DNA of 64,000 nt from Effrenium voratum (taxonomy: Eukaryota; Sar; Dinophyceae; Suessiales; Symbiodiniaceae). The position numbers were made by a program, and so were the translations under genes. Each line of letters starts with the position of its first letter. Positions within the stretch are counted from its first letter, which is position 1. Shown piece after piece: positions 1 to 64,000 of the stretch. Location: the NCBI GenBank assembly GCA_963377175.1, contig CAUJNA010003772.1:1053615-1117614 (forward strand), given 5' to 3'. The notes under the pieces were generated by a model that was not told the DNA's origin, made no database searches, and was given only the letters and a program-made list of their open reading frames with translations.

Positions 1-190
1 GCGCAAGGGCTCTGCGCCAGTTGCTCCGTGCAAGCGCTTTGCGCATGTGCTCTGTGCAAGTTGGTCTGTGCAAGATGCTCTGCGCAAGTGCTTTGTGCAA
101 TTGCCCTGTGCAAGTTGCTCTGCGCAAGTTTTCAAGTTGCTCTGCGTAAGTGACTCTGCGCAAGTTGCTCTGCGCAAGTGCTGCCGGAGC
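1..190. repeat. degenerate 15-bp tandem repeat
   Basis: About a dozen imperfect copies of a 15-bp unit close to GCTCTGCGCAAGTTG fill the left edge of the window. The unit resembles the 15-bp minisatellite at 640-1665 (GGCTCTATGTAACTT): same period, with CTCT and the AACTT/AAGTT end kept. The two arrays probably share an ancestor. The reading frames crossing it are by-products of the 15-bp period, not genes. Confidence 0.85.
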
Positions 191-209
191 TGCGGGAATG
201 CACTTCGTG

Positions 210-290
210 TACTGTTTTTGTACTTAAAAGTTGCGATTTTCCAGCCGGAGTACTACGTTTGTACTTAAAAGTTGCGATTTTCCAGCCTGA
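210..290. repeat. ~43-bp direct repeat, two copies
   Basis: Two adjacent copies of a ~43-bp unit share the block GTACTTAAAAGTTGCGATTT followed by TCCAGCC. They lie between the 15-bp repeats and the 72-bp array. No coding potential is seen. Confidence 0.75.
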
Positions 291-573
291 GCAATCGTAA
301 AAAGTCCTCAGTTTTTGAACCTCGACCACGCGAATCTCCGCACAGGGTCGCGCGCGGCTTGCAGAAATCGTAAAAAGTCCTCAGTTTTTGCACCTCGACC
401 ACGCGAATCTCCGCAGAGGTCGCACGCGCATGCTAAAAATCATGAAAAGTCCTCAGTTTTTGAACCTCGACCACGCGAATCTCTGCAGAAGGTCGCGCGC
501 GGACCGCAGAAATCGTAAAAAGTCCTAAGTTTTTTAACCTCGACCACGCGAATCTCCGCAGAGGGTCACAATC
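288..573. repeat. ~72-bp tandem repeat, four copies
   Basis: Four consecutive units of about 72 bp each contain AAAAGTCCTCAGTTTTTG, then CCTCGACCACGCGAATCT, then a CG-rich tail. Copies begin near 291, 361, 433 and 505 and differ by scattered substitutions. The short open frame across them is repeat-derived. Confidence 0.85.
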
Positions 574-639
574 CCGAGCGACGAACAAACTCCCGCCCCG
601 GCGCCATAGAAACCTAAACTAACTTACATAGCTGCTAAC

Positions 640-1665
640 GCCGAAGCTCTACGCAAGCTCTACCTAACCTTGGCTCTGTGCCACTTGGCTCTGTCGCTTG
701 GCTCTGTGCCACTTGGCTCTATGTAACTTGGCTCTATGTAACTTGGCTCTATGTAACTTAGCTCTATGTAACTTGGCTCTATGTAACTTGGCTCTATGTA
801 ACTTGGCTCTATGTAACTTGGCTCTATGTAACTTGGCTCTATGTAACTTGGGCTCTATGTAACTTGGGGCTCTATGTAACTTGGCTCTATGTAACTTGGC
901 TCTATGTAACTTGGCTCTATGTAACTTGGCTCTATGTAACTTGGCTCTATGTAACTTGGCTCTATGTAACTTGGCTCTATGTAACTTGGCTCTATGTAAC
1001 TTGGCTCTATGTAACTTGGCTCTATGTAACTTGGCTCTATGTAACTTGGCTCTATGTAACTTGGCTCTATGTAACTTGGCTCTATGTAACTTGGCTCTAT
1101 GTAACTTGGCTCTATGTAACTTGGCTCTATGTAACTTGGCTCTATGTAACTTGGCTCTATGTAACTTGGCTCTATGTAACTTGGCTCTATGTAACTTGGC
1201 TCTATGTAACTTGGCTCTATGTAACTTGGCTCTATGTAACTTGGCTCTATGTAACTTGGCTCTATGTAACTTGGCTCTATGTAACTTGGCTCTATGTAAC
1301 TTGGCTCTATGTAACTTGGCTCTATGTAACTTGGCTCTATGTAACTTGGCTCTATGTAACTTGGCTCTATGTAACTTGGCTCTGGCTCTATGTAACTTGG
1401 CTCTATGTAACTTGGCTCTATGTAACTTGGCTTGGCTCTATGTAACTTGGCTCTATGTAACTTGGCTCTATGTAACTTGGCTCTATGTAACTTGGCTCTA
1501 TGTAACTTGGCTCTATGTAACTTGGCTCTATGTAACTTGGCTCTATGGCTAACTTGGCTCTATGTAACTTGGCTCTATGTAACTTGGCTCTATGTAACTT
1601 GGCTCTATGTAACTTGGCTCTATGTAACTTGGCTCTAACTTGGCTCTGTGCAACTTGGCTCTGTG
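640..1665. repeat. 15-bp minisatellite, about 60 copies
   Basis: A near-perfect array of GGCTCTATGTAACTT runs from about 705 to 1640. At both ends it decays into variants such as CTCTGTGCCACTTGG and CTCTGTGCAACTTGG. Small register breaks occur near 850-870, 1380, 1430 and 1545 (extra G, GGCTCT or CTTGG). Because 15 is a multiple of three, several frames stay open and give pseudo-proteins such as (LYVTW)n and (ALCNL)n. These are not taken as genes. Homogeneous centre and degenerate edges are typical of unequal exchange. Confidence 0.95.
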
Positions 1666-3431
1666 TAACTTGTCCAAGGGCTCCGCACGGAAGAACCCTT
1701 CGCGATGCTTTCGGGGAAAAAACATCCCGCTCTTTCCTTTTCAGCTGCCTTTCTGGGCTGTTCAAAATGGAGGGTTGGCCAATCCTAATCATATGCAGAA
1801 TCCTTAAAGGGAAACCACTACGAAAGGGACCCCTTGCGTATCCGAAAAGAAGGAATACGGATTACCTTTGAACAGCCAAGCCTTTCACCCTCCACAAGGG
1901 GCTTCCACTTGTTTTACTTCACACCGGTCAGACCCCAAATCTGCCAGGCGGCCGCGTCCCCATGGAGCACAGCTCGAAGCAGTGCAGGGCGCCCAGAGCC
2001 CAAAAGCGCCTCACCACCAAGGATTGCACCTAAAACAGGGCCTGTTCAAAAGGAAAACATGGAGGGGGGGGGGGTCATTTTCGAGACGCCATTTTGTGTG
2101 CAAGGTATCCTGGGGTGGTTTCATTTGATACCCCGACGCTCCCAAGTTGCAGACCCATCTCAGCATGCCAAAGACTACAGGCAACCATCCCGGCCCTTGC
2201 CTGCAATCCCCTGGGCGACAAAGTGGCCGAGCTCTCACGCAGCGCAACCTGAGGTGCTGACGGGGCAGAAGTACGCTGAATCGGCATCCTTTTGAGGAGG
2301 CCCCGGTGCCCTTTGGGGAATCACCTTGAGAAATCGAAAGCGAATCGCACATTCTCTCAGAGGGCTTTTTGCCAGAGCATTGGCTTCAAAGCCTACATGT
2401 TTGGAAGCCATGTTCTCAAGGAGCCCTCGATGCGCCGATTGGATAGCCCGAGCAAAGCCTTCTCATATTTGGGCGAAAGCTGCGTTACCAGCAGGCTATC
2501 CCAGGGTGAAACGAACCGTCTCAAGGTACTGTCACAAAAATTCAACTCACTCGGCAATGGGCCCTTTATTCATACTTGCCCAGTGGTGTTGAGAAAAGGA
2601 CAGTGCTTTATTGGCTTCATCCAAGCTGGACAAAGGGTGTCAACGGCAACTAAATTTTTTAGGGCTCGAGCCAAGTTGTCTCGCAAACGTCAACCCTGCT
2701 TTTTGCTGGTAATGCCGCTTTCTAACTTCTGCTTTCTGCCACAAGTGCGTGCCTTGCTGTGGAAGTGAAGAACTCTCAAAGGCTCGCATACCTCAGGTCT
2801 CAGCACTGCGAGGGTTGCATCAGTCTACAACCAATGCATTGTAGTGAGCCTACTCATCTGGGCACGAGGCCAAACGTTTTAAGGGGCAACTTGTTACACC
2901 TGCAGTGCATCTTCCGCTCAAGGATTCCCTTTGCAAGCGCATGCCCGATGAATGCAAATTCATCAAGCCCCCTTCCTGTGTTCAAGGGAAATGGTATGTC
3001 CAAAGGAGACAAACCCCTGTTGCCTTGGCGCAACTTTTGTGGGGCCTGGCGAATCGCAAATGTGCTGGACGACGTCATGTTTATTTGTGAAAGGAAAAGT
3101 GCCTTCCCACTCTTTGTCCAAAAGTCCACTCTGCGCTCAAAGGGGGCAGGGCACAACAGAGTGACCGACCATAGGTTACCATAAGCCGGTCGGGACTTAG
3201 CCAAAGCCGAGACCTAGCAACCTGCAAACCTGATACAGGACTAATTTACTCAAAACCGATTCCCCAGTAACATCATTGTCCATTGCTCATATGTCGTATG
3301 TAGATTTCTCGGCTGGAGAGCTGTAATTTTGCAATGTGGCTGCTCGCTCTCAAGAAACCCGCTTGCCGTCTCTGGCAAGTATGATCTCTTCCACTTCCAG
3401 TTGGCCACGGAACTGTGCCCCCTGACAAAGA
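1666..3431. other. non-coding stretch, nothing recognised
   Basis: Mixed-composition DNA with only short open frames lacking codon bias. No exon with convincing splice sites and GC-rich third positions was found. A G run lies at about 2065-2074. Confidence 0.5.
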
Positions 3432-3554
3432 CTCACAGTCATAGGTGTCCTGCTGGAAAAATAGACGGCCCTGGCAAATGGAACAAAACCCACCTAAACC
3501 AGTGCCTTTTATTTTCAACCAAACTAACCTAAAAACGACACCTATGCTCACAGT
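3432..3554. mobile_element. MITE-like or introner-like element with TIRs and target duplication
   Basis: The ends are perfect 10-bp inverted repeats, CATAGGTGTC (3440-3449) and GACACCTATG (3537-3546). They are bounded by the 8-bp direct repeat CTCACAGT (3432-3439 and 3547-3554), a clean target-site duplication. The ~107-bp body has no coding capacity. A diverged relative lies at 39862-39969, sharing GGAAAAATAGA, GGCCCTGG, CTAAACCAGTGC and CCAAACTAACCTAAAA. The left end reads GGTGTCC and the right duplication contains CACAG, so the insertion could supply GT and AG splice sites as dinoflagellate introners do; that part is inference. Confidence 0.75.
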
Positions 3555-5458
3555 CCATCACATTCTCTTGAGGCGCCACTAGTTGTGGAGAAGGCCTTTC
3601 ACGATCTAATGATCCATAGTTTGCACCTATCGCGCGCCAATTGAGGAGTCCCCACAAGAAGGGACCTCTACGAAAGGGCCGTTTAAACCCTCGTGTGCTC
3701 ATAGCTGCGCAAGCAGATTTGCTTGCACCTTGGCAGGCAGCCAGCGCCAAGCGGAGGGAAATCGTAATGCACGAGCCTGAACTATTGTGACACGTCATTA
3801 TCTCATGAGCACGGCTATATATATATATATGACTTTAAACAACCCCGCGACCCTAACTCTAATCAGTCAGGCCGTTCTGTTAAACCGCAAACATCAAATA
3901 GCTGTTGGTAAAAGGCAACGCCGCGGCCCCTTTTCCCGCAAAGAACAGAAGGGATCCGGCCCAAAGTAAGCCAAATGAGTGGGGCAACCCTGAAGATGCC
4001 ACCAGTCACGCAAGAGGGATCCCTTCACCCACCTGGGCATGAATTGTGCGATATGTCTGGTCGACAGCATTTACATGGGATTTATGCAGCCACTACTCGG
4101 TTCCGCGCTTGAAACGCATCCTGTGCAAATTGCAGTATGAACACATTGAAGTGGAATTCAGGGACCCACCACAAAAGTAAGCTTGTGTACGCCCTGTGTA
4201 GGTGAGATTGTTGTAGTTTTACCCCAAAAATCATATCCACCTGCGGGATTCGGAAGCTTCCTCCAGGTGCGAGCTGCGGTAGACACCGCCAGTGCTCCTG
4301 CGTCCGTGTGCCGGCAGGCCGTAGCGCCTCAGCATAGGAAGTTGGCTTGGTGTGGGCGCGACTGAGAAAGGCACAGCATGCAGGAACGAGTGCAGGTTCC
4401 GACACTCAGCCACTGGAGCCATGTCTGGCCTCTGCGGAAATGGGCAACAGGATCAGGCCTCACAGAGGGGTCCTTAAGGATTCCATTGCACAGTGGTCTA
4501 AAAACTCCGTTGCACCCCGTTCACGCCATGCACCATCTGACAGGCGGCTGATCTTCAGGAATTCGACTCCTGCGACAGACCGGTGAAGGATAGAGGTTGG
4601 CCGTTCTGAACCACTGAACAAAGCGTTTTCCGGCTTTGGAGGATCTTATGAGCATGATACTCGACAGGTATAGCAATTGAGAAACCCTGCGCAAAAGGCG
4701 CTTGCGTCAACAAAACAAAACTCCCAGCCCACCACTTGGCGGCCTTTTGGGACAGAACCCCTGGGTTCTTTTTCAGTGGGACAAAACTTTGGGTTGGTTG
4801 TGAAGGGTCCCTCTACTTCTCTGCCCCACAAGTTGAAAGGCCAAACCGGAGAATGTCTTCGCCTGCCTGGGCTCACCCCACAGGCTGCCCGCCGCGCCAG
4901 CCTCAGGGGTTGAGGGTGTTTTTCTGAAAACGGGATCAAGGACGAACACATGTCACGTGGAAGTTCTTGCAAAAATGCTGGGAAAGAACTGGCCAAGGAG
5001 AGCAGCGCACGAAATAGTGGGCGGAAATGGCCTCACATACACGCAAAAGCATGCCCCTTCAAGACTTGCACAAAACCGACAAGATCAACCCAGCCGTCTG
5101 AATGACATGATGGTGTCAGACGCATGTCACCCGCCGAGCAAAACGTCCTGGAGGACTCCAGCCATGATGCATAAAACAATTCACAAACAAGCTTGTTTGT
5201 TTAAGTGTGCCACCCCCCGTTCCCAAAGGTGGAGCAGTGCTGATTTGACCAAAGGCTGTTGCCAAAAGCGGGCCTGCCCTGAAATTTTGCTAAAACAAAA
5301 TAATGACGCTTTGCTGTTGACCAGTTTTACCCTGGGAACGCGCAAAACCTAAGGGTTCAAGGGTGCTAACGAACAACCGGAAAAGGGTCAGATCCCGTCG
5401 AAGGAATGAAGTATCCATTCTCAGCCGCGACACCCCCGCATCCTCTTTGGACGTGACG
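3555..5458. other. non-coding stretch, nothing recognised
   Basis: Only short frames without codon bias. A (TA)n run of about 14 bases lies near 3815-3830. No supported exon. Confidence 0.5.
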
Positions 5459-5620
5459 TCAGTCTCGCGTTCGGTTCCCCTTTTCTGCGCCAGGGTGCCA
5501 CCGCAGCGCGCCATCGCTGCAGGGCAAGGCGGTGACGGGCCCTGCAAGGCTGCAGCAACAGAGCGCCCCTGCCTGTGCTCGGAGGAAGGCCTCATTCAGC
5601 GAGCGGCGGTCGGCGCGGCA
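5459..5620 (-). CDS. terminal exon, hypothetical protein
   Basis: A GC3-rich minus-strand exon that starts after AAG (5623-5621), encodes about 53 residues beginning CRADRRSLNEAFLRAQAG and ends at TGA (5461-5459). It is in phase with the exon at 5763-5859: that exon ends on a complete codon at an AAG|GTGGGG donor and this one starts on a complete codon. The 142-bp intron (5621-5762) is bounded by GT and AG. The joined product is about 85 residues plus unseen upstream exons. No family is recognised; it is arginine- and cysteine-containing and not obviously membrane-bound. The acceptor choice is inferred from phase and codon bias. Confidence 0.45.
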   Translation of the reverse strand, partial: CRADRRSLNEAFLRAQAGALCCCSLAGPVTALPCSDGALRWHPGAEKGNRTRD

Positions 5621-5762
5621 CTTGGCGAGTAGCGGATTGTCAATGGTTGAAGCACCCAGAATGGTGTGTGGACACCGGTCCCCAGGCAAACGCACCCTCA
5701 AGGGTCCGGCGCCCAGAGCCTATACGACGTGCTAAGGGTGACCAAGCGAAGTCTAACCCCAC

Positions 5763-5859
5763 CTTCCGCGCCCAAGGCGCAGGGCTCACTGCGGAAGCTG
5801 GCACCAAATCCCGCCAGGCCAGGAAGCTGAAGGCGAGGTCCAGGGGCAAAAAGCACCGC
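5763..5859 (-). CDS. internal exon, hypothetical protein
   Basis: Bounded by a CTGCAG acceptor (5865-5860) and an AAG|GTGGGG donor at 5763. Third positions are strongly G/C. The encoded stretch is RCFLPLDLAFSFLAWRDL and continues to about 32 residues. It has a hydrophobic centre, but too little is visible to call a membrane segment. It splices in phase to the terminal exon at 5459-5620. Function unknown. Confidence 0.45.
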
Positions 5860-5865
5860 CTGCAG

Positions 5866-8663
5866 CGTGCTGGACACTGGGATCAACTGGGCGAACTCCA
5901 GAGGGGGGTTCCCCTAAAAAACTGTCAAAGCCATACGAAAGGGTCCATCATGTTGACAAGCACCGCTTGAACTTCAATCATTTACGCATTGTGTAAGGCG
6001 TGCGTGCTGTGATGGGATGAAAAATGGAACCAAGGTCACAGTAAAGGCTACATGAACACATTGGGATAGCCATTGGCCTGTGTGGGCGACAATATCATCC
6101 TGGCTGGCAAGCTTAAGAAGCCAACCTCCTTTTGCGGGGTAAAGGGAACAAGGACCCCCGAAAACTGAGCGGATTGGAAATTCAACGTTATGCTTCTGTT
6201 GCTGCTGCTGATGCTGCTGTCGGGGGGGGTGGATGAGCTCAAAAGTGTGGGGGTGGGTGGGGGGGAGGGGCAGAAATGGGAAACGCAGTTGTTTGCTGGC
6301 ACCATTTTAGTTTCTCGAAAGTAGGGACCCCTCCATGTGGTTCACTCCCGTATCACTCCCTTCACCACGGACCAGCCCCTTCCAACTGGCTGATATGCAT
6401 TTTCCTTGACAAACAGAAATCCGATTCCGCTTCTTTGGCGGTTTGAAGCAGTTGGAGGATCTGAGCCCCTGGCGATTGATGACACGAAAGGAGACACCCC
6501 TGGAACATGCCAAAACAGCCAATCCTAATCACCAAATTTCGCAAGTGGCTGTTAGACGGGAGTCACCTGTGCTCTTTGCAAGCCAAGCGTCTGGTCAGCC
6601 AAGCTTGCCATCCATCCGGCATCCACAAAGGCACATGTCTGTTACGCAGCTGCCACTGCCCCAAAGTATGACGAATGCTACACAAATCCAGGAACAAGTT
6701 GGTGCAAAACTCGAGGATCAACCCATCTTTGGCCATGGAGCCGTGATGATCTGCCCATGGCCCATGAATTCATCTCTGTGCCTCGAGATGTCACACGCTG
6801 CAGGCTGCACGGTCGGCCGCCGACTCCTGGAATGAATGCAAGTCTAACGGAGAACTGGTTCGAGCCTTTTGCTTTCTGCGAGCTGCCTGCGAGTGCAAGA
6901 GCCAAAGTACGGTCCACACAGCACACACCATGCAAGTATGATTGTGTGCTCTTCATCAATTCACAAGGGTACTCGATCCATGCAGTGCACCAACTAAAAG
7001 GTAACACATACCCCGCTTCATGTGTGCAATTTGGTCAACTGTTCAGTACATGAGCCGATGGAAGGCAGGTTGAGAAGCTAGAATAAGCTAAAGGCAAAGT
7101 GCGCGAAACTGGGCATGAAACGGAGCTTGGTTTGAAGGGTGCATGAAGAACAAAATCGGGGATTGCAGCAAAGCTGCTGCCCAAGTCTCGAACACACCCA
7201 CAAATGTCGAATTCTTGAAATGCCCAAGTTTGTCTAGGCAACGGGTCGGATGACTAGCCTGTCCAAGTAAAACATCAAGACATGCTTCCTTTGCAAAACA
7301 CTCATGGTGACCTTTTGGCTGGTCCCCTTCGAAAGGCCCTGCAAAAAGGCGACATGCGTAACAACACGTGTGTTAGGGCTTGCGTCTTGCCTCCTTCTTG
7401 TCGAGAATGGGTGCTCGTGAAGCAGGGTTTTGCAACATGGGCCCTGCATCTTTCATAACGGGGGCCAAGGCAAGAAATCTCAGTGGCAAGGACACCAAGC
7501 CACCATCGCCCGCCGCCCTTTTCTCCAGTGGAATCCTTGCAGACACGTTCTACTTGACGGGGCGGATTTGGCCAACTATAAACTTAAGTATGTTCAGTTG
7601 AAGCGTGGATGCAATCCGTCCATGGAATGTACATCTGTGTGCGTTCAACCGAGCTTTGGTTGTGCTCACTGCATACTCGCTGCAAGGTAGCTGCTCCCCC
7701 GACATGTTTTGAAGACCGGCATTGTCTGTGTGCGTTGTTCCACTGTGCTCAGTGCTCATGTTGTTCCCAAAGGCGAACCACAATTTTCTCACCTAGACAT
7801 CACGGACAAATAGAAAGCCATGCATCCCTTTGACTTGCCAAAGGCTTGCGGATTGCATTCTGGTCAAGGCATGGCCACAGGATCAGATCCAGCCGGTCGG
7901 TTCATGAGGCCTCCAGGGGAAGACGCGAATCCACACATGCCTTGCGGCAACAGCATGTCTAAATAGATTCGCACTCGTTCCAGGAAGGTGATCATTTCCG
8001 CGACAATGTCACAGGCTTTCTACCGCAAAGCACTGCTAGCATACATGCTTGATCCCACCCCCAAACTTCACGAGTTGTGGAGCTGGCAAATGGGTCCGCT
8101 GGATTCCTCTGAATCAGAAACGCCAGGAAATGCCAGGAACCAGTTCCCATCCCTCCGGACGAGCCTGAAGATCGGAGCCTTCTCCTGCGATGGAACGAAG
8201 ATCTCAAGGCTCGCCCTTTGCACAAACAAGTTCAGAAGAGTATTCTATTCCCTTACATGTTCTTATCACTTTAAATTCGAGGCCCTGGCTCACTTGAGTG
8301 GGTGCCAGAAGGGCCATGGAGACTTGAGTGCCATCTCATTACACGCAACTTCTCCGATGAGCTTGTGCTTACCGGTAAAGCATCCAAGAATCCAAGACCC
8401 ACACTTTTCCCCTCCACCCCAATGAGCCCTTTGCAAACACCATTGGCATATGGCATCACATTCAAGCCCTTGCCCCCCCCCGCTTCCAACACAGAACATC
8501 CCCCTGCTGTAGGGGGGATGGCTGTGGGGGGCCCCCCAATTCCATTTAGCTAGTCTTCCCAACAAAAGGGGAGATGGAACGAATTCCAGCATTCGCCCCC
8601 CTCCCCCAATTCCGTTTTTTAAAGAGGGTGGGGATCTCAGAAACCCTTGGCGTCCTTGGAGCC
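5866..8663. other. non-coding stretch with a G-rich block
   Basis: No supported exon. Around 6218-6272 the plus strand is a G-rich run with several GGG to GGGGGGG tracts spaced by 1-8 bases, able in principle to form a G-quadruplex. At 8460-8540 there are C and G runs, including the palindrome GGGGGGCCCCCC at about 8526-8537. Confidence 0.5.
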
Positions 8664-8767
8664 CTACTCCAACTTCGCCAGCAGCGCCTTGCCCTGCCGC
8701 AGCAGGGCCTCATCCGTCGCCGTCGCGGACGCGGACGGCATCTTCTTCGGCGACCCGGGCGCCTTGC
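8664..8767 (-). CDS. terminal exon, hypothetical protein
   Basis: A short GC3-rich minus-strand exon. It follows a CCCGAG acceptor (AG at 8769-8768), encodes KAPGSPKKMPSASATATDEA and then LLRQGKALLAKLE, and stops at TAG (8666-8664). The composition (Lys, Ala, Ser) suggests a disordered basic tail followed by a short amphipathic helix. No family is recognised and no upstream exon was linked to it. Confidence 0.4.
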
Positions 8768-8999
8768 CTCGGGTTGTTGTGGTGATGGTTGGATAACAAA
8801 CCCAAGGGCACCTCTCTCTCTCTTTCAAGGGGAGTCGAGTCGAGTCGACGAAAAGGGGAAGTTGTAGAATCTCTGGGCGGGTAAGTGGTCGAGTGGGGAA
8901 GTGAGGGAAGTGGTCGAGTTGAGGGGAAGTGGGAAGTTTTCCGGGCAACCCTCATTTTGAGGCAAACGACGACATCCTGAAATCTGATAGAAGCCACGA

Positions 9000-11900
9000 A
9001 CCCGAATGCGGACGCGAAAGCGGACTCTTGTCACATCTCGCGTCGCGACTCTAGTCACGATTCTATAGTCACGTCTCCGGTCACGTCTCCGGTCACGTCC
9101 CTAGTCACGCCTTTGGTCACGTCATTTGCCACGTCTCTCATCATGACTTTCGTCAAGCCTTTCATCATGCGTCTCGCCGCGCCTCTCGTCTCGACTCTGT
9201 CACGTCTCCCACGTCTTTCTTGGCGACCCGTCATGTCTCTTGTCAGGTTAGTCGTCACCCCTGGCGTCGCGTCTCTGGTCTTTTATCACGTGTCTCGCCG
9301 TGCCTGTCGTCACGACTCCGTCGTGTTTCCCGCCGCGTCTTTCTTGGCGACTCTCGTCACGTCTCTTGTTACGCATGAGTTGTCGGCCCTCGCGTCACGT
9401 CTCTGGTCACGTCTCTCGTCACAACCCTCGGCGCGTCTGTTTTCACACGTCTCCTGTCACATCTCTCGTCACCTCTGGTCCATCTCGTCACGTCTCTCCT
9501 CACACATGACCTTTATCGCCACGTAAAAATTTGGCTATGCCTTTTTTTGTGTATACTCACGTCTCTGCTGGCGTCTCGAGTCACGTCTCTGGTCATGCCC
9601 CTTGTCAGGTTTCTCATAACAGCGTCTCTCGTCACGTCTCTCTTTTTTTCCTAGTCACGTCTCTTAGTCACGTCTTTGGTCACGCCCTTTGTCGCGTCTC
9701 ACGTAGCAACATCTATCGTCACGTAGCTAGTCACGCTTTTGGTCACGTCCCTTGACAGGTCTCTTGTAACAACTCTGGCCACGTCTCTCGACATGACTTG
9801 CTTTCATCACATCCTTCATCATCACATCTTTCATCACGTGTCTCGAGGCGCCTCTCGTCGCGACTACGTGGCATCTCCCGTCACGTCTTTCTTGGAGACG
9901 TCTCCTGTCACGTGCGTCGTCGCCCCTCGACGCCCCTCGCGTCACGTCTCTGGTCACGCCTCTGGTCACGATCCTCGCCGCGTCTCTTCTCACGCGTCTC
10001 TTGTCATATTTGCCGTCCCGTCTCTGGTATAACCTCTCGCATCACGATCCTCGTCACGCCTCTTATCGCATCTCTCTCGCCACGCGTCTCTGGTCACGCC
10101 TATCTCGTGTCTCGTCGCGACTCTCCTCGCACGTCTCTGGTCACATCTTTGGTCACGTCACGTGTGTCGTAACAACTGTGGCCACGTCTCTCGTCATGAC
10201 TTTGACGCATCTTTCATCACGTGTCTCGACGCGCTTCTTGGCGACACGAAGGCGTTTTTTGCCGAACCCTGTTCCAGGCAGGTGTCCCACAAGGGCGCTT
10301 TTTGAAGGAAAAACATGTTTTGATGGGAACGACTAAAATTCTCCACTCCGGGTGTTCTAGGTGTTTGCCGTCCCGTCTCTGGTATAAACCTCTCGCGTCA
10401 CGATCCTCGTCACGTCTCTCACACGTCTTTGCTCACGTCCTTTGTCACGTCTGTCATAACAACTCTGGCTTTTATCACATTTCTCATCATGTGTCTCAAC
10501 GCGCCTCACGTCACGACTCCGTCACATCTCCCGTCCTGTCCTTCGTGGTCTTTCTCATCTCTCTAGCCACGACCCTACTCGCATTTCTCTCGTCACGTGT
10601 TTCCGCGATCGTCAAATGTACTCCGCACCACGGCGAAAGCGATTCAACCCATCCAAAGTCTCACTGCGCGATCTGAAAATGTGCGTCTCTTGTCACCACC
10701 CTCGCCACGTCTCTTGTCACATTTGCCGTCCCGTCTCTGGTAACCTCTCGCGTCACGATCCTCGTCATGTCTCTCGTCACGGCTCTCCGACGTCTCTTGT
10801 CACGTCTTTGGTCACGTCCGTTGTAACAACTCTAGTCCCGTCTCTCGTCATCATGGCGTCTCGAGTCACGTCTCTGGTCATGCCCCTTGTCAGGTTTCTC
10901 GTAACAGCGTCTCTTGTCACGTCTCTCTTTTCTTCCTGGTCACGGCTCTTAGTCACGTCTTTGGTCACGTCCTTTGTCGCGTCTCACGTAGCAACATCTA
11001 TCGTCACGTAGCTAGTCACGCTTTTGGTCACGTCCCTTGACAGGTCTCTTGTAACAACTCTGGCCACGTCTCTCGTCATCTCTCGTCATGACTTTCATCA
11101 CATCTTTCATCAGAATCATCACATCTTTCATTACGTGTCTCGAGGCGCCTCTCGTCGCGACTACGAGGCATCTCCCGTCACGTCTTTCTTGGAGACGTCT
11201 CCTGTCACGTGCGTCGTCGCCCCTCGCGTCACGTCTCTGGTCACAACCCTCGCCGCGTCTCTTCTCACACGTCTCTTGTCACATTTGCCGTCCCATCTCT
11301 GGTAACCTCTCGCACCACGATCCTCGTCACGCCTCTTGTCGCATCTCTCGTCAACATCTCTGGTAACCCCTTGTCTCGTGTCTCGTCGCGACTCTCCTCG
11401 CACGTCTCTTGTCACATCCATCACATCCATCGTCACGCCTCTGGTCACGTCTTTGGTCACGTCACGTCTGCCGTAACAACTCTGGCCACGTCTCTCGTCA
11501 TGACTTTCATCGCGTCTTTCATCACGCGTCTCGACGCGCCACATCTTTCTTGGAGACGTCTCCTGTCACGTGCGTCGTCGCCCCTCGCGTCACGTCTCTG
11601 GTCACTTCTCTGGTCACAACCCTCGCCGCGTCTATTCTCACACGTCTCTTGTCACATTTGCCGTCCCATCTCTGGCAACCTCTCGCATCACGATGCTCGT
11701 CGCGCCTCTTGTCGCATCTCTCGTCAACGTCTCTGGTCACGCGTTGTCTCGTGTCTTGTCGCGACTCTCCTCGCACGTCTCTTGTCACATCCAGCACATC
11801 CATCGTCACGCCTCTGGCACGTCTTTGGTCACGTCACGTCTGCCGTAACAACTCTGGCCACGTCTCTCGTCATGACTTTCATCGCGTCTTTCATCACGCG

Positions 11901-13075
11901 TCTCGACGCGCCTCTCGCCGCGACTACGTAGCATCTCCCGTCACGTCTTTCATCTTTCATCACGTGTCTCGACGCGCCTCTTGTCGCGACTGCGTAGCAT
12001 CTCCTGTCACGTCTTTCTTAGCGATCTTGTCGCGTGCGTCGTCGCCCCTCGCGTCACGTCTCCGGTCACGTCTCTTGTCACAACCCTCGCCACGTCTCTT
12101 CTCACACGTCCCTTGTCATACCTGGATCTTCCTAAGTCCGATTTGTCAGCCTTTTCGTGGGAAATTTTCCAGGGAAGGTCATTTCTCTCGTCACGTGTTT
12201 CGTCACAACATCGCGATCTTAAAATCTCCGCACCACGACGAAAGCGATTCAACCCATCCAACGTGCGATTCAACCCATCCAACGTGTCACTGTGCGATCT
12301 CAAAATGTGCGTCTCTTGTCACGACCCTCGCCACGTCTCTTCTCACACGTCTCTTGTCATATTTGCCGTCCCGTCTCTGATAACCTTTCGCGTCACGATC
12401 TTTGTCACGTCTCTCGTCAGGGCTCTCCTCTTGTCACATCCATCGCCACGCCTCTGGTCAAGTCTCTTGTCACGCCTTTGGTCACGTCCGTCATAACAAC
12501 TCTGGTCCCGTCTCTCGTCATAACTTTCATCACAACTCTCGTCATGTGTCTCGACGCGCCTCACGTCACGACTCCGCCACATCTCCCGTCCTGTCTTTTG
12601 TGGTCTTTGTCATGTCTCTAGTCACGACCCTACCCGCATTTCTCTCGTCACGTGTTTCGCCACGACTTCGCGATCTTAAGATGTGCTCCGCACCACGGCG
12701 AAGGCGATTCAACCCATCCAATGTGCGTCTCTTGTCACGACCCTCGCCACGTCTCTTCTCACACGTCTCTTGTCATATTTGCCGTCCCGTCTCTGGTAAC
12801 CTCTCGCGTCACGATCCTCGTCACGTCTCTCGTCACGGCTCTCCTCTTGTCACATCCATCGCCACGCCTCCGGTCACGTCTCTTGTCACGTCTTTGGTCA
12901 CGTCCTTTGTCACGTCCGTCGTAACAGCTTTGGTCCCTCCTCTCGTCATAACTTTCATGAACATAATGTGTCTCGACGCGCCTCACATCACGACTCCGTC
13001 ACATCTCCCGTCCTGTCTTTCGTGGTCTTTCTCATGTCTCGCACGACCCTACTCGCGTTTCTCCTTCCGAGCTCA
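9000..13075. repeat. 4-kb pyrimidine-rich satellite on a degenerate 12-mer
   Basis: The plus strand is built from variants of a 12-mer near GTCACGTCTCTN, on which a larger unit is superimposed. The landmark TTTGCCGTCCC(G/A)TCTCTGGTA recurs near 10010, 10363, 10722, 11286, 11658, 12362 and 12778, giving spacings of about 350-420 bp or roughly 1.5-2 times that. Long open frames such as (S/H/R)-rich on plus and (RDVT)n on minus follow from the 12-bp period and are not genes. A second motif, GATCTGAAAATGTGCGTCTC, links some units (10670, 12298) to the next array. Confidence 0.9.
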
Positions 13076-13490
13076 AACTGCGCACCGCGCCACAGCGAGA
13101 GCGACTCGACCCGCCCAAAGTGCGCAGAGGGTTCACTTTGCAATCTTAAAATGTGAGCGGCGCCACAGCGAGAGCGATTCGTCCCACCGAAAGAACGCAA
13201 AGGGTTCACTTTGCGATCTGAAAATGTCACTTTGCAATCTCCAAATGCGCGCCGCGCAGCTGCAAGAGCGACTCGACCCATGAAAGTGCTGCGCCTGCCA
13301 CGAAATCGGTGCGCAAGCTGGAAAGTACTGCACTTGCCATGAAATCTGCACGAAAAGCTCTAAAGTGCTGCGCCTGCCACGAAATCAGCACGCAAAGCTC
13401 TTAAAGTGCTGCGCCTGTCACGAGAAATCACGTTACAGCAACACGCAAAACGTGTAAAATGCTGCGCCTGCCACGAAATCAGAGTTTGAC
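13076..13490. repeat. two short tandem families: ~80-bp and ~40-bp units
   Basis: From 13076 to about 13275, three units share CCACAGCGAGAGCGA followed by TTCG/CTCG and AATCTxAAAATG. From about 13285 to 13490, five units of roughly 40 bp share GTGCTGCGCCTGCCACGAAA. The first family shares AATCTGAAAATG-type sequence with the neighbouring satellite, so the two arrays are probably related by exchange. Confidence 0.8.
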
Positions 13491-14572
13491 ACTCTCGCAT
13501 CGCACGCGGAAAACTAGCGCGGGACTGCAGCGCCAGAATGATTTCGACCGATTTCTTGCAAATCTGCAGCGACATTCGAGGAAACACTTGCGCGCGCATT
13601 CCAAGCAAAACACCTCAAAACGACGACCCCTGAAACGCAAATCACAATGGATTTGCAACGCAAAAGTGAGCCTTCACAACACACTGCGCCTGCGCAGCAA
13701 AACAACATCTGACATGCTAAGAGCTACGATTCCCGCACAGGGGCACGAAAAACGTTCCCCACTCAACCTGCGTGCGCGAACACACGCGGACACATACGGA
13801 CGCTTGAGGACGTAAATCAACGACTTCTGGTCATGCCCTCACCCCCAGACCCCCGACCTCTAAACGGGGGCGTCCTGGGCCTTTGAAGAAGGTCAAAGGA
13901 TTCTTTTTTTGCCCCAGGCAAGCCAGAAAACCAACCTCTGGTAGGGGATTGGGGGATCCACAAATTTCAGTCCTGTCTTGTTTGGCCTTCCCTTCCTCCA
14001 TGTGAGGATGATCTGTGCTGGCTTTCTCAGAAGGAACCAAATCCTAAAAGCCCTCTGACTCGGCTTGTTTGTGGTGAGTTGGAAATTAAAATGCGCAGGT
14101 CTTTTCGAACTCGAAAACTCCTGAGCCCCTAAACTGCCCCTCCATTAAAACCGTCCCATGCCGGCATTCCCCTTTGAGGTCAGCTTTTGATCCAGCCGAT
14201 GTGGGGCACCACTGCCATGGGCAAAGTGGTGAGTTTTTGACAGTTTAGGTGAAAGCGATTGGCCAAGGTTAGGTGACTCTCAGCCGAATCGACCACGCAT
14301 TTAGCGACTGCTGGAACTTCCGCAAAGCAGAGAGAGCCCATGCAGCAGCAGCGAATTGAGTGGGATGAGCCCATGGTGTGTTCTGAGTGAACACACAGCG
14401 GCGCGTGCCAAAGTCGTGAAACATTCAAGTGAGCAGAGTGAGGAGTGAGTGGGATGCTGCTGCTGTGCGTGTTGAAGTACTGAACCAGCGTGGGATGAAC
14501 CAGTACGCGCTGGGGGTGTGACACAAGAAGTGAGCCTGACACGCTACCGACTTTGGAGGCTGGCCATTGGCC
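13491..14572. other. non-coding stretch, nothing recognised
   Basis: Only short frames. Probably the 3' flank of the gene whose last exon ends at 14573. Confidence 0.5.
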
Positions 14573-14703
14573 TCACAGGAGCTTGGAGACCTCCTCCATG
14601 AAGAGTACCACCTCAGCCTTCAGACCCTGCATCAGCTTCTCCTTCTGCATCTCCGAGTAGGTGTCCTGCACCAACATCTTCATCAAAGTGGCACCATCGA
14701 GAC
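14573..14703 (-). CDS. terminal exon, hypothetical protein with SAM-like segment
   Basis: After an ACCGAG acceptor (AG at 14705-14704) this exon encodes LDGATLMKMLVQDTYSEMQK, then about 24 more residues ending EEVSKLL, with TGA at 14575-14573. It is rich in Met, Glu and Lys, predicted helical. If joined through a G|GTAGCTGG donor at 14818/14817, the junction reads FLKKIGLPEYG-LDGATLMKM. This resembles the helix-rich core of SAM domains (W..FL..IGL..Y..., (I/L)DG..LL.L). The resemblance is by eye and the loop between Tyr and LDG is short for the family. Confidence 0.5.
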
Positions 14704-14817
14704 CTCGGTGAAACACCGCCCGGAACCCCATAAGATTGGAAGGGGTTACAATTCAAGGAGGCGAGTTGACAAAACCACGGACCTGGTCTTTGTGGGGCTT
14801 CAAAACCACCCAGCTAC

Positions 14818-14900
14818 CATACTCCGGCAAGCCGATCTTCTTCAAGAACGCATTGGTCTTGGCCGCATCCCACTTGAAGACATAGTGGTCACATACGGCG
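14818..14900 (-). CDS. internal exon, hypothetical protein (SAM-like N-half)
   Basis: A CCTCCCAG acceptor lies just upstream (14901 onward) and a G|GTAGC donor at 14818/14817. It encodes AVCDHYVFKWDAAKTNAFLK followed by KIGLPEY. The reading continues open to a TGA near 14752, so a later donor (CAG|GTCCGTGG at 14783/14782) is also possible; only the 14818 donor keeps phase with the exon at 14573-14703. The WDAAKTNAFLKKIGLPEY pattern looks like the start of a SAM domain, a protein-protein interaction module. Confidence 0.5.
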
Positions 14901-15134
14901 CTGGGAGGAGTGAAGGGCTTCTTTGAATGGTGTTGATCTTCCAACCAACGGTAAGAAACATGTCCGAGCATGAAGTCCCAAGTCTCCTGCGAGAAGCAAC
15001 CTCTTCAAGACTTGGTTGGTGGAGTCTTGAACTACACTTTTCCATGTTGAAGATGTTAAAGCTTGGTCCGGCTACTAGTGGGCCGGTGAAACCCAAGTGG
15101 ATTTTGCTCTGCAACCCCCATGGGCTCCCATCTC

Positions 15135-15244
15135 CTGATCTTCTTTTCCAGGGAAGACATCCTCCAAGACCAACTGCTTGCCGTTCAAACCCTCCGGACA
15201 CTTGCCCCTGAGGCCAGCTTCCTCCAGAACCTTGGGCACATCCT
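15135..15244 (-). CDS. internal exon, hypothetical protein
   Basis: A CCACAG acceptor (15250-15245) precedes EDVPKVLEEAGLRGKCPEGL, then NGKQLVLEDVFPGKEDQ. The pattern V..VLEEAGL...GLNGKQLVLEDV again looks SAM-like. It is in phase with the exon at 15739-15877 (1 nt left there, 2 nt here). The 3' boundary is uncertain: a GA donor after CAG (15135) or a site further on. Function unknown. Confidence 0.4.
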
Positions 15245-15738
15245 CTGTGGTCCAAGCAAGTGAAAGGTGCCCGTCGCATGTTGTCACCAGCTTCCTCGAT
15301 GGCCTGGAGGTGATTCCCAGGACCACGGCGATCGTCCCCAAGTTTCGCGTCTTTTCTTGGAAGCCAAACACCTATCAACAATCTGCGTAAAACCTAACGA
15401 AAGAAATGTCGCACACCCCTCTTTTTTTGGGACACGCTATCAGGGCGAGCTCAAGCCCTCTTGCTTTCAGGTGTGTGTTGCCAACAATACTTCATGAGAA
15501 AATTGAAATACTGGTTCAAAATATCATGTTGCCCAAGGTTTACAGGCAAAACCCGGCTTTGGGTTTTAGAACACCTTCGCCACCAAAATAAATGACTACT
15601 GGGCTGCCCTCAGATCCCCCGCTAAAAGTTCAACTGTTAGTGGGTTAAAATTTCAAACTACCACAAACACGAAAAGGCCAAGCAACCGGATGGCTCGGAA
15701 CCACCAAGAATGCATCGACACAGATTTTCCCCCCGCGC

Positions 15739-15877
15739 CTTCTGAATCGAGCTCCGGATCCGCGTCCCGCTTGGCCTTGGTGGCCGCTTGCTTCTCCGCC
15801 TCAGCGCCCGCGGAGACCTCCGTCACCACCTTGTGCAGCGCGGCCAAGGTCTTCTTGTCCAAGGCCTTGACGATCTC
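15739..15877 (-). CDS. internal exon, hypothetical protein
   Basis: Starts after a CGCGCAG acceptor and encodes EIVKALDKKTLAALHKVVTE followed by an Ala/Lys/Glu-rich stretch ending DADPELDSE. It has strong G/C third positions and a possible GC donor (GAAG|GCGCGG). Predicted helical and charged. It is the most 5' exon recognised of this gene; the retroelement complex begins 144 bp further upstream at 16021, so the element may sit in an intron or the 5' flank of this gene. No family recognised. Confidence 0.45.
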
Positions 15878-16020
15878 CTGCGCGCGCAACCGGACCGATT
15901 GCAAGAAATTTGTCGAAATCCTACAGAGACCGGGATATAGGGAGTTATGGAAGATTAGCAGGTATGGTGGTTGAAGACCTGGGTTGGTAAAGTGAACAGG
16001 ACATAGCAATGAATATCGGA

Positions 16021-16174
16021 CAGACTCTTCAAAGCACCACATTGGTGCTACTGGTACCTTAATCGCGAACGGTGCATCCTTTACGCCGCATAAGGATTAG
16101 TGCCAAAATGGGAGGATTGCCCAGCTCCACTGGGCAGCTCCCCTCAGCAGCTGATGGGAGTAGAATTGATGCCA
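16021..16174 (-). repeat. 3' terminal repeat of the downstream unit
   Basis: 154 bp identical to 21735-21888. On the plus strand it begins CAGACTCTTC and holds two hairpins: AGCACC(ACATT)GGTGCT at 16033-16049 and GCCCAG(CTCCA)CTGGGC at 16119-16135. Identity stops sharply at 16174/16175, 51 bp from the RT stop codon. It probably serves 3'-end recognition by the reverse transcriptase and/or the recombinase; that role is inference. Confidence 0.9.
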
Positions 16175-16225
16175 CTCCCACAGCGAGGGAGGAATCCTCC
16201 CACCTCACCGGATGCCCTCCCGGCA

Positions 16226-18694
16226 TCATGGGTGAGGAAGGAAAGTAGCGAAGATCAGCTTGATCAATTCGCTTTCGACTGAGGGGAAGACCCGGTTCTC
16301 AGTCGGAAATTGCGGGTCCGGATGAGTAAGTTCATCCGCCCATGTGTTAAAGTCGCGCTTCACATGCGACGGTCCTAACATGACCTGGTGGTCATGCAGT
16401 GTTAACACAATTTCCATGAGGATGGCCGCATTGGGCATCCTGCGAGTGGAATCGTTAAGCAGGGAGAAAACGTTTCCCTGGTTATCACTAGCAACCAGAA
16501 TCCTAGTGTGAGAAGCCGAGCCGGCTGCACAAAGCAGAACAGCCCTCACCAAAAGGAGGAGGCCGAAGAGCTCCAAGGCCGCTATCGCCCGCTGCGGGTC
16601 CCCAGTAGTGAAGGCCCACGGCTCGCCCTCCGGTGTGATTCTGTGTTGGAACCACTTCACTCGGGACTTGTCGGGGTTGGGCACGTCCGAGCACCAACCA
16701 CCAACCCATGCATGGTCCGCCTGTTTGCCAGCTCCCGCATCAGATGCCCCCGTCCATGGAAGTGTGGGAGCAAATGGAGATGCCAGTGGGAACCTCTGGT
16801 TGAAGAGCTTCCCCAGAAGGATGGCCAGAGCACGAACCAGCTTCGGTGGCCTGCCCGAAGTGGTGCAGGCCTTCTTCCAGCTCCAAAAGGGCTGGAGGAA
16901 AGGTTTCGTCAATGGACACGCCGAAGTAGCCCATTGAATCCGGCCCAGGGCTTGTTCCACCTCCTTGCTGGTAAAGATGTCCCCCTGGGCCAGCCGTTTG
17001 AGAGTGGCCAGGATTATGACGTGCTTGACTGGAGCCAGCAGCACACAGGGCGTGATTGGGTCCACCACGAATCCCAACCAGGTATTGACCGGGGAGAGCG
17101 CCGTCTTCTTCCAAGAAAGCGGGACTCCCAGCGCCAGAAGAGTGGCCAGGATGGCTGTGGCGTCCCAGTCCGCCCTGCTGCATCTGAGGACCCAGCAGTA
17201 GTCGTCCACAAAAACTAAGTGCCAGTCCACCTGAGGGAAGATGTAGTACAAGAGTCTGAGCACCAAGGATGCCTTTCTTCCCCAGTACAGTTGTGCCGAG
17301 GCCATGCCGTACGTGCCCACTCTATTGACCCACCACCGGTTCTGGATGCAGGCCACCTGGTATTTCCAGTCTTTCTGGAGCACTTTTATGCGCCTGTGGG
17401 CCTTGGTGACATCCGCCTTGAGGATGATGAAGGTTTCCCCCTGTGTCGGCGGCTGCCACGTCAGGGGTTCCCCCCTGCTCCCCCCCGGGCGTTCCGTGCC
17501 TGGGGGGGTTGGGGGGAATGGGGCCCTCCGATCAGGGCCCTCGGCACCTGGGAGTGGCCCCTTCCCTGAGGGTGTTGACCGCGGAGAGACGTCCAGGCCG
17601 CCTGAGGTCTCCATCATCCGCCTGCCCCTCTCAGGGCCCTCGGCACCTGGGGGCAGGCTGGTGCTGTGGGGGTCCCTCTCAGGGCCCTCGGCACCTGGGG
17701 ACTGCCCCTGCACCGGCTGGTGAACATCCCGAGGTTCCTCATCAGTGCCCGAGGATGGGGCTCGGAGTAGATGAGGATGGTCCGCCGCTGTCCTGAGCCA
17801 GTGGATGGCATGGAGGCAGTCTCCAACCATCGGTGCGGTGGTCTTCTCCTCCGTGTGAGCCTGGATGTGTGCGTTTGCTCCCCCTTTTGAGCCATCATAG
17901 ATCGTCCTGATCTTGTCCGACTCATCAATCCCTGCAAGGGGGCCCGGGCAAAGTTCCTCCGGTTTGCAGCGGCACCTCTCTGCCGCCTCGGAGCGAGTGA
18001 AGGGCCCGTCCACCATGTCCAAGGCTCGTTCCTCGTAAAAGGTTGATTCGATTTCCTTGGCAAAGAGTTCAGCCGTTGGGTAGTTATCATGAGCCACTGG
18101 CGGGGGGGGATCTTCCCCCAGCCAGGCTTCTCCCTTAAGCTCCTCCTTAGTGGGCCAAACTCCCGGGGAGGTCAAGGTAGGGTCCGAGACTCCCAAGGGG
18201 ACCCCCTCTTTCAGTGTTAGGGGGAACTCCCAATCAGGGTCACCTGAAAGGGATGCCAAGTGCGACACTAAGTCCAGGAGGAAGGGTTGTCCTGGGCATC
18301 GTTCATGGAGGTGCCTCGGTCCTAGGATAGCCCGCAGCTCCTCGAGGTCGGCTTCCTGGAAGGGGTGTGTGGTGGCACCTGATGCCAGGGACATTCGGAC
18401 CTTGTCAATCCAGGGCCGGGTAAGGGTCATGATCAGGGCGCCCAAAGTAGCCAATGGGGAAATTCTCCGAAAAGGGGGGTTGAGCCTCCCTGGGGAAGGT
18501 TTTCCCCCCCCATCCCTCAGGGGGCGTGAGCGGAAACCCAATTGGACAATCGCCACCCGGTCAGTGAGGTGTGGGACCCTGAAAGCGGGCAGGCATTCGG
18601 GGCGGTCCAGGACCTGGTCCCCCTGTCCCTCCTTCCCCAGTTGTTCCGCATCTCCGGCCATCGGGGGCATGGGAGATGGGAAGTCTGGGTTCAT
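16226..18694 (-). CDS. reverse transcriptase-RNase H (DIRS-like Pol)
   Basis: 822 residues from the first Met, but the frame is open back to 18961 and overlaps the methyltransferase ORF by 89 nt in +1, so the protein may start by frameshifting. RT motifs: finger segment KIRTIYDGSKGGANAHI (261-277), motif A ILKADVTKAHRR (D428), motif B YGMASAQLYW (462-471), catalytic FVDD (495-498), then LSWKK...WLGFVVD (526-545). The last resembles the LGF.(I/V)D motif of DIRS RTs. RNase H candidates are D652, E708, D737 and D781/D787. A proline-rich insertion (about 310-420) between finger and motif A carries three hairpin-derived GAEGP peptides. All catalytic acids are present, so it could be active. No protease or DDE integrase motif was seen. 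Confidence 0.85.
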   Translation of the reverse strand: MNPDFPSPMPPMAGDAEQLGKEGQGDQVLDRPECLPAFRVPHLTDRVAIVQLGFRSRPLRDGGGKPSPGRLNPPFRRISPLATLGALIMTLTRPWIDKVRMSLASGATTHPFQEADLEELRAILGPRHLHERCPGQPFLLDLVSHLASLSGDPDWEFPLTLKEGVPLGVSDPTLTSPGVWPTKEELKGEAWLGEDPPPPVAHDNYPTAELFAKEIESTFYEERALDMVDGPFTRSEAAERCRCKPEELCPGPLAGIDESDKIRTIYDGSKGGANAHIQAHTEEKTTAPMVGDCLHAIHWLRTAADHPHLLRAPSSGTDEEPRDVHQPVQGQSPGAEGPERDPHSTSLPPGAEGPERGRRMMETSGGLDVSPRSTPSGKGPLPGAEGPDRRAPFPPTPPGTERPGGSRGEPLTWQPPTQGETFIILKADVTKAHRRIKVLQKDWKYQVACIQNRWWVNRVGTYGMASAQLYWGRKASLVLRLLYYIFPQVDWHLVFVDDYCWVLRCSRADWDATAILATLLALGVPLSWKKTALSPVNTWLGFVVDPITPCVLLAPVKHVIILATLKRLAQGDIFTSKEVEQALGRIQWATSACPLTKPFLQPFWSWKKACTTSGRPPKLVRALAILLGKLFNQRFPLASPFAPTLPWTGASDAGAGKQADHAWVGGWCSDVPNPDKSRVKWFQHRITPEGEPWAFTTGDPQRAIAALELFGLLLLVRAVLLCAAGSASHTRILVASDNQGNVFSLLNDSTRRMPNAAILMEIVLTLHDHQVMLGPSHVKRDFNTWADELTHPDPQFPTENRVFPSVESELIKLIFATFLPHP
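17520..17703 (-). repeat. three hairpin repeats inside the RT ORF
   Basis: Cores at 17533-17550, 17632-17649 and 17680-17697 read CAGGGCCCTCGGCACCTG on the plus strand. Each folds as CAGG-GCC/GGC-A-CCTG with loop CTC. Arms pair uniquely: 17520-17529 with 17551-17561 (10 bp, one bulge), 17620-17628 with 17650-17658 (9 bp, perfect), 17672-17676 with 17699-17703. In frame they encode PGAEGP. Confidence 0.9.
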
Positions 18695-18872
18695 TGTTCC
18701 ACGAGGGCTTACGGTGTCTGCCTCAGGGTGGAACTGCCCGTGCAGGCGGGGCTTCGGGGCGTTCTTGCCTCCGGTCTTTGAGCCCTGGTGTGATGAGGAG
18801 GGACCGCCTCCTTGACTGGGCCCCCGTTTTTCCCGGGGGGAATGGCCTTCCGGGGGGTCCGACCCCCGCCCC

Positions 18873-18961
18873 TTAGGTGGTCCCTTGGGGAAATTGTGAG
18901 GGGATCCGGATGTGCCCCGGCGCTGCGAGTGACACAGCGATGGCTTTGGCCAGGCCTGCCA
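18873..18961 (-). other. overlap of methyltransferase and RT frames (+1)
   Basis: The RT frame opens right after a TGA at 18964-18962 and runs without stops through the methyltransferase end (TAA at 18875-18873) to the RT Met. It lies one nucleotide downstream of the methyltransferase frame, so a +1 shift within 89 nt would fuse them. The sequence here is a low-complexity Gly/Pro/Arg linker in the RT frame. No classical -1 slippery heptamer applies. Confidence 0.6.
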
Positions 18962-20033
18962 TCATATCCCAAGGGTATCTGCTAAGAGTCGAGGACTCGT
19001 TGGTGCCCACATGTGACTGATGCGTGCACCGCATTTGATCCCAGTCCTGGATCGGGAGATCCGTGGCCAGCGTAGTGGCCTTCTTGACCAGCTGGCCCAG
19101 GCGGCACTGGTCGAAGGAGATTGCTGTCAAGGAGTTCTCCTCCATCCAAAGCTGCCCCTCCTCTGTGATCCAGAAGGATGAGCATTCCTTGGCTTTGGGC
19201 AGCGAGCTGCTCACCACTGGGTCCTCCGGGTGTTCCAGGAAGGACCTGGGCCCTGGCAGAGAAACCGCCGCTCGTGAGGCCCTTGCCAGGCTGGTGATGT
19301 ACATCTGTCTCAGAATGAGGATGCTGTCATCATCAAGTTGAGTCTGGGCGGCCTGGTCCAGGTGTGGAAGGCCCCAAAGTGTCTCTGGAGTGCGCCCTCG
19401 CACCGGGGTGGGAGCCCCCGGTTTTGGTATGTGGCGCAGGATGGACCATGTCCTGCAGTTGGGTCCTCCTCCAATGAAGACCACTCGGCCCTGCTTTGCT
19501 GCCGTGCAAAGAGCTCCATACAGCTCGGGTTGGAGCATATCGTGGTCCCCCTTGGGTCCAGACCGTAGGATGTCTACCGCCACCACCATGCTGGAAAGGT
19601 GTGGGTAGTTGGCATGAAGACAGCTGTCCAAGGAAGTAGGGTCCTCCTTGCCTGCATAGAGCAGGACAATGATGGGCCCACTGGATGGAACTTTGGGCGA
19701 TGTGCCCTGTGTCCATCTCAACCGCTGTACCAGACGCTCAGGGATGTTCTCCATCCACGGGAAGATGTCCAATCCCGGTGACGGCTCCGTTGGACTTGTC
19801 AGGGGGGTAGCTGAAAGGCGTTGGCCCCCTTCATTCAGCCCCACCGAGCTCTTGTGGAAAACCACCGGGTCCTGCTTGATGATGTTGGGCGCCGGAAGTG
19901 GGATCGGCTGCTTCCTGGGAGTGTCCCTTGGCGTTGCGGTGTGCTGCCAGTCATCCGGCACTCGGGCCTTCTGGGTGCGGCCCCCCGTGTCAGGGCCCTC
20001 GGCACCTGCGGGGAACCGTCCCGTCCCCGCCAT
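18873..20033 (-). CDS. cytosine-C5-methyltransferase-like domain protein
   Basis: 386 residues from the first Met. The same frame is open upstream to the Gag stop at 20330-20328, so translation by readthrough would add a 98-residue Pro/Arg/Gly-rich linker. Class I methyltransferase features: IIVLLYAGKED (121-131, motif I), VVAVDIL (150-156, acidic end of strand 2), VVFIGGGPNCRTWS (184-197, cf. the PC loop of C5 enzymes, C193 as candidate nucleophile, Asn for Pro), FLEHPEDP (265-272, cf. motif VI ENV/ENP) and FDQCRLGQLVKKAT (307-320, cf. motif VIII). The Pro-to-Asn change and the weak Glu context leave activity open. Some DIRS elements and some dinoflagellate retroelements are known to carry methyltransferases. 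Confidence 0.7.
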   Translation of the reverse strand: MAGTGRFPAGAEGPDTGGRTQKARVPDDWQHTATPRDTPRKQPIPLPAPNIIKQDPVVFHKSSVGLNEGGQRLSATPLTSPTEPSPGLDIFPWMENIPERLVQRLRWTQGTSPKVPSSGPIIVLLYAGKEDPTSLDSCLHANYPHLSSMVVAVDILRSGPKGDHDMLQPELYGALCTAAKQGRVVFIGGGPNCRTWSILRHIPKPGAPTPVRGRTPETLWGLPHLDQAAQTQLDDDSILILRQMYITSLARASRAAVSLPGPRSFLEHPEDPVVSSSLPKAKECSSFWITEEGQLWMEENSLTAISFDQCRLGQLVKKATTLATDLPIQDWDQMRCTHQSHVGTNESSTLSRYPWDMMAGLAKAIAVSLAAPGHIRIPSQFPQGTT

Positions 20034-20308
20034 ATCAGGGCCCTCGGCACCTGTGGCTCGGGACTGAGGCGCCGCCGTTGTGCCGGTTGTGTGGCTGTTC
20101 TGATCACGGCGAGGGCGTTGTGCACGCTGGTTCTGCCGTCCCCATCCTTGTTCCGCCGAGGATGGCCGCCACCTGGCCTGTCCCCCCCCTGTGTCAGGGC
20201 CCTCGGCACCTGCAGGAGGGGGCTTCTGTGCCTGCTTGGGGCGTTTGCGCCCCTTCTCGCCCCCCCGGGCCTTATCAGGGCCCTCGGCACCTGAGGCCTC
20301 CCGGGGGG
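19981..20308 (-). repeat. four hairpin repeats between Gag and methyltransferase
   Basis: Cores at 19991-20008, 20036-20053, 20195-20212 and 20276-20293, all with loop CTC and the same orientation. Arms: CCCCG/CGGGG (19983-19987 with 20009-20013), GCCA/TGGC (20029-20032 with 20054-20057), CCCCCCCTG/CAGG(A)GGGGG (20183-20191 with 20213-20222), and CCCCCCGGG-CCT/AGG-cct-CCCGGGGGG (20261-20272 with 20294-20308). All are in frame as GAEGPD in the open frame joining Gag to the methyltransferase. Confidence 0.9.
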
Positions 20309-20323
20309 TAGGGGTCAGCGCCC

Positions 20324-20330
20324 CTAGTCA
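20324..20330 (-). promoter_or_regulatory. candidate stop-codon readthrough site UGA-CUA-G
   Basis: The Gag frame ends with TGA (20330-20328) followed by CTAG. The same frame is then open for 98 codons into the methyltransferase ORF (20330 minus 20033 is 297, divisible by 3). UGA CUA is the best-documented leaky stop context in animal and fungal genes. A Gag-readthrough-enzyme layout also exists in gammaretroviruses and some other elements. That it acts here is inference. Confidence 0.6.
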
Positions 20331-21606
20331 ACCCGGGCAGTCCTGCGGGAGGTGGTCCCCCAGGCAGATGCGGCCCATTGCCAGGATGAGGTTGCACTTG
20401 TGGGTGCGGCCGCAGTTGCCCGGGCAGCGCCCGCGCATCCAGTTGTTACAGAACTGGTTCCCTTTCGGGTCGGTGGCTGCCTGCTTGCTACCGCCCCGGG
20501 ACGCCTGATTGTTCAGGTGGGGGGGCTTACCCTTCCCTTTGTTCCCAGGCTTGCCCTTGGGCTTCCCCTTGCCCTTGGACTTGTTCTTGCCCTTCTGAGG
20601 TGGTGCGTAGTCCATGGATGTCCTGGTTGATGGGCGGCCCCTGGAAAAGGTCTTGATCTTCTCATAGACCTCACGTGTCCAGAACAATGTGTCCTGCCTG
20701 ACCGACAGCATGGCCGCCTTGAGGGTGTTGCCCTCATGCATCTTCTCGTGAATCTTTCGCCATGCGTTGCGTTCGGCAATTGCCAGGACGTGGTCCTCTG
20801 GCGGGGGAAAACGGCCCCCGATGTCCTCACCATAGAACCACTCGTACCAGCTCTCCAAGTCCTCCCGGGTGATGTCGAACTGGCCGAACTGCGGGAACGA
20901 GAGGACGCACATGAGGAGGGTGTTGCGGAACACCGCGTGCATCCTCTCGAGCTGGTGGCGAGTTTTGGGCTCGCCCCGCTCTTCCACCTCATCCTCCCGG
21001 TCCCAGCCATCAACCGTGCTCTTCTTAGTGGTCTTCCATGGCCGTTCTCCTGGCTCCGGGAGTGCGCTTACCAGGTATTTCATGGGGATGAAACCGATCT
21101 CGCCTCCTGCGCAGAGCTTGAACTGGCGCTTCACCAGCTGGTCGCTTCCTTGAAGGGCCAGCTTGGGTTTGGTGAGCTTGGTCTTCTCCTCCCAAACCCT
21201 CTCCAGCTGTCCCCGTTCGCACGAGACCGTGAGATTCGGGGCGGTGTCCCCGGGCGTGTGTGGCCCGGGTCCCGCTGTTGCATGCGCCCCAACTCCCATG
21301 GATCGTTGAGCCGCGTGAACCACCTGGAACATGCGGGCCGCGATCAGCCGGGAGGTCACATCCGTGTAGTGGTGGTTGTTGGGGGCGAAGCCCAACTCCC
21401 CCGGCGCCGTCTCCCTTGCACGGTCGGGCGAGTCCCACCGGGTCGCGAGGTCCTCCATCCGATCACAGTGTCGCTTGGATGAACCACGGGATGCCCTTGA
21501 GGACCATGAGGTTCCTGGCGGTCTTGTGGAGCTTAGCCACTGCGTCCGTGTACACTCCAGGAACTTCCTGTGGTGGTGCCACCAACTCATCTGGTGTCGC
21601 CGCCAT
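20328..21606 (-). CDS. Gag-like nucleic-acid-binding protein, N-terminus frameshifted
   Basis: The main frame (residues after about 21475) ends in a Lys/Gly-rich stretch (KGKNKSKGKGKPKGK) and a zinc-finger-like cluster C-x7-C-x3-C-x3-H (FCNNWMRGRCPGNCGRTH), then further Cys/His before TGA. This is a typical nucleocapsid-like end. The best start is ATG at 21606-21604, 15 nt below the shared leader, giving MAATPDELVAPPQEVPGVYT and about 27 more residues. That frame hits TGA at 21465-21463, while the main frame lies in +1 and is open there. A one-base insertion near 21465-21480, or a +1 shift, is needed to join them. The main frame can also be read from an ATG at 21641 inside the leader, but those ~60 residues look like out-of-frame sequence. 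Confidence 0.65.
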
Positions 21607-21621
21607 GGTGTGGGTGGGCGG

Positions 21622-21736
21622 GATTTCAAATCACAAGACAAAGATCAAAAGGTCCACTTGAGCCAAAATGGTGGCCCAAGTGGATACTTATTAAGAGTCA
21701 AGACAAGCGACCACCTACGGTTAACGCTTTAGCCCA
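21622..21736 (-). repeat. 5' leader repeat of the downstream unit
   Basis: 115 bp matching 28446-28561 with one missing C. It ends 15 nt before the Gag ATG at 21606. It contains the 15-nt spliced-leader match (21657-21671) inside an inverted repeat TCCACTTG...CAAGTGGA. It directly abuts the 3' repeat of the upstream unit, sharing CA at 21735-21736. Confidence 0.9.
21657..21671 (-). promoter_or_regulatory. dinoflagellate spliced-leader-like sequence
   Basis: The minus strand reads CCATTTTGGCTCAAG, identical to the last 15 nt of the 22-nt dinoflagellate spliced leader, in the sense of the element's genes and 50 nt before the Gag ATG. It lies in a stem CCACTTGGGCC/GGCTCAAGTGG (one G-T pair). 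It may be a relic of trans-splicing followed by reverse transcription, or a mimic. Confidence 0.75.
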
Positions 21737-21888
21737 GACTCTTCAAAGCACCACATTGGTGCTACTGGTACCTTAATCGCGAACGGTGCATCCTTTACGC
21801 CGCATAAGGATTAGTGCCAAAATGGGAGGATTGCCCAGCTCCACTGGGCAGCTCCCCTCAGCAGCTGATGGGAGTAGAATTGATGCCA
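21735..21888 (-). repeat. 3' terminal repeat of the upstream unit
   Basis: 154 bp identical to 16021-16174, including both small hairpins. It forms the head-to-tail joint with the downstream leader. Such a joint is what a circular element, or insertion of one copy at the end of another by a tyrosine recombinase, would produce. Confidence 0.9.
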
Positions 21889-21983
21889 TCCCCAACGGAC
21901 GGATCGCATCAGCTGCCAATACCAACGGACGAGCTGGTCGTTGGGGAGGTCCTCCCTCCACGTATGCCGTGTGGTCCCGTTGT

Positions 21984-22370
21984 CGCATTCCAGGGCCCTC
22001 GGCACCTGTGCGTCCAGCGGTCCGGCTGCGGTCCACCCGGTGCGGACCCCGTCAATCCGCCGCCTGGGATGCCCGGGGACATCTCAGGGCCCTCGGCACC
22101 TGTGTCCCCTGGTTCCCCGGGGCACTGGCCCCCTGGGATAGGGGCGAGAACATCTCAGGGCCCTCGGCACCTGTGTCTCCCCCCTCCAGGCCCCTTCGGG
22201 GTTGCGTGTCAGGGCCTTCGGCACCTGCGCTCCCCGCTGGCCGCGGGGCTGGGCCCCTGGGGGGGTGCCGGGGAGGGCGTATCAGGGCCCTCGGCACCTG
22301 CGCCCTCTCCCCCTGCCTCCTTGCCTTGAGGCATGGGGGGAAGCGTGTCAGGGCCCTCGGCACCTGCGCT
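21984..22370 (-). repeat. array of six hairpin repeats in the 3' untranslated part
   Basis: Cores at 21991, 22085, 22156, 22210 (loop TTC), 22283 and 22349, each 18 nt, spaced 54-94 bp, downstream of the recombinase stop. Arms are unique per copy: CGCA/TGCG, GGGGACA/TGTCCCC (22075-22081 with 22103-22109), ACA/TGT plus GAG/CTC plus GGGG/CCCC, GCG/CGC plus GGGG/CCCC, GGGGAGGGCG/CGCCCTCtCCCC (22270-22279 with 22301-22312), AGCG/CGCT. Being outside any ORF, these pairings are not forced by a peptide. Confidence 0.9.
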
Positions 22371-22379
22371 ATCCACCCC

Positions 22380-24560
22380 TCACTCAATTTCCGGGAGGAC
22401 GACCGCCTCCTTGTCCGACTGAGTGTCCACGCTCTCGTCGGTGTCCGAGGAGAGGGAGATGGAGGCCTCGGAGTCCTGTGCTGCGTAGGGCTCCACGGCC
22501 ATCCACGTGTTCGGGAAGGTGAAATGCCGGAAACATCTGGTGCATCCCAGGTACACCTCCGGCTCAGCATGGAAGTCCTGCTCCGCCAGCTCCGAAATCT
22601 TGAGCGGTCCCGGCCTCCAGCCGCACCCCACTGTGACTCCATCTGTGTCCAGTAGGTGCATGCTGTAAGCTTTGGTGGGACCCTTTCGGGCCGTGGTGGC
22701 TACCACCGTCAGTGGACCCCGAGGCGGGGGCACCTCATCCGCCGCCGTCTTGGTGATGGCCGGCTTGTTGGCGGGGATCACATCCCAGCTGGCATTCGAG
22801 GGCGGTGTGTCCGGGACTTCCTTGAACAAGGCCTTCGGTGAGGCCGGGCACTCCACCTTGTCCTCCCAGTCCTCATGTCCGAGGTCGACTCGGACCGCCC
22901 TTCCTGCCTCGAGTTGCATGGACGGGAGCTTCTGGAGGACCTGGTCCCAGATGGAGCACACCACGTGTCGCTTCTCCCGGGTGTAGACATCCGCCGTGGA
23001 CTCCTTGAACCAGTTTCCCAGGTACTGGCGCTGGTCCCTCGGTATGTGCGCCTGGAATGCCAAATCCGGCATGAAGACCCGGAAGGAGTACCATGAGAGT
23101 TCAGCCACGTCCTTGGCTGGCGCGCCCTGCTTCCCCAAGGCGTCTTTAAGCCACCTCAGGGACCTGTCTGGGGTTCCTGGGCGGGGGATGAAGCCCGTCC
23201 TGTCCTTGTTGATCGTGGGGATCAGGTAGTCCATCTCGCGGAACTCCTCCGAGGCCCTGAATCTCTTCCACCACCGCTCCAAGGGGATCCACCATCTGGC
23301 CCCCGAGAAGGAGAACAATGGGGCGATGAGCGGGACCGGGTTCCGTTTGATGGCCACTGCCGACGTGGTCTTCGTTTGCCAGGCCAGCAGCTCCAGGGTG
23401 TTGCTCGTGGACTTGACCGTCTGCGGCGAGGTGTGCTGCACGTCGTTGAAGCGCGCACTGCAGGCCAGGTTGAACCTGGCCATCGCCATGATGTACCTGT
23501 CCACTGCTTTGGTCAGCTCCGGGACCCGGTTCTCCGGCGGGGCCCCTTCTGCCCCTTGTTCCAGGGCCCAAACAATTGCCCGGGTCGGAACCACCGCCTT
23601 GCGCTGTGGCTTGACCTGGGTGTCCACCAGCGTCTCCTGGATGGCTTTCCGCTTCTCCAGGAGTTGTTTGTGTTCGTCAACGTTGAGCATGCCGAGTTTA
23701 ATGGAGAGCCACTTTAAAGTGCCCCACCACTTCTGGAGCTTCGCCGGGGTGACCTCCAACGTGACCGCCTGGTTCATGAGGTGCCGGACGTCGCCAGCCG
23801 TCCAGGGGAGGTTCTGGAAGCCGATCTTGCGCATGCCCTCATAGGCCAAGCAGTGTGCCCGGATGGTACGGAACCGGGCATCACCAAAGAGGTGGCCAAA
23901 CTCCTCCAGCTCCCTGGCCCCCATCACCTGGTGCATGTAGGGGATCTGGTGCCGGAAGGGGATGAAGTATCCCAGGAGGCGTTCCAACCACCTGGCCCTC
24001 AAGTGTTGTTCCAACGCTCTCTGAGATGTCGGCAATTGGGTTTTGATCTTCCCTGGTTTCCAATGCCGCCACTTGTTGGCCACTGCCAGGACATCCGGGG
24101 CCTCAATCGATCCGGAAAGGATCCACTCTTCGCGGTCCCGGATGGCCTGTTCCATTTCCAGTGGAGAATAGGTGTGCGATTGCCTGGCGCCTGCCGCACG
24201 AAACAGAAGTTGTTGCAGGGTCTTAGTAGCGAGCTCCAAATCCGCCTCCTCCAGCGGTTGTGGTTGGGAGCCGAGTATCCTCGCGAGGATCAAGTTGTAG
24301 GTGTCCGAGGCCACCAGGACGTGGTTGCCGTCAGGTGCCAGCCCCACGATCCGTGTCCACGGCCGCGGGTCAAAGACCACCGCATCCGGGTTGGCGACCT
24401 TGTCCTTTTTGACCCATTCCAGGCAGCACGCCACGAGGATTTCCCCGTCCGACTGCACTGGTGCAAATCCAAGGTCATGCAAAATCAACTGGAGCGCGGT
24501 TGGCGCCCCTAGGAAGGTCGTCCCAAACGGGGAAGGGAGGCGGGGCCTCCACATCATCAT
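22380..24560 (-). CDS. tyrosine recombinase (DIRS-like integrase)
   Basis: 726 residues starting MMMWRPR; a TAG in the same frame at about 24590 rules out an upstream fusion. The catalytic domain spans roughly residues 345-545. Box I arginine R370 (CSARFNDVQHTSP), candidate lysine K397 (WQTKTTS), box II SWYSFR with R494 and Tyr491 in place of the usual His, then W517 (LGNWF) and the nucleophile Y526 (TADVYTREK). The N-terminal ~340 residues would be arm- and core-binding regions. The C-terminal tail has a CxxC (GCTRC, 672-676) and an acidic Ser/Asp end. Tyrosine recombinases insert circular DNA without target duplication, fitting the CA-only joints here. It is the only integrase candidate for both units. 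Confidence 0.8.
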   Translation of the reverse strand: MMMWRPRLPSPFGTTFLGAPTALQLILHDLGFAPVQSDGEILVACCLEWVKKDKVANPDAVVFDPRPWTRIVGLAPDGNHVLVASDTYNLILARILGSQPQPLEEADLELATKTLQQLLFRAAGARQSHTYSPLEMEQAIRDREEWILSGSIEAPDVLAVANKWRHWKPGKIKTQLPTSQRALEQHLRARWLERLLGYFIPFRHQIPYMHQVMGARELEEFGHLFGDARFRTIRAHCLAYEGMRKIGFQNLPWTAGDVRHLMNQAVTLEVTPAKLQKWWGTLKWLSIKLGMLNVDEHKQLLEKRKAIQETLVDTQVKPQRKAVVPTRAIVWALEQGAEGAPPENRVPELTKAVDRYIMAMARFNLACSARFNDVQHTSPQTVKSTSNTLELLAWQTKTTSAVAIKRNPVPLIAPLFSFSGARWWIPLERWWKRFRASEEFREMDYLIPTINKDRTGFIPRPGTPDRSLRWLKDALGKQGAPAKDVAELSWYSFRVFMPDLAFQAHIPRDQRQYLGNWFKESTADVYTREKRHVVCSIWDQVLQKLPSMQLEAGRAVRVDLGHEDWEDKVECPASPKALFKEVPDTPPSNASWDVIPANKPAITKTAADEVPPPRGPLTVVATTARKGPTKAYSMHLLDTDGVTVGCGWRPGPLKISELAEQDFHAEPEVYLGCTRCFRHFTFPNTWMAVEPYAAQDSEASISLSSDTDESVDTQSDKEAVVLPEIE

Positions 24561-24915
24561 GATCCACTCGAGCCGGGGGCTTAGTCCCTAGGTGCAAACC
24601 CCAACCAAACAACAGGGGGCCCCCCAAAACCCCGGAAAGTCAACCCCGAAACGGAGGAAACGGGGGAAAAAGGGGGACCCAGGGAGCCGCCCCGAAAAGG
24701 GAAAACCAAACAAGAGAGGGGAACCAAGGCGCACCCCGGATCAGCCCAAGCCGCGCCAATTTTCCTCGCCTGGTGCAAGTCTGGGCCTGCGCTGTTCCCT
24801 GGGGGGGGATATCAGCGCCTTCGGCAGCTGTCCCCCCCCCGGGGTGCGCTGCGCATCCGTTCCGGATGGCCGCGGTCCTGGATGGTGTGCCGGAAGATGG
24901 CGTTGTCCCGCATCA
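24561..24915 (-). other. intergenic gap between recombinase and 1168-aa ORF
   Basis: 355 nt of purine/pyrimidine-skewed sequence (plus strand rich in CCCC, GGGG and AAAC runs). It contains one hairpin repeat at 24801-24839 and no ORF in phase with either neighbour. It may hold a second promoter or an intron; neither can be shown. Confidence 0.5.
24801..24839 (-). repeat. variant hairpin repeat with compensatory pair
   Basis: Core CAGCGCCTTCGGCAGCTG (24813-24830). Against the family consensus the fourth base G is C and its partner C is G, so the pair is kept while both bases changed. The loop is TTC. Arms GGGGGGGGA (24801-24809) and TCCCCCCCC (24831-24839) pair perfectly over 9 bp. Confidence 0.9.
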
Positions 24916-27900
24916 TCACGCGGCCCCCTTCGCGATGTCATCGATGCGCTTGAGCGCAGCAGCCTCCGGATTCCGCAGAATCAGCTCCCAGATGGCATTG
25001 GAGACGTGGCCTGTCTGGGTGGTCTGGCTGAATCTGAACCTGGGCACCTTCTGGTCCACGATGGAGACGTCCCGCAACGGGGCCGAGGGCTCCACCCGGC
25101 GGTAGTACTCCAGCCGCTCCTTCACCCAGCGGTTGTAGAGGCCCTCCGGCGGCTCGTCCAACACCAGCTGCAAGATGGCCTTGCCGGCCCGGATCTGGAG
25201 GAGGCGGGTGCCCCCTCCCCCGGCACGCCAGTACCCCTTACAATACTTGCACATGTAGCCCCCCCGGGTCTCCCCTTTTGTCTTCGGGATGAGTTCCCAC
25301 GGGGTGACGGAGCTCAGGACCAGGCCACACTCCATGTGCGCCCAGAAGACATGCTTCATCTCCACCGGATAGTTCTTCTTCCGGTAGTCCTTACCCACCA
25401 CGCCGTGGACGTTGTCCGCCGTGATGGGGGGGTAAACGATCCCCTCATCGCCCTCGCCTCCCCTGGGGCGGATGTCAGGGCCATCGGCACCTGTCCGGCA
25501 CCCAGGGGCGGAGGGGTCCAGGCCCATCAGCTTGATCATGTCGTTGGTGTAGCCGAGCTTGCGGTAGATGGAGGGGGCCACTGAGTCGGGGACTGCGCCG
25601 ACCCACCACTGCTTCGTGTTGCAGCGCCAGTTGACCTTCACCTCCGCCAGGGCCCCCGGGCCTCCAATGCGGTCCATGAGGGCCTTGTACACCTCTGGGA
25701 ACTGCTGGAGGCTCTCCACCGGGACCGAGATGCGCTCGTCGCATACCGCCCGCAGGATCATCTGCTCCTTGGAGTCCGCCACGTCCTGGACCGGGAGCTG
25801 CATCACCTCCGCCGGGGTGTCCGTGAGGAAGGCCCGGGCCGCGAGGACCTTGCCCATGGCCCGGTAGACCAATCGCCACTCCGGTCCTGTCTGCGGAAAC
25901 GGAAGGCCCTCCTCCTTCAGGAAGCACCGCGCGTCCTCCTTCAGGGTCTCCCAGCCCTCCAGGCGGGTCTGATTCTGGGCCTTGTTTTTCGGGCCCCGCT
26001 GCCTAGGGCCCTGCAGCAGTGGCAGAGACTCCCAGACTCCCCAGAGCTGGCGCAGGGTGTAGCTGTGCCCGAACATCCCCAGTAGGCCTGGGAGTGTCCA
26101 GGACGAGATCTGGCGAATCCAGTGGAAGTCCTCATCCGGATCGTGGGGGGCAGCCCAAAAGATGGATCGCAGGTCCCCAGGGTAGGGTCGGGCAACGGAG
26201 TACCTGGCCCAGGGGAGTCCACCCACCTGGTGGTTCCTGGGATGCGTACCCTTCTCCAACGCCTCCGGATTCACCTTGGTGAGGTTTTCCGCCCAATCCG
26301 GGACGTGTACCGGGCCCGGTCGTCGGACCCAGCGGCCCGCAAAGATACGGACCTCTCCGACCCGTTTGCTCATCATCCAGCGCAGGACCGCGAGCTGCAC
26401 CTCCGGGTCCTTGGTGTCCAGGCCCACCGGGGTGGCGGACGGCTTGTCAGGGCCCTCGGCACCTGAGCTCGTCACGCCAGAGCCCGAGGCTGGGGGGATG
26501 GTGGGCGGCCTGTCAGGGCCCTCGGCACCTGGGCGCGCCGCACCAGAGCCCCCCGCCTTTGGCATGGGGATCCCTGCCAGGTCCGGCAGATCTGACAGGA
26601 GGGCCGCCGGGAAGGGATTCCTACCCAGCGAGATGACCGCCTTGGCCTCAAGGTAGGAGTCCGTGAGGGATGTGAGGTCGTCCATACTGAAGTCCCTCCA
26701 TGCCGTTGTCGGCTCGAAGACCCCAGTCTCAATGGCGACCCGGACCTCACTAGGCCACGCACTGAAGGGAGGCGCGATGGGCTCGAGCATTCTGGTTTCG
26801 AGGGAGCCCTTCGCCTGTCTGGCTTGGTGTTTCGCTTTCGCCTCCTCCGCAGTGGTCTGGGCCTGGAGGAGCTCCGGTGTGGGTCTCCCCCAGTCCGCAC
26901 CCAGCTTGTCCAGCAGCTTCTCACGGAAGAGGTCCAAGTCCAGGTTCTTCAGGAGCAGGCCTCCATCACCTCCTCCGTCAATGGCCCCCCCTTGAAGTTC
27001 GTGGAGGACCGCCGCGGAGCGCTCCACCGCTTCCACCTGGTCCGCCTTCTTGGCCTCCTCCTGGGCGATGGTGGTGGCGTTGAGCCGGGTCTGAATCTTG
27101 AAGGCCTTCACCGCAGACGGGTGGAAGGCTCTGCATTCCTGGCCCTCTTCCTTGTCGCCTGGCAATGGGGGCCTCTCCCCCGGTGGGGCCGTCAGAAACT
27201 CCTCGTCCAGCTCCATGGGGCAGTTCCTGATCACCGCCCGGACCGAGGAGGGGACGAAGTCCGAGAAGCTGGCCTGGTCCGGGTTCTCGCAGGCCATCGG
27301 GTCGGTGGCCAGCTCGCTGACGTCCACCGAGGCACTGAGCTTGAGGTCGCGGGCCCGGTCCGTGTCAGGGCCTTCGGCACCTGCGGACCGGGCCGCCGTC
27401 CAGACCGCATTGCCCTGGTCATCCACCGTCAACTGCCAATGCGTGCCCGCCATCTCCAGGGTGGCCGAGTTGGTCGCCATGTCAATGGGCTCCGTCTTCT
27501 TGCCGCACCCCATGCACTTCGTGGCGCCCTTCTTCACCCAGGGCATGGTGCAGCAGGGGCAGATCCAGGATGTGGGCACCTTGCCCAGGGGGCGGTTCTC
27601 CAGGCCCCCGTACCCCAAGCCAGCGCGCTTGCCAACCTGCTGTCCCGGGGTGCTGAGCCGGGCCTCATGCTCGTACTTCATCTTGGCGATGTAGAAGGCC
27701 TCCACAACGCGCTCCAGGCCCCCCTGCTTGAGTTGGGGGCCCTCAAAGCCTCGCAGGAGCCGCTGGACGTCCTTGGCCTGCAGTCGGCGGAGCCTAGTGG
27801 CCGTGGTCGCATCGAAGCAAGGGAAGTCGCCCGCCATCTGGTCGTCGCTGAACTGGTAGAGGCCCTCCGAGACCTTGAGGGCCTTGGTGAACACGCTCCC

Positions 27901-28422
27901 CCCCGGCGGGGGGGCTGCGGGGTTCTCATCCTCCTCCGAGGACGCCTGCTCCTTGACCTTCGCCATCAGCTCCCGGCGCCTCTGCCACTTGGCGTCTGCC
28001 CGGGCATCCAGGCGGGTCTCCTCCAATCGGGCTGCAGCCGAGGGGGACCGGGGCATCGGCAGCTCCTTCTCGTCCTGCGCCCGGAGCTCCTCCATGGGCA
28101 CGTCCTCCTCCGGCGGGTTCAGGAGCTCCAGGAACGCCCCTGGGGGGCGTGTCAGGGCCTTCGGCACCTGCGCCACCCCAGGGGCTGCATCTTCCATCGG
28201 CTCATCCTCTGCCTTGCGCTTGGCCGGGATAAGGGGGGTCTGCTCCAGCTCATCTGCGCTTGAGAAGAAACGCTCGTCAGGTGCCTGAGGGACCTCGGCA
28301 GCCAAAACGGTCCATCCTTCTTCCTCCCTCTTCACGAGGCTCGCCAGGTACTTTGCCATGGAGGCCTTTGCCTTAGCCTTAGCCTCTGCTACCGCGGCAC
28401 CGGCGTAGGCGGGGGCGTACAT
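24916..28422 (-). CDS. 1168-aa element protein of unknown function
   Basis: Starts MYAPAYAGAAVAEAKAKAKA 24 nt after the shared leader ends (28446), which supports this Met. An N-terminal Ala/Lys/Glu helix and acidic-basic low-complexity region precede a zinc ribbon CPCC-x11-CMGC (288-306, CxxC...CxxC). There follow a helical Glu/Lys-rich middle, proline-rich spacers with hairpin-derived GAEGPD peptides, and a globular-looking C-terminal third with a second CxxC (CKYC, about 1058-1061, preceded by HMEC). I recognise no enzyme motif. By position (first ORF after the leader) it could be a second structural or Gag-like protein, or a replication or DNA-binding factor partnering the recombinase. 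Confidence 0.75.
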   Translation of the reverse strand: MYAPAYAGAAVAEAKAKAKASMAKYLASLVKREEEGWTVLAAEVPQAPDERFFSSADELEQTPLIPAKRKAEDEPMEDAAPGVAQVPKALTRPPGAFLELLNPPEEDVPMEELRAQDEKELPMPRSPSAAARLEETRLDARADAKWQRRRELMAKVKEQASSEEDENPAAPPPGGSVFTKALKVSEGLYQFSDDQMAGDFPCFDATTATRLRRLQAKDVQRLLRGFEGPQLKQGGLERVVEAFYIAKMKYEHEARLSTPGQQVGKRAGLGYGGLENRPLGKVPTSWICPCCTMPWVKKGATKCMGCGKKTEPIDMATNSATLEMAGTHWQLTVDDQGNAVWTAARSAGAEGPDTDRARDLKLSASVDVSELATDPMACENPDQASFSDFVPSSVRAVIRNCPMELDEEFLTAPPGERPPLPGDKEEGQECRAFHPSAVKAFKIQTRLNATTIAQEEAKKADQVEAVERSAAVLHELQGGAIDGGGDGGLLLKNLDLDLFREKLLDKLGADWGRPTPELLQAQTTAEEAKAKHQARQAKGSLETRMLEPIAPPFSAWPSEVRVAIETGVFEPTTAWRDFSMDDLTSLTDSYLEAKAVISLGRNPFPAALLSDLPDLAGIPMPKAGGSGAARPGAEGPDRPPTIPPASGSGVTSSGAEGPDKPSATPVGLDTKDPEVQLAVLRWMMSKRVGEVRIFAGRWVRRPGPVHVPDWAENLTKVNPEALEKGTHPRNHQVGGLPWARYSVARPYPGDLRSIFWAAPHDPDEDFHWIRQISSWTLPGLLGMFGHSYTLRQLWGVWESLPLLQGPRQRGPKNKAQNQTRLEGWETLKEDARCFLKEEGLPFPQTGPEWRLVYRAMGKVLAARAFLTDTPAEVMQLPVQDVADSKEQMILRAVCDERISVPVESLQQFPEVYKALMDRIGGPGALAEVKVNWRCNTKQWWVGAVPDSVAPSIYRKLGYTNDMIKLMGLDPSAPGCRTGADGPDIRPRGGEGDEGIVYPPITADNVHGVVGKDYRKKNYPVEMKHVFWAHMECGLVLSSVTPWELIPKTKGETRGGYMCKYCKGYWRAGGGGTRLLQIRAGKAILQLVLDEPPEGLYNRWVKERLEYYRRVEPSAPLRDVSIVDQKVPRFRFSQTTQTGHVSNAIWELILRNPEAAALKRIDDIAKGAA
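25460..25508 (-). repeat. hairpin repeat in the 1168-aa ORF, loop ATC
   Basis: Core 25476-25493 with loop ATC, the only such variant. Arms CCCCTGGG-g-CGGA (25460-25472) and TCCG-gca-CCCAGGGG (25494-25508) give 12 bp with two small bulges. Encodes GADGPD in frame. Confidence 0.9.
26434..26544 (-). repeat. two hairpin repeats in the 1168-aa ORF
   Basis: Cores at 26448-26465 and 26514-26531, loop CTC. Arms are less regular: GGCG/CGCC, GAC/GTC and GCT/AGC around the first; GGTG/CACC (26500-26503 with 26541-26544) and GG/CC next to the core around the second. Both encode GAEGPD. Confidence 0.8.
27352..27394 (-). repeat. hairpin repeat with perfect 11-bp arms
   Basis: Core 27366-27383, loop TTC. 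Arms GGCCCGGTCCG (27352-27362) and CGGACCGGGCC (27384-27394) are perfect complements. Encodes AGAEGPD in the 1168-aa ORF. Confidence 0.92.
28136..28185 (-). repeat. hairpin repeat with 14-bp arms
   Basis: Core 28153-28170, loop TTC. Left arm 28136-28149 (GCCCCTGGGGGGCG) pairs with 28171-28185 over 14 bp with one bulged A. In this copy the ORF reads the core in another frame (AQVPKALT), so the GAEGPD peptide itself is not what is conserved. Confidence 0.92.
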
Positions 28423-28445
28423 GGCTTTGAGAGAGGGGAAAGAAA

Positions 28446-28561
28446 GATTTCAAATCACAAGACCAAAGATCAAAAGGTCCACTTGAGCCAAAATGGTGGC
28501 CCAAGTGGATACTTATTAAGAGTCAAGACAAGCGACCACCTACGGTTAACGCTTTAGCCCA
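28446..28561 (-). repeat. 5' leader repeat of the upstream unit
   Basis: 116 bp matching 21622-21736. It is the outer right edge of the complex; identity with the inner copy ends at A28561, beyond which flanking DNA begins (ACAATCGC). The 1168-aa ORF starts 24 nt inside. It contains the spliced-leader match at 28482-28496. Confidence 0.9.
28482..28496 (-). promoter_or_regulatory. dinoflagellate spliced-leader-like sequence
   Basis: Second copy of the minus-strand CCATTTTGGCTCAAG match, 60 nt before the ATG of the 1168-aa ORF and within the same 11-bp stem. A CCGTAG, equal to the 5' part of the leader, lies 43 nt upstream at 28545-28540; six bases can match by chance. Confidence 0.75.
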
Positions 28562-28595
28562 ACAATCGCTTAGTAGCCCTTGAAACTGAAAAACG

Positions 28596-29018
28596 GTGTC
28601 TGAAAACGACACCCAGTCCTTCAAGTCCCCTTCATTCATTTTGCCAACTCCCGCGGCCACTGCGCTGGCGGTGGATCCAGCTCCTCCCATTTTCTCAGAT
28701 CTTTGGGGTGGGAAGCGGCTTGAGATCAGGGGATATCACTTGATCCAATGGCTGCGGAGCACTGGGAGCCGCCATCCAAATGCTTCAAGCAGAGGCAGGA
28801 AAGCAAGAAGAGCTGAATACTTTTACCAGAGTCTGAGAGACGATTTGTTTATGTTTGGATCAGAACGAGTCACCCAGCAGTTCAGAGTGTCATTCGATCG
28901 CCACTTGAGAGATCTTTCCAAACTAAGTCGAACTCGTCTCAAGCGACTTGAAGCCCCTCTAAACTTCCAAACCATCACCAACATGGTGTGCCCTAAACTT
29001 ATCGCTCCTCCAATTTGA
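28596..29018 (+). CDS. possible 140-aa hypothetical ORF
   Basis: An ATG-started frame 35 bp outside the element's right edge, with a Pro/Ala-rich start and a basic helical-looking end (RTRLKRLEAPL). Codon bias is weak. It is on the strand opposite to every other credible exon, so it may be fortuitous. Its beginning overlaps a small inverted repeat GGTGTC-TGAAAAC-GACACC (28595-28613), whose right half matches the end of the MITE at 3432-3554. Confidence 0.2.
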   Translation: MSENDTQSFKSPSFILPTPAATALAVDPAPPIFSDLWGGKRLEIRGYHLIQWLRSTGSRHPNASSRGRKARRAEYFYQSLRDDLFMFGSERVTQQFRVSFDRHLRDLSKLSRTRLKRLEAPLNFQTITNMVCPKLIAPPI

Positions 29019-31279
29019 ACTCAAAAAGTCCCCTCTGCAAAAACCACCGGCCACGGGATTCTCTTCAAGGGTACATGTCAAACTAGGGGAATTCTTAGAA
29101 TGGTTAGAATGGATGGATCCGTATTTGGATACTTTTTGAAACAACAAAAACATCCTCAAGAAACACGCATTCAAAACTGGACTCAGCCCAGTTGCGACGC
29201 AAGTGGGGGCTTGTCACCTCCAGGCTGCGCTCTGCTCCTTTGATCCTTTTCTGCGCCTGAGCGGATATCCTCCCCTTTCTTTTCAACCATCCTTCTTTCC
29301 AAACCAGCTGTTTCCCTGCACACTTTGCTGAGTTGACAGGGAAAAAAGTCTTCAATTGTTTGGCCAAAGGTAACAGGGCTCCGACCCTGACGTTTGGCGC
29401 CGCCCTTACACGGGGCCTAAAATCATGTTGACAACCGCTTGGGAACCCCTGGCGGGATGTTTTTCGAGGAAAACAAGCAGGAAATCAACTGAGAGCCGGA
29501 AGCTGATTCTAAGATACACCCATATAAGCCCATATCCCAAGCGGGTCACGGAACGGTGAAGGGATAGGACAGCACTGGGCCATTCTTCAGGCTTCTTTTG
29601 AATTGCTCTTGGAGACAGATGGAGAACGCCTGCGAATGGATACAACTCCAAACTCCAACCCATTTGTCACTGGTAAATGACGAGAATCAAACTGCTAGCA
29701 GTGGAATCAATGCATGTTGAACCAAGCAGCCAAACGGAACAAACAAACACCGGGCTGTTCTGGACTGATGTCATCAAACTCACCCTCCAAACTTTGGCTT
29801 GAAGGGAAACTACAGGGTCCCAAATGAGAAGTTTGCGAACTTTGAGTGTTTGCTTCGAGGGGCCCAAGCCCTCAGCACCAGACCGTGAGACCCCAATCCA
29901 AGAGGGGACCCTCTACTTTGCTATCAAAGTCACCCCTTCAGCATAGGTCAAAGGGAGTCCTCGCCCCTCTGCCCCTGGAAGCAGTTGGTTTGCCCAACCC
30001 TGCCTGGGCCCACGCGAGATTCCGCATGGATCTGGCCATAGCGGCCGCATCAGCGTCCACCTTGGGCGTCTTTGCCTCACCTGCACAGAGGGAGCCGATT
30101 GGCGTGCGGTGTCACACTCGGGGACCCCATTCGGCTCTGGATGGGTTACCTACAGCGATTCGCATTGTGTGAGTCAGCGAGGTCGACCAACAGCAGGTCA
30201 AGTAGAGAAGCACATCCCTGAAAACACCAGCAATCACGTTCTGATCATTCCTTAAGCCCAGATTCAGAACTGGAGCCCCGAACTTGAGAAACTAACCATT
30301 GCGTCGCGACGCTTCGCACCGCGCCGAACCGTAGCGCCGAAAAAGAAGCAATGGTAACCGTTGTGAGCGCCGAACCGTAGCGCTTGAGCAACTAACCGTA
30401 GCGCCAAACTTCATGCCGAACGGAAGCACCTCTTGGCAGCTGGCCGGCATGAAGGTTGGCCTGCGAAGTCCCACGGAAAACGTGGCAATGGACAGCTGGA
30501 AATTGTACGACTTGTCCGTCTAGGTGTCCTTTTTGAAATCGACGGCCCAAACAAATGATAGCCGTAGAAACAAACTGCAACCAAACTACCCTGGATGGAG
30601 ACCCTTGGAGCTGCTTGTCAGGTGCACCCTCCACATATCTGCATGCAAGGCTTGTTGCAAGAATGCTGAAGACCAGCTGAGACCACCCGCTTAGAAAAGG
30701 AAGCTCGGGTCGAGACATCATCGCCCCCGGCCACTTCTGGGTTTCACAGCTGCATTCCAGTTTCTCTGGTTTTGATGAATGTCCTCCGTTGGCCCATGTG
30801 GGTATGTGTCAAACGGGGGGGGAGCCCATGTTTCCCCGGCCTTGCCGAGTGCTTGTGCGCTGCTGGCCGTCGCATTGGCCTTCACTTGCCCACGTGCCGA
30901 CTCCGCTTGCACGTGCGGCTCCAGCCAGAGGTCTGCTGCCAGGTCCTGCGTTCCCCAAGTCCCCGAACATGACTGGCCATGCCAAAAGGGGCTTACCCCA
31001 GCCCAAACCCAAACCCAAGGGAAATTCATCCGGACCGTCCTGTCGCACCTCCTGGGCCACGGGGTCTGAGGCTGCCTCCCCCCAGCCCAGCCAATCGTCC
31101 AACAAGCCGCGGCCATCACGAGGCTTGGGCTTTGCGAGGTGCGAAGTTTGCGCTTGGACCTTCGGTCTCGCCTGCCTCGCTTGCAACCAAAGGACCCGGA
31201 AACAACCAGTGATCATTTGTTTGTTATGGTATTTTTGTGGGGGAGGACCCAGGGTCACCAAAACCCAAGGAGAACGAGG
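29019..31279. other. non-coding stretch with a short degenerate repeat
   Basis: No supported exon. At about 30295-30410 short units containing GCGCCGAACCGTAGCGC recur imperfectly. At 30520-30610 a partial, end-less relative of the 104-bp MITE may be present (TAGGTGTCCTTTTTG, GACGGCCC, CAACCAAACTA). Confidence 0.5.
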
Positions 31280-31511
31280 TCAACAGCTCGACTCGCTGCG
31301 GGCAAGTTGCCTTGCCACAAATTTCTTCGCCTCCGCAGAGGCTTCGGCCACGCGCGCCGCAGGCGCCGCAGGCGCCACAGGCGCCGCAGGCGCCACAGGC
31401 GCCGCAGTGGTGCTGGCGCCCCACTCAGTGGCGCCGGTCTGCAGGTTGAGGCGGAAAATCCGCCCGGAGGGATCCTTGAACTGCTTCCATGCACCGGCGC
31501 CAGGTTCCGTC
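31280..31511 (-). CDS. terminal exon with WW-domain-like segment
   Basis: Starts after a CTGCAG acceptor (31517-31512) and ends at TGA (31282-31280). It has no Met, as expected for a last exon. It encodes AWKQFKDPSGRIFRLNLQTG followed by ATEW, which fits the WW domain pattern W...D..GR.(Y/F)..N..T..(T/S).W, with the aromatic centre RIFRLN. WW domains bind proline-rich ligands. A 9-bp tandem repeat then yields alternating APVAPA, and the end is a helical RVAEASAEAKKFVARQLARS. The domain call is by pattern only. Confidence 0.6.
31348..31412. repeat. 9-bp tandem repeat inside an exon
   Basis: About seven copies of GCCGCAGGC or GCCACAGGC. In the minus-strand exon they encode an Ala/Pro-rich linker (APVAPAAPV) between the WW-like segment and the C-terminal helix. 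Confidence 0.85.
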
Positions 31512-34500
31512 CTGCAGTTTGGAACTTGGAACTTGGCAGCTGGAAACTTGTTGTCAAGCTTCTTTCATTTTGCTTGTGGAAAGCAGGTCTGTTTGCAGCC
31601 TGGTGAATCGCAGGTAAGAACTGGAGCAAGCAACCAACAAGAAAATGCTGTGGAACTAAAATCCGTCCCAGAGGGTGTGGCAGCTCCGAAAGAGAAGAAC
31701 AGCTCCGAACTCACTCCTGTTCTTCAGCTCCACAGCAGAGCTCACAAGACAGAGGGGCAGCAAGGCCTGCCACTTCATTGTCCCACCTCAAGCTGCGCAA
31801 GTTCAGTGTGCGCACCCACCCCAGTGTCTCCCTTGACCTTTCGCCGGGTTGGGACACCTTCGAACCCCTCGGCATTCCCATCCCAGATCCAAAAGTGCCC
31901 AACCTCAGAGATACAGCTGAAATCCAATCCTCTGGGAAAAAAGCGCCACCCCCCGAGTAAAACTTGCAATTAGAGAAAGTGAAAAGTGCCTGTGCACCCC
32001 CTTATTCATCAGTTCGGGCGTGACTAGACGACGGCCTCACTCTGCACTTCCCTGCGGCCGTGCTGAGCCGGTCACCTTCAATGGGGGCGCCGCTTGGCGG
32101 AAGGGTGCCGAGGTAAATGCACCCGAAGCTCGAGCCGGACATGCCACAAGTTGCTCCATCCGAACTGCCGCTCTTTATACATCCAGCTTTAAGCATGGGG
32201 AACCCAAAGCTCAAGCCGTACAGCGAAGACAGGCAACAAGTGCCCATACTCCATAGTTTAGCAGCGCATGTAGTGTTCAAAGCACCGCGATGCAAGGAGC
32301 CTGGGTTGACTGTCCAACCCATGCCTCGCTTCAATAAATGACGAAGAACAAAGTGCTGCACTTTGCCTGGGCCAAGCTTCAGGGCAACCACTGGCCCAAG
32401 CTGCAATTGGAAAGCTGAAGCCGCTCCGCAGTCAAGCTGTTGCATCAGATGTAAACAATCCCGCTTGCTTAGAAGGATTCGGCCTTGGATTCAGGTTGTC
32501 CGATTCCGGGCCCTTTTTCGCTTTGCAATGACCGTACGCTCAGTCGCAAGCAGCCCAGTCGCGCGGTCGCTCACTTGGCTTCCCTTGATAGGGACAGAAG
32601 ATTTGTTCTGGCCTCAATCGCAGGAGGCGTGCTAAACAATTGCCAGGACCTCAAATCGGGGAGCCCCGAATTTGGAAGCTCAAACCACACTAAACAGAAA
32701 CCTGGCAACCTGTCAGCTTGAGTCCCTTTGGGCATCGCGGTCGACATGGAACCAGAGTCTCAAAAACGGGGTAAAAAGCCACCCGCAACCTCCAACGTAG
32801 CATTTTCCACATTCTGCCTCCTCCAGCTTCGTCTGCAGCGCTCGCGCTTCCACCTCCAGATCTGTCTCCTGGCCGGGGTCCTAGAGTGGGGGTCAAGTCT
32901 GGAGTGGGGGTTTCCAACTGCCGCCTCCCAAGAGACCTACCACACGCCACGAGAAGATTTTGATGAGGTTGGACAGTGAAACCAAGAAGTCGCAGTGCCG
33001 GCTTTCCCGATCATCAACGATGCGGGCAACACAATGTGGGGGCCTGTGGCGTCTCCAAAACTGCTCAACACGGCAAGCAAGCCGAGATCAACTGTCATCC
33101 GACAGCTCACGCTTGGGCCGACACGCTTCCACTGTTTGGTTCTCCGCGTGCGCAGCGCGACATTGGCGAGCAAACACCCCGGGAAGTGGCTTCACTAGAC
33201 TCTGCAGGGTGCGCCGCTCAGATTCTCTAGGGCGTCGGGCTCGCAGGAAGTCAACGTCGCCTGCGCCACCTCCTTCCCAACAAGCTGCGCTAACGGCTTA
33301 GGCATTGGAATGCAGGGCGTTGGCCGCTTCCAGCCTAGGCTCGGGGCGTGCGGCACCAAACCGGAAGGGACCAAGACCCCAGATTGATTGCGGTCGACCT
33401 GGACTCGTAGTTGCATACCCAGTGATTTCCCCCTTTTGCATACAAGTGGTGGTTCGGCCTGGTAGCCCTAGAGCAACAATTATTCCAAACTACGAGTGTG
33501 TTGTCCCAAAACGAAGGCCCCCTGTAAACTGGGGGAACGCCCTTTTACTCAGCCAGGGTTTAATGCATGTTTTATTCAGAAAACAAGACTTCTCGGCTTG
33601 TCAATACAAACATGCGGTGGGAAATCCCAAGTCTGGCCATGAACAGTCATCATGAACAGGTGAGAAGCGATGAAAAAGCGCCGGCGAAGCTGTGCCATCT
33701 TGGCTGCCTGTTTGCCCGCCCGTTGAGCTACAGGCATGGCCCACTTGAGCTGCGGTCAACATAAATTTCCCCCAGTGACAGCGCCCGTTTCCGACAGAGC
33801 GACCCAGGCATCACATGTGGACCATGCCCTTTAAGCGTATTCGTATACGCCCGCCCTGGAAAAGCCGAAGCGAGGCTCTGGTGGACCTTCGCTGCCTCCG
33901 AGGGGCAGTAAGCTTTTGCCGGAGACTTGGAGCAAGTGCGCGTGACAGGCGCCCGTGAGGTCGAAACTATGCGCGCCCCCGTGGTGAGAGATGGGCCCAT
34001 CCTCCGCGCCCCAAACGGACAGCAAGAACCAGCCAGCCTCAGGCGGAGGCCATGAAACAAGGAACCAACCATTGAGGATCAGACTTTTTGGACACGCAGC
34101 CATTTAGATATGAACCTGCCTCAAAAGGAGCGGGAAGAAAAAAATCCCACTGGAAACCACAAATTGGTGGGTGACCAATTCGAGGACATGCGCATTTCAG
34201 GAAGCCGCATGCTGCCCATGCTGGCCATGCTGGCCATTATTGGATTGTCCTTCGGATCAGATAATGATGTATCTCCGAATGAGCCGATTGTATGAAAGCC
34301 CTTGCAAATACTGCTTGACAAACAAAGCCGCACCCGCAAGCTGCCCAAACATGAACCAGTGCAAAGGCGGGCCTGTTCAAGTTCGGCCGCCAGGGGCAAA
34401 CGTTTTCAAGTTACCAAGATTGCAACGGAATCTGGCCTGAAAGTTCCTGGCAATGCCACAAGTTGATGTTGTAACAAATTGCTGGCTTCTTGAAATGCTG

Positions 34501-37217
34501 ACCTTCGCTTCGCATGCCAGTTGCAATAGAGATGCACTTGCCTTGTTCCTGAGGTCATGCCGCAGTTTCATGCAAGCCGATGCTTTGATCTTTCAGACAG
34601 ACTTGCCAGAACTGGCTTCACCATGAAGCTTGTGTGCAGCCGCCACCGAACCCCTTGTCAATGTTGCTTTGGATGGGCGAAATCTGGCCAATTCGGCAGC
34701 CCCATGCAAAATCCTGGCATCTTGTGCCTTGCTACGTTTCTACTTTAGCGGAGTTTGGTTCACAATGATCCTAGCACCTCGGTGGCATGGCTTCTGCCCC
34801 CCCCTTGGTCGCAAGAAGCTTGCCAACATAAATCCGCTAAGCACAACCTGTATTTCTAAAACCGGGGGGACCCCCAATCCCAATCCATGATCCGTGGCGG
34901 GACACCGCCACAACAAGTAACGCCAGCACCATGTTGCACGAGGATTAGGGATTGAAACAACGCATCCTTTCAGGAAGCTGTGCAACGAACAACGAACAAA
35001 CGCATCTTCTGGCAGGTTGCGGCGTCGGGCCCCAGCGTGCTTTGGCAGACTTGCAAGGCGTGCGCAATCCTTAGCCGCACTACGTGATCGAGTGCCTGAC
35101 AAGTCAACATACAGAAAATCATTGTTTATTCCATAGTTGATACCACCTCGGGCTCATGGACATAGGTTCACGTGTCTCAATCCAACACAATGGCCAAACG
35201 CATCATAAGCTGGATGCGTTGCCTGCTAAGTGCAACCTACACAAGCATGTTTCCCGGGATGGGCTTTAAGAAGCTCTCAAAACGTCTTGGAGGGGCTTTG
35301 GCCATGTAGCAATCATCAGGGTGCCCGACAAGGCAGCACCTCATGTCAGCGAAAGGCTTAGGGTCGAGCAGCAGACCAACAAAGCCAGCCAAAGAACAAC
35401 ACAGAACCAACAGCCACGGTTGCCTGTGTATGCATACATGCATGTATGTGTGTGTACTTGATTCTGTATGCATGCGTATGCTCTCCCATGAACTACATTT
35501 TTTCCATGTCATTCCTTCTTATTTGGTGTCCCATCTGCAAGTTTCAATCGCCCCCGTTCTAGTTTCAAAATAGAACTTCTAACAAGAGTCCGTCGTTATC
35601 AAAAAACATCAACTCATTCTCTAGTCAAATTGAATCGAAACCCATTTGGAAGAAGGAGGACATCGTATTCAAACTCAAAGTTACACTGGAAGTTCCGATA
35701 ACATTATTCCCCCATTAAGCGTTACGAAAGCAAAATACATAACTCATGTTTGGACAGGAGTAAGGATCCTTGAAAGGATCTTTAAAGGAGCTTTATAGCT
35801 GTACAATGAGCTTTGGAAGGAGCCTCGTAAACAGCTTTACAAGGAGCCTTAGAAGAAGCACGCCTTGTAAGGAGCCTGGAATTTAAAGCCAGCTGCTGAA
35901 TTCCGCTATCAACCTTCTAATTCAACCCTGTCCTAATTAAATTTTATTTAAACTCTAATATATTTTTGCCAAAGCCCTATTTGGTAATACATTTCTCTCA
36001 GTCTTGACTGCGCGTGTTCAGCAAAGGTGTCGACGCACATCGAAGCAGAGCGTGTGCCTATATGGCCACATCTCCAGCAAAACAAAAGGGAGCAATCCCA
36101 ACCAAAACAACACAACATGATGAACAATGCCAACAAACAAACAACAACTCAGTGTTTGATTGGTTTCCAGTACATGCCAGAAGGACACAACCAAAAACAC
36201 ATCAGGACGCGTAAGTAGTATAAAACCATGTACATGTCTTTCATTTACACAACAGTTATTCCCGGTCCCTGCATGAGGTGTGTCCAGGCAAGGATCTGCC
36301 TGGGGCCCATTAAGCTCTCCCCCATGGTCCAGAGCATCACCTCGGATCAATGAACAAGCACAAGCCCCAGACCACGAATCCTCGGTATGTTGGGTCCTTG
36401 GGGTTCTGCAGTCTGGTCTGCTCCCAATGGAGGGTTGGCATAGCTGACTTTCCGTGTGGTTGGTCCCCCCTTGGGAAAACATGGCAAGCGGGCCCTTTTG
36501 CCTTTGAGCACGTCCCTGGTTTTGGCAAAACTAGGTTTGAACCAAACTGACGCCCAGGATCCCATCAGTCCGAGTTTTCTGGGAAGTTCTGAGGCTCCTG
36601 GTAGTTTCACACAAAGGGCAGCAGAACAACCGCGTCTGCACACAATGAGATGTGCAGACATAAGCGCATCGCAGCAGCACAATAAATACCTGACAGAAGA
36701 GCCTGCGAAGCTAGCTGAAGGCAAAATCTGCCATGCGGAGCGTGCTTGCTCTGCGCCATCTTCAATGGGGGTCCCAAACAGTGCACCATTTAGGAAACCA
36801 CCTGTGCAGCAACATGTCCAAACGCAACTGCACCAGTGTCGCAAACATACATAAGCCAGCCAAGCTCGGGGGTTGGCAGCCACTATTCTGTGAGGATGTT
36901 TAGTGCTCTAAGAAGTCGAGCTGAATTTGCCACCACGCCTCCTCGCTGATTGCCGTGTCTTCAGTTGCCTCAAGGTACCGGAGAAAGTGTTTGGAACGCG
37001 CAGCGAGTCTCTGACAGGTGTCCAACGCCCTCGGAGAAACAAAAACACAATATACAAACCCTATTCTGAGGTCACGTCTTAACCCTGGAAAATTGGAAGC
37101 CCCGCATCTCATGGTGCCTGGTGCATCACCCAAACCAAATGGCACCTTCCTACTCATGCAACGGGTTTATTCAAGTTGATGCGTCTTATGGCCCAGACGT
37201 GCGCCTAGTACGTATCC
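31512..37217. other. non-coding stretch, nothing firm
   Basis: Probably intronic or intergenic. Short direct repeats built on AAGGAGC(C/T)TT lie at 35760-35880. No exon with good splice sites and codon bias was identified. Confidence 0.45.
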
Positions 37218-37480
37218 TTGCAACCTCCTTAGCAAATATGGCCATGTATATACACATATATACAGATACGCATGTCGACACATAATTATATATACATATC
37301 ATATTTACACATGACAGATGTATATATATATATATGTGTGTGTGTATGTATGTATATATATATATATATCGTATACACATGCATATGCATATGGATGCGT
37401 AGTTAACATCTATAGAAATACACTCATCAATGTACAAATATATATATATATATACATATATGTGTGTGTAGATAGCTGCA
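37218..37480. repeat. AT/GT-rich microsatellite region
   Basis: Runs of (TA)n, (GT)n and ATATACAT between 37240 and 37475, including a (TA)8 stretch near 37351 and another near 37440. Confidence 0.9.
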
Positions 37481-37639
37481 GCAAGTGCCACTTTAAAACA
37501 GACCGAGTTCCCAGAAGCAAGAGAAGGAAGTTTGTATAAATCACACAATGTTAAATGTGATGCTTATCCCAATTCGACACAGAAAAAGAACAAAGCCAAA
37601 AACGAAACGCGCATTGTTTGGCCCCCTCAAAGCGCATGA

Positions 37640-37822
37640 CCCCAGCCACAGGAAACCGCGCCTCCCAAAGATCGCCGGCTTCTTCGTAGGGCAAGCCTAA
37701 ATGCAGAGCCCCCACCCAGTCCAGGAAATCCTCGCAGGCGCGGCCAAAGGCGTTGCCCAAGCCGCCCTGGCCGAAGGCGGCGAAGTGGCCGGTGGCGCCC
37801 GTCTTGGCAAACTTGCCCGGCG
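37640..37822 (-). CDS. internal exon, hypothetical protein
   Basis: After an AACAGCAG acceptor (AG at 37824-37823) this minus-strand exon has consistently G/C third positions. It encodes PGKFAKTGATGHFAAFGQGG, then LGNAFGRACEDFLDWVGALHLGLPYEEAGDLWEARFPVAG. A Gly/Phe-rich start is followed by an amphipathic segment with Trp and acidic residues. The 3' boundary is uncertain: GAG|GCGCGG or further on. It could belong upstream of the exon at 31280-31511. No family recognised. Confidence 0.5.
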
Positions 37823-38348
37823 CTGCTGTTTTTGTCCCTCTGAACCTTCACCCTACGCCGGGGTAAGCACAAACACACATTCTCTTCAGCATTCCCCACG
37901 TTCAAATTGGCCAGTGCCCAGGACAGACTAGCAAACTGTTTGCGGAAACGGAACCATTTCCATTTCGAATGCATTTCTTCAGATCATTCTCCCAGTGAGA
38001 GGCATGTTTTCCCTTGCTCTTTGCGCAAAGAAGGGCGCAAAGGGAAACAGCGCCACTGAAACACGGGCCTCACCCTATTCGAGTTGAAAACCATTTCCCA
38101 GAAGGGTGCTTGCAAGATAGGGCATCCAAAACCCAAGCACCCTGTTGGATTCCATCAAGAGGTACCCAAGAGTGACCGCTTGTCCACTCCCAACCCCCCC
38201 AAACCCAAAAGTCGCCACCTTGGCGTCACTCCAGCGCCAGGGCTCCACAAGCTGCTGAAAGCCAGGCCTGAAGCAACGTGGGGAGGTCCGGGTATGCGAA
38301 AATCCGGGTCTGAGTGCGGGGCCAAGTCCGAAGAGACAATGGAACACC

Positions 38349-38456
38349 AAACCAATGAAAAACCAAGGGAAACCCATGAAAAACCAAGGGAAACCCATGA
38401 ACAACTAAGGGAAACCCATGAAAAACTACGGAAAACCCATGAAAAACCAGGGAAAC
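38349..38456. repeat. 21-bp tandem repeat, five copies
   Basis: Units close to AACCCATGAAAAACCAAGGG follow each other with small substitutions. Open frames through it (ETHEKPR repeats) are repeat artefacts. Confidence 0.9.
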
Positions 38457-39025
38457 CAACAAAACGTGAGTGAAAACGTTGGGACCTTACCAGGAAAGTC
38501 ATGGTGCAATGGTGGGTTACGGGAAAAAAGGGAAACAGCATTTAACACATCATAGCAAAACATGGAAAATAGCCATGCTGTCAGAAGGCGGGATCGAGCC
38601 ACAAATCTTCAACTTCTAAAGCTTAGCATTTTATCCGATTGGGCCTACAGGTTCTTTGGCGTAACTGAGGCTGATAAAAAGCGCATTCCCCTGAAAGGTG
38701 TATGCAGGCAGCTTGCGCGGGATGCCCACTTTAAAGGCATTTAAAGGCTTGGGCGCCCGACCCCCAGACCTTTTAAAAGTTGTTTTTCCCCACCAATCAG
38801 ATGGGGTTGTTGGATTTCTCGAACATCTGCCTGAAAGCCAGCAGCTCCCAGGGCCAGTCAGGTACAGATGGCAGGGCCAATCACATGCAAATGCCATCTG
38901 GAGGCCGCCAGCGGGCTTCAGCGTTTGTAGGGGGCCATGCCGAACCGGTCAGATACGGGTATGTGAGGGTCGAAGTCTGCAGATACACTGGGTCGCAATC
39001 TTGAACGAAACAACGTCCAAACCTA

Positions 39026-39290
39026 TGGCAGGAAAAACTCGGAAAGACTAGGCGGAAGAGCGGGAAAAACTGGGAAGGACTGGAAGGGGCAAACTTGGAA
39101 AAACTGCGCGAAAAGACCCGGCAAAACTGCGCGGAGACACTCGGCGAAACTGGGCGGAGTCGGAACAACATTCTGGAAAAACTGGGCGGACAAATGCGGA
39201 AAAATGCGGAAAATATGGCTGCAAACAAATGAACAATTGGCCGAAGTCGGAAAAACTTGCAAGACAAACTCGGAAAACGGCGAGATCCGA
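39026..39290. repeat. degenerate ~15-16-bp tandem repeat
   Basis: Many imperfect copies of CGGAAAAACTGGGCG-like units on the plus strand, strongly diverged. Confidence 0.7.
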
Positions 39291-39861
39291 CCATGCGCAG
39301 ATTCGTGACAAGAGTGGCAGGAATCTTGGTGGGTTCGAAATGGGACTTCTTCGGGGTGGGGGGGGGGGAATGCCCCAAGTTGAAGCATGGCCTCGCTGCC
39401 CGGACACCCTTAAGTATCTTTAATTGGGAATCTCTTGGGGCATAACTATGAACCCTGCGCCTTTGTTTGGGTTTATCAGAACAAAGTCTATGTCGAACCT
39501 GTCTGAAACTACTCAGGCTCCCAGACGCTTTTCTGTGATTGACAAACAAGTTCCGTTTCACCGTCGGTGATTGTCACTTCGTTGTGTGGGGCCCACCAAC
39601 ACGGTCACGACAAAATCCGCCCGCGACTCCATCTTATACTACGTGCCCATCAGAGTCACAATTAAACTTGCTATTGAAGCAGAACCATGCCAAGACGGTA
39701 AGACCCAACAGGGTGGATCTCCGCGCCTATTTCTGGCTGGCGCTGGCCCGCACTAACACTTTGTGTCCTAGGTGGGCTTGTCCGCATCCTCAAAATGGCC
39801 GGCTTGCTTTGAGCTTCCCTTCAAAACAACCTTCACGTGCTTTCAACAGTTTCCCTTCAAA

Positions 39862-39969
39862 CCCATGTGTCCTTTTGGAAAAATAGATGGCCCTGGTAGA
39901 TGGAATGCAACCCATCTAAACCAGTGCTTGCTATTTTTGACCAAACTAACCTAAAAGGGACACCTATGG
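39862..39969. mobile_element. second MITE-like copy
   Basis: About 70-75% similar by eye to the body of 3440-3546. It shares GGAAAAATAGA(T/C)GGCCCTGG, CTAAACCAGTGC and CCAAACTAACCTAAAA. The ends are CCAT-GTGTCC and GGGACACCTATGG, inverted repeats with two bases lost on the left. No clean target duplication is visible. It is evidence that the element is dispersed in this genome. Confidence 0.65.
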
Positions 39970-40639
39970 AAACCTCTCTAATGTTTTCCAAGTTTCCGTT
40001 AACCCCGTGCTCTCAAAGCAAGCCCCAGGCCACCCCATCGACGCCTCCGTGCATCTGCGCCAAGGCTGATGCCGCGGCACTGGATGGGCACCTCAGGGGG
40101 TGCCAGCTGGGAAAACGGCCCAGTGAAACGCAAAGTACTTGGGTGCAGAGTGCAAAATGGTACGTTTCTCTGGCAATGATCAACCTAGTGTGAATGACGT
40201 TCAATAACTCATTACATCTGTTGGTGTGGATGTAGATGAGGAACGTATCTGGGCACCTGCGCCTTTTCCGGTCGAAAGCTCGCAACACCGAAAAGCGAAA
40301 AACCGAATGATCTGCGCGTGCGGCCTCCATGCACTGGATGCTGGAAGTTGCAGACTTCAGCGGGGCGAAGTCATAGGGCGCATCAGCTTCCTTGCCGCAG
40401 TAGGCCTCGCAATTGTGCAACGCGACCACTTCGGCGGCTTTGAAGCGAAATGACATGGGCGACCGCCCACAAGAATTAGGGCACTCCAAGAACACTCCTA
40501 GACTTCTTGAGGCTGGGGAGCCAAACATTCCGCCAATAAGACAGCCTAGCAAGAACAACCCTGGATCATACAAATGTTTTTCCACACTAGGGAGAATCTT
40601 TGTTGGTTTCCGTTTGGAGGGCTTCGAACATATGCCCAA

Positions 40640-40769
40640 CTACCGGGCTCCTGTGTCCAGCCTTGGCCCCTGCCGAGGGGCCATAAATGAGGCCGTCTCT
40701 TGCAGAGGTTCCACCAGTTCCTGCCAGCGGCTGCGGGGAACTTGGGCCAGCTTCGCTGCACGCTTCGCC
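40640..40769 (-). CDS. terminal exon of a four-exon gene, hypothetical protein
   Basis: After a CGCCAG acceptor (AG at 40771-40770) one G completes the codon left by the exon at 40978-41056. The exon then reads AKRAAKLAQVPRSRWQELVE, PLQETASFMAPRQGP and on to a stop at 40642-40640. It is a basic, helix-prone tail. A further intron within the last 60 nt cannot be excluded because codon bias fades there. Confidence 0.5.
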
Positions 40770-40977
40770 CTGGCGACTTGCGAGCGCAGGGTGAAGGAAG
40801 GGTTGGAGAAACGAATGCCAGGAGTGTCCATGACCCCTTCCATGACCCCATTATTTAGGGTAAGGACCCCATTTTTTAAGGGTCATGGAGACTCCAGGTG
40901 TAGGGATCTACTTGGCAAGTGCCCCCATGGGTACCCCAAGGCCTTCCATGGGGCCAAATTGGCCCGAGCTTTTTCGC

Positions 40978-41056
40978 CTGGTTTTGGACACGGGCAGGTC
41001 CACAAAGACGTGGCGCTGGCCGCAGGGCAGGAACTTCTGCTCCAGCTTGCCGGCAC
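40978..41056 (-). CDS. third recognised exon, hypothetical protein
   Basis: Acceptor GGGAG|GT and donor ACCAG|GCGAAA (a GC donor, common in dinoflagellates). It encodes AGKLEQKFLPCGQRHVFVDL and PVSKT with uniformly G/C third positions. Phase fits both neighbours (1 nt in from the previous exon, 2 nt out). Confidence 0.6.
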
Positions 41057-41277
41057 CTCCCATGCCAAAAGGGGAACCAGGAAATGGCCAAGAGCTGAAA
41101 AGCAATCAAGAGAGAAAGCGGCCAGCTCAGAGGTCATCCAAGGGGGAGAAAAACACGCCTGTTGGCGCATGCGCTTCATGTGAACTTAATTTGAGGATTT
41201 CTTGTGCGTTGCAGCAGCTGCGTTGAACACGGGGCCGTGGCGTCATCTGTTGCGACACGAAACATTGGAGCCCTCGC

Positions 41278-41385
41278 CTGGCAAAGGCTCCTCAAGGCCC
41301 AGCCGTTGGAAGCTGCAAGTGGACAACGCCGCCCCCAGGCGCGGGGGCGAGGGCCAGAGCGCCAGCACGTCCCCACTATCCAGGC
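41278..41385 (-). CDS. second recognised exon, hypothetical protein
   Basis: Acceptor CGCCAG|GC and donor TGCCAG|GCGAGG (GC donor). It encodes LDSGDVLALWPSPPRLGAAL then STCSFQRLGLEEPLP. Phase fits the exons on both sides. No family is recognised; the Pro- and Leu-rich content suggests an ordered but unfamiliar segment. Confidence 0.6.
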
Positions 41386-41836
41386 CTGGCGGAGTTTTCA
41401 ATGGGGACCTGGAGATGAAAAAAAACGAAGATGGCACTGGCCTCTCCTTTTGCATGAATGGAAGCAACCTTCTCCCCACGAAAAACAGGCCGCCGAATTC
41501 CAGTGGAACCCATGCAGAAGCCACAAAATCGGGGAGCTCCCTGTCTGGGTTCCTTTAGAGAACACTCTTCAAACTGCCGCAAAGGCGACGCCAATCACTG
41601 CCCAAATGGTCATTCAGAACTCTAACGCGCACCTATGTGTAAGAACAAACCCTGTCGGAAATCCCACCCCTACTGGTTCTGTCCTTTAGATGTGTTTCAG
41701 CTCTTTCTGCTTGGCCTCAGACAGCTCCAAACTTTCAGTTTCCTAAATCGTCTTCCCAACACATGCCAAGTCCACAAAGCGAAGACCACAGTGAGGAAAA
41801 TTCTATAGAAAAACCCAATTGGGGACCCACACCCAC

Positions 41837-41963
41837 CCCGCAAGTTGGCCGATCCATAGGGGGGAGCTTCGGCGCCTCGCGCGCCGCGGCTGAGGCATGC
41901 GATCTGGCGTTCCTCCAAAGCCGCGACGAAGGAGGGCTCCCCCAGCGACTCCAGCGGCACATC
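41837..41963 (-). CDS. first recognised exon of the chain, hypothetical protein
   Basis: Acceptor GAACGCAG|GAT and donor TGCGGG|GTGGGT. It encodes DVPLESLGEPSFVAALEERQ, then IACLSRGARGAEAPPYGSANLRG, with G/C-rich third positions. It leaves one base, completed by the next exon. The four exons together give about 145 residues of one protein; its beginning lies upstream and was not found. Confidence 0.6.
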
Positions 41964-42132
41964 CTGCGTTCCCGTGACAAAAAAGGAAGCGAGCGACGCA
42001 CGGACGATAGGCGAACAGGAAAATGCCCTCCTTCCATGAATCGTAGAAGTGCACAAAGGGGTTGGAAGACTTCCATTCACTGAAACGCGAAACATGTGCT
42101 TTTTGGGTGGGACTTGTTGGAAACCAACCAGG

Positions 42133-42200
42133 GTTCCTTAGATTTCCCTATATATACATATATACATAATTATCTATGTCCGTGTGTGTGTGTACCTATA
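42133..42200. repeat. (TA)n / (GT)n microsatellite
   Basis: TATATATACATATATACATAA is followed by GTGTGTGTGTG within about 60 bp. Confidence 0.85.
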
Positions 42201-43889
42201 AAGAGATGTACGCTACACTTGTCCTTCGAAGAAGTGGGATACCTCTTCACTCTGCTTCAGGGATTGCAAGGCACCCTTCTGAGAGAAGGCTTCAACACCG
42301 AAACGACAGGCTTCGGCTTGCTTCGGGCCCTCCCCAGTCCCGAGGAAGCTTCGGCTGTCTGAACCTCCTTCCGACAGTCTTCTCCGCCGGGCTCCCTCAA
42401 AAGTTGTTGATTGAAACCTGATGTGGGTGCGCTTTGAACTTTGGTACACCTCTCTTTGCGGTTTGCAACAGGGAGAGCTGGAATGGAAACCAGCTCTGCT
42501 TTGTTTTGTGTTTTTTGGAGGGGTGGGCGGCTTCCTAATTTTGAGATATGCTCGTTTGGAGTGAGCCAATGATTTCCGACCCAATCTCGAGATCGGAGGC
42601 CTCCAAGACGTAGTGGTGGCGCTGCTGCTGGAGCTTAGCAACGAGCAGTTCCTGACATCACAAGGCTGGGTTGTTCACGTAGCTTTGGTGGGACCTTTTA
42701 AAAGCCGCTAAGCTGAAGAGTATGGATAGACACCGCCATATTCAAAAATGAGGGGCAACCCTACTCCCGATTCATAAATTGTGGGTCACCACTACAAGAA
42801 GCAAGTACTAGTATGAGGATTAACGATTTATTTTGAACCCGGCCAGCTGCAAACTGGCTGCCTGCTTCGGAATTATTTTCTAGAAAGCAGCGAAATCTAC
42901 CTGCTACTTGCTGATCTTGCTGCTCGTGATTGTGAAAGCAGATGTCCGGCCAATGCAGGCGCGGTGTTTTCTAGCATCTCAGCGCTTCAAAACCACTCAG
43001 GCCTTCAATGGTTCACATAAAGACGTCCTGAACCCCAGCCAACACCCAGCCCAGATCCCAAGTACCATGGGTCAGCAAACACGTTCCATGTCTTGAAAGG
43101 GTTCCTTGGTCTCCCTTAGTCCCCCACGGTGAATGGAAGCACCCGCCTGGTCCAGGCCAGCCGTGGGCAGCAGCACCGAGATCTTCCGAGTCAGCCAGGC
43201 CTGGGCCCAGAGGTGCTCTCATTGCAGCCTTCCATCGTGTCCATTTTGTCCGCTTTGTGTTCCTCCCTCTTCCTTCCCAAAACATCTTTCTCTTTTGGTG
43301 TTTTGTTTCAAGCTGTCTTTCAAATCTTTCTCTTTCAAACCTTAGAAACACCTTTCAACAATCCAACAATCCCAAGAAGGCTGGCGACTGAACCAAGCGA
43401 TTCTTCGCAAAATTCGTTTGGTTCTGTTGGCCTCGGCTACTGCACTCTGGTCTATCATGTCCACCAGGTGGATTCACCAATTTAGATGGTTTAAAGGTGG
43501 GGGCTAAAATAACACCAGCCTTGTAGAGGATTCCCCGATGTTGGAGGCACCCAAGGAAAGTTGTCGATGGGGTTTGGAAGCATCCTGCAACAGCCTGACA
43601 GCAAGTGCCCATTTTCTGGGCCAAACTCAGACCCCGTGCCGAAGGCCAAGTATGGCAAATGAAGGAACAACGACAAAATAAAAGAACAAATAACAAGCCC
43701 AGATGTTATCCCCAACGGGACCCTCCGAAACCCTTCCGGAACCCTGACCCGGATTCGCTTTCAGCCACTCTGGAGCAACCTGGGCAACCCCAGCTTTCAA
43801 CCGGTAAGCCAAGTCTGGCAACGAGTTTGTCATTGTTTGTCTTGCGTCCCTCGTTTCGGGACAGGAAAACCGAGACAGCCACACCGGAC
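42201..43889. other. non-coding stretch, nothing recognised
   Basis: No exon with credible splice sites; scattered short frames only. Confidence 0.45.
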
Positions 43890-43958
43890 CCCGGGCACGA
43901 TGGCACGCCTTCTGCGCGAGGCTGGAGAAGCGCTGCTCCGCTTTGGGGCCCGAGGTGG
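43890..43958 (-). CDS. isolated internal exon, hypothetical protein
   Basis: Acceptor GCTTTCAG|CC and donor CCCGGG|GTCCGG. It encodes TSGPKAEQRFSSLAQKACHR followed by AR with G/C-rich third positions. Basic and helical. It may be an upstream exon of the gene ending at 40640, but no phase-linked partner was found. Confidence 0.4.
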
Positions 43959-46054
43959 CTGAAAGCCGGCCCAAGGGAGGGGCTGCTGTAGGCATGGCCT
44001 ACGCATGGGTGGATTCTTGCGGGGAAACGCATCCGTAGACTTGCCTTTTTTTGGCCAAGGGGGTTGTGCTATTTCGAGACCAAGCCCTTTTGTTAAGGAC
44101 GCTTTGTGGAGCTAGACAGAAAATCTGGGAAGGGTGGACAACAAAAAAGACCAATCCCGGAGCAAGAAGGGATGTTGCCCAACAAAAAACCAACTCCGCG
44201 GCTTGATGGTGCCCTTGCAAAGCAAAGTCAGGTAGATTGAAGGCTGCAAGGAACGCGTACGTTGGAATTCTGGAATAGGGGGAAGCTTCACGTGTCCAGA
44301 GGTTGATCTCCCCTATGCGTTTCACTTGTTCTTGTGGGACACCTCAGCGATTCTCTGAAAATAAAAACACCCCGGCAAGACAGGTGGGAAGTCAAACTAC
44401 ACCCTTGACAGCCTTTACACAAGGCCCAAGAAAGAATAGAAACCCTGCCCAAGCATCGCTTCCATTGAAGAGGCTTAGAGACTCCTTGCAACTGTCTTTG
44501 GGAAGACCTGGGTATACAGGGAACCCCCCCAAAATACATTGTTTCCATTTGGTTGACCTATCAAACAGCTCAACCAAAAAGCAATATCCATCCTCGTCCG
44601 TCAAGGTGAGCACTAATGGCCGAATTGCCTGGGTTGCATTCATTGGAACATCTTGAGCCATCTTGACAGGAACAAACGAAACCCTGCTGCATCGACAACG
44701 GCAAAGTGGCCCCTTGCCTCCCTGCCATGGCGGCCCCCGAGGCCCGAAGCCCAACTGGGGCCCAAGGGCTGCGGCTTCAAAATGGCCCCTCTTCCTTCTA
44801 CACCCCGTGTTCATGATTTTTCAATCTGGTTCAAGACCAATGGCTCCAGCGTCCCGAAGTCCGGCCATTCCGCAAACCTCAAAAACCAGCGCGAAACCCA
44901 AAAGAAGCACCGCTTTGAGGGAGACGAACAAGACCCTTTGACATGTGACATGACACACCTTTGGCGTGGTGACCACGAAAGGGAGGAGCCTTCTAACTCC
45001 CGCTGCCTTTCCGCGCGAAACGGTCCAAGGCCAAAAGGGAGGCAGAAAGCATTGCTCGGCCTCATCTTCAGTCTTGGAGCTGACGTCATCTTCAGTCTTC
45101 AGGGCCTGAAGCGGACACAAGGAACCCAAAGCCGCCACTCTCGGACAAGCAAGTCCTTATTACACCCCTTCGGGTGGTTGATCCCATCTTTAGTTGGAAA
45201 AGCTGACGAAGAAATCGATCCATTTATGGCGAAGTCCACTCTTGGTGACCAAAACCAATGTTGGGACCTGCGAGTAGCAGCTATGATGCAAAACACAGGC
45301 CTTGAGCCAAAATCGACGAATATGAATGCCAATGATTCTCTGTAGGGGAGCAGGCCCCAAAAACAAAAAATGGTGTGTCAGCAGCAACCATTCAACAAGG
45401 ATTAGATCCCTGTTGGATGGCTTGCGAAAAACCAACCAAAGCGCAACGGATTTCAAGAGTGGAACCTTGGAGGTCTTCCCAGTTCTGTCAGGGCCTGCAG
45501 CTTGAGGCCTTTCTTCGCACGAGTCTTCGCCTCAGCGCGGGGTCCGTCGTTATGGCCAGTGGTTCTGAAGCGAATCACTGGTCACTTTGGCGGTTTGCAT
45601 TTCTAGTCAAAAGTGATATGAAAGCGTCTCAACATCCCAACCAAAACAAACAAACAAACAAACAAACAAACAAACAAACAAACAAACAAACAAACAAACA
45701 AACAAACATGTGGACATGTACCAGGGCCATTGCGGAAACTCACGTGGCTCGTGGATATCTCTTTGCCGGGGCATCCTTTCGGCTTCGTCCCTTAATAGGG
45801 ATCGCGTTCCGGCTTTCTCGGCAGGTCTTCTGACCAAATGGTTGGACATGGCCCCTGAAATGAGTTGGACCAAATGAGGATTCTGTCCCAATCAAAAGGC
45901 TAGTCCCAGCCGGCCCCAACACTCCCATCTTCAAGACTAAAGAACATTTCAGAGAGAGTCCGATTCATAGCATCTGCTATTTTCATCAGAGGTGTGTGTT
46001 AAGGAGCTCAAAGTTCAATTTGTCAATGCTTCTCTGGACTGCCATCGGCGGCCG
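43959..46054. other. non-coding stretch with (CAAA)n
   Basis: Contains the tetranucleotide array at 45644-45709 and, on the minus strand at 45313-45301, ATTTTGGCTCAAG, a 13-nt match to the end of the dinoflagellate spliced leader. No supported exon. Confidence 0.45.
45644..45709. repeat. (CAAA)n microsatellite, about 16 copies
   Basis: Uninterrupted CAAA repeats. A shorter array of the same unit lies at 60458-60490. Confidence 0.95.
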
Positions 46055-46136
46055 TCATCTCGCATCTCGAACTGAGCTCGAAGCAAGGCGTGCCGCCTGC
46101 AGCGTCTCGAGAACAGACTGCTGCTCCTTGACGTGT
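46055..46136 (-). CDS. terminal exon, coiled-coil-like C-terminus
   Basis: After an ACTGAAG acceptor it encodes HVKEQQSVLETLQAARLASS and SVRDAR, then TGA (46057-46055). The Leu/Ala spacing suggests a helix or short coiled coil, and third positions are G/C-rich. It is probably the end of a gene whose other exons lie to the right (see 46857-46945). Confidence 0.4.
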
Positions 46137-46856
46137 CTTCAGTCGCAGGCATGGTGCACAGGGTGTATGGACGAAATCCTGTACTACTTTGAAGCATGGG
46201 AAACCATATCGTTTGTTGGTAGTTGCAGGGGAATCATACTTCCAGGGCTTCTTAGGGTGTGTGTGCTTGGTCAACATTCAGCCAGCCACTCCACCATTCA
46301 GAATGGGGAACAAAGTTCTCGAAAGTAGACCAATCCCAGCTGGAGTCGTCTCAGCACGTGCAGCGAGCATGTGTACAAAGAAATGTGACAAACCAAAAAG
46401 TTGGGCAATGGGACTCGATCAACTAAGGCCCAGTTCGCCATGCGCTTGCCCTCCCCAGGCGAACATAAAGCTCCGCAAACAACAAACAAGAGCTGATTCA
46501 CATACTGTTTTCCACAACGGCGGTCATGTTCCAAAAGGAAGTGACTGTGAACGCACTTTGTAGAGAGCATCATCTTGCTAAGCTTGTGGCTCACAGCATA
46601 GGGAGGGCAAACCAGTTGTTCCTCCATCCTTTAGGTCCCTTTATTGTTGCAGTCAAGCCACACCGTTTCCAATTGCTGCGTGTTGCTTCTTCGATCCAAA
46701 CTCCAGTCGGCGCAATTCCGCCCTTGCCTCTGCAACGTGCGCGGCCAGTATTCCCCAAACAAGCATCGACGCAATACCGCACACCGAAAGTCCGAACAAT
46801 CGCGCAGCAAGCAAAACATGCCAACATCCGACTCTCCCATCCCTCCCCACCCCTGT

Positions 46857-46945
46857 GCCCGTGCTGATCCCACTCCTTCATCGCCTCTTCCCTCGCCACT
46901 GCGGCAATCGCGTCTTTGTATGCTGGGCTGACCTCGAGCTCCAAC
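46857..46945 (-). CDS. internal exon, hypothetical protein
   Basis: The minus strand encodes KKLELEVSPAYKDAIAAVAR, then EEAMKEWDQHGH, with G/C-rich third positions, ending at a possible CACAG|GGGTGG or GT donor. Boundaries are approximate. Predicted helical and charged. Confidence 0.4.
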
Positions 46946-46999
46946 TTCTTCAGGCCAATGCGATTTGTGACCAAGTGACCAAGCGAAAAAAATGGCCTC

Positions 47000-49915
47000 T
47001 CTCTGGTTTTTGAGGGTTGGCCCACTGGTGAGATGGCCCTGAGAAGTCCTGTGCGATGGGATGCTTCGCAAGGGGAGGTTGCAAGAAATTATGATGCGTA
47101 ACCCATGAACACGTTGTAATTTGCCACATGTGGCCCGCGTCCTTTTTCCATTACCCCTGGTATGGGAAAATCCCAAATCATCCTGGACGGCAGCCACAGC
47201 ACATTCAACAACCCGCTGCTAGGCACCGCGCTGGATTCGTCTCATTGGCTGTCTGGGGAAGCAGCGAATCACCTGAGAGTCTTGCCGATAGACAGACTCA
47301 CAAGTCGGTGGGTCGATCATGTTGAAGCTGGTGGCCGAAGCCTGGACATTCTGGGCACCAGGGGCACCAAGGAGGAATAATCCCTGGTCGACTAAGAGGG
47401 GTGGTCTCCCATTCTTGAGGCGAACCTTCGAAGTTGGACAAGGATCTTCCAGGAAACTGACCAAGCAGATGCTGTTGGCCGACCCGGATGCAAGGAACAT
47501 GACAACCATTGCCGCGGTCCACCTCTCCCAATCTCAGGGAAAGATCGCTCATCAAGCCAAAGGCCTCTGGAAGACTCGCCGTGTAGCATGCAAACAGGCG
47601 AACATTGCTCCGCTGATCCGAGGCAAGGGCTGTCGGCCTGGCGCTTCGATCGCGCCAAGCGAGGGACGAGTGCAATCTGCTTGGTCCGCTTGGAATGGCA
47701 CATGTGGGGGCCTGGGGAAACCAAAACTCCCTAGTTTTTGCCACGGAAAGGTCACGCAAAGGTAGCTGGACTGCTGGTAAGTGAGCCGGCGCTGTCCGAC
47801 CTAAGATGATCCCGCAGCAATCGCATGGCGAATCGACAAACTGCTCACTTGCCCGGAAAACCAGAAAGGCAAGGGTGAAACTTTGGGTACGGTACCATAA
47901 AGTAGCCTCAACCGAAACTGAAGGATCAACAAGTCAGTTTCGAGCTGCTCAAAACAGCCATTGCATCCGGAACTATAACCGAAACAGACTAAACATCACG
48001 CCGCGTTGCCTCTGTCCAGGGCTACGCGCCTTTAGGTTCTCATCAAGTGGCACCTGGATGACCTGGCTGTCGGCCTGGCAGGCAGCTGAGGAACAATCAT
48101 GCACACATACACACACAGATGCATACACAAACTATCGGTTTTCTGAAAGGTTGGAATCCTCAACTGGTGGCTCCCTCATCTTCCCTCTGCTTTCCTGTTG
48201 ATTGTCACCGAAGCAAAGACGAACATCTCAGAACAGCGGCCAGCTGATGGCAAAGTGCTGGCCAGACTCATTCTTCCCACCACCCACTCAGCTCGTCGCA
48301 CCTCTCCCGACACAAATTGCTGCTCCTGCTATGCACTTTGGAACTGCGAAGCGCGCCAAAACCCAGCTTCAAGTGACAAGCCATTGACTTGTAGTACTAA
48401 CAATATACGCAAAGGTTACAAACATGCCGCTTCCAGTTTGCAACCCTCTTTCGTGCTCACGTGATTCGATCTGCTTGAGAAGGAACAGACTTACCCCAAA
48501 AGGCTACCAAATTAACAAGTCGGTGTCCGCGTGCGAACAACATCCAAATGATTAATAAGTTCAGATCCCCCCTTCGAATGACACTTACAAGGCGAGGGCC
48601 TGTCGCAGCCTTGCATGTGCCTGGCGAATCAAGACGAAAGAAGATGTTGGGCCACGCGAGCAGTATGCAATCAGGCGAGGGGTTCTCAAGGGGCTCCTTG
48701 GGCGACCTGATGCAGCATGACGGTGTCCTATGCTAAGGACCCAAGGCTTGACTCAACGTTCACCCAAACCTTGCAAGTATTGAGTGCCTTGGTGCTGTCA
48801 TGAGCACAAGTGCAGGATCCAAAAGGTGACGGCACAAAATATGACTCTCCACAAAACGCCCGCGTTAGCAATTAGAAGAAGGAAGGCAGCCCCAAAAGCA
48901 CAAGTGGGTCTCGACCACCCCCCAATAAACCCGAAGGGGCGGTTCTCACAAACAGCCGGGTCCTCGCTGGGAAGACTCCTGCGAAGGAGTGCTTCAGGAT
49001 CTTTCAGGATAGCTGGAATCTTCGATTGCTGCAAAGGCCACAGGTTTGCGTCTGAATATACAGATTAAAGTAGGGTGTCCAAACGTGTCCAACCTTTTGC
49101 TGAGATGTCTCGGCATGCCGATCAGATTCTCCTGGGGCTGAAGAGCCAATGCGGTCAAGCTAAACGCCAACGTGCCTCGCCAGCGCAGTGGCAAGGAGAG
49201 CAAGCACCCACAAGCCTTGGCTCACGAAACGCCGGCCAGCGGGAAGTGGATGGGGCCATCCAAGGGAAATGGAGAGCATCCAAGCGTCAAGCAGGTGTGG
49301 CATAGGAAAGGCGCAGTCCCATGGCAACAAGCCCATACTGCGGCGCAATGCGCGCAAACCAAATTCTATGCATCTGTTTGCATTGCTTCTGTTGAACGAG
49401 GGGTCTCAAAAATAAGGGTTCTCCTGCCTTGTGAGATCCAGGCCCACTGGACTCACCTACCTGTTCCACCAGCCAGCCTCAAGGATGAATCATGCAGCAC
49501 ATCGAGCCGTGCCAAGCCAAACCACCCCATCAACAAGTACCCCAACTCGATTCCAAAACACCCCCTCGAAAAAGCATATGATGCAGAATGTAGCGCTGGA
49601 GCATGCAGGCGTTCTCCGTGCGGGATGGGGTAATTTCGATTCAGAGTGGGGTGCAGTGTGGAGATGCTAAGGTCCCCATTGGTTTTGGTCCATTCGAGTT
49701 GGAAGGACAAAGCCCAAACCACTGAAAAAGGAAATCGCGAGTTGTACTTATGTTGAGCAACTCCACCTGCCAACTTCTCTTTGGAAATTCGCACGCCGTG
49801 ATTTTTGGTCAGGCCTGCGTGGAGTCGCAGATTGGAGTTCGCTTTTTTCTTGATCGATGGGGGAGGGGGGGCGGGGGTTTTGGGCTCGGCCGACGGTAAA
49901 CCCCGTGGAGCCCAC
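47000..49915. other. non-coding stretch, nothing recognised
   Basis: Only short frames; a small CA-rich run (ACACATACACACACAG) lies near 48103. No supported exon. Confidence 0.45.
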
Positions 49916-50015
49916 ATCCCGGCCGAAGGGCCCATCTTCATTGTCGGCGTCGGCGTCGGCTGCGTCTTGAGCCGTGCTTCGTGCTTCCGAAGGCCGTGCG
50001 TCATCAGAAGCCTTC
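49916..50015 (-). CDS. possible exon, acidic hypothetical protein
   Basis: After CTGAAG the minus strand encodes KASDDARPSEARSTAQDAAD, then ADADNEDGPFGRD, up to a GAT|GTGGGC donor. Asp/Ala-rich and probably disordered. Part of the stretch is a short GCCGAC repeat (about 49937-49956), which weakens the case. Confidence 0.3.
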
Positions 50016-53000
50016 CTTCAGCTAGGCTTCACACGCTTTACACGCCGAGGGCTTCTTCTGAGAAGCTTGAAAGTATAGAGAACATGTCCGTCAGAACCAT
50101 CGGGTCGCATCATATCCCACACAAGAAGTAGGGAGCCGCGAAAATTAAACTCGCCACTTGGCCCCCAAGAACGTGTGCCTCCAAATCCTGGTGGCTCCCA
50201 GCGCCATCTAACCTTGGCTATTTGGACCTTTAAAATTTGGGGAACATACCCGTTCTCCCGCTAACCAACTATATAGGCCATTTTATGCTTGCAAATTTGC
50301 GCGAGGGTACTGGCCACGCAGCAACTGACCCGGCGAGACTGTCCAAAAGCCGCACGCTCGAGGCTGGAGGTGCCTATCTCCCATAGGGACCTTCTGGTGG
50401 GCTACATGTCACTGAGAGCAAGGGCAACATTTGGTGCGGCGTTGCCGCCATTGCTAGAAAGGAGCGTCCTGATAAGGCCGCAAGCTAGCTGCAAAGCACC
50501 AGCTCGCGACCAAAGCCTGCCTAAAGGTGTAAAAAAAGTACCGGGTGGCATGTGGCGCAGCCGAACTTTCTCCAAGTCCCATATGCCGCGTGCCAACAAT
50601 TATCTTCCCAGGAGGACGGCAGCAACTTCGAATCCTCGAACGTCGCACTTGACTAAGCATAAATGAATAGGCAGTGGAAGCCAGAAAGCCGATGACCATG
50701 ACATGCCAAAGTTCCTTGGAACAAGCAATACTCCATGTGCAACAGAACCCATTAGAAATAAGTGGCAGCGACTGCTTCGCAAAGAATCCAGGTCTGTTCG
50801 AGATGTCTTTTCCAGTGTTTCCATGCTCCTTCCTGCATGTTTTGCTGCATCTTGAGGGTGTGCCTCCCCATCTTCTGCTTGGTTGAGGTCCTTTTGCCTG
50901 GGTTCTTTCGGGCTTCACAGTGGTAAACACTTTAGTTGTGCATTCGGTTCTCAGCGGGGATTGGTGATGACAAGTCTGTGGTGTGGGCTGGTCTCAGGCT
51001 TGATGGAGACTAGCTTCCGTTCGAGCTAGTTTTGTCAGTTTTTTCATGTTTAAGTTCAGGGAAGATCATGGAGTTTAAGGATGGTAGCAAACCCAAAGTC
51101 GCGCCCTTCCTCGAAAGTCGACCTCTGGCGAATGGCAGCAGTCGCTTTGGCGACTGTGCACTGGGCGTTAGCCTGCCAACCGCCAAGACGCCCAGCCCTG
51201 CGCATACCGACCCATTAAAATGTGTAGGCTAGGGAATCTCAATCAAATGACTGCTCTCGTCTGCTCTCGCTGGCTGCTTACATCCGATGACCAAAAACTC
51301 AACCAAATGACGGCTCAGTTCGGCATAGGGGGTCCTTGTATGTCCCCTTCAAACATCACCCAAGCCGGAAACTTGATCAACGCGGGTCCGCAACGGGTGT
51401 TGCCTTAAACCACCCAAACAAAGATAAGAGCTGGTTGCCCAAGTCAGCCAAATCTACAGTTTTGTGCCTAGGAGAACCGTCGGAAACGGGGCCAAGGCTG
51501 GGCGGCATCAGGCCGAACGCGAGCTTATCGCGAAAAGCGGGCACTGGGCTCTAGATTTGCGGATTTTCTTTGCTGGCTTTCTCGTGGGAGCTTGCCACTC
51601 GAGAAGTTCATCCCCACTACTTGCCTGCTTACTGTTGTTTTTTGGGTGGAGGGGCGGCCCGTTCACAAAACAAATGCAAAAAAGAACGCTGCAGCAGCCT
51701 TTTGGCAACGCTAGTGCAAATGCAAAAAATGAAGCCACCGCACTAGCTTTTGCACAGCTTGACGGCCATATTAATCATTGAACAAACCCCTCAAAAAACA
51801 GAAGGCATCGGGCTTGGATCGAGGAGATCTGTGGCCAAACATGCATAACAAGGATGAACTCGAATAAATCAGCACCCTATTCTCAGTCTAGCTTGCATCT
51901 TGTCTTGTGGCTCAGTACCATGGTTTGGCGTACGCTCCCCATAAAACCTCCAGTTGGACGCCGTTAGGCGGGGCCCTTGACATTAAACTAGCTTAGCTCC
52001 CGAAAGCTTTGCCGCACTTGCATCAACTGCCAACCTCCGGCTGGCCCTGGCATTGCTAACTGGGCGACGAGGAAAACTGGGCAGAAACCGCAAGTCTGCT
52101 CAGGCGCCCGAATGGGGCCACGCACGCAAATGGTAACTTCATGCAGGGGGCTCCTTGAGGCCTCTGAGCTGAACATGGAGGCGAAAGCTTGTGAAGCCAT
52201 TCGGCTACACGTGCCCCCGGGCTGCAAAAGGTGGGGATGGCACGCGATTGGCCGCGCACGGACAAATGCTCGCAAATGCTCGATCAGGAGCCTGCATGCT
52301 GCCAAATTTGGGAGCAGCAGTCCTGCCGGGGATCATTCTGCGATGATCGCAAAAGTGGCGCGCTTCAACACTAACTACACTGCCGCTCACTTGCGTGCAC
52401 AACCAAAGGCCTCAGTCACAGCTTCCCTGCGGGACCTTTCAGTGGCCGTGGCATGCATTCGCTAGGCCCCACAAAACCCGAGAATATCGAGATTCGACGA
52501 CGGCCAATAAGCTTAAAACATCCCAATACCAGCGCGATGGAGGAAGCTAAGCCACAGGGAATGGTTGCCCTCCAGGCTACAACTCAAATCTCACAGCGAC
52601 TGCATCTTCTGTCCGCAGGAAGCCTGATGTTTCTGAGGCTCTGTTCGGATCCATGTGGCTGCTAGCACGCTACATCAAGCCAGAGCCCTACAGGGCTCTC
52701 TTCATGCTTGCTTCACCCCAAATGTCCACATTTCCCGTTGAGAAGTTGGCTATCTATCACTTTCAAAAGGCCTGCAGTCCGCTTCCATGATGGTTTGGAA
52801 AATGATGAGCACGATGGCAGAAAGGCTGACTAGCCCAAAACCAAGGCGCGTGCGCGTTAGAACGGACCAGGTAGCATCTGACAGGGTTCTGACTGGTACC
52901 TATGATTCGGCCCCAGGTGCACTTTTATCAGTTGGCCTGCATAATCCGCACTACCTTGATGGACTGCTCCATTTGCCCGTCGCACCCAGAAGAACAAACC

Positions 53001-54380
53001 AAACCACACATGGAGTTCCAGGGGTCATCCCTCACAACTCGGAAGGCCCGAAACTGGTTCTACTAACCGGGCAGCATCCGAATTAGAACCCGTCTACCCA
53101 TTTCGGGTCATCCTTAGCCCATTTTTTCTGCGGGGAAGGGGGGGACTGTGGTACACGCGATTCTCTGACTGTTCCACGCAGAAAATACCCCCAAATAGCC
53201 CACAAATCACCGCCCTCCCGAGTCTCCGAGTGCCCGAGCCACGGCGTCAGGGCACCCAAGCTTGCTTCGGCTGCACGTTGGGGGAACCTGGCGCAACCCG
53301 TGTAACTCCAAAGCGTCAAGCCATGGGTGAATGGAAAGGCTCTTTCGAAAAAGAATGCAAAGCAACAACTTAATGTCCAAGGTCCAAAGGCCGGAACATG
53401 GCAACAAGGAAGTCAGAAGCCTTTGTTCCAGCTTGCTCATCCCATGCCCCAAAAACAAAGTTGGGAAACCGGAAGCTCTTCCACTAACTAGCCTCTGGTT
53501 CGTATTCACCCTCTTTGGTCCGTCTCTCGAATGCGCATTCCCCCCCGCGAAGGGGCTGGAGAATTAGAACAACACTCATTCATACATCATATGCTTGTTT
53601 TGCAAGGCCCCTCGCATGACATGCTTTCAGAAAACCCCACCGAAAGGAAACTCAATTAGACATGACCCACGCAAACTAAATCTGTTTTGCGACCCAGGTC
53701 ATGGTAGTGGCACTCGACATGCACCCCCGATTTTACTCAGTGGTCCTTTTGCTGGGGACTGTCTGCACGTCCGCATGTCGAGCAAGAAAGCTTGCTATGT
53801 GCCGTGGGTCAACGCACAAATCCTGACGGGGTCATGGTCATGGTTCCCCCACGCCCCATTTCCACACAAACATGTCATGGCCAGGCAAGTCTGGGGCTCG
53901 TGGCTTGATCCTCCCGTTCCCCACTGGGCATTCAGGCTAATGCTGGGCTCTGGCAACTCTGGCATCGAGTCGCCTCAGCGGGCCCCGAGTCAGGGATGCC
54001 GTGTGGGTCCATTTGTCCAAACCACCAATTGGGCTCTGTCATTCAACAAGAGTCCGCGACGTTCACGGACGGAATGAATGTTCTACACCCACCCCCCCCA
54101 ATGTGGGGCACTGCCGGCCATGTATCGCTGAATGCTTCAAACTACACAACCTCTTCAAAAGTTGTGGATAGCTGGTAGGTGCTCACAAAACACGGAAGAC
54201 AAGCGCCTGGGTGCAAGCATCAGCCTGGCTCTGGGACTCCGAACCACCTCAGAACAGCCCCCTGCGCTATCATAAGTCTCATCGAACGTTGAGGGAAAAG
54301 TGCCCACAGCGCTGACGCGGTCGGCCCCCAGCCCGGGAGCTTCGTCCCCTTCGAAACCCCCTGGCTGCTTGTTGCCTCCT
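50016..54380. other. non-coding stretch, nothing recognised
   Basis: Frames up to about 160 codons occur here, but without codon bias, splice signals or recognisable domains. Confidence 0.45.
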
Positions 54381-54389
54381 AGAAGCCGG

Positions 54390-54700
54390 CCCGCTCTGGC
54401 CAAATCCCCTTAGAAACCGGCCAAATTCTCCAACCCACTCCCCTCTAAAACCGGCCCAACTCTGGTCCCAAAAGCCGAAGCATCAACCTCAGAAACAAAT
54501 ACAACCCCCACGAACAACAGGTCCAACTCCGGTCAAATCCCCCTAGGAACCGGTCAAGCTCACCCTAGAAACCAGTCAAATTCCCCTCAATCCAATCCCC
54601 GCCAACTCTGCTCCAATCCCCATAAGAAATCGGTCAAGTCTCCTAGAACCCCGTCAAAGCCTCTAGAAAGGTTGGCCCCAACCAAACTGTTCTCGTCCTA
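54390..54700. repeat. degenerate ~30-bp tandem repeat
   Basis: Repeated CCTAGAAACCGGTCAAAT-like units with CCCC/TCCCC spacers, diverged, on the plus strand. Confidence 0.7.
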
Positions 54701-55094
54701 GCTCCGTAGCCCAGGCGCCCAGGCTTCGCTCTGTACCTCATAAGGAAAACCAAAACACAGCACCTCAAAGCCAGCCAAAGCCATACTGGCTGAGGCGGGC
54801 AATGCCAAGCGCTTACTACAATCTATTCTCGCCTGGTGCCTGAAAACGCAGCCGTAGTTGAAGGCAGTGATGCTTGCTTCTTTGCGGCGGACCTTCACAC
54901 TTTGGAAGCATGCTCAGGCCACTGGCTCCCAACCAGCCCGATCAGCACGTCTGTGAGTGCATGTTTGCGCACGAGCCAATGCCCAGGGCAGAAGCGCAAA
55001 CTCTTTCGGTTCTGGAGGCTGCAATGCAAAAACAATACACTTGACCGCCAGTTTTTCACAATTCCGATGGTTTTGGCCGCGATTCTGCAGGTTA

Positions 55095-55225
55095 ATCGGG
55101 CATTTCGGAACGGCCGTAATTCTCGAAGAAGCGGCCGAAATTGTTGAAGCAACGGCCGTACTTTTCGAGGCGGCTGCATTTTTGGAGGGAACGGCCCTAA
55201 TTTTAGACGGGAAGGCCGGAATTGC
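55095..55225. repeat. degenerate ~15/30-bp tandem repeat
   Basis: Units close to AACGGCCGTAATTCTCGAAG recur with drift. Both strands give deceptive frames (VILEEAAEIVEAT on plus, FRPLLRELRPF on minus). Confidence 0.7.
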
Positions 55226-55279
55226 ACAATCCGTTGCAAAGTTTGGTCGTAATTTCCTGAAGAGCTTGCCAAGCGTCAT

Positions 55280-58200
55280 TCTCCGTAGTAATTAGTTCGG
55301 CAAAACATCCGAACACCAACAACAAGTAGAAACCAGGAGTCATTTTTTCTCATTGGTCCGCATTTCGTACGAAAATTACGCGGCTGGCAAGAAGGGAGGG
55401 GAAAAGGGGCGTTTGGGGTCCTCGACCATAAGCGCGTTGACAGAACTCTTTGGGCTCTGCGTCCCCATTTTGGAGATTCTGGTTTCAGAAGCCTTGCGTG
55501 GCATTCATGTAGCACTATAGGGGAAGCATTTGATTGGTATTGAACGAAGTTTGTCATTAAAAAAAAAGGTTTGCAAACATTATTCCCGACACCCAAGAAG
55601 GAAAGGGTGCCTAAAACATAAATCTGTTTTGTCGGACACAAATCCGGGACTTCTTCCGGAACAAACACGTCTCTCTCCCGATTCTTCATTTTCGGAAACA
55701 AGACACGTCCCCCAAACTGCCAATTTCCTTGAAAAATGCTCAGCCGACAACTGTCCCAGAAACAGCACAGTGCCACCACAAACGCTCAACAATAAAATCA
55801 AAGAAAAGGGGGACGCGCACCAGCCCTTGCTTCTGAGTCAACAGATCTCTGCAAACAGCACGCGCAAACTGCCGATTTCCTTACATATCCTTTATACAAA
55901 AAGTGCTCAGCCATCAAATTTCCTAGGATCTCAAATCCTATAAAACGGAAAAGGGGTACCTAACTGAGAAGGCGATCATCAAGCCCAAACAATCTGACCC
56001 CCAAATGTTGCGCCGGTTTTCTCAAAAGGGCCCCTTGACTTTGTTTGGCGGTGGGGGGGGGGGGCTGGGGGGAAGTCCCCTTATTGATTAGGTCACCTCA
56101 AGGGCAAACCCTCAAAGGTACAGTCCTTGAAACAATGCACAAGTCAAGGACTGGTCATCACCCTCAACCCTCGAGGCCCCTCGCGCTGAGGGATGCTTGG
56201 CAAACTCCTAGGGCACACATTCAGCCGAGCACACGCCATGGCATGTGTATAAAGCCTCTTAGCTGCCAAAGACGAAGCGCTCCTTGCAATCCGGTTGACT
56301 ATTCACCATGCCTCTAAAGATGTGATACGTTAGGCAATCTAAGGCTAAGGGAGTTGTCACCATGATGCACTGCTTATTGAAAAGGGTTGCAATTTAGGAA
56401 GGCCGGGGAGGAACAGGTGCCACCTTCTGACACTGGAGGGCAGGATCTGATTGTTGCCAATACACAACGCGCGCGCGCATTGGCTTCCGCAATTCGACCT
56501 CCCCACAGCGGTTGATCATCCCAGTTCAGGGGTGAGGATTCTGATGAACAAGTCGTGTTGCTACCCTGCCTCGTCTCAAATGGGTCAATGAAGAGGTAGT
56601 GTTTCCTGGGGTTTCTGTCAGGATGATCCCTGATGATAACTGACAGCCAGTGCTGATTCACCTGTAGGGGTTTATGCTTTTGATTTTTCAGGAGAGCTAC
56701 CTGGCCAGAAAGGTTCTTTCGAAGAAGAGCATTCGCCGAAGTTTCCAAGAACCCCTTCTGGGGGGTTGGGCGGCCTTTCTCCCCAGTCAACATGTATACA
56801 CTATGCGGGGCGTCCTCTTGGAGGCGCCGTGTTTGTTCAGCACGCAGGCCAACGACAGGGCTACAAGTGCCGTAGCGCCTTTGGAGCTATGGAGTTTGTG
56901 AGCCACTGGGGATATGCAAAAACCGGGGATCCCAACATGGTGGCTTTCCAACTGGCCTCTCTTGAGCCCAGTGAAGCAAAATCCCTCAAAAGGCACGCGA
57001 ACATATGCCCCCGATTGTGCAAGCGCCTCTTCGGACAAGGTCTGAGGTCAAGGCATGCTGCTTGCTATAGGGCAAAAAAAATATGTAAGATGGTGCCAAA
57101 CCCAGACATATGCAACACATGATGTTTGAGGATCCAAGCTAGCAACCTGTAAAAGAGAAGTGCACATCTATCAAAAACAAGGCTCCCAATACATGGACTC
57201 CAAAAGTGTGAAACCAGATCCGCCGGTCTCTGACATTGCTGCAGGGTTTTTCCTTCAAACATCCTTTTGTTGCAACAAACACGTGGTTCTGGAGTTGCCC
57301 TCAAAAGAAGGTCGCCAAACAACACATTTGTTTTATCAAGCAGCACGAGCCTTAAACATATGAAGACACACTTGTCTGAAATACAGATTTTGCACACTTC
57401 GCGGAGTGTGAAGGCTTCTTGGATCTGAATCTGGAGCTGTTTTCTTTGCCTTCTCGTCAAAGAGGACCGAGTTGGTGTCCATTCAAACTCCTTTCTAGAG
57501 CCTCATGGACTGTTGAGGTGGGCAGCTGGCCCAAATTCCCCAATGAAACGGTCAATCCCCTGTCACCTTTTGCTCTTTCGGGTGCTTGGGAGATGGGAGA
57601 AGGTCTCGGCAAACCATGCATGGCTGGGCTCCTGCATCAGTTTGCCAGTATCCATTGGAGATTCTTGGCAAGGTGCTGCCCACATTTACTATCGCCCACT
57701 TGTCTGTGTGGAAGAAGCAATGCAGCATTGTTGCGCCTACAAGAAGAGGCTCCAGTTTCAAGACGCGGAGAAGCAGTCTGCATGCCGCCCACCCGCTGAG
57801 CGCGAGGCCAATCTTTTTCGAGCTCTTTGTCATTCCTCGGCTTGCTCGAGGTATGCGGCCCCCCGTAGAAAAAGGCCAAGCGCGGAAAAGGCCGCTGAAC
57901 ACAAATGCGAAGCAGGAAGTCAAGCCGCGGCAACACATCATAACACATCCGTCTTTGCCATAGGAAGTGTCGCAAGGTCTGAGTTCTGTTGCAAAACTCC
58001 CATATTTCCCGCAGATCAACCCACCTAGAGTCAACTCACTGAAAAACTGCGCTCCCATGAAGTTATTGAGGTACTGGGACCTCCTATTCCTAGCTGCCCA
58101 GTGACCAGTGAACCTTCTGGCACTCTGCGAACTCTGTGGCTAAAACCTGTCTCCTGTTTCCAAACCGGAAGCGTGGGGGCCCAATTGCAGCACCCATCTC

Positions 58201-61200
58201 CGTGCGGTTCCACGGGACAAGATTAAAAATGGGGCAGGCATTGCCACGTTGCCTCTCAACTGCGGCATCTGCAGCTTTTGGGAGACATCAATCGGTGCTC
58301 TCCCTCCAATCATGGAGGATTTTGGAAGACTTGGTGGGCAAGCATGGCCAGCCCCAAAAACCTCCACCAGTGTAAAGAGGGCATGGGTCCTGCGAAGCAC
58401 AAGGCTCCCATTCTCCATGTGCTGCTCCAGAAGGTGCCAGGTCACTGACACACCGCTCCTTGGCGCATACAGATTCTCTGGAAAACCAAATTGGAGTTTG
58501 GACTGATGCTGGCGGTAGAGCCGTTTCCCCATAGCAGGGCAAACTACAAGAACAAGCGCATTTGCTCCATTTCTTTTACAGGCATCTCTCTTGGTGTTAG
58601 CTCGATTGACCTGTTGACCTCGCCAGAACTGGTGCAGTCCGATCCAAACAGAACCTCACCTCGGCGTCCGCTTTGAGGCCGGCACTTCTCCTCGGCAAAG
58701 CGGGCCAAGGTGTAGACCAGGACGTCGGGGGACGGAACCATTGAACCTGAGATGCGAGTGACGTCTGGCTGGTTCCTTGGGTTGTGAAGCGATACGCTTG
58801 TGGTGCAACATTCAAAAGGCATAATGCCTGGGGTAGACAATCTGCCTAGCACTCCAAACAAGCACTCCTGCCAACTCTCAGATCAGAGGGGAGCTCCATG
58901 GGCAACGCTACCGCAGATTCGCCCAGCCAAGCTGTGCGTCGACCGCGTAACAAGGGAGCGGAAAGGCTTGGAACTCAAGGTCTTTTTGGCAAAATGGGTT
59001 GCACTGGGTTCGACCGAAACTGAACCAGTGGGAGTTGGGGATTGGGGGCCAAAAAGCCCTGACGGTAACGGGTATAAATGCCAAGGAATCAGTTGGATTT
59101 GATCTGCGCACAAGTGACTGGAGCGCGAGCACCTGGCGAATGCCAAACCAAAAACGCTCTTGAATCTGCACAAGCTAACATGCTGACAAATCCCGGGGGC
59201 AACAACCAGCCAAAGGACAGCCTCAGTTTGAGTTTCGGCAAAGGCCTTCCTCGAGCGCTTCAAGTACCCCCCAACTCTTACCCCAAGAGGAAACAGGCTA
59301 ACCACATATACAGCCGCCACATAAAACTTATGCATATCTATATATCTATATTAATTTGTCTACGTATATTTGTGTAAATCCCCATTCTCCTCTGGGGGTA
59401 GTGGTTTTCAGGTAGTCGAAACCATCTTAGATCCCTGAGCACAGAAGGAGGCTTTGCCAGATCAAGCAACCAACTTCTGAACCCAAAGCCGACTCTGCAG
59501 GTCCCTCCCTCCTGCCACGGTGCAGCGGGCACCCGAGATTTTGCACAATTTCATGACCTGGCTGCAGCTAAGCGCAAGAGAAAGGGTCGGGTCACCAATA
59601 AGTTGATGATTGTTCCAGCAGCCTGAAAGCAAACTGGCACCAAAAACCCATCAGTTCAGACAAGCTGTAGTAACGTGGTAAACGGTGCTCGCGGAAATCC
59701 ACGCCACAGAACTTGGTAAAATAACTGTCACGCAGGTCCACATGACAAAGCGTCCAATTAAATTGCGCATGCGCGAGGTCACCAGATCCGCTTTACGCGA
59801 CGAATCTGCTTCCGCCTGTGCTAGACCGCGCAGTTTTGCTGGAGACACAGGCCCCTTCTGAAAATCCACCAGACAAAGGGACCCCGCCAAACCATGTTGG
59901 TGCGGCAAAGCTCCATCTTGGTTAGCACTGAGCCAAAGTGCTCCCCAGCCAATGTGTGAGTAACGGAAGGGCGCTTGAAGGTGCGGAATTGGCATCAGCC
60001 AACACGTTCCAGGCGAATATGTATACAAATCAATTCCCTATGCAAACTTCTGGGTGTCTTGGCGGTCGTAACCCTGAGTGCCGCAACGAAAACAAACCAC
60101 CCATACTCCACGCCATTTGCGCGGGCGTTGCTTCCATTGACAAGCAGCCACCTTGTCCCAAACCACATTCCCTTCCTATCTCTTCCTAAGCCACCAACCC
60201 TTGGAGACCATGGATACCTCCCTGATTCTACAGTACCACTGTCAGCCCATTTCATGCGGCTCAGGGGTACCGGTTTGCCTTGTCTGCCACCTTCGCGCTC
60301 TTGGCATAGGACTCCGGCGACACCTGGGACGCCACTTCCCAACATGCGCTGCCAGTTGCGGGCTTTGTGGACTTTGAAAGGAAGCTTTACATGCATCCGG
60401 CATGGCTTAAGCTCGGAAAATGACAGTAGCTAGCAAGCACGCGCACCATGGTGAACGCAACAAACAAACAAACAAGCAAACAAACAAACGTCCTGTCCAT
60501 CCACGTTCAAGCCGACCGTTTCAACCCACATGCTGGAAAGCACTGCGCAAATCAAATCACTGGAGCGAACCCCCCCCACTTCTTGCTTCCAGCTTGCGAC
60601 TTGTTGCTTCTCCCACTCAGGTCTACAAGGACCCCCTTGCCACCTCCCCGAACGGCTTGGATTGAACGGAGGTGCCACGAAGAGCACTGCGAGCTTGGAG
60701 GCCGCAAGCTGCGCCTCTCTCCGTTGGGTTCCGTTTGGGCGGGGGGGCGGCGGGGAGGGTCTGGGACGTTGGTGCTCGAGATGTGTTGCTCTCTGAATAG
60801 TTGGCTGTGGGTCGAAAATGCGTGCCCAACAGGGGACCCTGGTAAATGGAAACAAGGACTCAACCTGCGGTCGTCTAGTGGTTTTAGTTTGACCCATATA
60901 GTCATTTGAATCTCTTGCTTTCTTGGTGGAAGTCGGGGGGTTGGTTGCACCCAAAAAATACCGAAATGGCCTGCTGTTCAACTTGAAGGAACCAGGAGGT
61001 TGTGGGTCCCCTCTGTAACTTTTCAGCCAAGTTTTTTAGGTCCATTTTCAAAAAGTCATCCGAGGTAATCCAAACTGAACCAGCTGCTTCCTTTTCAAAG
61101 CGCCCCCAACGGTTGCTTTGTCTCTTCTTTTTTTGCTTTAACGGGCCAAATCCATAAAGGCATGGGGCAAATCTGGTCCCTTTCGAGTATAGTGTTTCGC

Positions 61201-61779
61201 ATTGGTCCAAGTATTGGTTCAGTATTCGTTGAGCTTGCTGTGTAAAACCGTCGCATGCGTTAGTCCTGCTGCAGTATCGGCTCAAAGTTGGTTCTGCGTG
61301 GAACAGGCTAGAAAGTCTTAGCATTCAGTATTGGTTGAGGACTCAGCTACAAGGCCAAACACATGGTTGATAAAGAATTGTGGATTTTGTCTGGGGATTG
61401 CTGCTATGAGGGGGCCCGTTTTTTTGTTCCTGGGATTGCCGATCCAGCAAAGTGACTTGTTCCCAAGAGGGTGTGCGAAACTTGGGGAGTCCCCTGGCCA
61501 ATAGTTTTGACCGTACCTCATTAGGCGCCCTTCTCCATTTTGGGGGTAGTGCATAATGTTGGAAGCATTTGTGCTCATTAGTCACCCTTTGGGTAGGCTC
61601 GTCGGGCCTGGTGGCGGCTTCCATCGGTTTCTCTTTACATACGTTTCCTCAAAAAGAAGGAGGAGCCCATATCAAACTTAATCAAGGTGCATTTAGGGGG
61701 AGTCCTCCCGTATCCCTGGTTCCCCCTGTATCCCTGTTAGTTGGTTTCCCTGTCAAGAACGAACAAACACTCAAAACGT
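55280..61779. other. non-coding stretch with simple repeats
   Basis: G run at 56052-56064; (CAAA)n at 60458-60490; TATCTATATATC near 59335. No exon meets the criteria used elsewhere. Confidence 0.45.
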
Positions 61780-61843
61780 GAATCCCCTCGCCCGCGAGCT
61801 CCAGACCCGCCTCTCGCTCCTCCTCAGCCTCCTCTCGCACCTG
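61780..61843 (-). CDS. possible exon, Glu-rich helix
   Basis: After CTCCAG the minus strand encodes VREEAEEEREAGLELAGEG with G/C third positions. Looks like part of a charged coiled coil. The 3' boundary is unclear. It probably belongs with the exon at 62060-62143. Confidence 0.35.
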
Positions 61844-62059
61844 GAGCCAAGGAGAAAAATGAACATGCTTGCCCAAGAAGGCAAGGAACGAATGGGTTGC
61901 AAACTTGGTGTCCCTTGTTTCTTCCCAAACCCTTAGAAGCCCGCAATACTGTCAGTGACTCACGTGATGTGGCATCCTGCCATGGCCACAAAGAATCCCT
62001 GGGCTCTCAGGACACTCCTTTGCTTCAGTCCGAAGCGATAGACGTCTGCAAAAGTTGCA

Positions 62060-62143
62060 GGAAACACCGGTTTCAATGCCGACGCTTTCGATCTGAGGTC
62101 CAGGTCCTTGCGCTCAGCCTCTTCCTTTCCGGCCTCATCCAGC
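62060..62143 (-). CDS. possible exon, charged helix
   Basis: After a CGCCCTAG acceptor it encodes LDEAGKEEAERKDLDLRSKA, with a possible ACCG|GTGTTT donor downstream. The composition matches the exon at 61780-61843, so the two may be successive exons of one coiled-coil protein. Confidence 0.35.
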
Positions 62144-63464
62144 CTAGGGCGAGACGCTGGCAATCCTCGCTTTCGTTTTTGCATGCTCCCCCCCTACCCT
62201 AGCAAGGCGTGAAGGTCCCAAGTGCAGTTATCAAGTCTCCCCCACAGAGGGCAAATGGAGTGTCAGTGGGGAACCCCACACTTCCATGTTCAAAGGCTGC
62301 CTTGCTTCACACCTTAGATGGTTTATAGGGAGGTGGTCAAAAAGGGGCTTTCCAAAAAGGGTACTGATTCCCCGGACGCTTTCCTCAAGCCTTGCATTTT
62401 CCACGGAACCGATCTATCCAAAGCATACGGGAGACAGCTGGCTGCTTGCAAGTAGTGGCTGTGAAGCTCGATGCCAAGCACTCGTTCCGGAGAGATCTGG
62501 TCGGATTGAACAGCTTTCCTTGGCACAAACTATTCAACAGCTCCACCTGCTTTGAAGACTCTAACCGTGCCTCTGTGACCCAGCGAGATTTGCCTCTGGC
62601 CCTCATCCTCTGCCCCAAATTTCGGAAAAAGAAAAAGAACAAACAAAAACCTCCCTTCTTGTATTGCGTTCAAAGCGTGCGGGCAACATTGGAGCTTCTC
62701 CCCTGTAAACTTGAGCATCCCTCCGCATCGCTCATAGAAGCAAGTCGCTCATTTCAAAGGAGATAGGCTGATCACCCACCTCCGACCAAGCAGTGATCAG
62801 CATATTCGACTGTTGCGCAGTGAGGGTGGCAGTACTGAAGACTCACAGCAATCAGCTGAACACCTAGATGCTAGCTCACCCTTCACCTGAAACAAACTGC
62901 CCGAGACCCATGGACTCGCAACCCACTAGAGGCCCCTCCCTTCCTCTATGTAACCCAGTTTGCCAACAGTGGCAAACAGCTGCAACCAGCTTCTTGCGCT
63001 GAGGTTCGCAAGCGAGAAACACTGCTAGCAATTGTCCCTGTTCTCGAGGCTGGATCCACAGATCGCCTTGCGCCCAGCGATGTCAACAAACTGTCTCTTA
63101 CAATCCTACACAGCCCTCTTGTTAAAAGGCGGTCAATTACTCGTTATGGTCAGCAGGCAAAGCATCCTGAGCAAAACGTGAAAGAATGGGGAGGGAAGTT
63201 AGGCGTCCTTTTGGCAAAATAATGAGGATGTCACCTAGACATATTATGAAAGTCAATGCGAAATTCGAACGACAACCTTGTTTGGGAAGGATACCCGGGG
63301 TTGCACCGAAGTGAGCCCGAGGCTCATCAATCACAGCTGAGTCCTCATGAGCCACAAGCAAACCCATCTGAAAGTCTACCCAGCACCTCTTTTCACCGAA
63401 CAGGTTGGATATCCGCCCCTTGATTGGGACTCCTTCACTTCAGATTTTGCCCGGTGCTCACAAC

Positions 63465-63513
63465 CTTGAGCTCTTCGGGTTCCCAGCTCCACATCGCTCG
63501 CGGGATCCGCCTC
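63465..63513 (-). CDS. possible small exon
   Basis: A CGACGCAG acceptor and a CTCAAG|GTTGTG donor frame EADPASDVELGTRRAQ. Both splice sites are good, but 49 nt is too short for certainty. Confidence 0.3.
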
Positions 63514-64000
63514 CTGCGTCGGATTCTTGCACTTGGCAAGGCGCCTAAACCCAAGCGGGACAAGACCCTGAAGCCACGAGTCCGACTTTGATTTTTTTGG
63601 CCTGAGAGAGGGCGTTGCCTTTGCAGTATCGTTTTGCTTTGAGACCTGCCTCCGTGGATTGCTAGATTTGAATCCGAGGGTTCTGCAGGGAGCACTGACC
63701 TGAAGCTTCCGCAATGGCGCTTTAAAGTAAACACCAGGTCGTTCGGACAGAAATTATTCCCACAGGCTGTGCAAGTTGCCTTTGGCTTGAAGATGCTTGC
63801 CCAAGCTGTTGCCTATCCAGTGTAACGCGACAAACTCGAATAAAACGCTAGACATGGGGATGCCCCAAGATGAGGGAACCACCAGAATTGTGGTTTGCCC
63901 TTTCAAACCACACTAGAAACCATACCAACTGGAAAGGAAAGCCTGCCCAAATGTCCAACAAGAACTGGAAATTCGGAAATGGACAGTGACCAACTCCCAG

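What the first reader, a model, noticed from the sequence alone, without database searches (positions are those of the whole stretch)
17520..28185. Nineteen hairpins with a fixed core and copy-specific, self-complementary arms
The 18-nt core CAGGGCC-(C/T/A)TC-GGCACCTG occurs 19 times, all in the 12.5-kb complex and none elsewhere in the window. Plus-strand starts are 17533, 17632, 17680, 19991, 20036, 20195, 20276, 21991, 22085, 22156, 22210, 22283, 22349, 24813, 25476, 26448, 26514, 27366 and 28153. The core folds on itself (7 bp, 3-nt loop, one bulged A). The bases on either side differ between copies but pair with each other, for example GGCCCGGTCCG/CGGACCGGGCC and GGGGACA/TGTCCCC. A constant core with private complementary arms is not explained by simple duplication. 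It suggests either an insertion mechanism that copies flanking DNA in inverted form, or strong selection on hairpin structure. Palindromic elements inserted into ORFs in Rickettsia are a loose analogue.
Basis: seen in the sequence. Interest (0 to 1): 0.92.

Follow-up and report, generated by a model that had tools for sequence, protein, structure and literature searches.

The report
Nineteen matched hairpins in a retrotransposon
A jumping element in what looks like a dinoflagellate genome carries up to nineteen copies of one nearly fixed hairpin tip, each on its own differently spelled but matching stem, which suggests that evolution preserves a repeated nucleic-acid docking structure spread through the element and its genes.

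Summary
Eighteen exact cores plus one (24813) with a pair-preserving double change lie in one ~12.5-kb minus-strand element and nowhere else in the window. On the sense strand each reads: private 5' arm, CAGG-U-GCC-GAD-GGC-CCUG, a 3-nt linker (mostly ANA), private 3' arm. The three arm pairs next to the core can pair in 19 of 19 sites with 3-4 pair types each.

The host is a retrotransposon of ~270 copies with split direct repeats (A1..B1A2..B2), RT-like, Gag-like and recombinase-like ORFs (motif readings only) and spliced-leader relicts: a DIRS/SymbioDIRS-type layout. The genome has 3,859 exact cores. Hairpins sit in two coding frames and in noncoding DNA, so the constraint is on nucleic acid rather than on the peptide GAEGPD.

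No precise empty site was found: 47 of 47 listed family copies of one site hold a 21-nt insert. I therefore prefer selection on a repeated recognition hairpin (packaging/RNP-type signal) over a mobile module. Which strand, and RNA or DNA, is unresolved; one strand test points away from sense RNA.

The parts
16021..28561 (-). host element, a retrotransposon with split direct repeats (sense = minus strand)
   Evidence: repeats; about 270 copies (268 by RT motif; 269 by compensated core)
28464..28561 (-). repeat A1, holds spliced-leader-like CCATTTTGGCTCAAG (28482-28496) inside a predicted stem-loop
   Evidence: (identical to 21639-21736)
24916..28449 (-). ORF 1177 aa, unknown, holds 5 hairpins
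22380..24587 (-). ORF 735 aa, tyrosine-recombinase-like by motif reading only
   Evidence: no convincing family match, hhalign no match
21735..21894 (-). repeat B1
   Evidence: 99% to 16021-16180
21639..21736 (-). repeat A2, with a second spliced-leader-like stretch (21657-21671)
20328..21644 (-). ORF 438 aa, Gag-like with a C-terminal CCCH-type cysteine/histidine cluster (read by eye)
18873..20327 (-). ORF 484 aa, N-terminal part of Pol in this copy, holds 4 hairpins
   Evidence: 26 of 52 matches of the next ORF lie in open frames of over 1300 aa
16226..18961 (-). ORF 911 aa, reverse-transcriptase-like (FVDDYCW) and RNase-H-like, holds 3 hairpins
   Evidence: identity by motif only
16021..16180 (-). 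repeat B2
17520..17560 (-). hairpin 17533 (core 17533-17550), linker ATC here, ATA in 11 of the 14 instances
17619..17659 (-). hairpin 17632; altered core in 11 of 34 rows
17667..17707 (-). hairpin 17680
19978..20018 (-). hairpin 19991; first loop base A instead of G in 21 of 31 rows
20023..20063 (-). hairpin 20036; both-sides arm change T:A to C:G between subfamilies
20182..20222 (-). hairpin 20195
20263..20303 (-). hairpin 20276; inner arm pairs possible but left open in the RNAfold minimum
21978..22018 (-). hairpin 21991, noncoding
22072..22112 (-). hairpin 22085, noncoding, absent from the subfamily B stretches read
22143..22183 (-). hairpin 22156, noncoding, absent from the subfamily B stretches read
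22197..22237 (-). hairpin 22210, noncoding, absent from the subfamily B stretches read
22270..22310 (-). hairpin 22283, noncoding
22336..22376 (-). hairpin 22349, noncoding; both-sides arm change C:G to A:T between subfamilies
24800..24840 (-). hairpin 24813, noncoding, core with compensatory G-C to C-G
25463..25503 (-). hairpin 25476
26435..26475 (-). hairpin 26448
26501..26541 (-). hairpin 26514
27353..27393 (-). hairpin 27366; filled in 47 of 47 listed family copies
28140..28180 (-). hairpin 28153, the one coding hairpin in the QVPKALT frame

Best explanation
The 19 hairpins are copies of one structure-dependent recognition site of a split-direct-repeat retrotransposon. Shown: the tip (CAGG, one bulged base, GCC, loop GAD, GGC, CCUG, plus a 3-nt linker that is mostly ANA) is nearly fixed; the stems below it differ freely in sequence but pair. 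Inferred: one factor, most likely the element's own Gag-like RNA-binding protein, reads the tip, the stem holds it up, and many dispersed sites give multivalent binding, i.e. packaging or RNP assembly of the element's RNA. Sites accumulate in linkers and UTRs because only there can both the fixed tip and the paired arms be afforded.
For: Tip invariance: 6 of 7 core pairs never vary over the 19 sites and the seventh varies by one compensatory change; A-to-B mismatch 3.1% in the core against 8.5-12.5% in arms and near flanks and 7.1% in the rest of the element. Fixed linker length and inner arm pairs that can pair in 19 of 19 sites with several pair types. Constraint at nucleic-acid level: 7 of 19 lie between ORFs, and of 12 coding ones 11 are in one frame and 1 in another. 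The best 55-nt window per hairpin folds at mean -31.8 kcal/mol against mean -16.3 for 2142 sliding windows away from them, though some of those reach -32.9. Recurrent 5'-arm bulge 3-5 pairs below the core in 9 of 19. Dispersed stem-loops with a shared recognition motif are a proposed packaging mechanism in several RNA viruses (PMC6281560, passages read).
Against: No sense-strand G.U signature: G.U 7 and A.C 9 cells in the arms; MFE asymmetry not significant at flanks 14, 18, 24 (p 0.038 for sense at flank 12). Genome-wide, core variants of the class that keeps G.U on the sense strand are fewer (3874-3859=15) than the A.C class (3896-3859=37), p 0.003 if independent (the reversed patterns give 4 and 3 chance hits), although C>T equals G>A (58 and 58) outside the hairpins; this speaks against sense RNA as the selected strand. 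23% of outer-helix cells are unpaired, and some arm variants shared by several copies break pairs. RNAfold leaves the inner arm pairs of 20276 open. No binding partner, transcript or particle was tested. Most sites are shared by all copies read, so independent events are few.
Confidence: 0.42

Rival explanations
1. The hairpin works as single-stranded DNA (first-strand cDNA, circle or cruciform) and is read by the element's recombinase or reverse transcriptase, loosely as integron attC hairpins are read by a tyrosine recombinase.
For: Genome-wide core variants favour the class that keeps wobble on the antisense (cDNA) strand, 37 to 15, with no such bias outside hairpins. The element has a recombinase-like ORF by motif.
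Against: The counts may share descent; singletons within hairpins run the other way (C>T 8, G>A 4). No recombination product was seen; recombinase identity is unproven.
Confidence: 0.2
2. A mobile 21-nt hairpin module (core + linker) inserts into the centre of palindromes, or its insertion creates inverted flanks; the 19 copies are transposition products.
For: At several sites (27366, 17632, 22085) the innermost arms on either side of the 21 nt would abut as a palindrome without spacer. Near-identical cores with unrelated arms look like insertions. Three hairpins are present in the window and other A copies and absent from the B stretches read.
Against: No empty site in 47 of 47 listed family copies of 27366; at 7 sites 218 of 226 intervals hold 21 bases and the other 8 are partial deletions or a loss together with the arms. 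The A/B difference is one stretch of roughly 220 nt with three hairpins, not a 21-nt insertion. All 111 exact cores in L009-L026 lie in stretches that align to the element.
Confidence: 0.15
3. The hairpins bind a host factor (nuclear export, translation, silencing escape) rather than an element protein.
For: Same structural evidence; the element carries spliced-leader relicts, so its RNA probably uses host mRNA processing.
Against: In the part of the genome-wide listing that could be read the core was seen only in this family; nothing points to a host partner.
Confidence: 0.15
4. A protein repeat: GAEGPD is the selected unit (linker or protease site), and the DNA repeat is a by-product.
For: 11 of 12 coding copies read GAEGP(D/E) or its loop variant GADGPD in the same frame, p 0.006 against equal use of the two stop-free frames.
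Against: 7 of 19 are noncoding and 1 codes QVPKALT; almost no synonymous drift in the core of the 19 sites apart from the loop; arms pair, which a peptide does not need.
Confidence: 0.05

Closest known systems
Dispersed packaging signals of ssRNA viruses (MS2 and others, hepatitis B pregenome)
   Same: Many stem-loops spread over one genome, shared recognition motif with loop and bulge, sequence around it varies (PMC6281560, passages)
   Different: Here the tip is almost perfectly fixed (18 of 19 identical outside the last loop base), with a fixed 3-nt linker, in a retrotransposon; binding untested
SymbioDIRS / DIRS-order retrotransposons
   Same: Split A/B direct repeats, separate Pol and recombinase ORFs, RT too divergent for Pfam (PMC5890265, passages)
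   Different: No methyltransferase match here; the held main text of that paper has no occurrence of hairpin, palindrom-, inverted repeat, stem-loop or secondary structure
Double-hairpin and repetitive hairpin elements of organelle genomes
   Same: Short repeated hairpins spread in a genome (search listing only; GC-richness recalled)
   Different: Those are organellar and thought mobile (recalled); here apparently nuclear, seen only in one element family, with private arms and no empty sites found
Rickettsia palindromic elements
   Same: Palindromic units in frame within ORFs (recalled; search listing only)
   Different: RPEs are repeats of whole units of about 100 nt or more (recalled); here only 18-21 nt are common and the arms are private
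Integron attC sites
   Same: Imperfect hairpins with extrahelical bases, read by structure (recalled, no call)
   Different: attC has conserved boxes in the stem and variable tips (recalled), the reverse of this; no recombination seen

Membership tests
DIRS-order (YR) retrotransposon | split direct repeats or inverted repeats (A1..B1A2..B2) | tested here: met
   28464-28561 = 21639-21736; 16021-16180 = 21735-21894 (99%)
DIRS-order (YR) retrotransposon | reverse transcriptase with RNase H | tested here: inconclusive
   FVDDYCW and RT-like motifs by eye; no Pfam match; model pLDDT 40.5 unusable
DIRS-order (YR) retrotransposon | tyrosine recombinase | tested here: inconclusive
   R..YSFR..LGNW..Y-like reading; no recombinase match in Pfam or PHROGs, no hhalign match to 3 Pfam-recognised YRs of the same genome; model pLDDT 37.1 unusable
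Dispersed packaging signal array | many stem-loops in one genome with a shared recognition motif | tested here: met
Dispersed packaging signal array | specific binding by the coat/Gag protein and effect on assembly | not testable with these tools
   needs binding and packaging assays
Mobile hairpin element (DHE/RHE/RPE type) | filled and empty orthologous sites | tested here: not met
   0 empty of 47 listed family copies at 27366 (250 places in all, 50 listed); 7 sites: 218 of 226 intervals of 21 nt, the rest deletions. Limited to this family's age
Mobile hairpin element (DHE/RHE/RPE type) | occurrence in unrelated sequence contexts of the genome | tested here: inconclusive
   111 of 111 exact cores in L009-L026 lie in alignments to the element, but only about 100 of 3859 places were listed
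Known RNA family (Rfam 15) | covariance-model match | tested here: not met
   0 at gathering score in the window; two sub-threshold matches, E 0.59 and 0.68, in 14000-32000

The most novel reading that the evidence does not exclude
The hairpins are a cDNA- or DNA-level hairpin system: structure-read sites, spread through a retrotransposon's own genes, that its recombinase uses during circularisation or integration, or that propagate as an extremely small self-inserting, palindrome-targeting module. The excess of antisense-wobble core variants (37 to 15) and the spacer-less palindromes flanking the 21 nt at several sites do not exclude this.
Probability: 0.15. Interest if true: 0.93.

Novelty: new variant of a known kind. 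Interest (0 to 1): 0.74.

Why it matters
A repeated, nearly invariant tip on private, pairing stems is an unusually clean natural covariation experiment inside one element: it names a recognition motif almost to the base and predicts a binding partner. If it is a packaging array, it would extend dispersed packaging signals from RNA viruses to a recombinase-type retrotransposon, where how the RNA is selected is, as far as I know, little studied. If it acts on cDNA, it would bear on how these elements integrate.

Tried and rejected
Protein-repeat reading: rejected because 7 of 19 hairpins are noncoding and arms pair. Known RNA family: none. Viral or phage relatives: the core has 3 exact hits in viral contigs, which looks like chance for that collection size (my estimate); no stretch of viral contigs matches the RT part's peptide patterns; no match of window 20330-22400 DNA or of ORF735 in phages; no PDB sequence match for the RT-like ORF and only E 0.65 or worse for ORF735. 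Structure prediction of the RT-like and recombinase-like parts: pLDDT 40.5 and 37.1, not used. Other YR genes of the genome were read at 3 places (L045-L047): tblastn with the element's proteins gave nothing below E 0.27, hhalign no match. Strand test by G.U and A.C: arms undecided; core counts point to antisense, within-hairpin singletons the other way. One of the three 'both sides changed' pairs (site 27366) comes from a misaligned or rearranged copy (L015) and was dropped.

A genome-wide test for loop base C was asked but did not complete; in the fetched loci there is none. Two other pattern requests did not complete and were given up (2-mismatch core; first-loop-base pattern). More distant families of the element were not found: the protein search scored only 50 of 3517 candidates, 93-100% identical.
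Full report
WHAT IS THERE. The core CAGGGCC(H)TCGGCACCTG is present at 18 of the 19 stated starts exactly and at 24813 with two changes that exchange a G-C for a C-G pair (0.27 matches expected at up to 3 mismatches). On the minus strand, which is the sense strand of the host element's ORFs, every copy reads: private 5' arm, CAGG, bulged T, GCC, loop GA(G/A/T), GGC, CCTG (24813: CAGC..GCTG), three-base linker (mostly ANA), private 3' arm. RNAfold forms the tip in all 19. It also pairs the inner arms, except at 20276, where the minimum leaves them open and pairs the outer arms, and at 26448, where one arm base pairs with the linker.

IS IT MORE THAN CHANCE. Arms pair at a 3-nt linker and at no other linker length from 0 to 7 (mean contiguous stem 5.16 against 0.58 or less), and permuted arms never reach the observed mean (0 of 5000). 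Allowing bulges, all 19 sites score 5 or more while 1.8% of 1500 GC-rich control positions do. Counted as an alignment of 19 paralogous sites, the three pairs just below the core are standard pairs in 19 of 19 sites with 4, 3 and 4 pair types; 86.4% of all cells are paired against 68.2% in shuffles, covariation 0.428 against 0.117 (0 of 500 for both), at most 0.218 when slid. In the outer helix 23.2% of cells are not paired, so arms are imperfect. Nine of 19 have a one-base bulge on the 5' arm 3-5 pairs below the core; gaps fall on the 5' arm 12 times and on the 3' arm 3 times (p 0.035). Other stretches of the element also fold well: 3.7% of 2142 windows away from the hairpins reach -25 kcal/mol.

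THE HOST ELEMENT. The genome held (1.156 Gb, 3699 contigs, and later genome searches) is unnamed; the size and a 15-base match (CCATTTTGGCTCAAG, twice) to the dinoflagellate spliced leader quoted in PMC6616646 (passages; match) make a dinoflagellate likely. The element runs from 28561 to 16021 on the minus strand: A1, ORF 1177 aa, ORF 735 aa, B1A2, ORF 438 aa, ORF 484 aa, ORF 911 aa, B2. The split repeats and separate Pol and recombinase ORFs resemble the DIRS-type elements described for Symbiodinium in PMC5890265 (passages), whose authors also found the RT too divergent for Pfam. Here no ORF of the element passes a Pfam cut-off, so RT, Gag-like and recombinase-like are motif readings. There are about 270 copies: 268 exact RT motifs and 269 copies of the compensated core, the 100 listed ones all C..G out of the nine combinations that the pattern allowed. 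The exact core occurs 3859 times in the genome and its reversal 0 times, about 14 per copy. About 100 of those places are listed; the 111 exact cores in the stretches fetched around listed places (L009-L026) all lie in alignments to the element.

HOW IT VARIES. The eight further copies read over most of their length fall into subfamily A (pieces mostly 97-100% to the window) and B (pieces mostly 88-95%). Mismatch to the window in B is 3.1% in the core, 16.7% in the linker, 8.5% in inner arms, 12.0% in outer arms, 10.6-12.5% in near flanks and 7.1% in the rest of the element. So the tip is conserved and the arms drift almost like the linkers in which they lie. Two arm pairs changed on both sides (22349 C:G to A:T; 20036 T:A to C:G; the third reported there comes from a rearranged copy); at 20036 an A.C intermediate is also present in 6 rows. 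In 201 hairpin instances the third loop base is G, A or T, never C; the first loop base changed at 19991; single-base changes at paired positions were A2>G (5 instances at two sites) and C1>T (one), which leave G.U on the sense strand; multi-base changes that break pairs come from site 17632 in B and from rearranged or deleted copies. Larger sets also show breaking changes: A2>T in one listed copy, and single rows with two-base changes (L073, L085). Site 17632 has an altered core in 11 of 34 rows: the arms stay but the bulged base and part of the upper stem differ; one further row has a deletion there. Hairpins 22085, 22156 and 22210 are missing from the B-type stretches read: 4 of 4 and 5 of 5 have three hairpins where the window has six.

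MOBILE OR SELECTED. A mobile module should leave empty sites. For 27366, of 50 places listed (250 genome-wide; reversed-pattern control 128) with the two 8-base arms 0 to 30 bases apart, 47 are family copies, all with 21 bases between; 3 are unrelated palindromes. At three RT sites (34 rows with the window, none dropped) and four Pol N-terminal sites (31 rows; L015, L016, L067 and L079 dropped for low coverage) 218 of 226 intervals hold 21 bases. Seven of the others are partial; one, L012 at 20036, is zero, but there the arms are gone too, a deletion of about 44 bases by my reading of the L012 row. All sites shared by A and B predate their split, so older relatives are needed to exclude ancient mobility.

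PEPTIDE OR NUCLEIC ACID. Eleven of 12 coding hairpins read GAEGP(D/E), or GADGPD at 25476, in one frame; one reads QVPKALT; seven are outside ORFs. The third frame would put a TGA stop across core and linker, so two frames are usable; 11 of 12 in one is p 0.006, perhaps because that linker peptide is better tolerated. The fixed DNA in noncoding and differently framed copies puts the constraint on nucleic acid.

WHICH STRAND. Undecided. Arms show G.U 7 and A.C 9 cells. Genome-wide, five core positions whose C>T keeps a sense G.U give 3874-3859=15 variants and the five partner G>A give 3896-3859=37 (reversed controls 4 and 3; p 0.003 if independent), while outside the hairpins singletons are equal, 58 and 58. 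At that outside rate about 37 of each would be expected, so it is the sense-wobble class that is short. That leans away from sense RNA and towards the antisense strand or cDNA, but shared descent is not removed and singletons inside the hairpins lean the other way (C>T 8, G>A 4).

CONCLUSION. A real, strongly covarying array of recognition hairpins in a DIRS-type retrotransposon. I prefer a packaging/RNP-assembly signal read by the element's own protein (0.42), with a cDNA-level recombinase site (0.2), host-factor binding (0.15), a mobile module (0.15) and a peptide repeat (0.05) as rivals. In searches of the held library for hairpins, dinoflagellates, DIRS and dispersed stem-loops none of the titles and abstract openings listed (capped lists) describes such an array; that library lacks most subscription journals.

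Noticed in passing
window 28482-28496 and 21657-21671: Spliced-leader relicts lie inside both A repeats; at the first the fold predicts a 13-bp stem-loop around it, so each of the two ORF blocks starts after one.
   Followed up: partly
window 18873-18961: The window copy splits Pol into ORFs of 484 and 911 aa; 26 of 52 protein matches elsewhere lie in open frames of over 1300 aa. Described only.
   Followed up: no
window 657-1672: 67 tandem copies of a 15-bp unit; a minus-strand ORF in it (664-1437) matches pentapeptide repeats.
   Followed up: no
L045, L047: Other recombinase genes of this genome lie near DNA-methyltransferase-like ORFs (by reading), as PMC5890265 describes for Symbiodinium elements.
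   Followed up: partly
G000 contigs C1 and C2223: Contigs with several strong phage-integrase matches; these may be bacterial companions in the assembly (inference).
   Followed up: no
window 26192: Several compared copies have about 32 extra bases here that the window copy lacks, one has 17; not a hairpin site.
   Followed up: partly
G000:C43, about 254900-276800: One element copy appears to be interrupted by about 22 kb within its Pol region.
   Followed up: no
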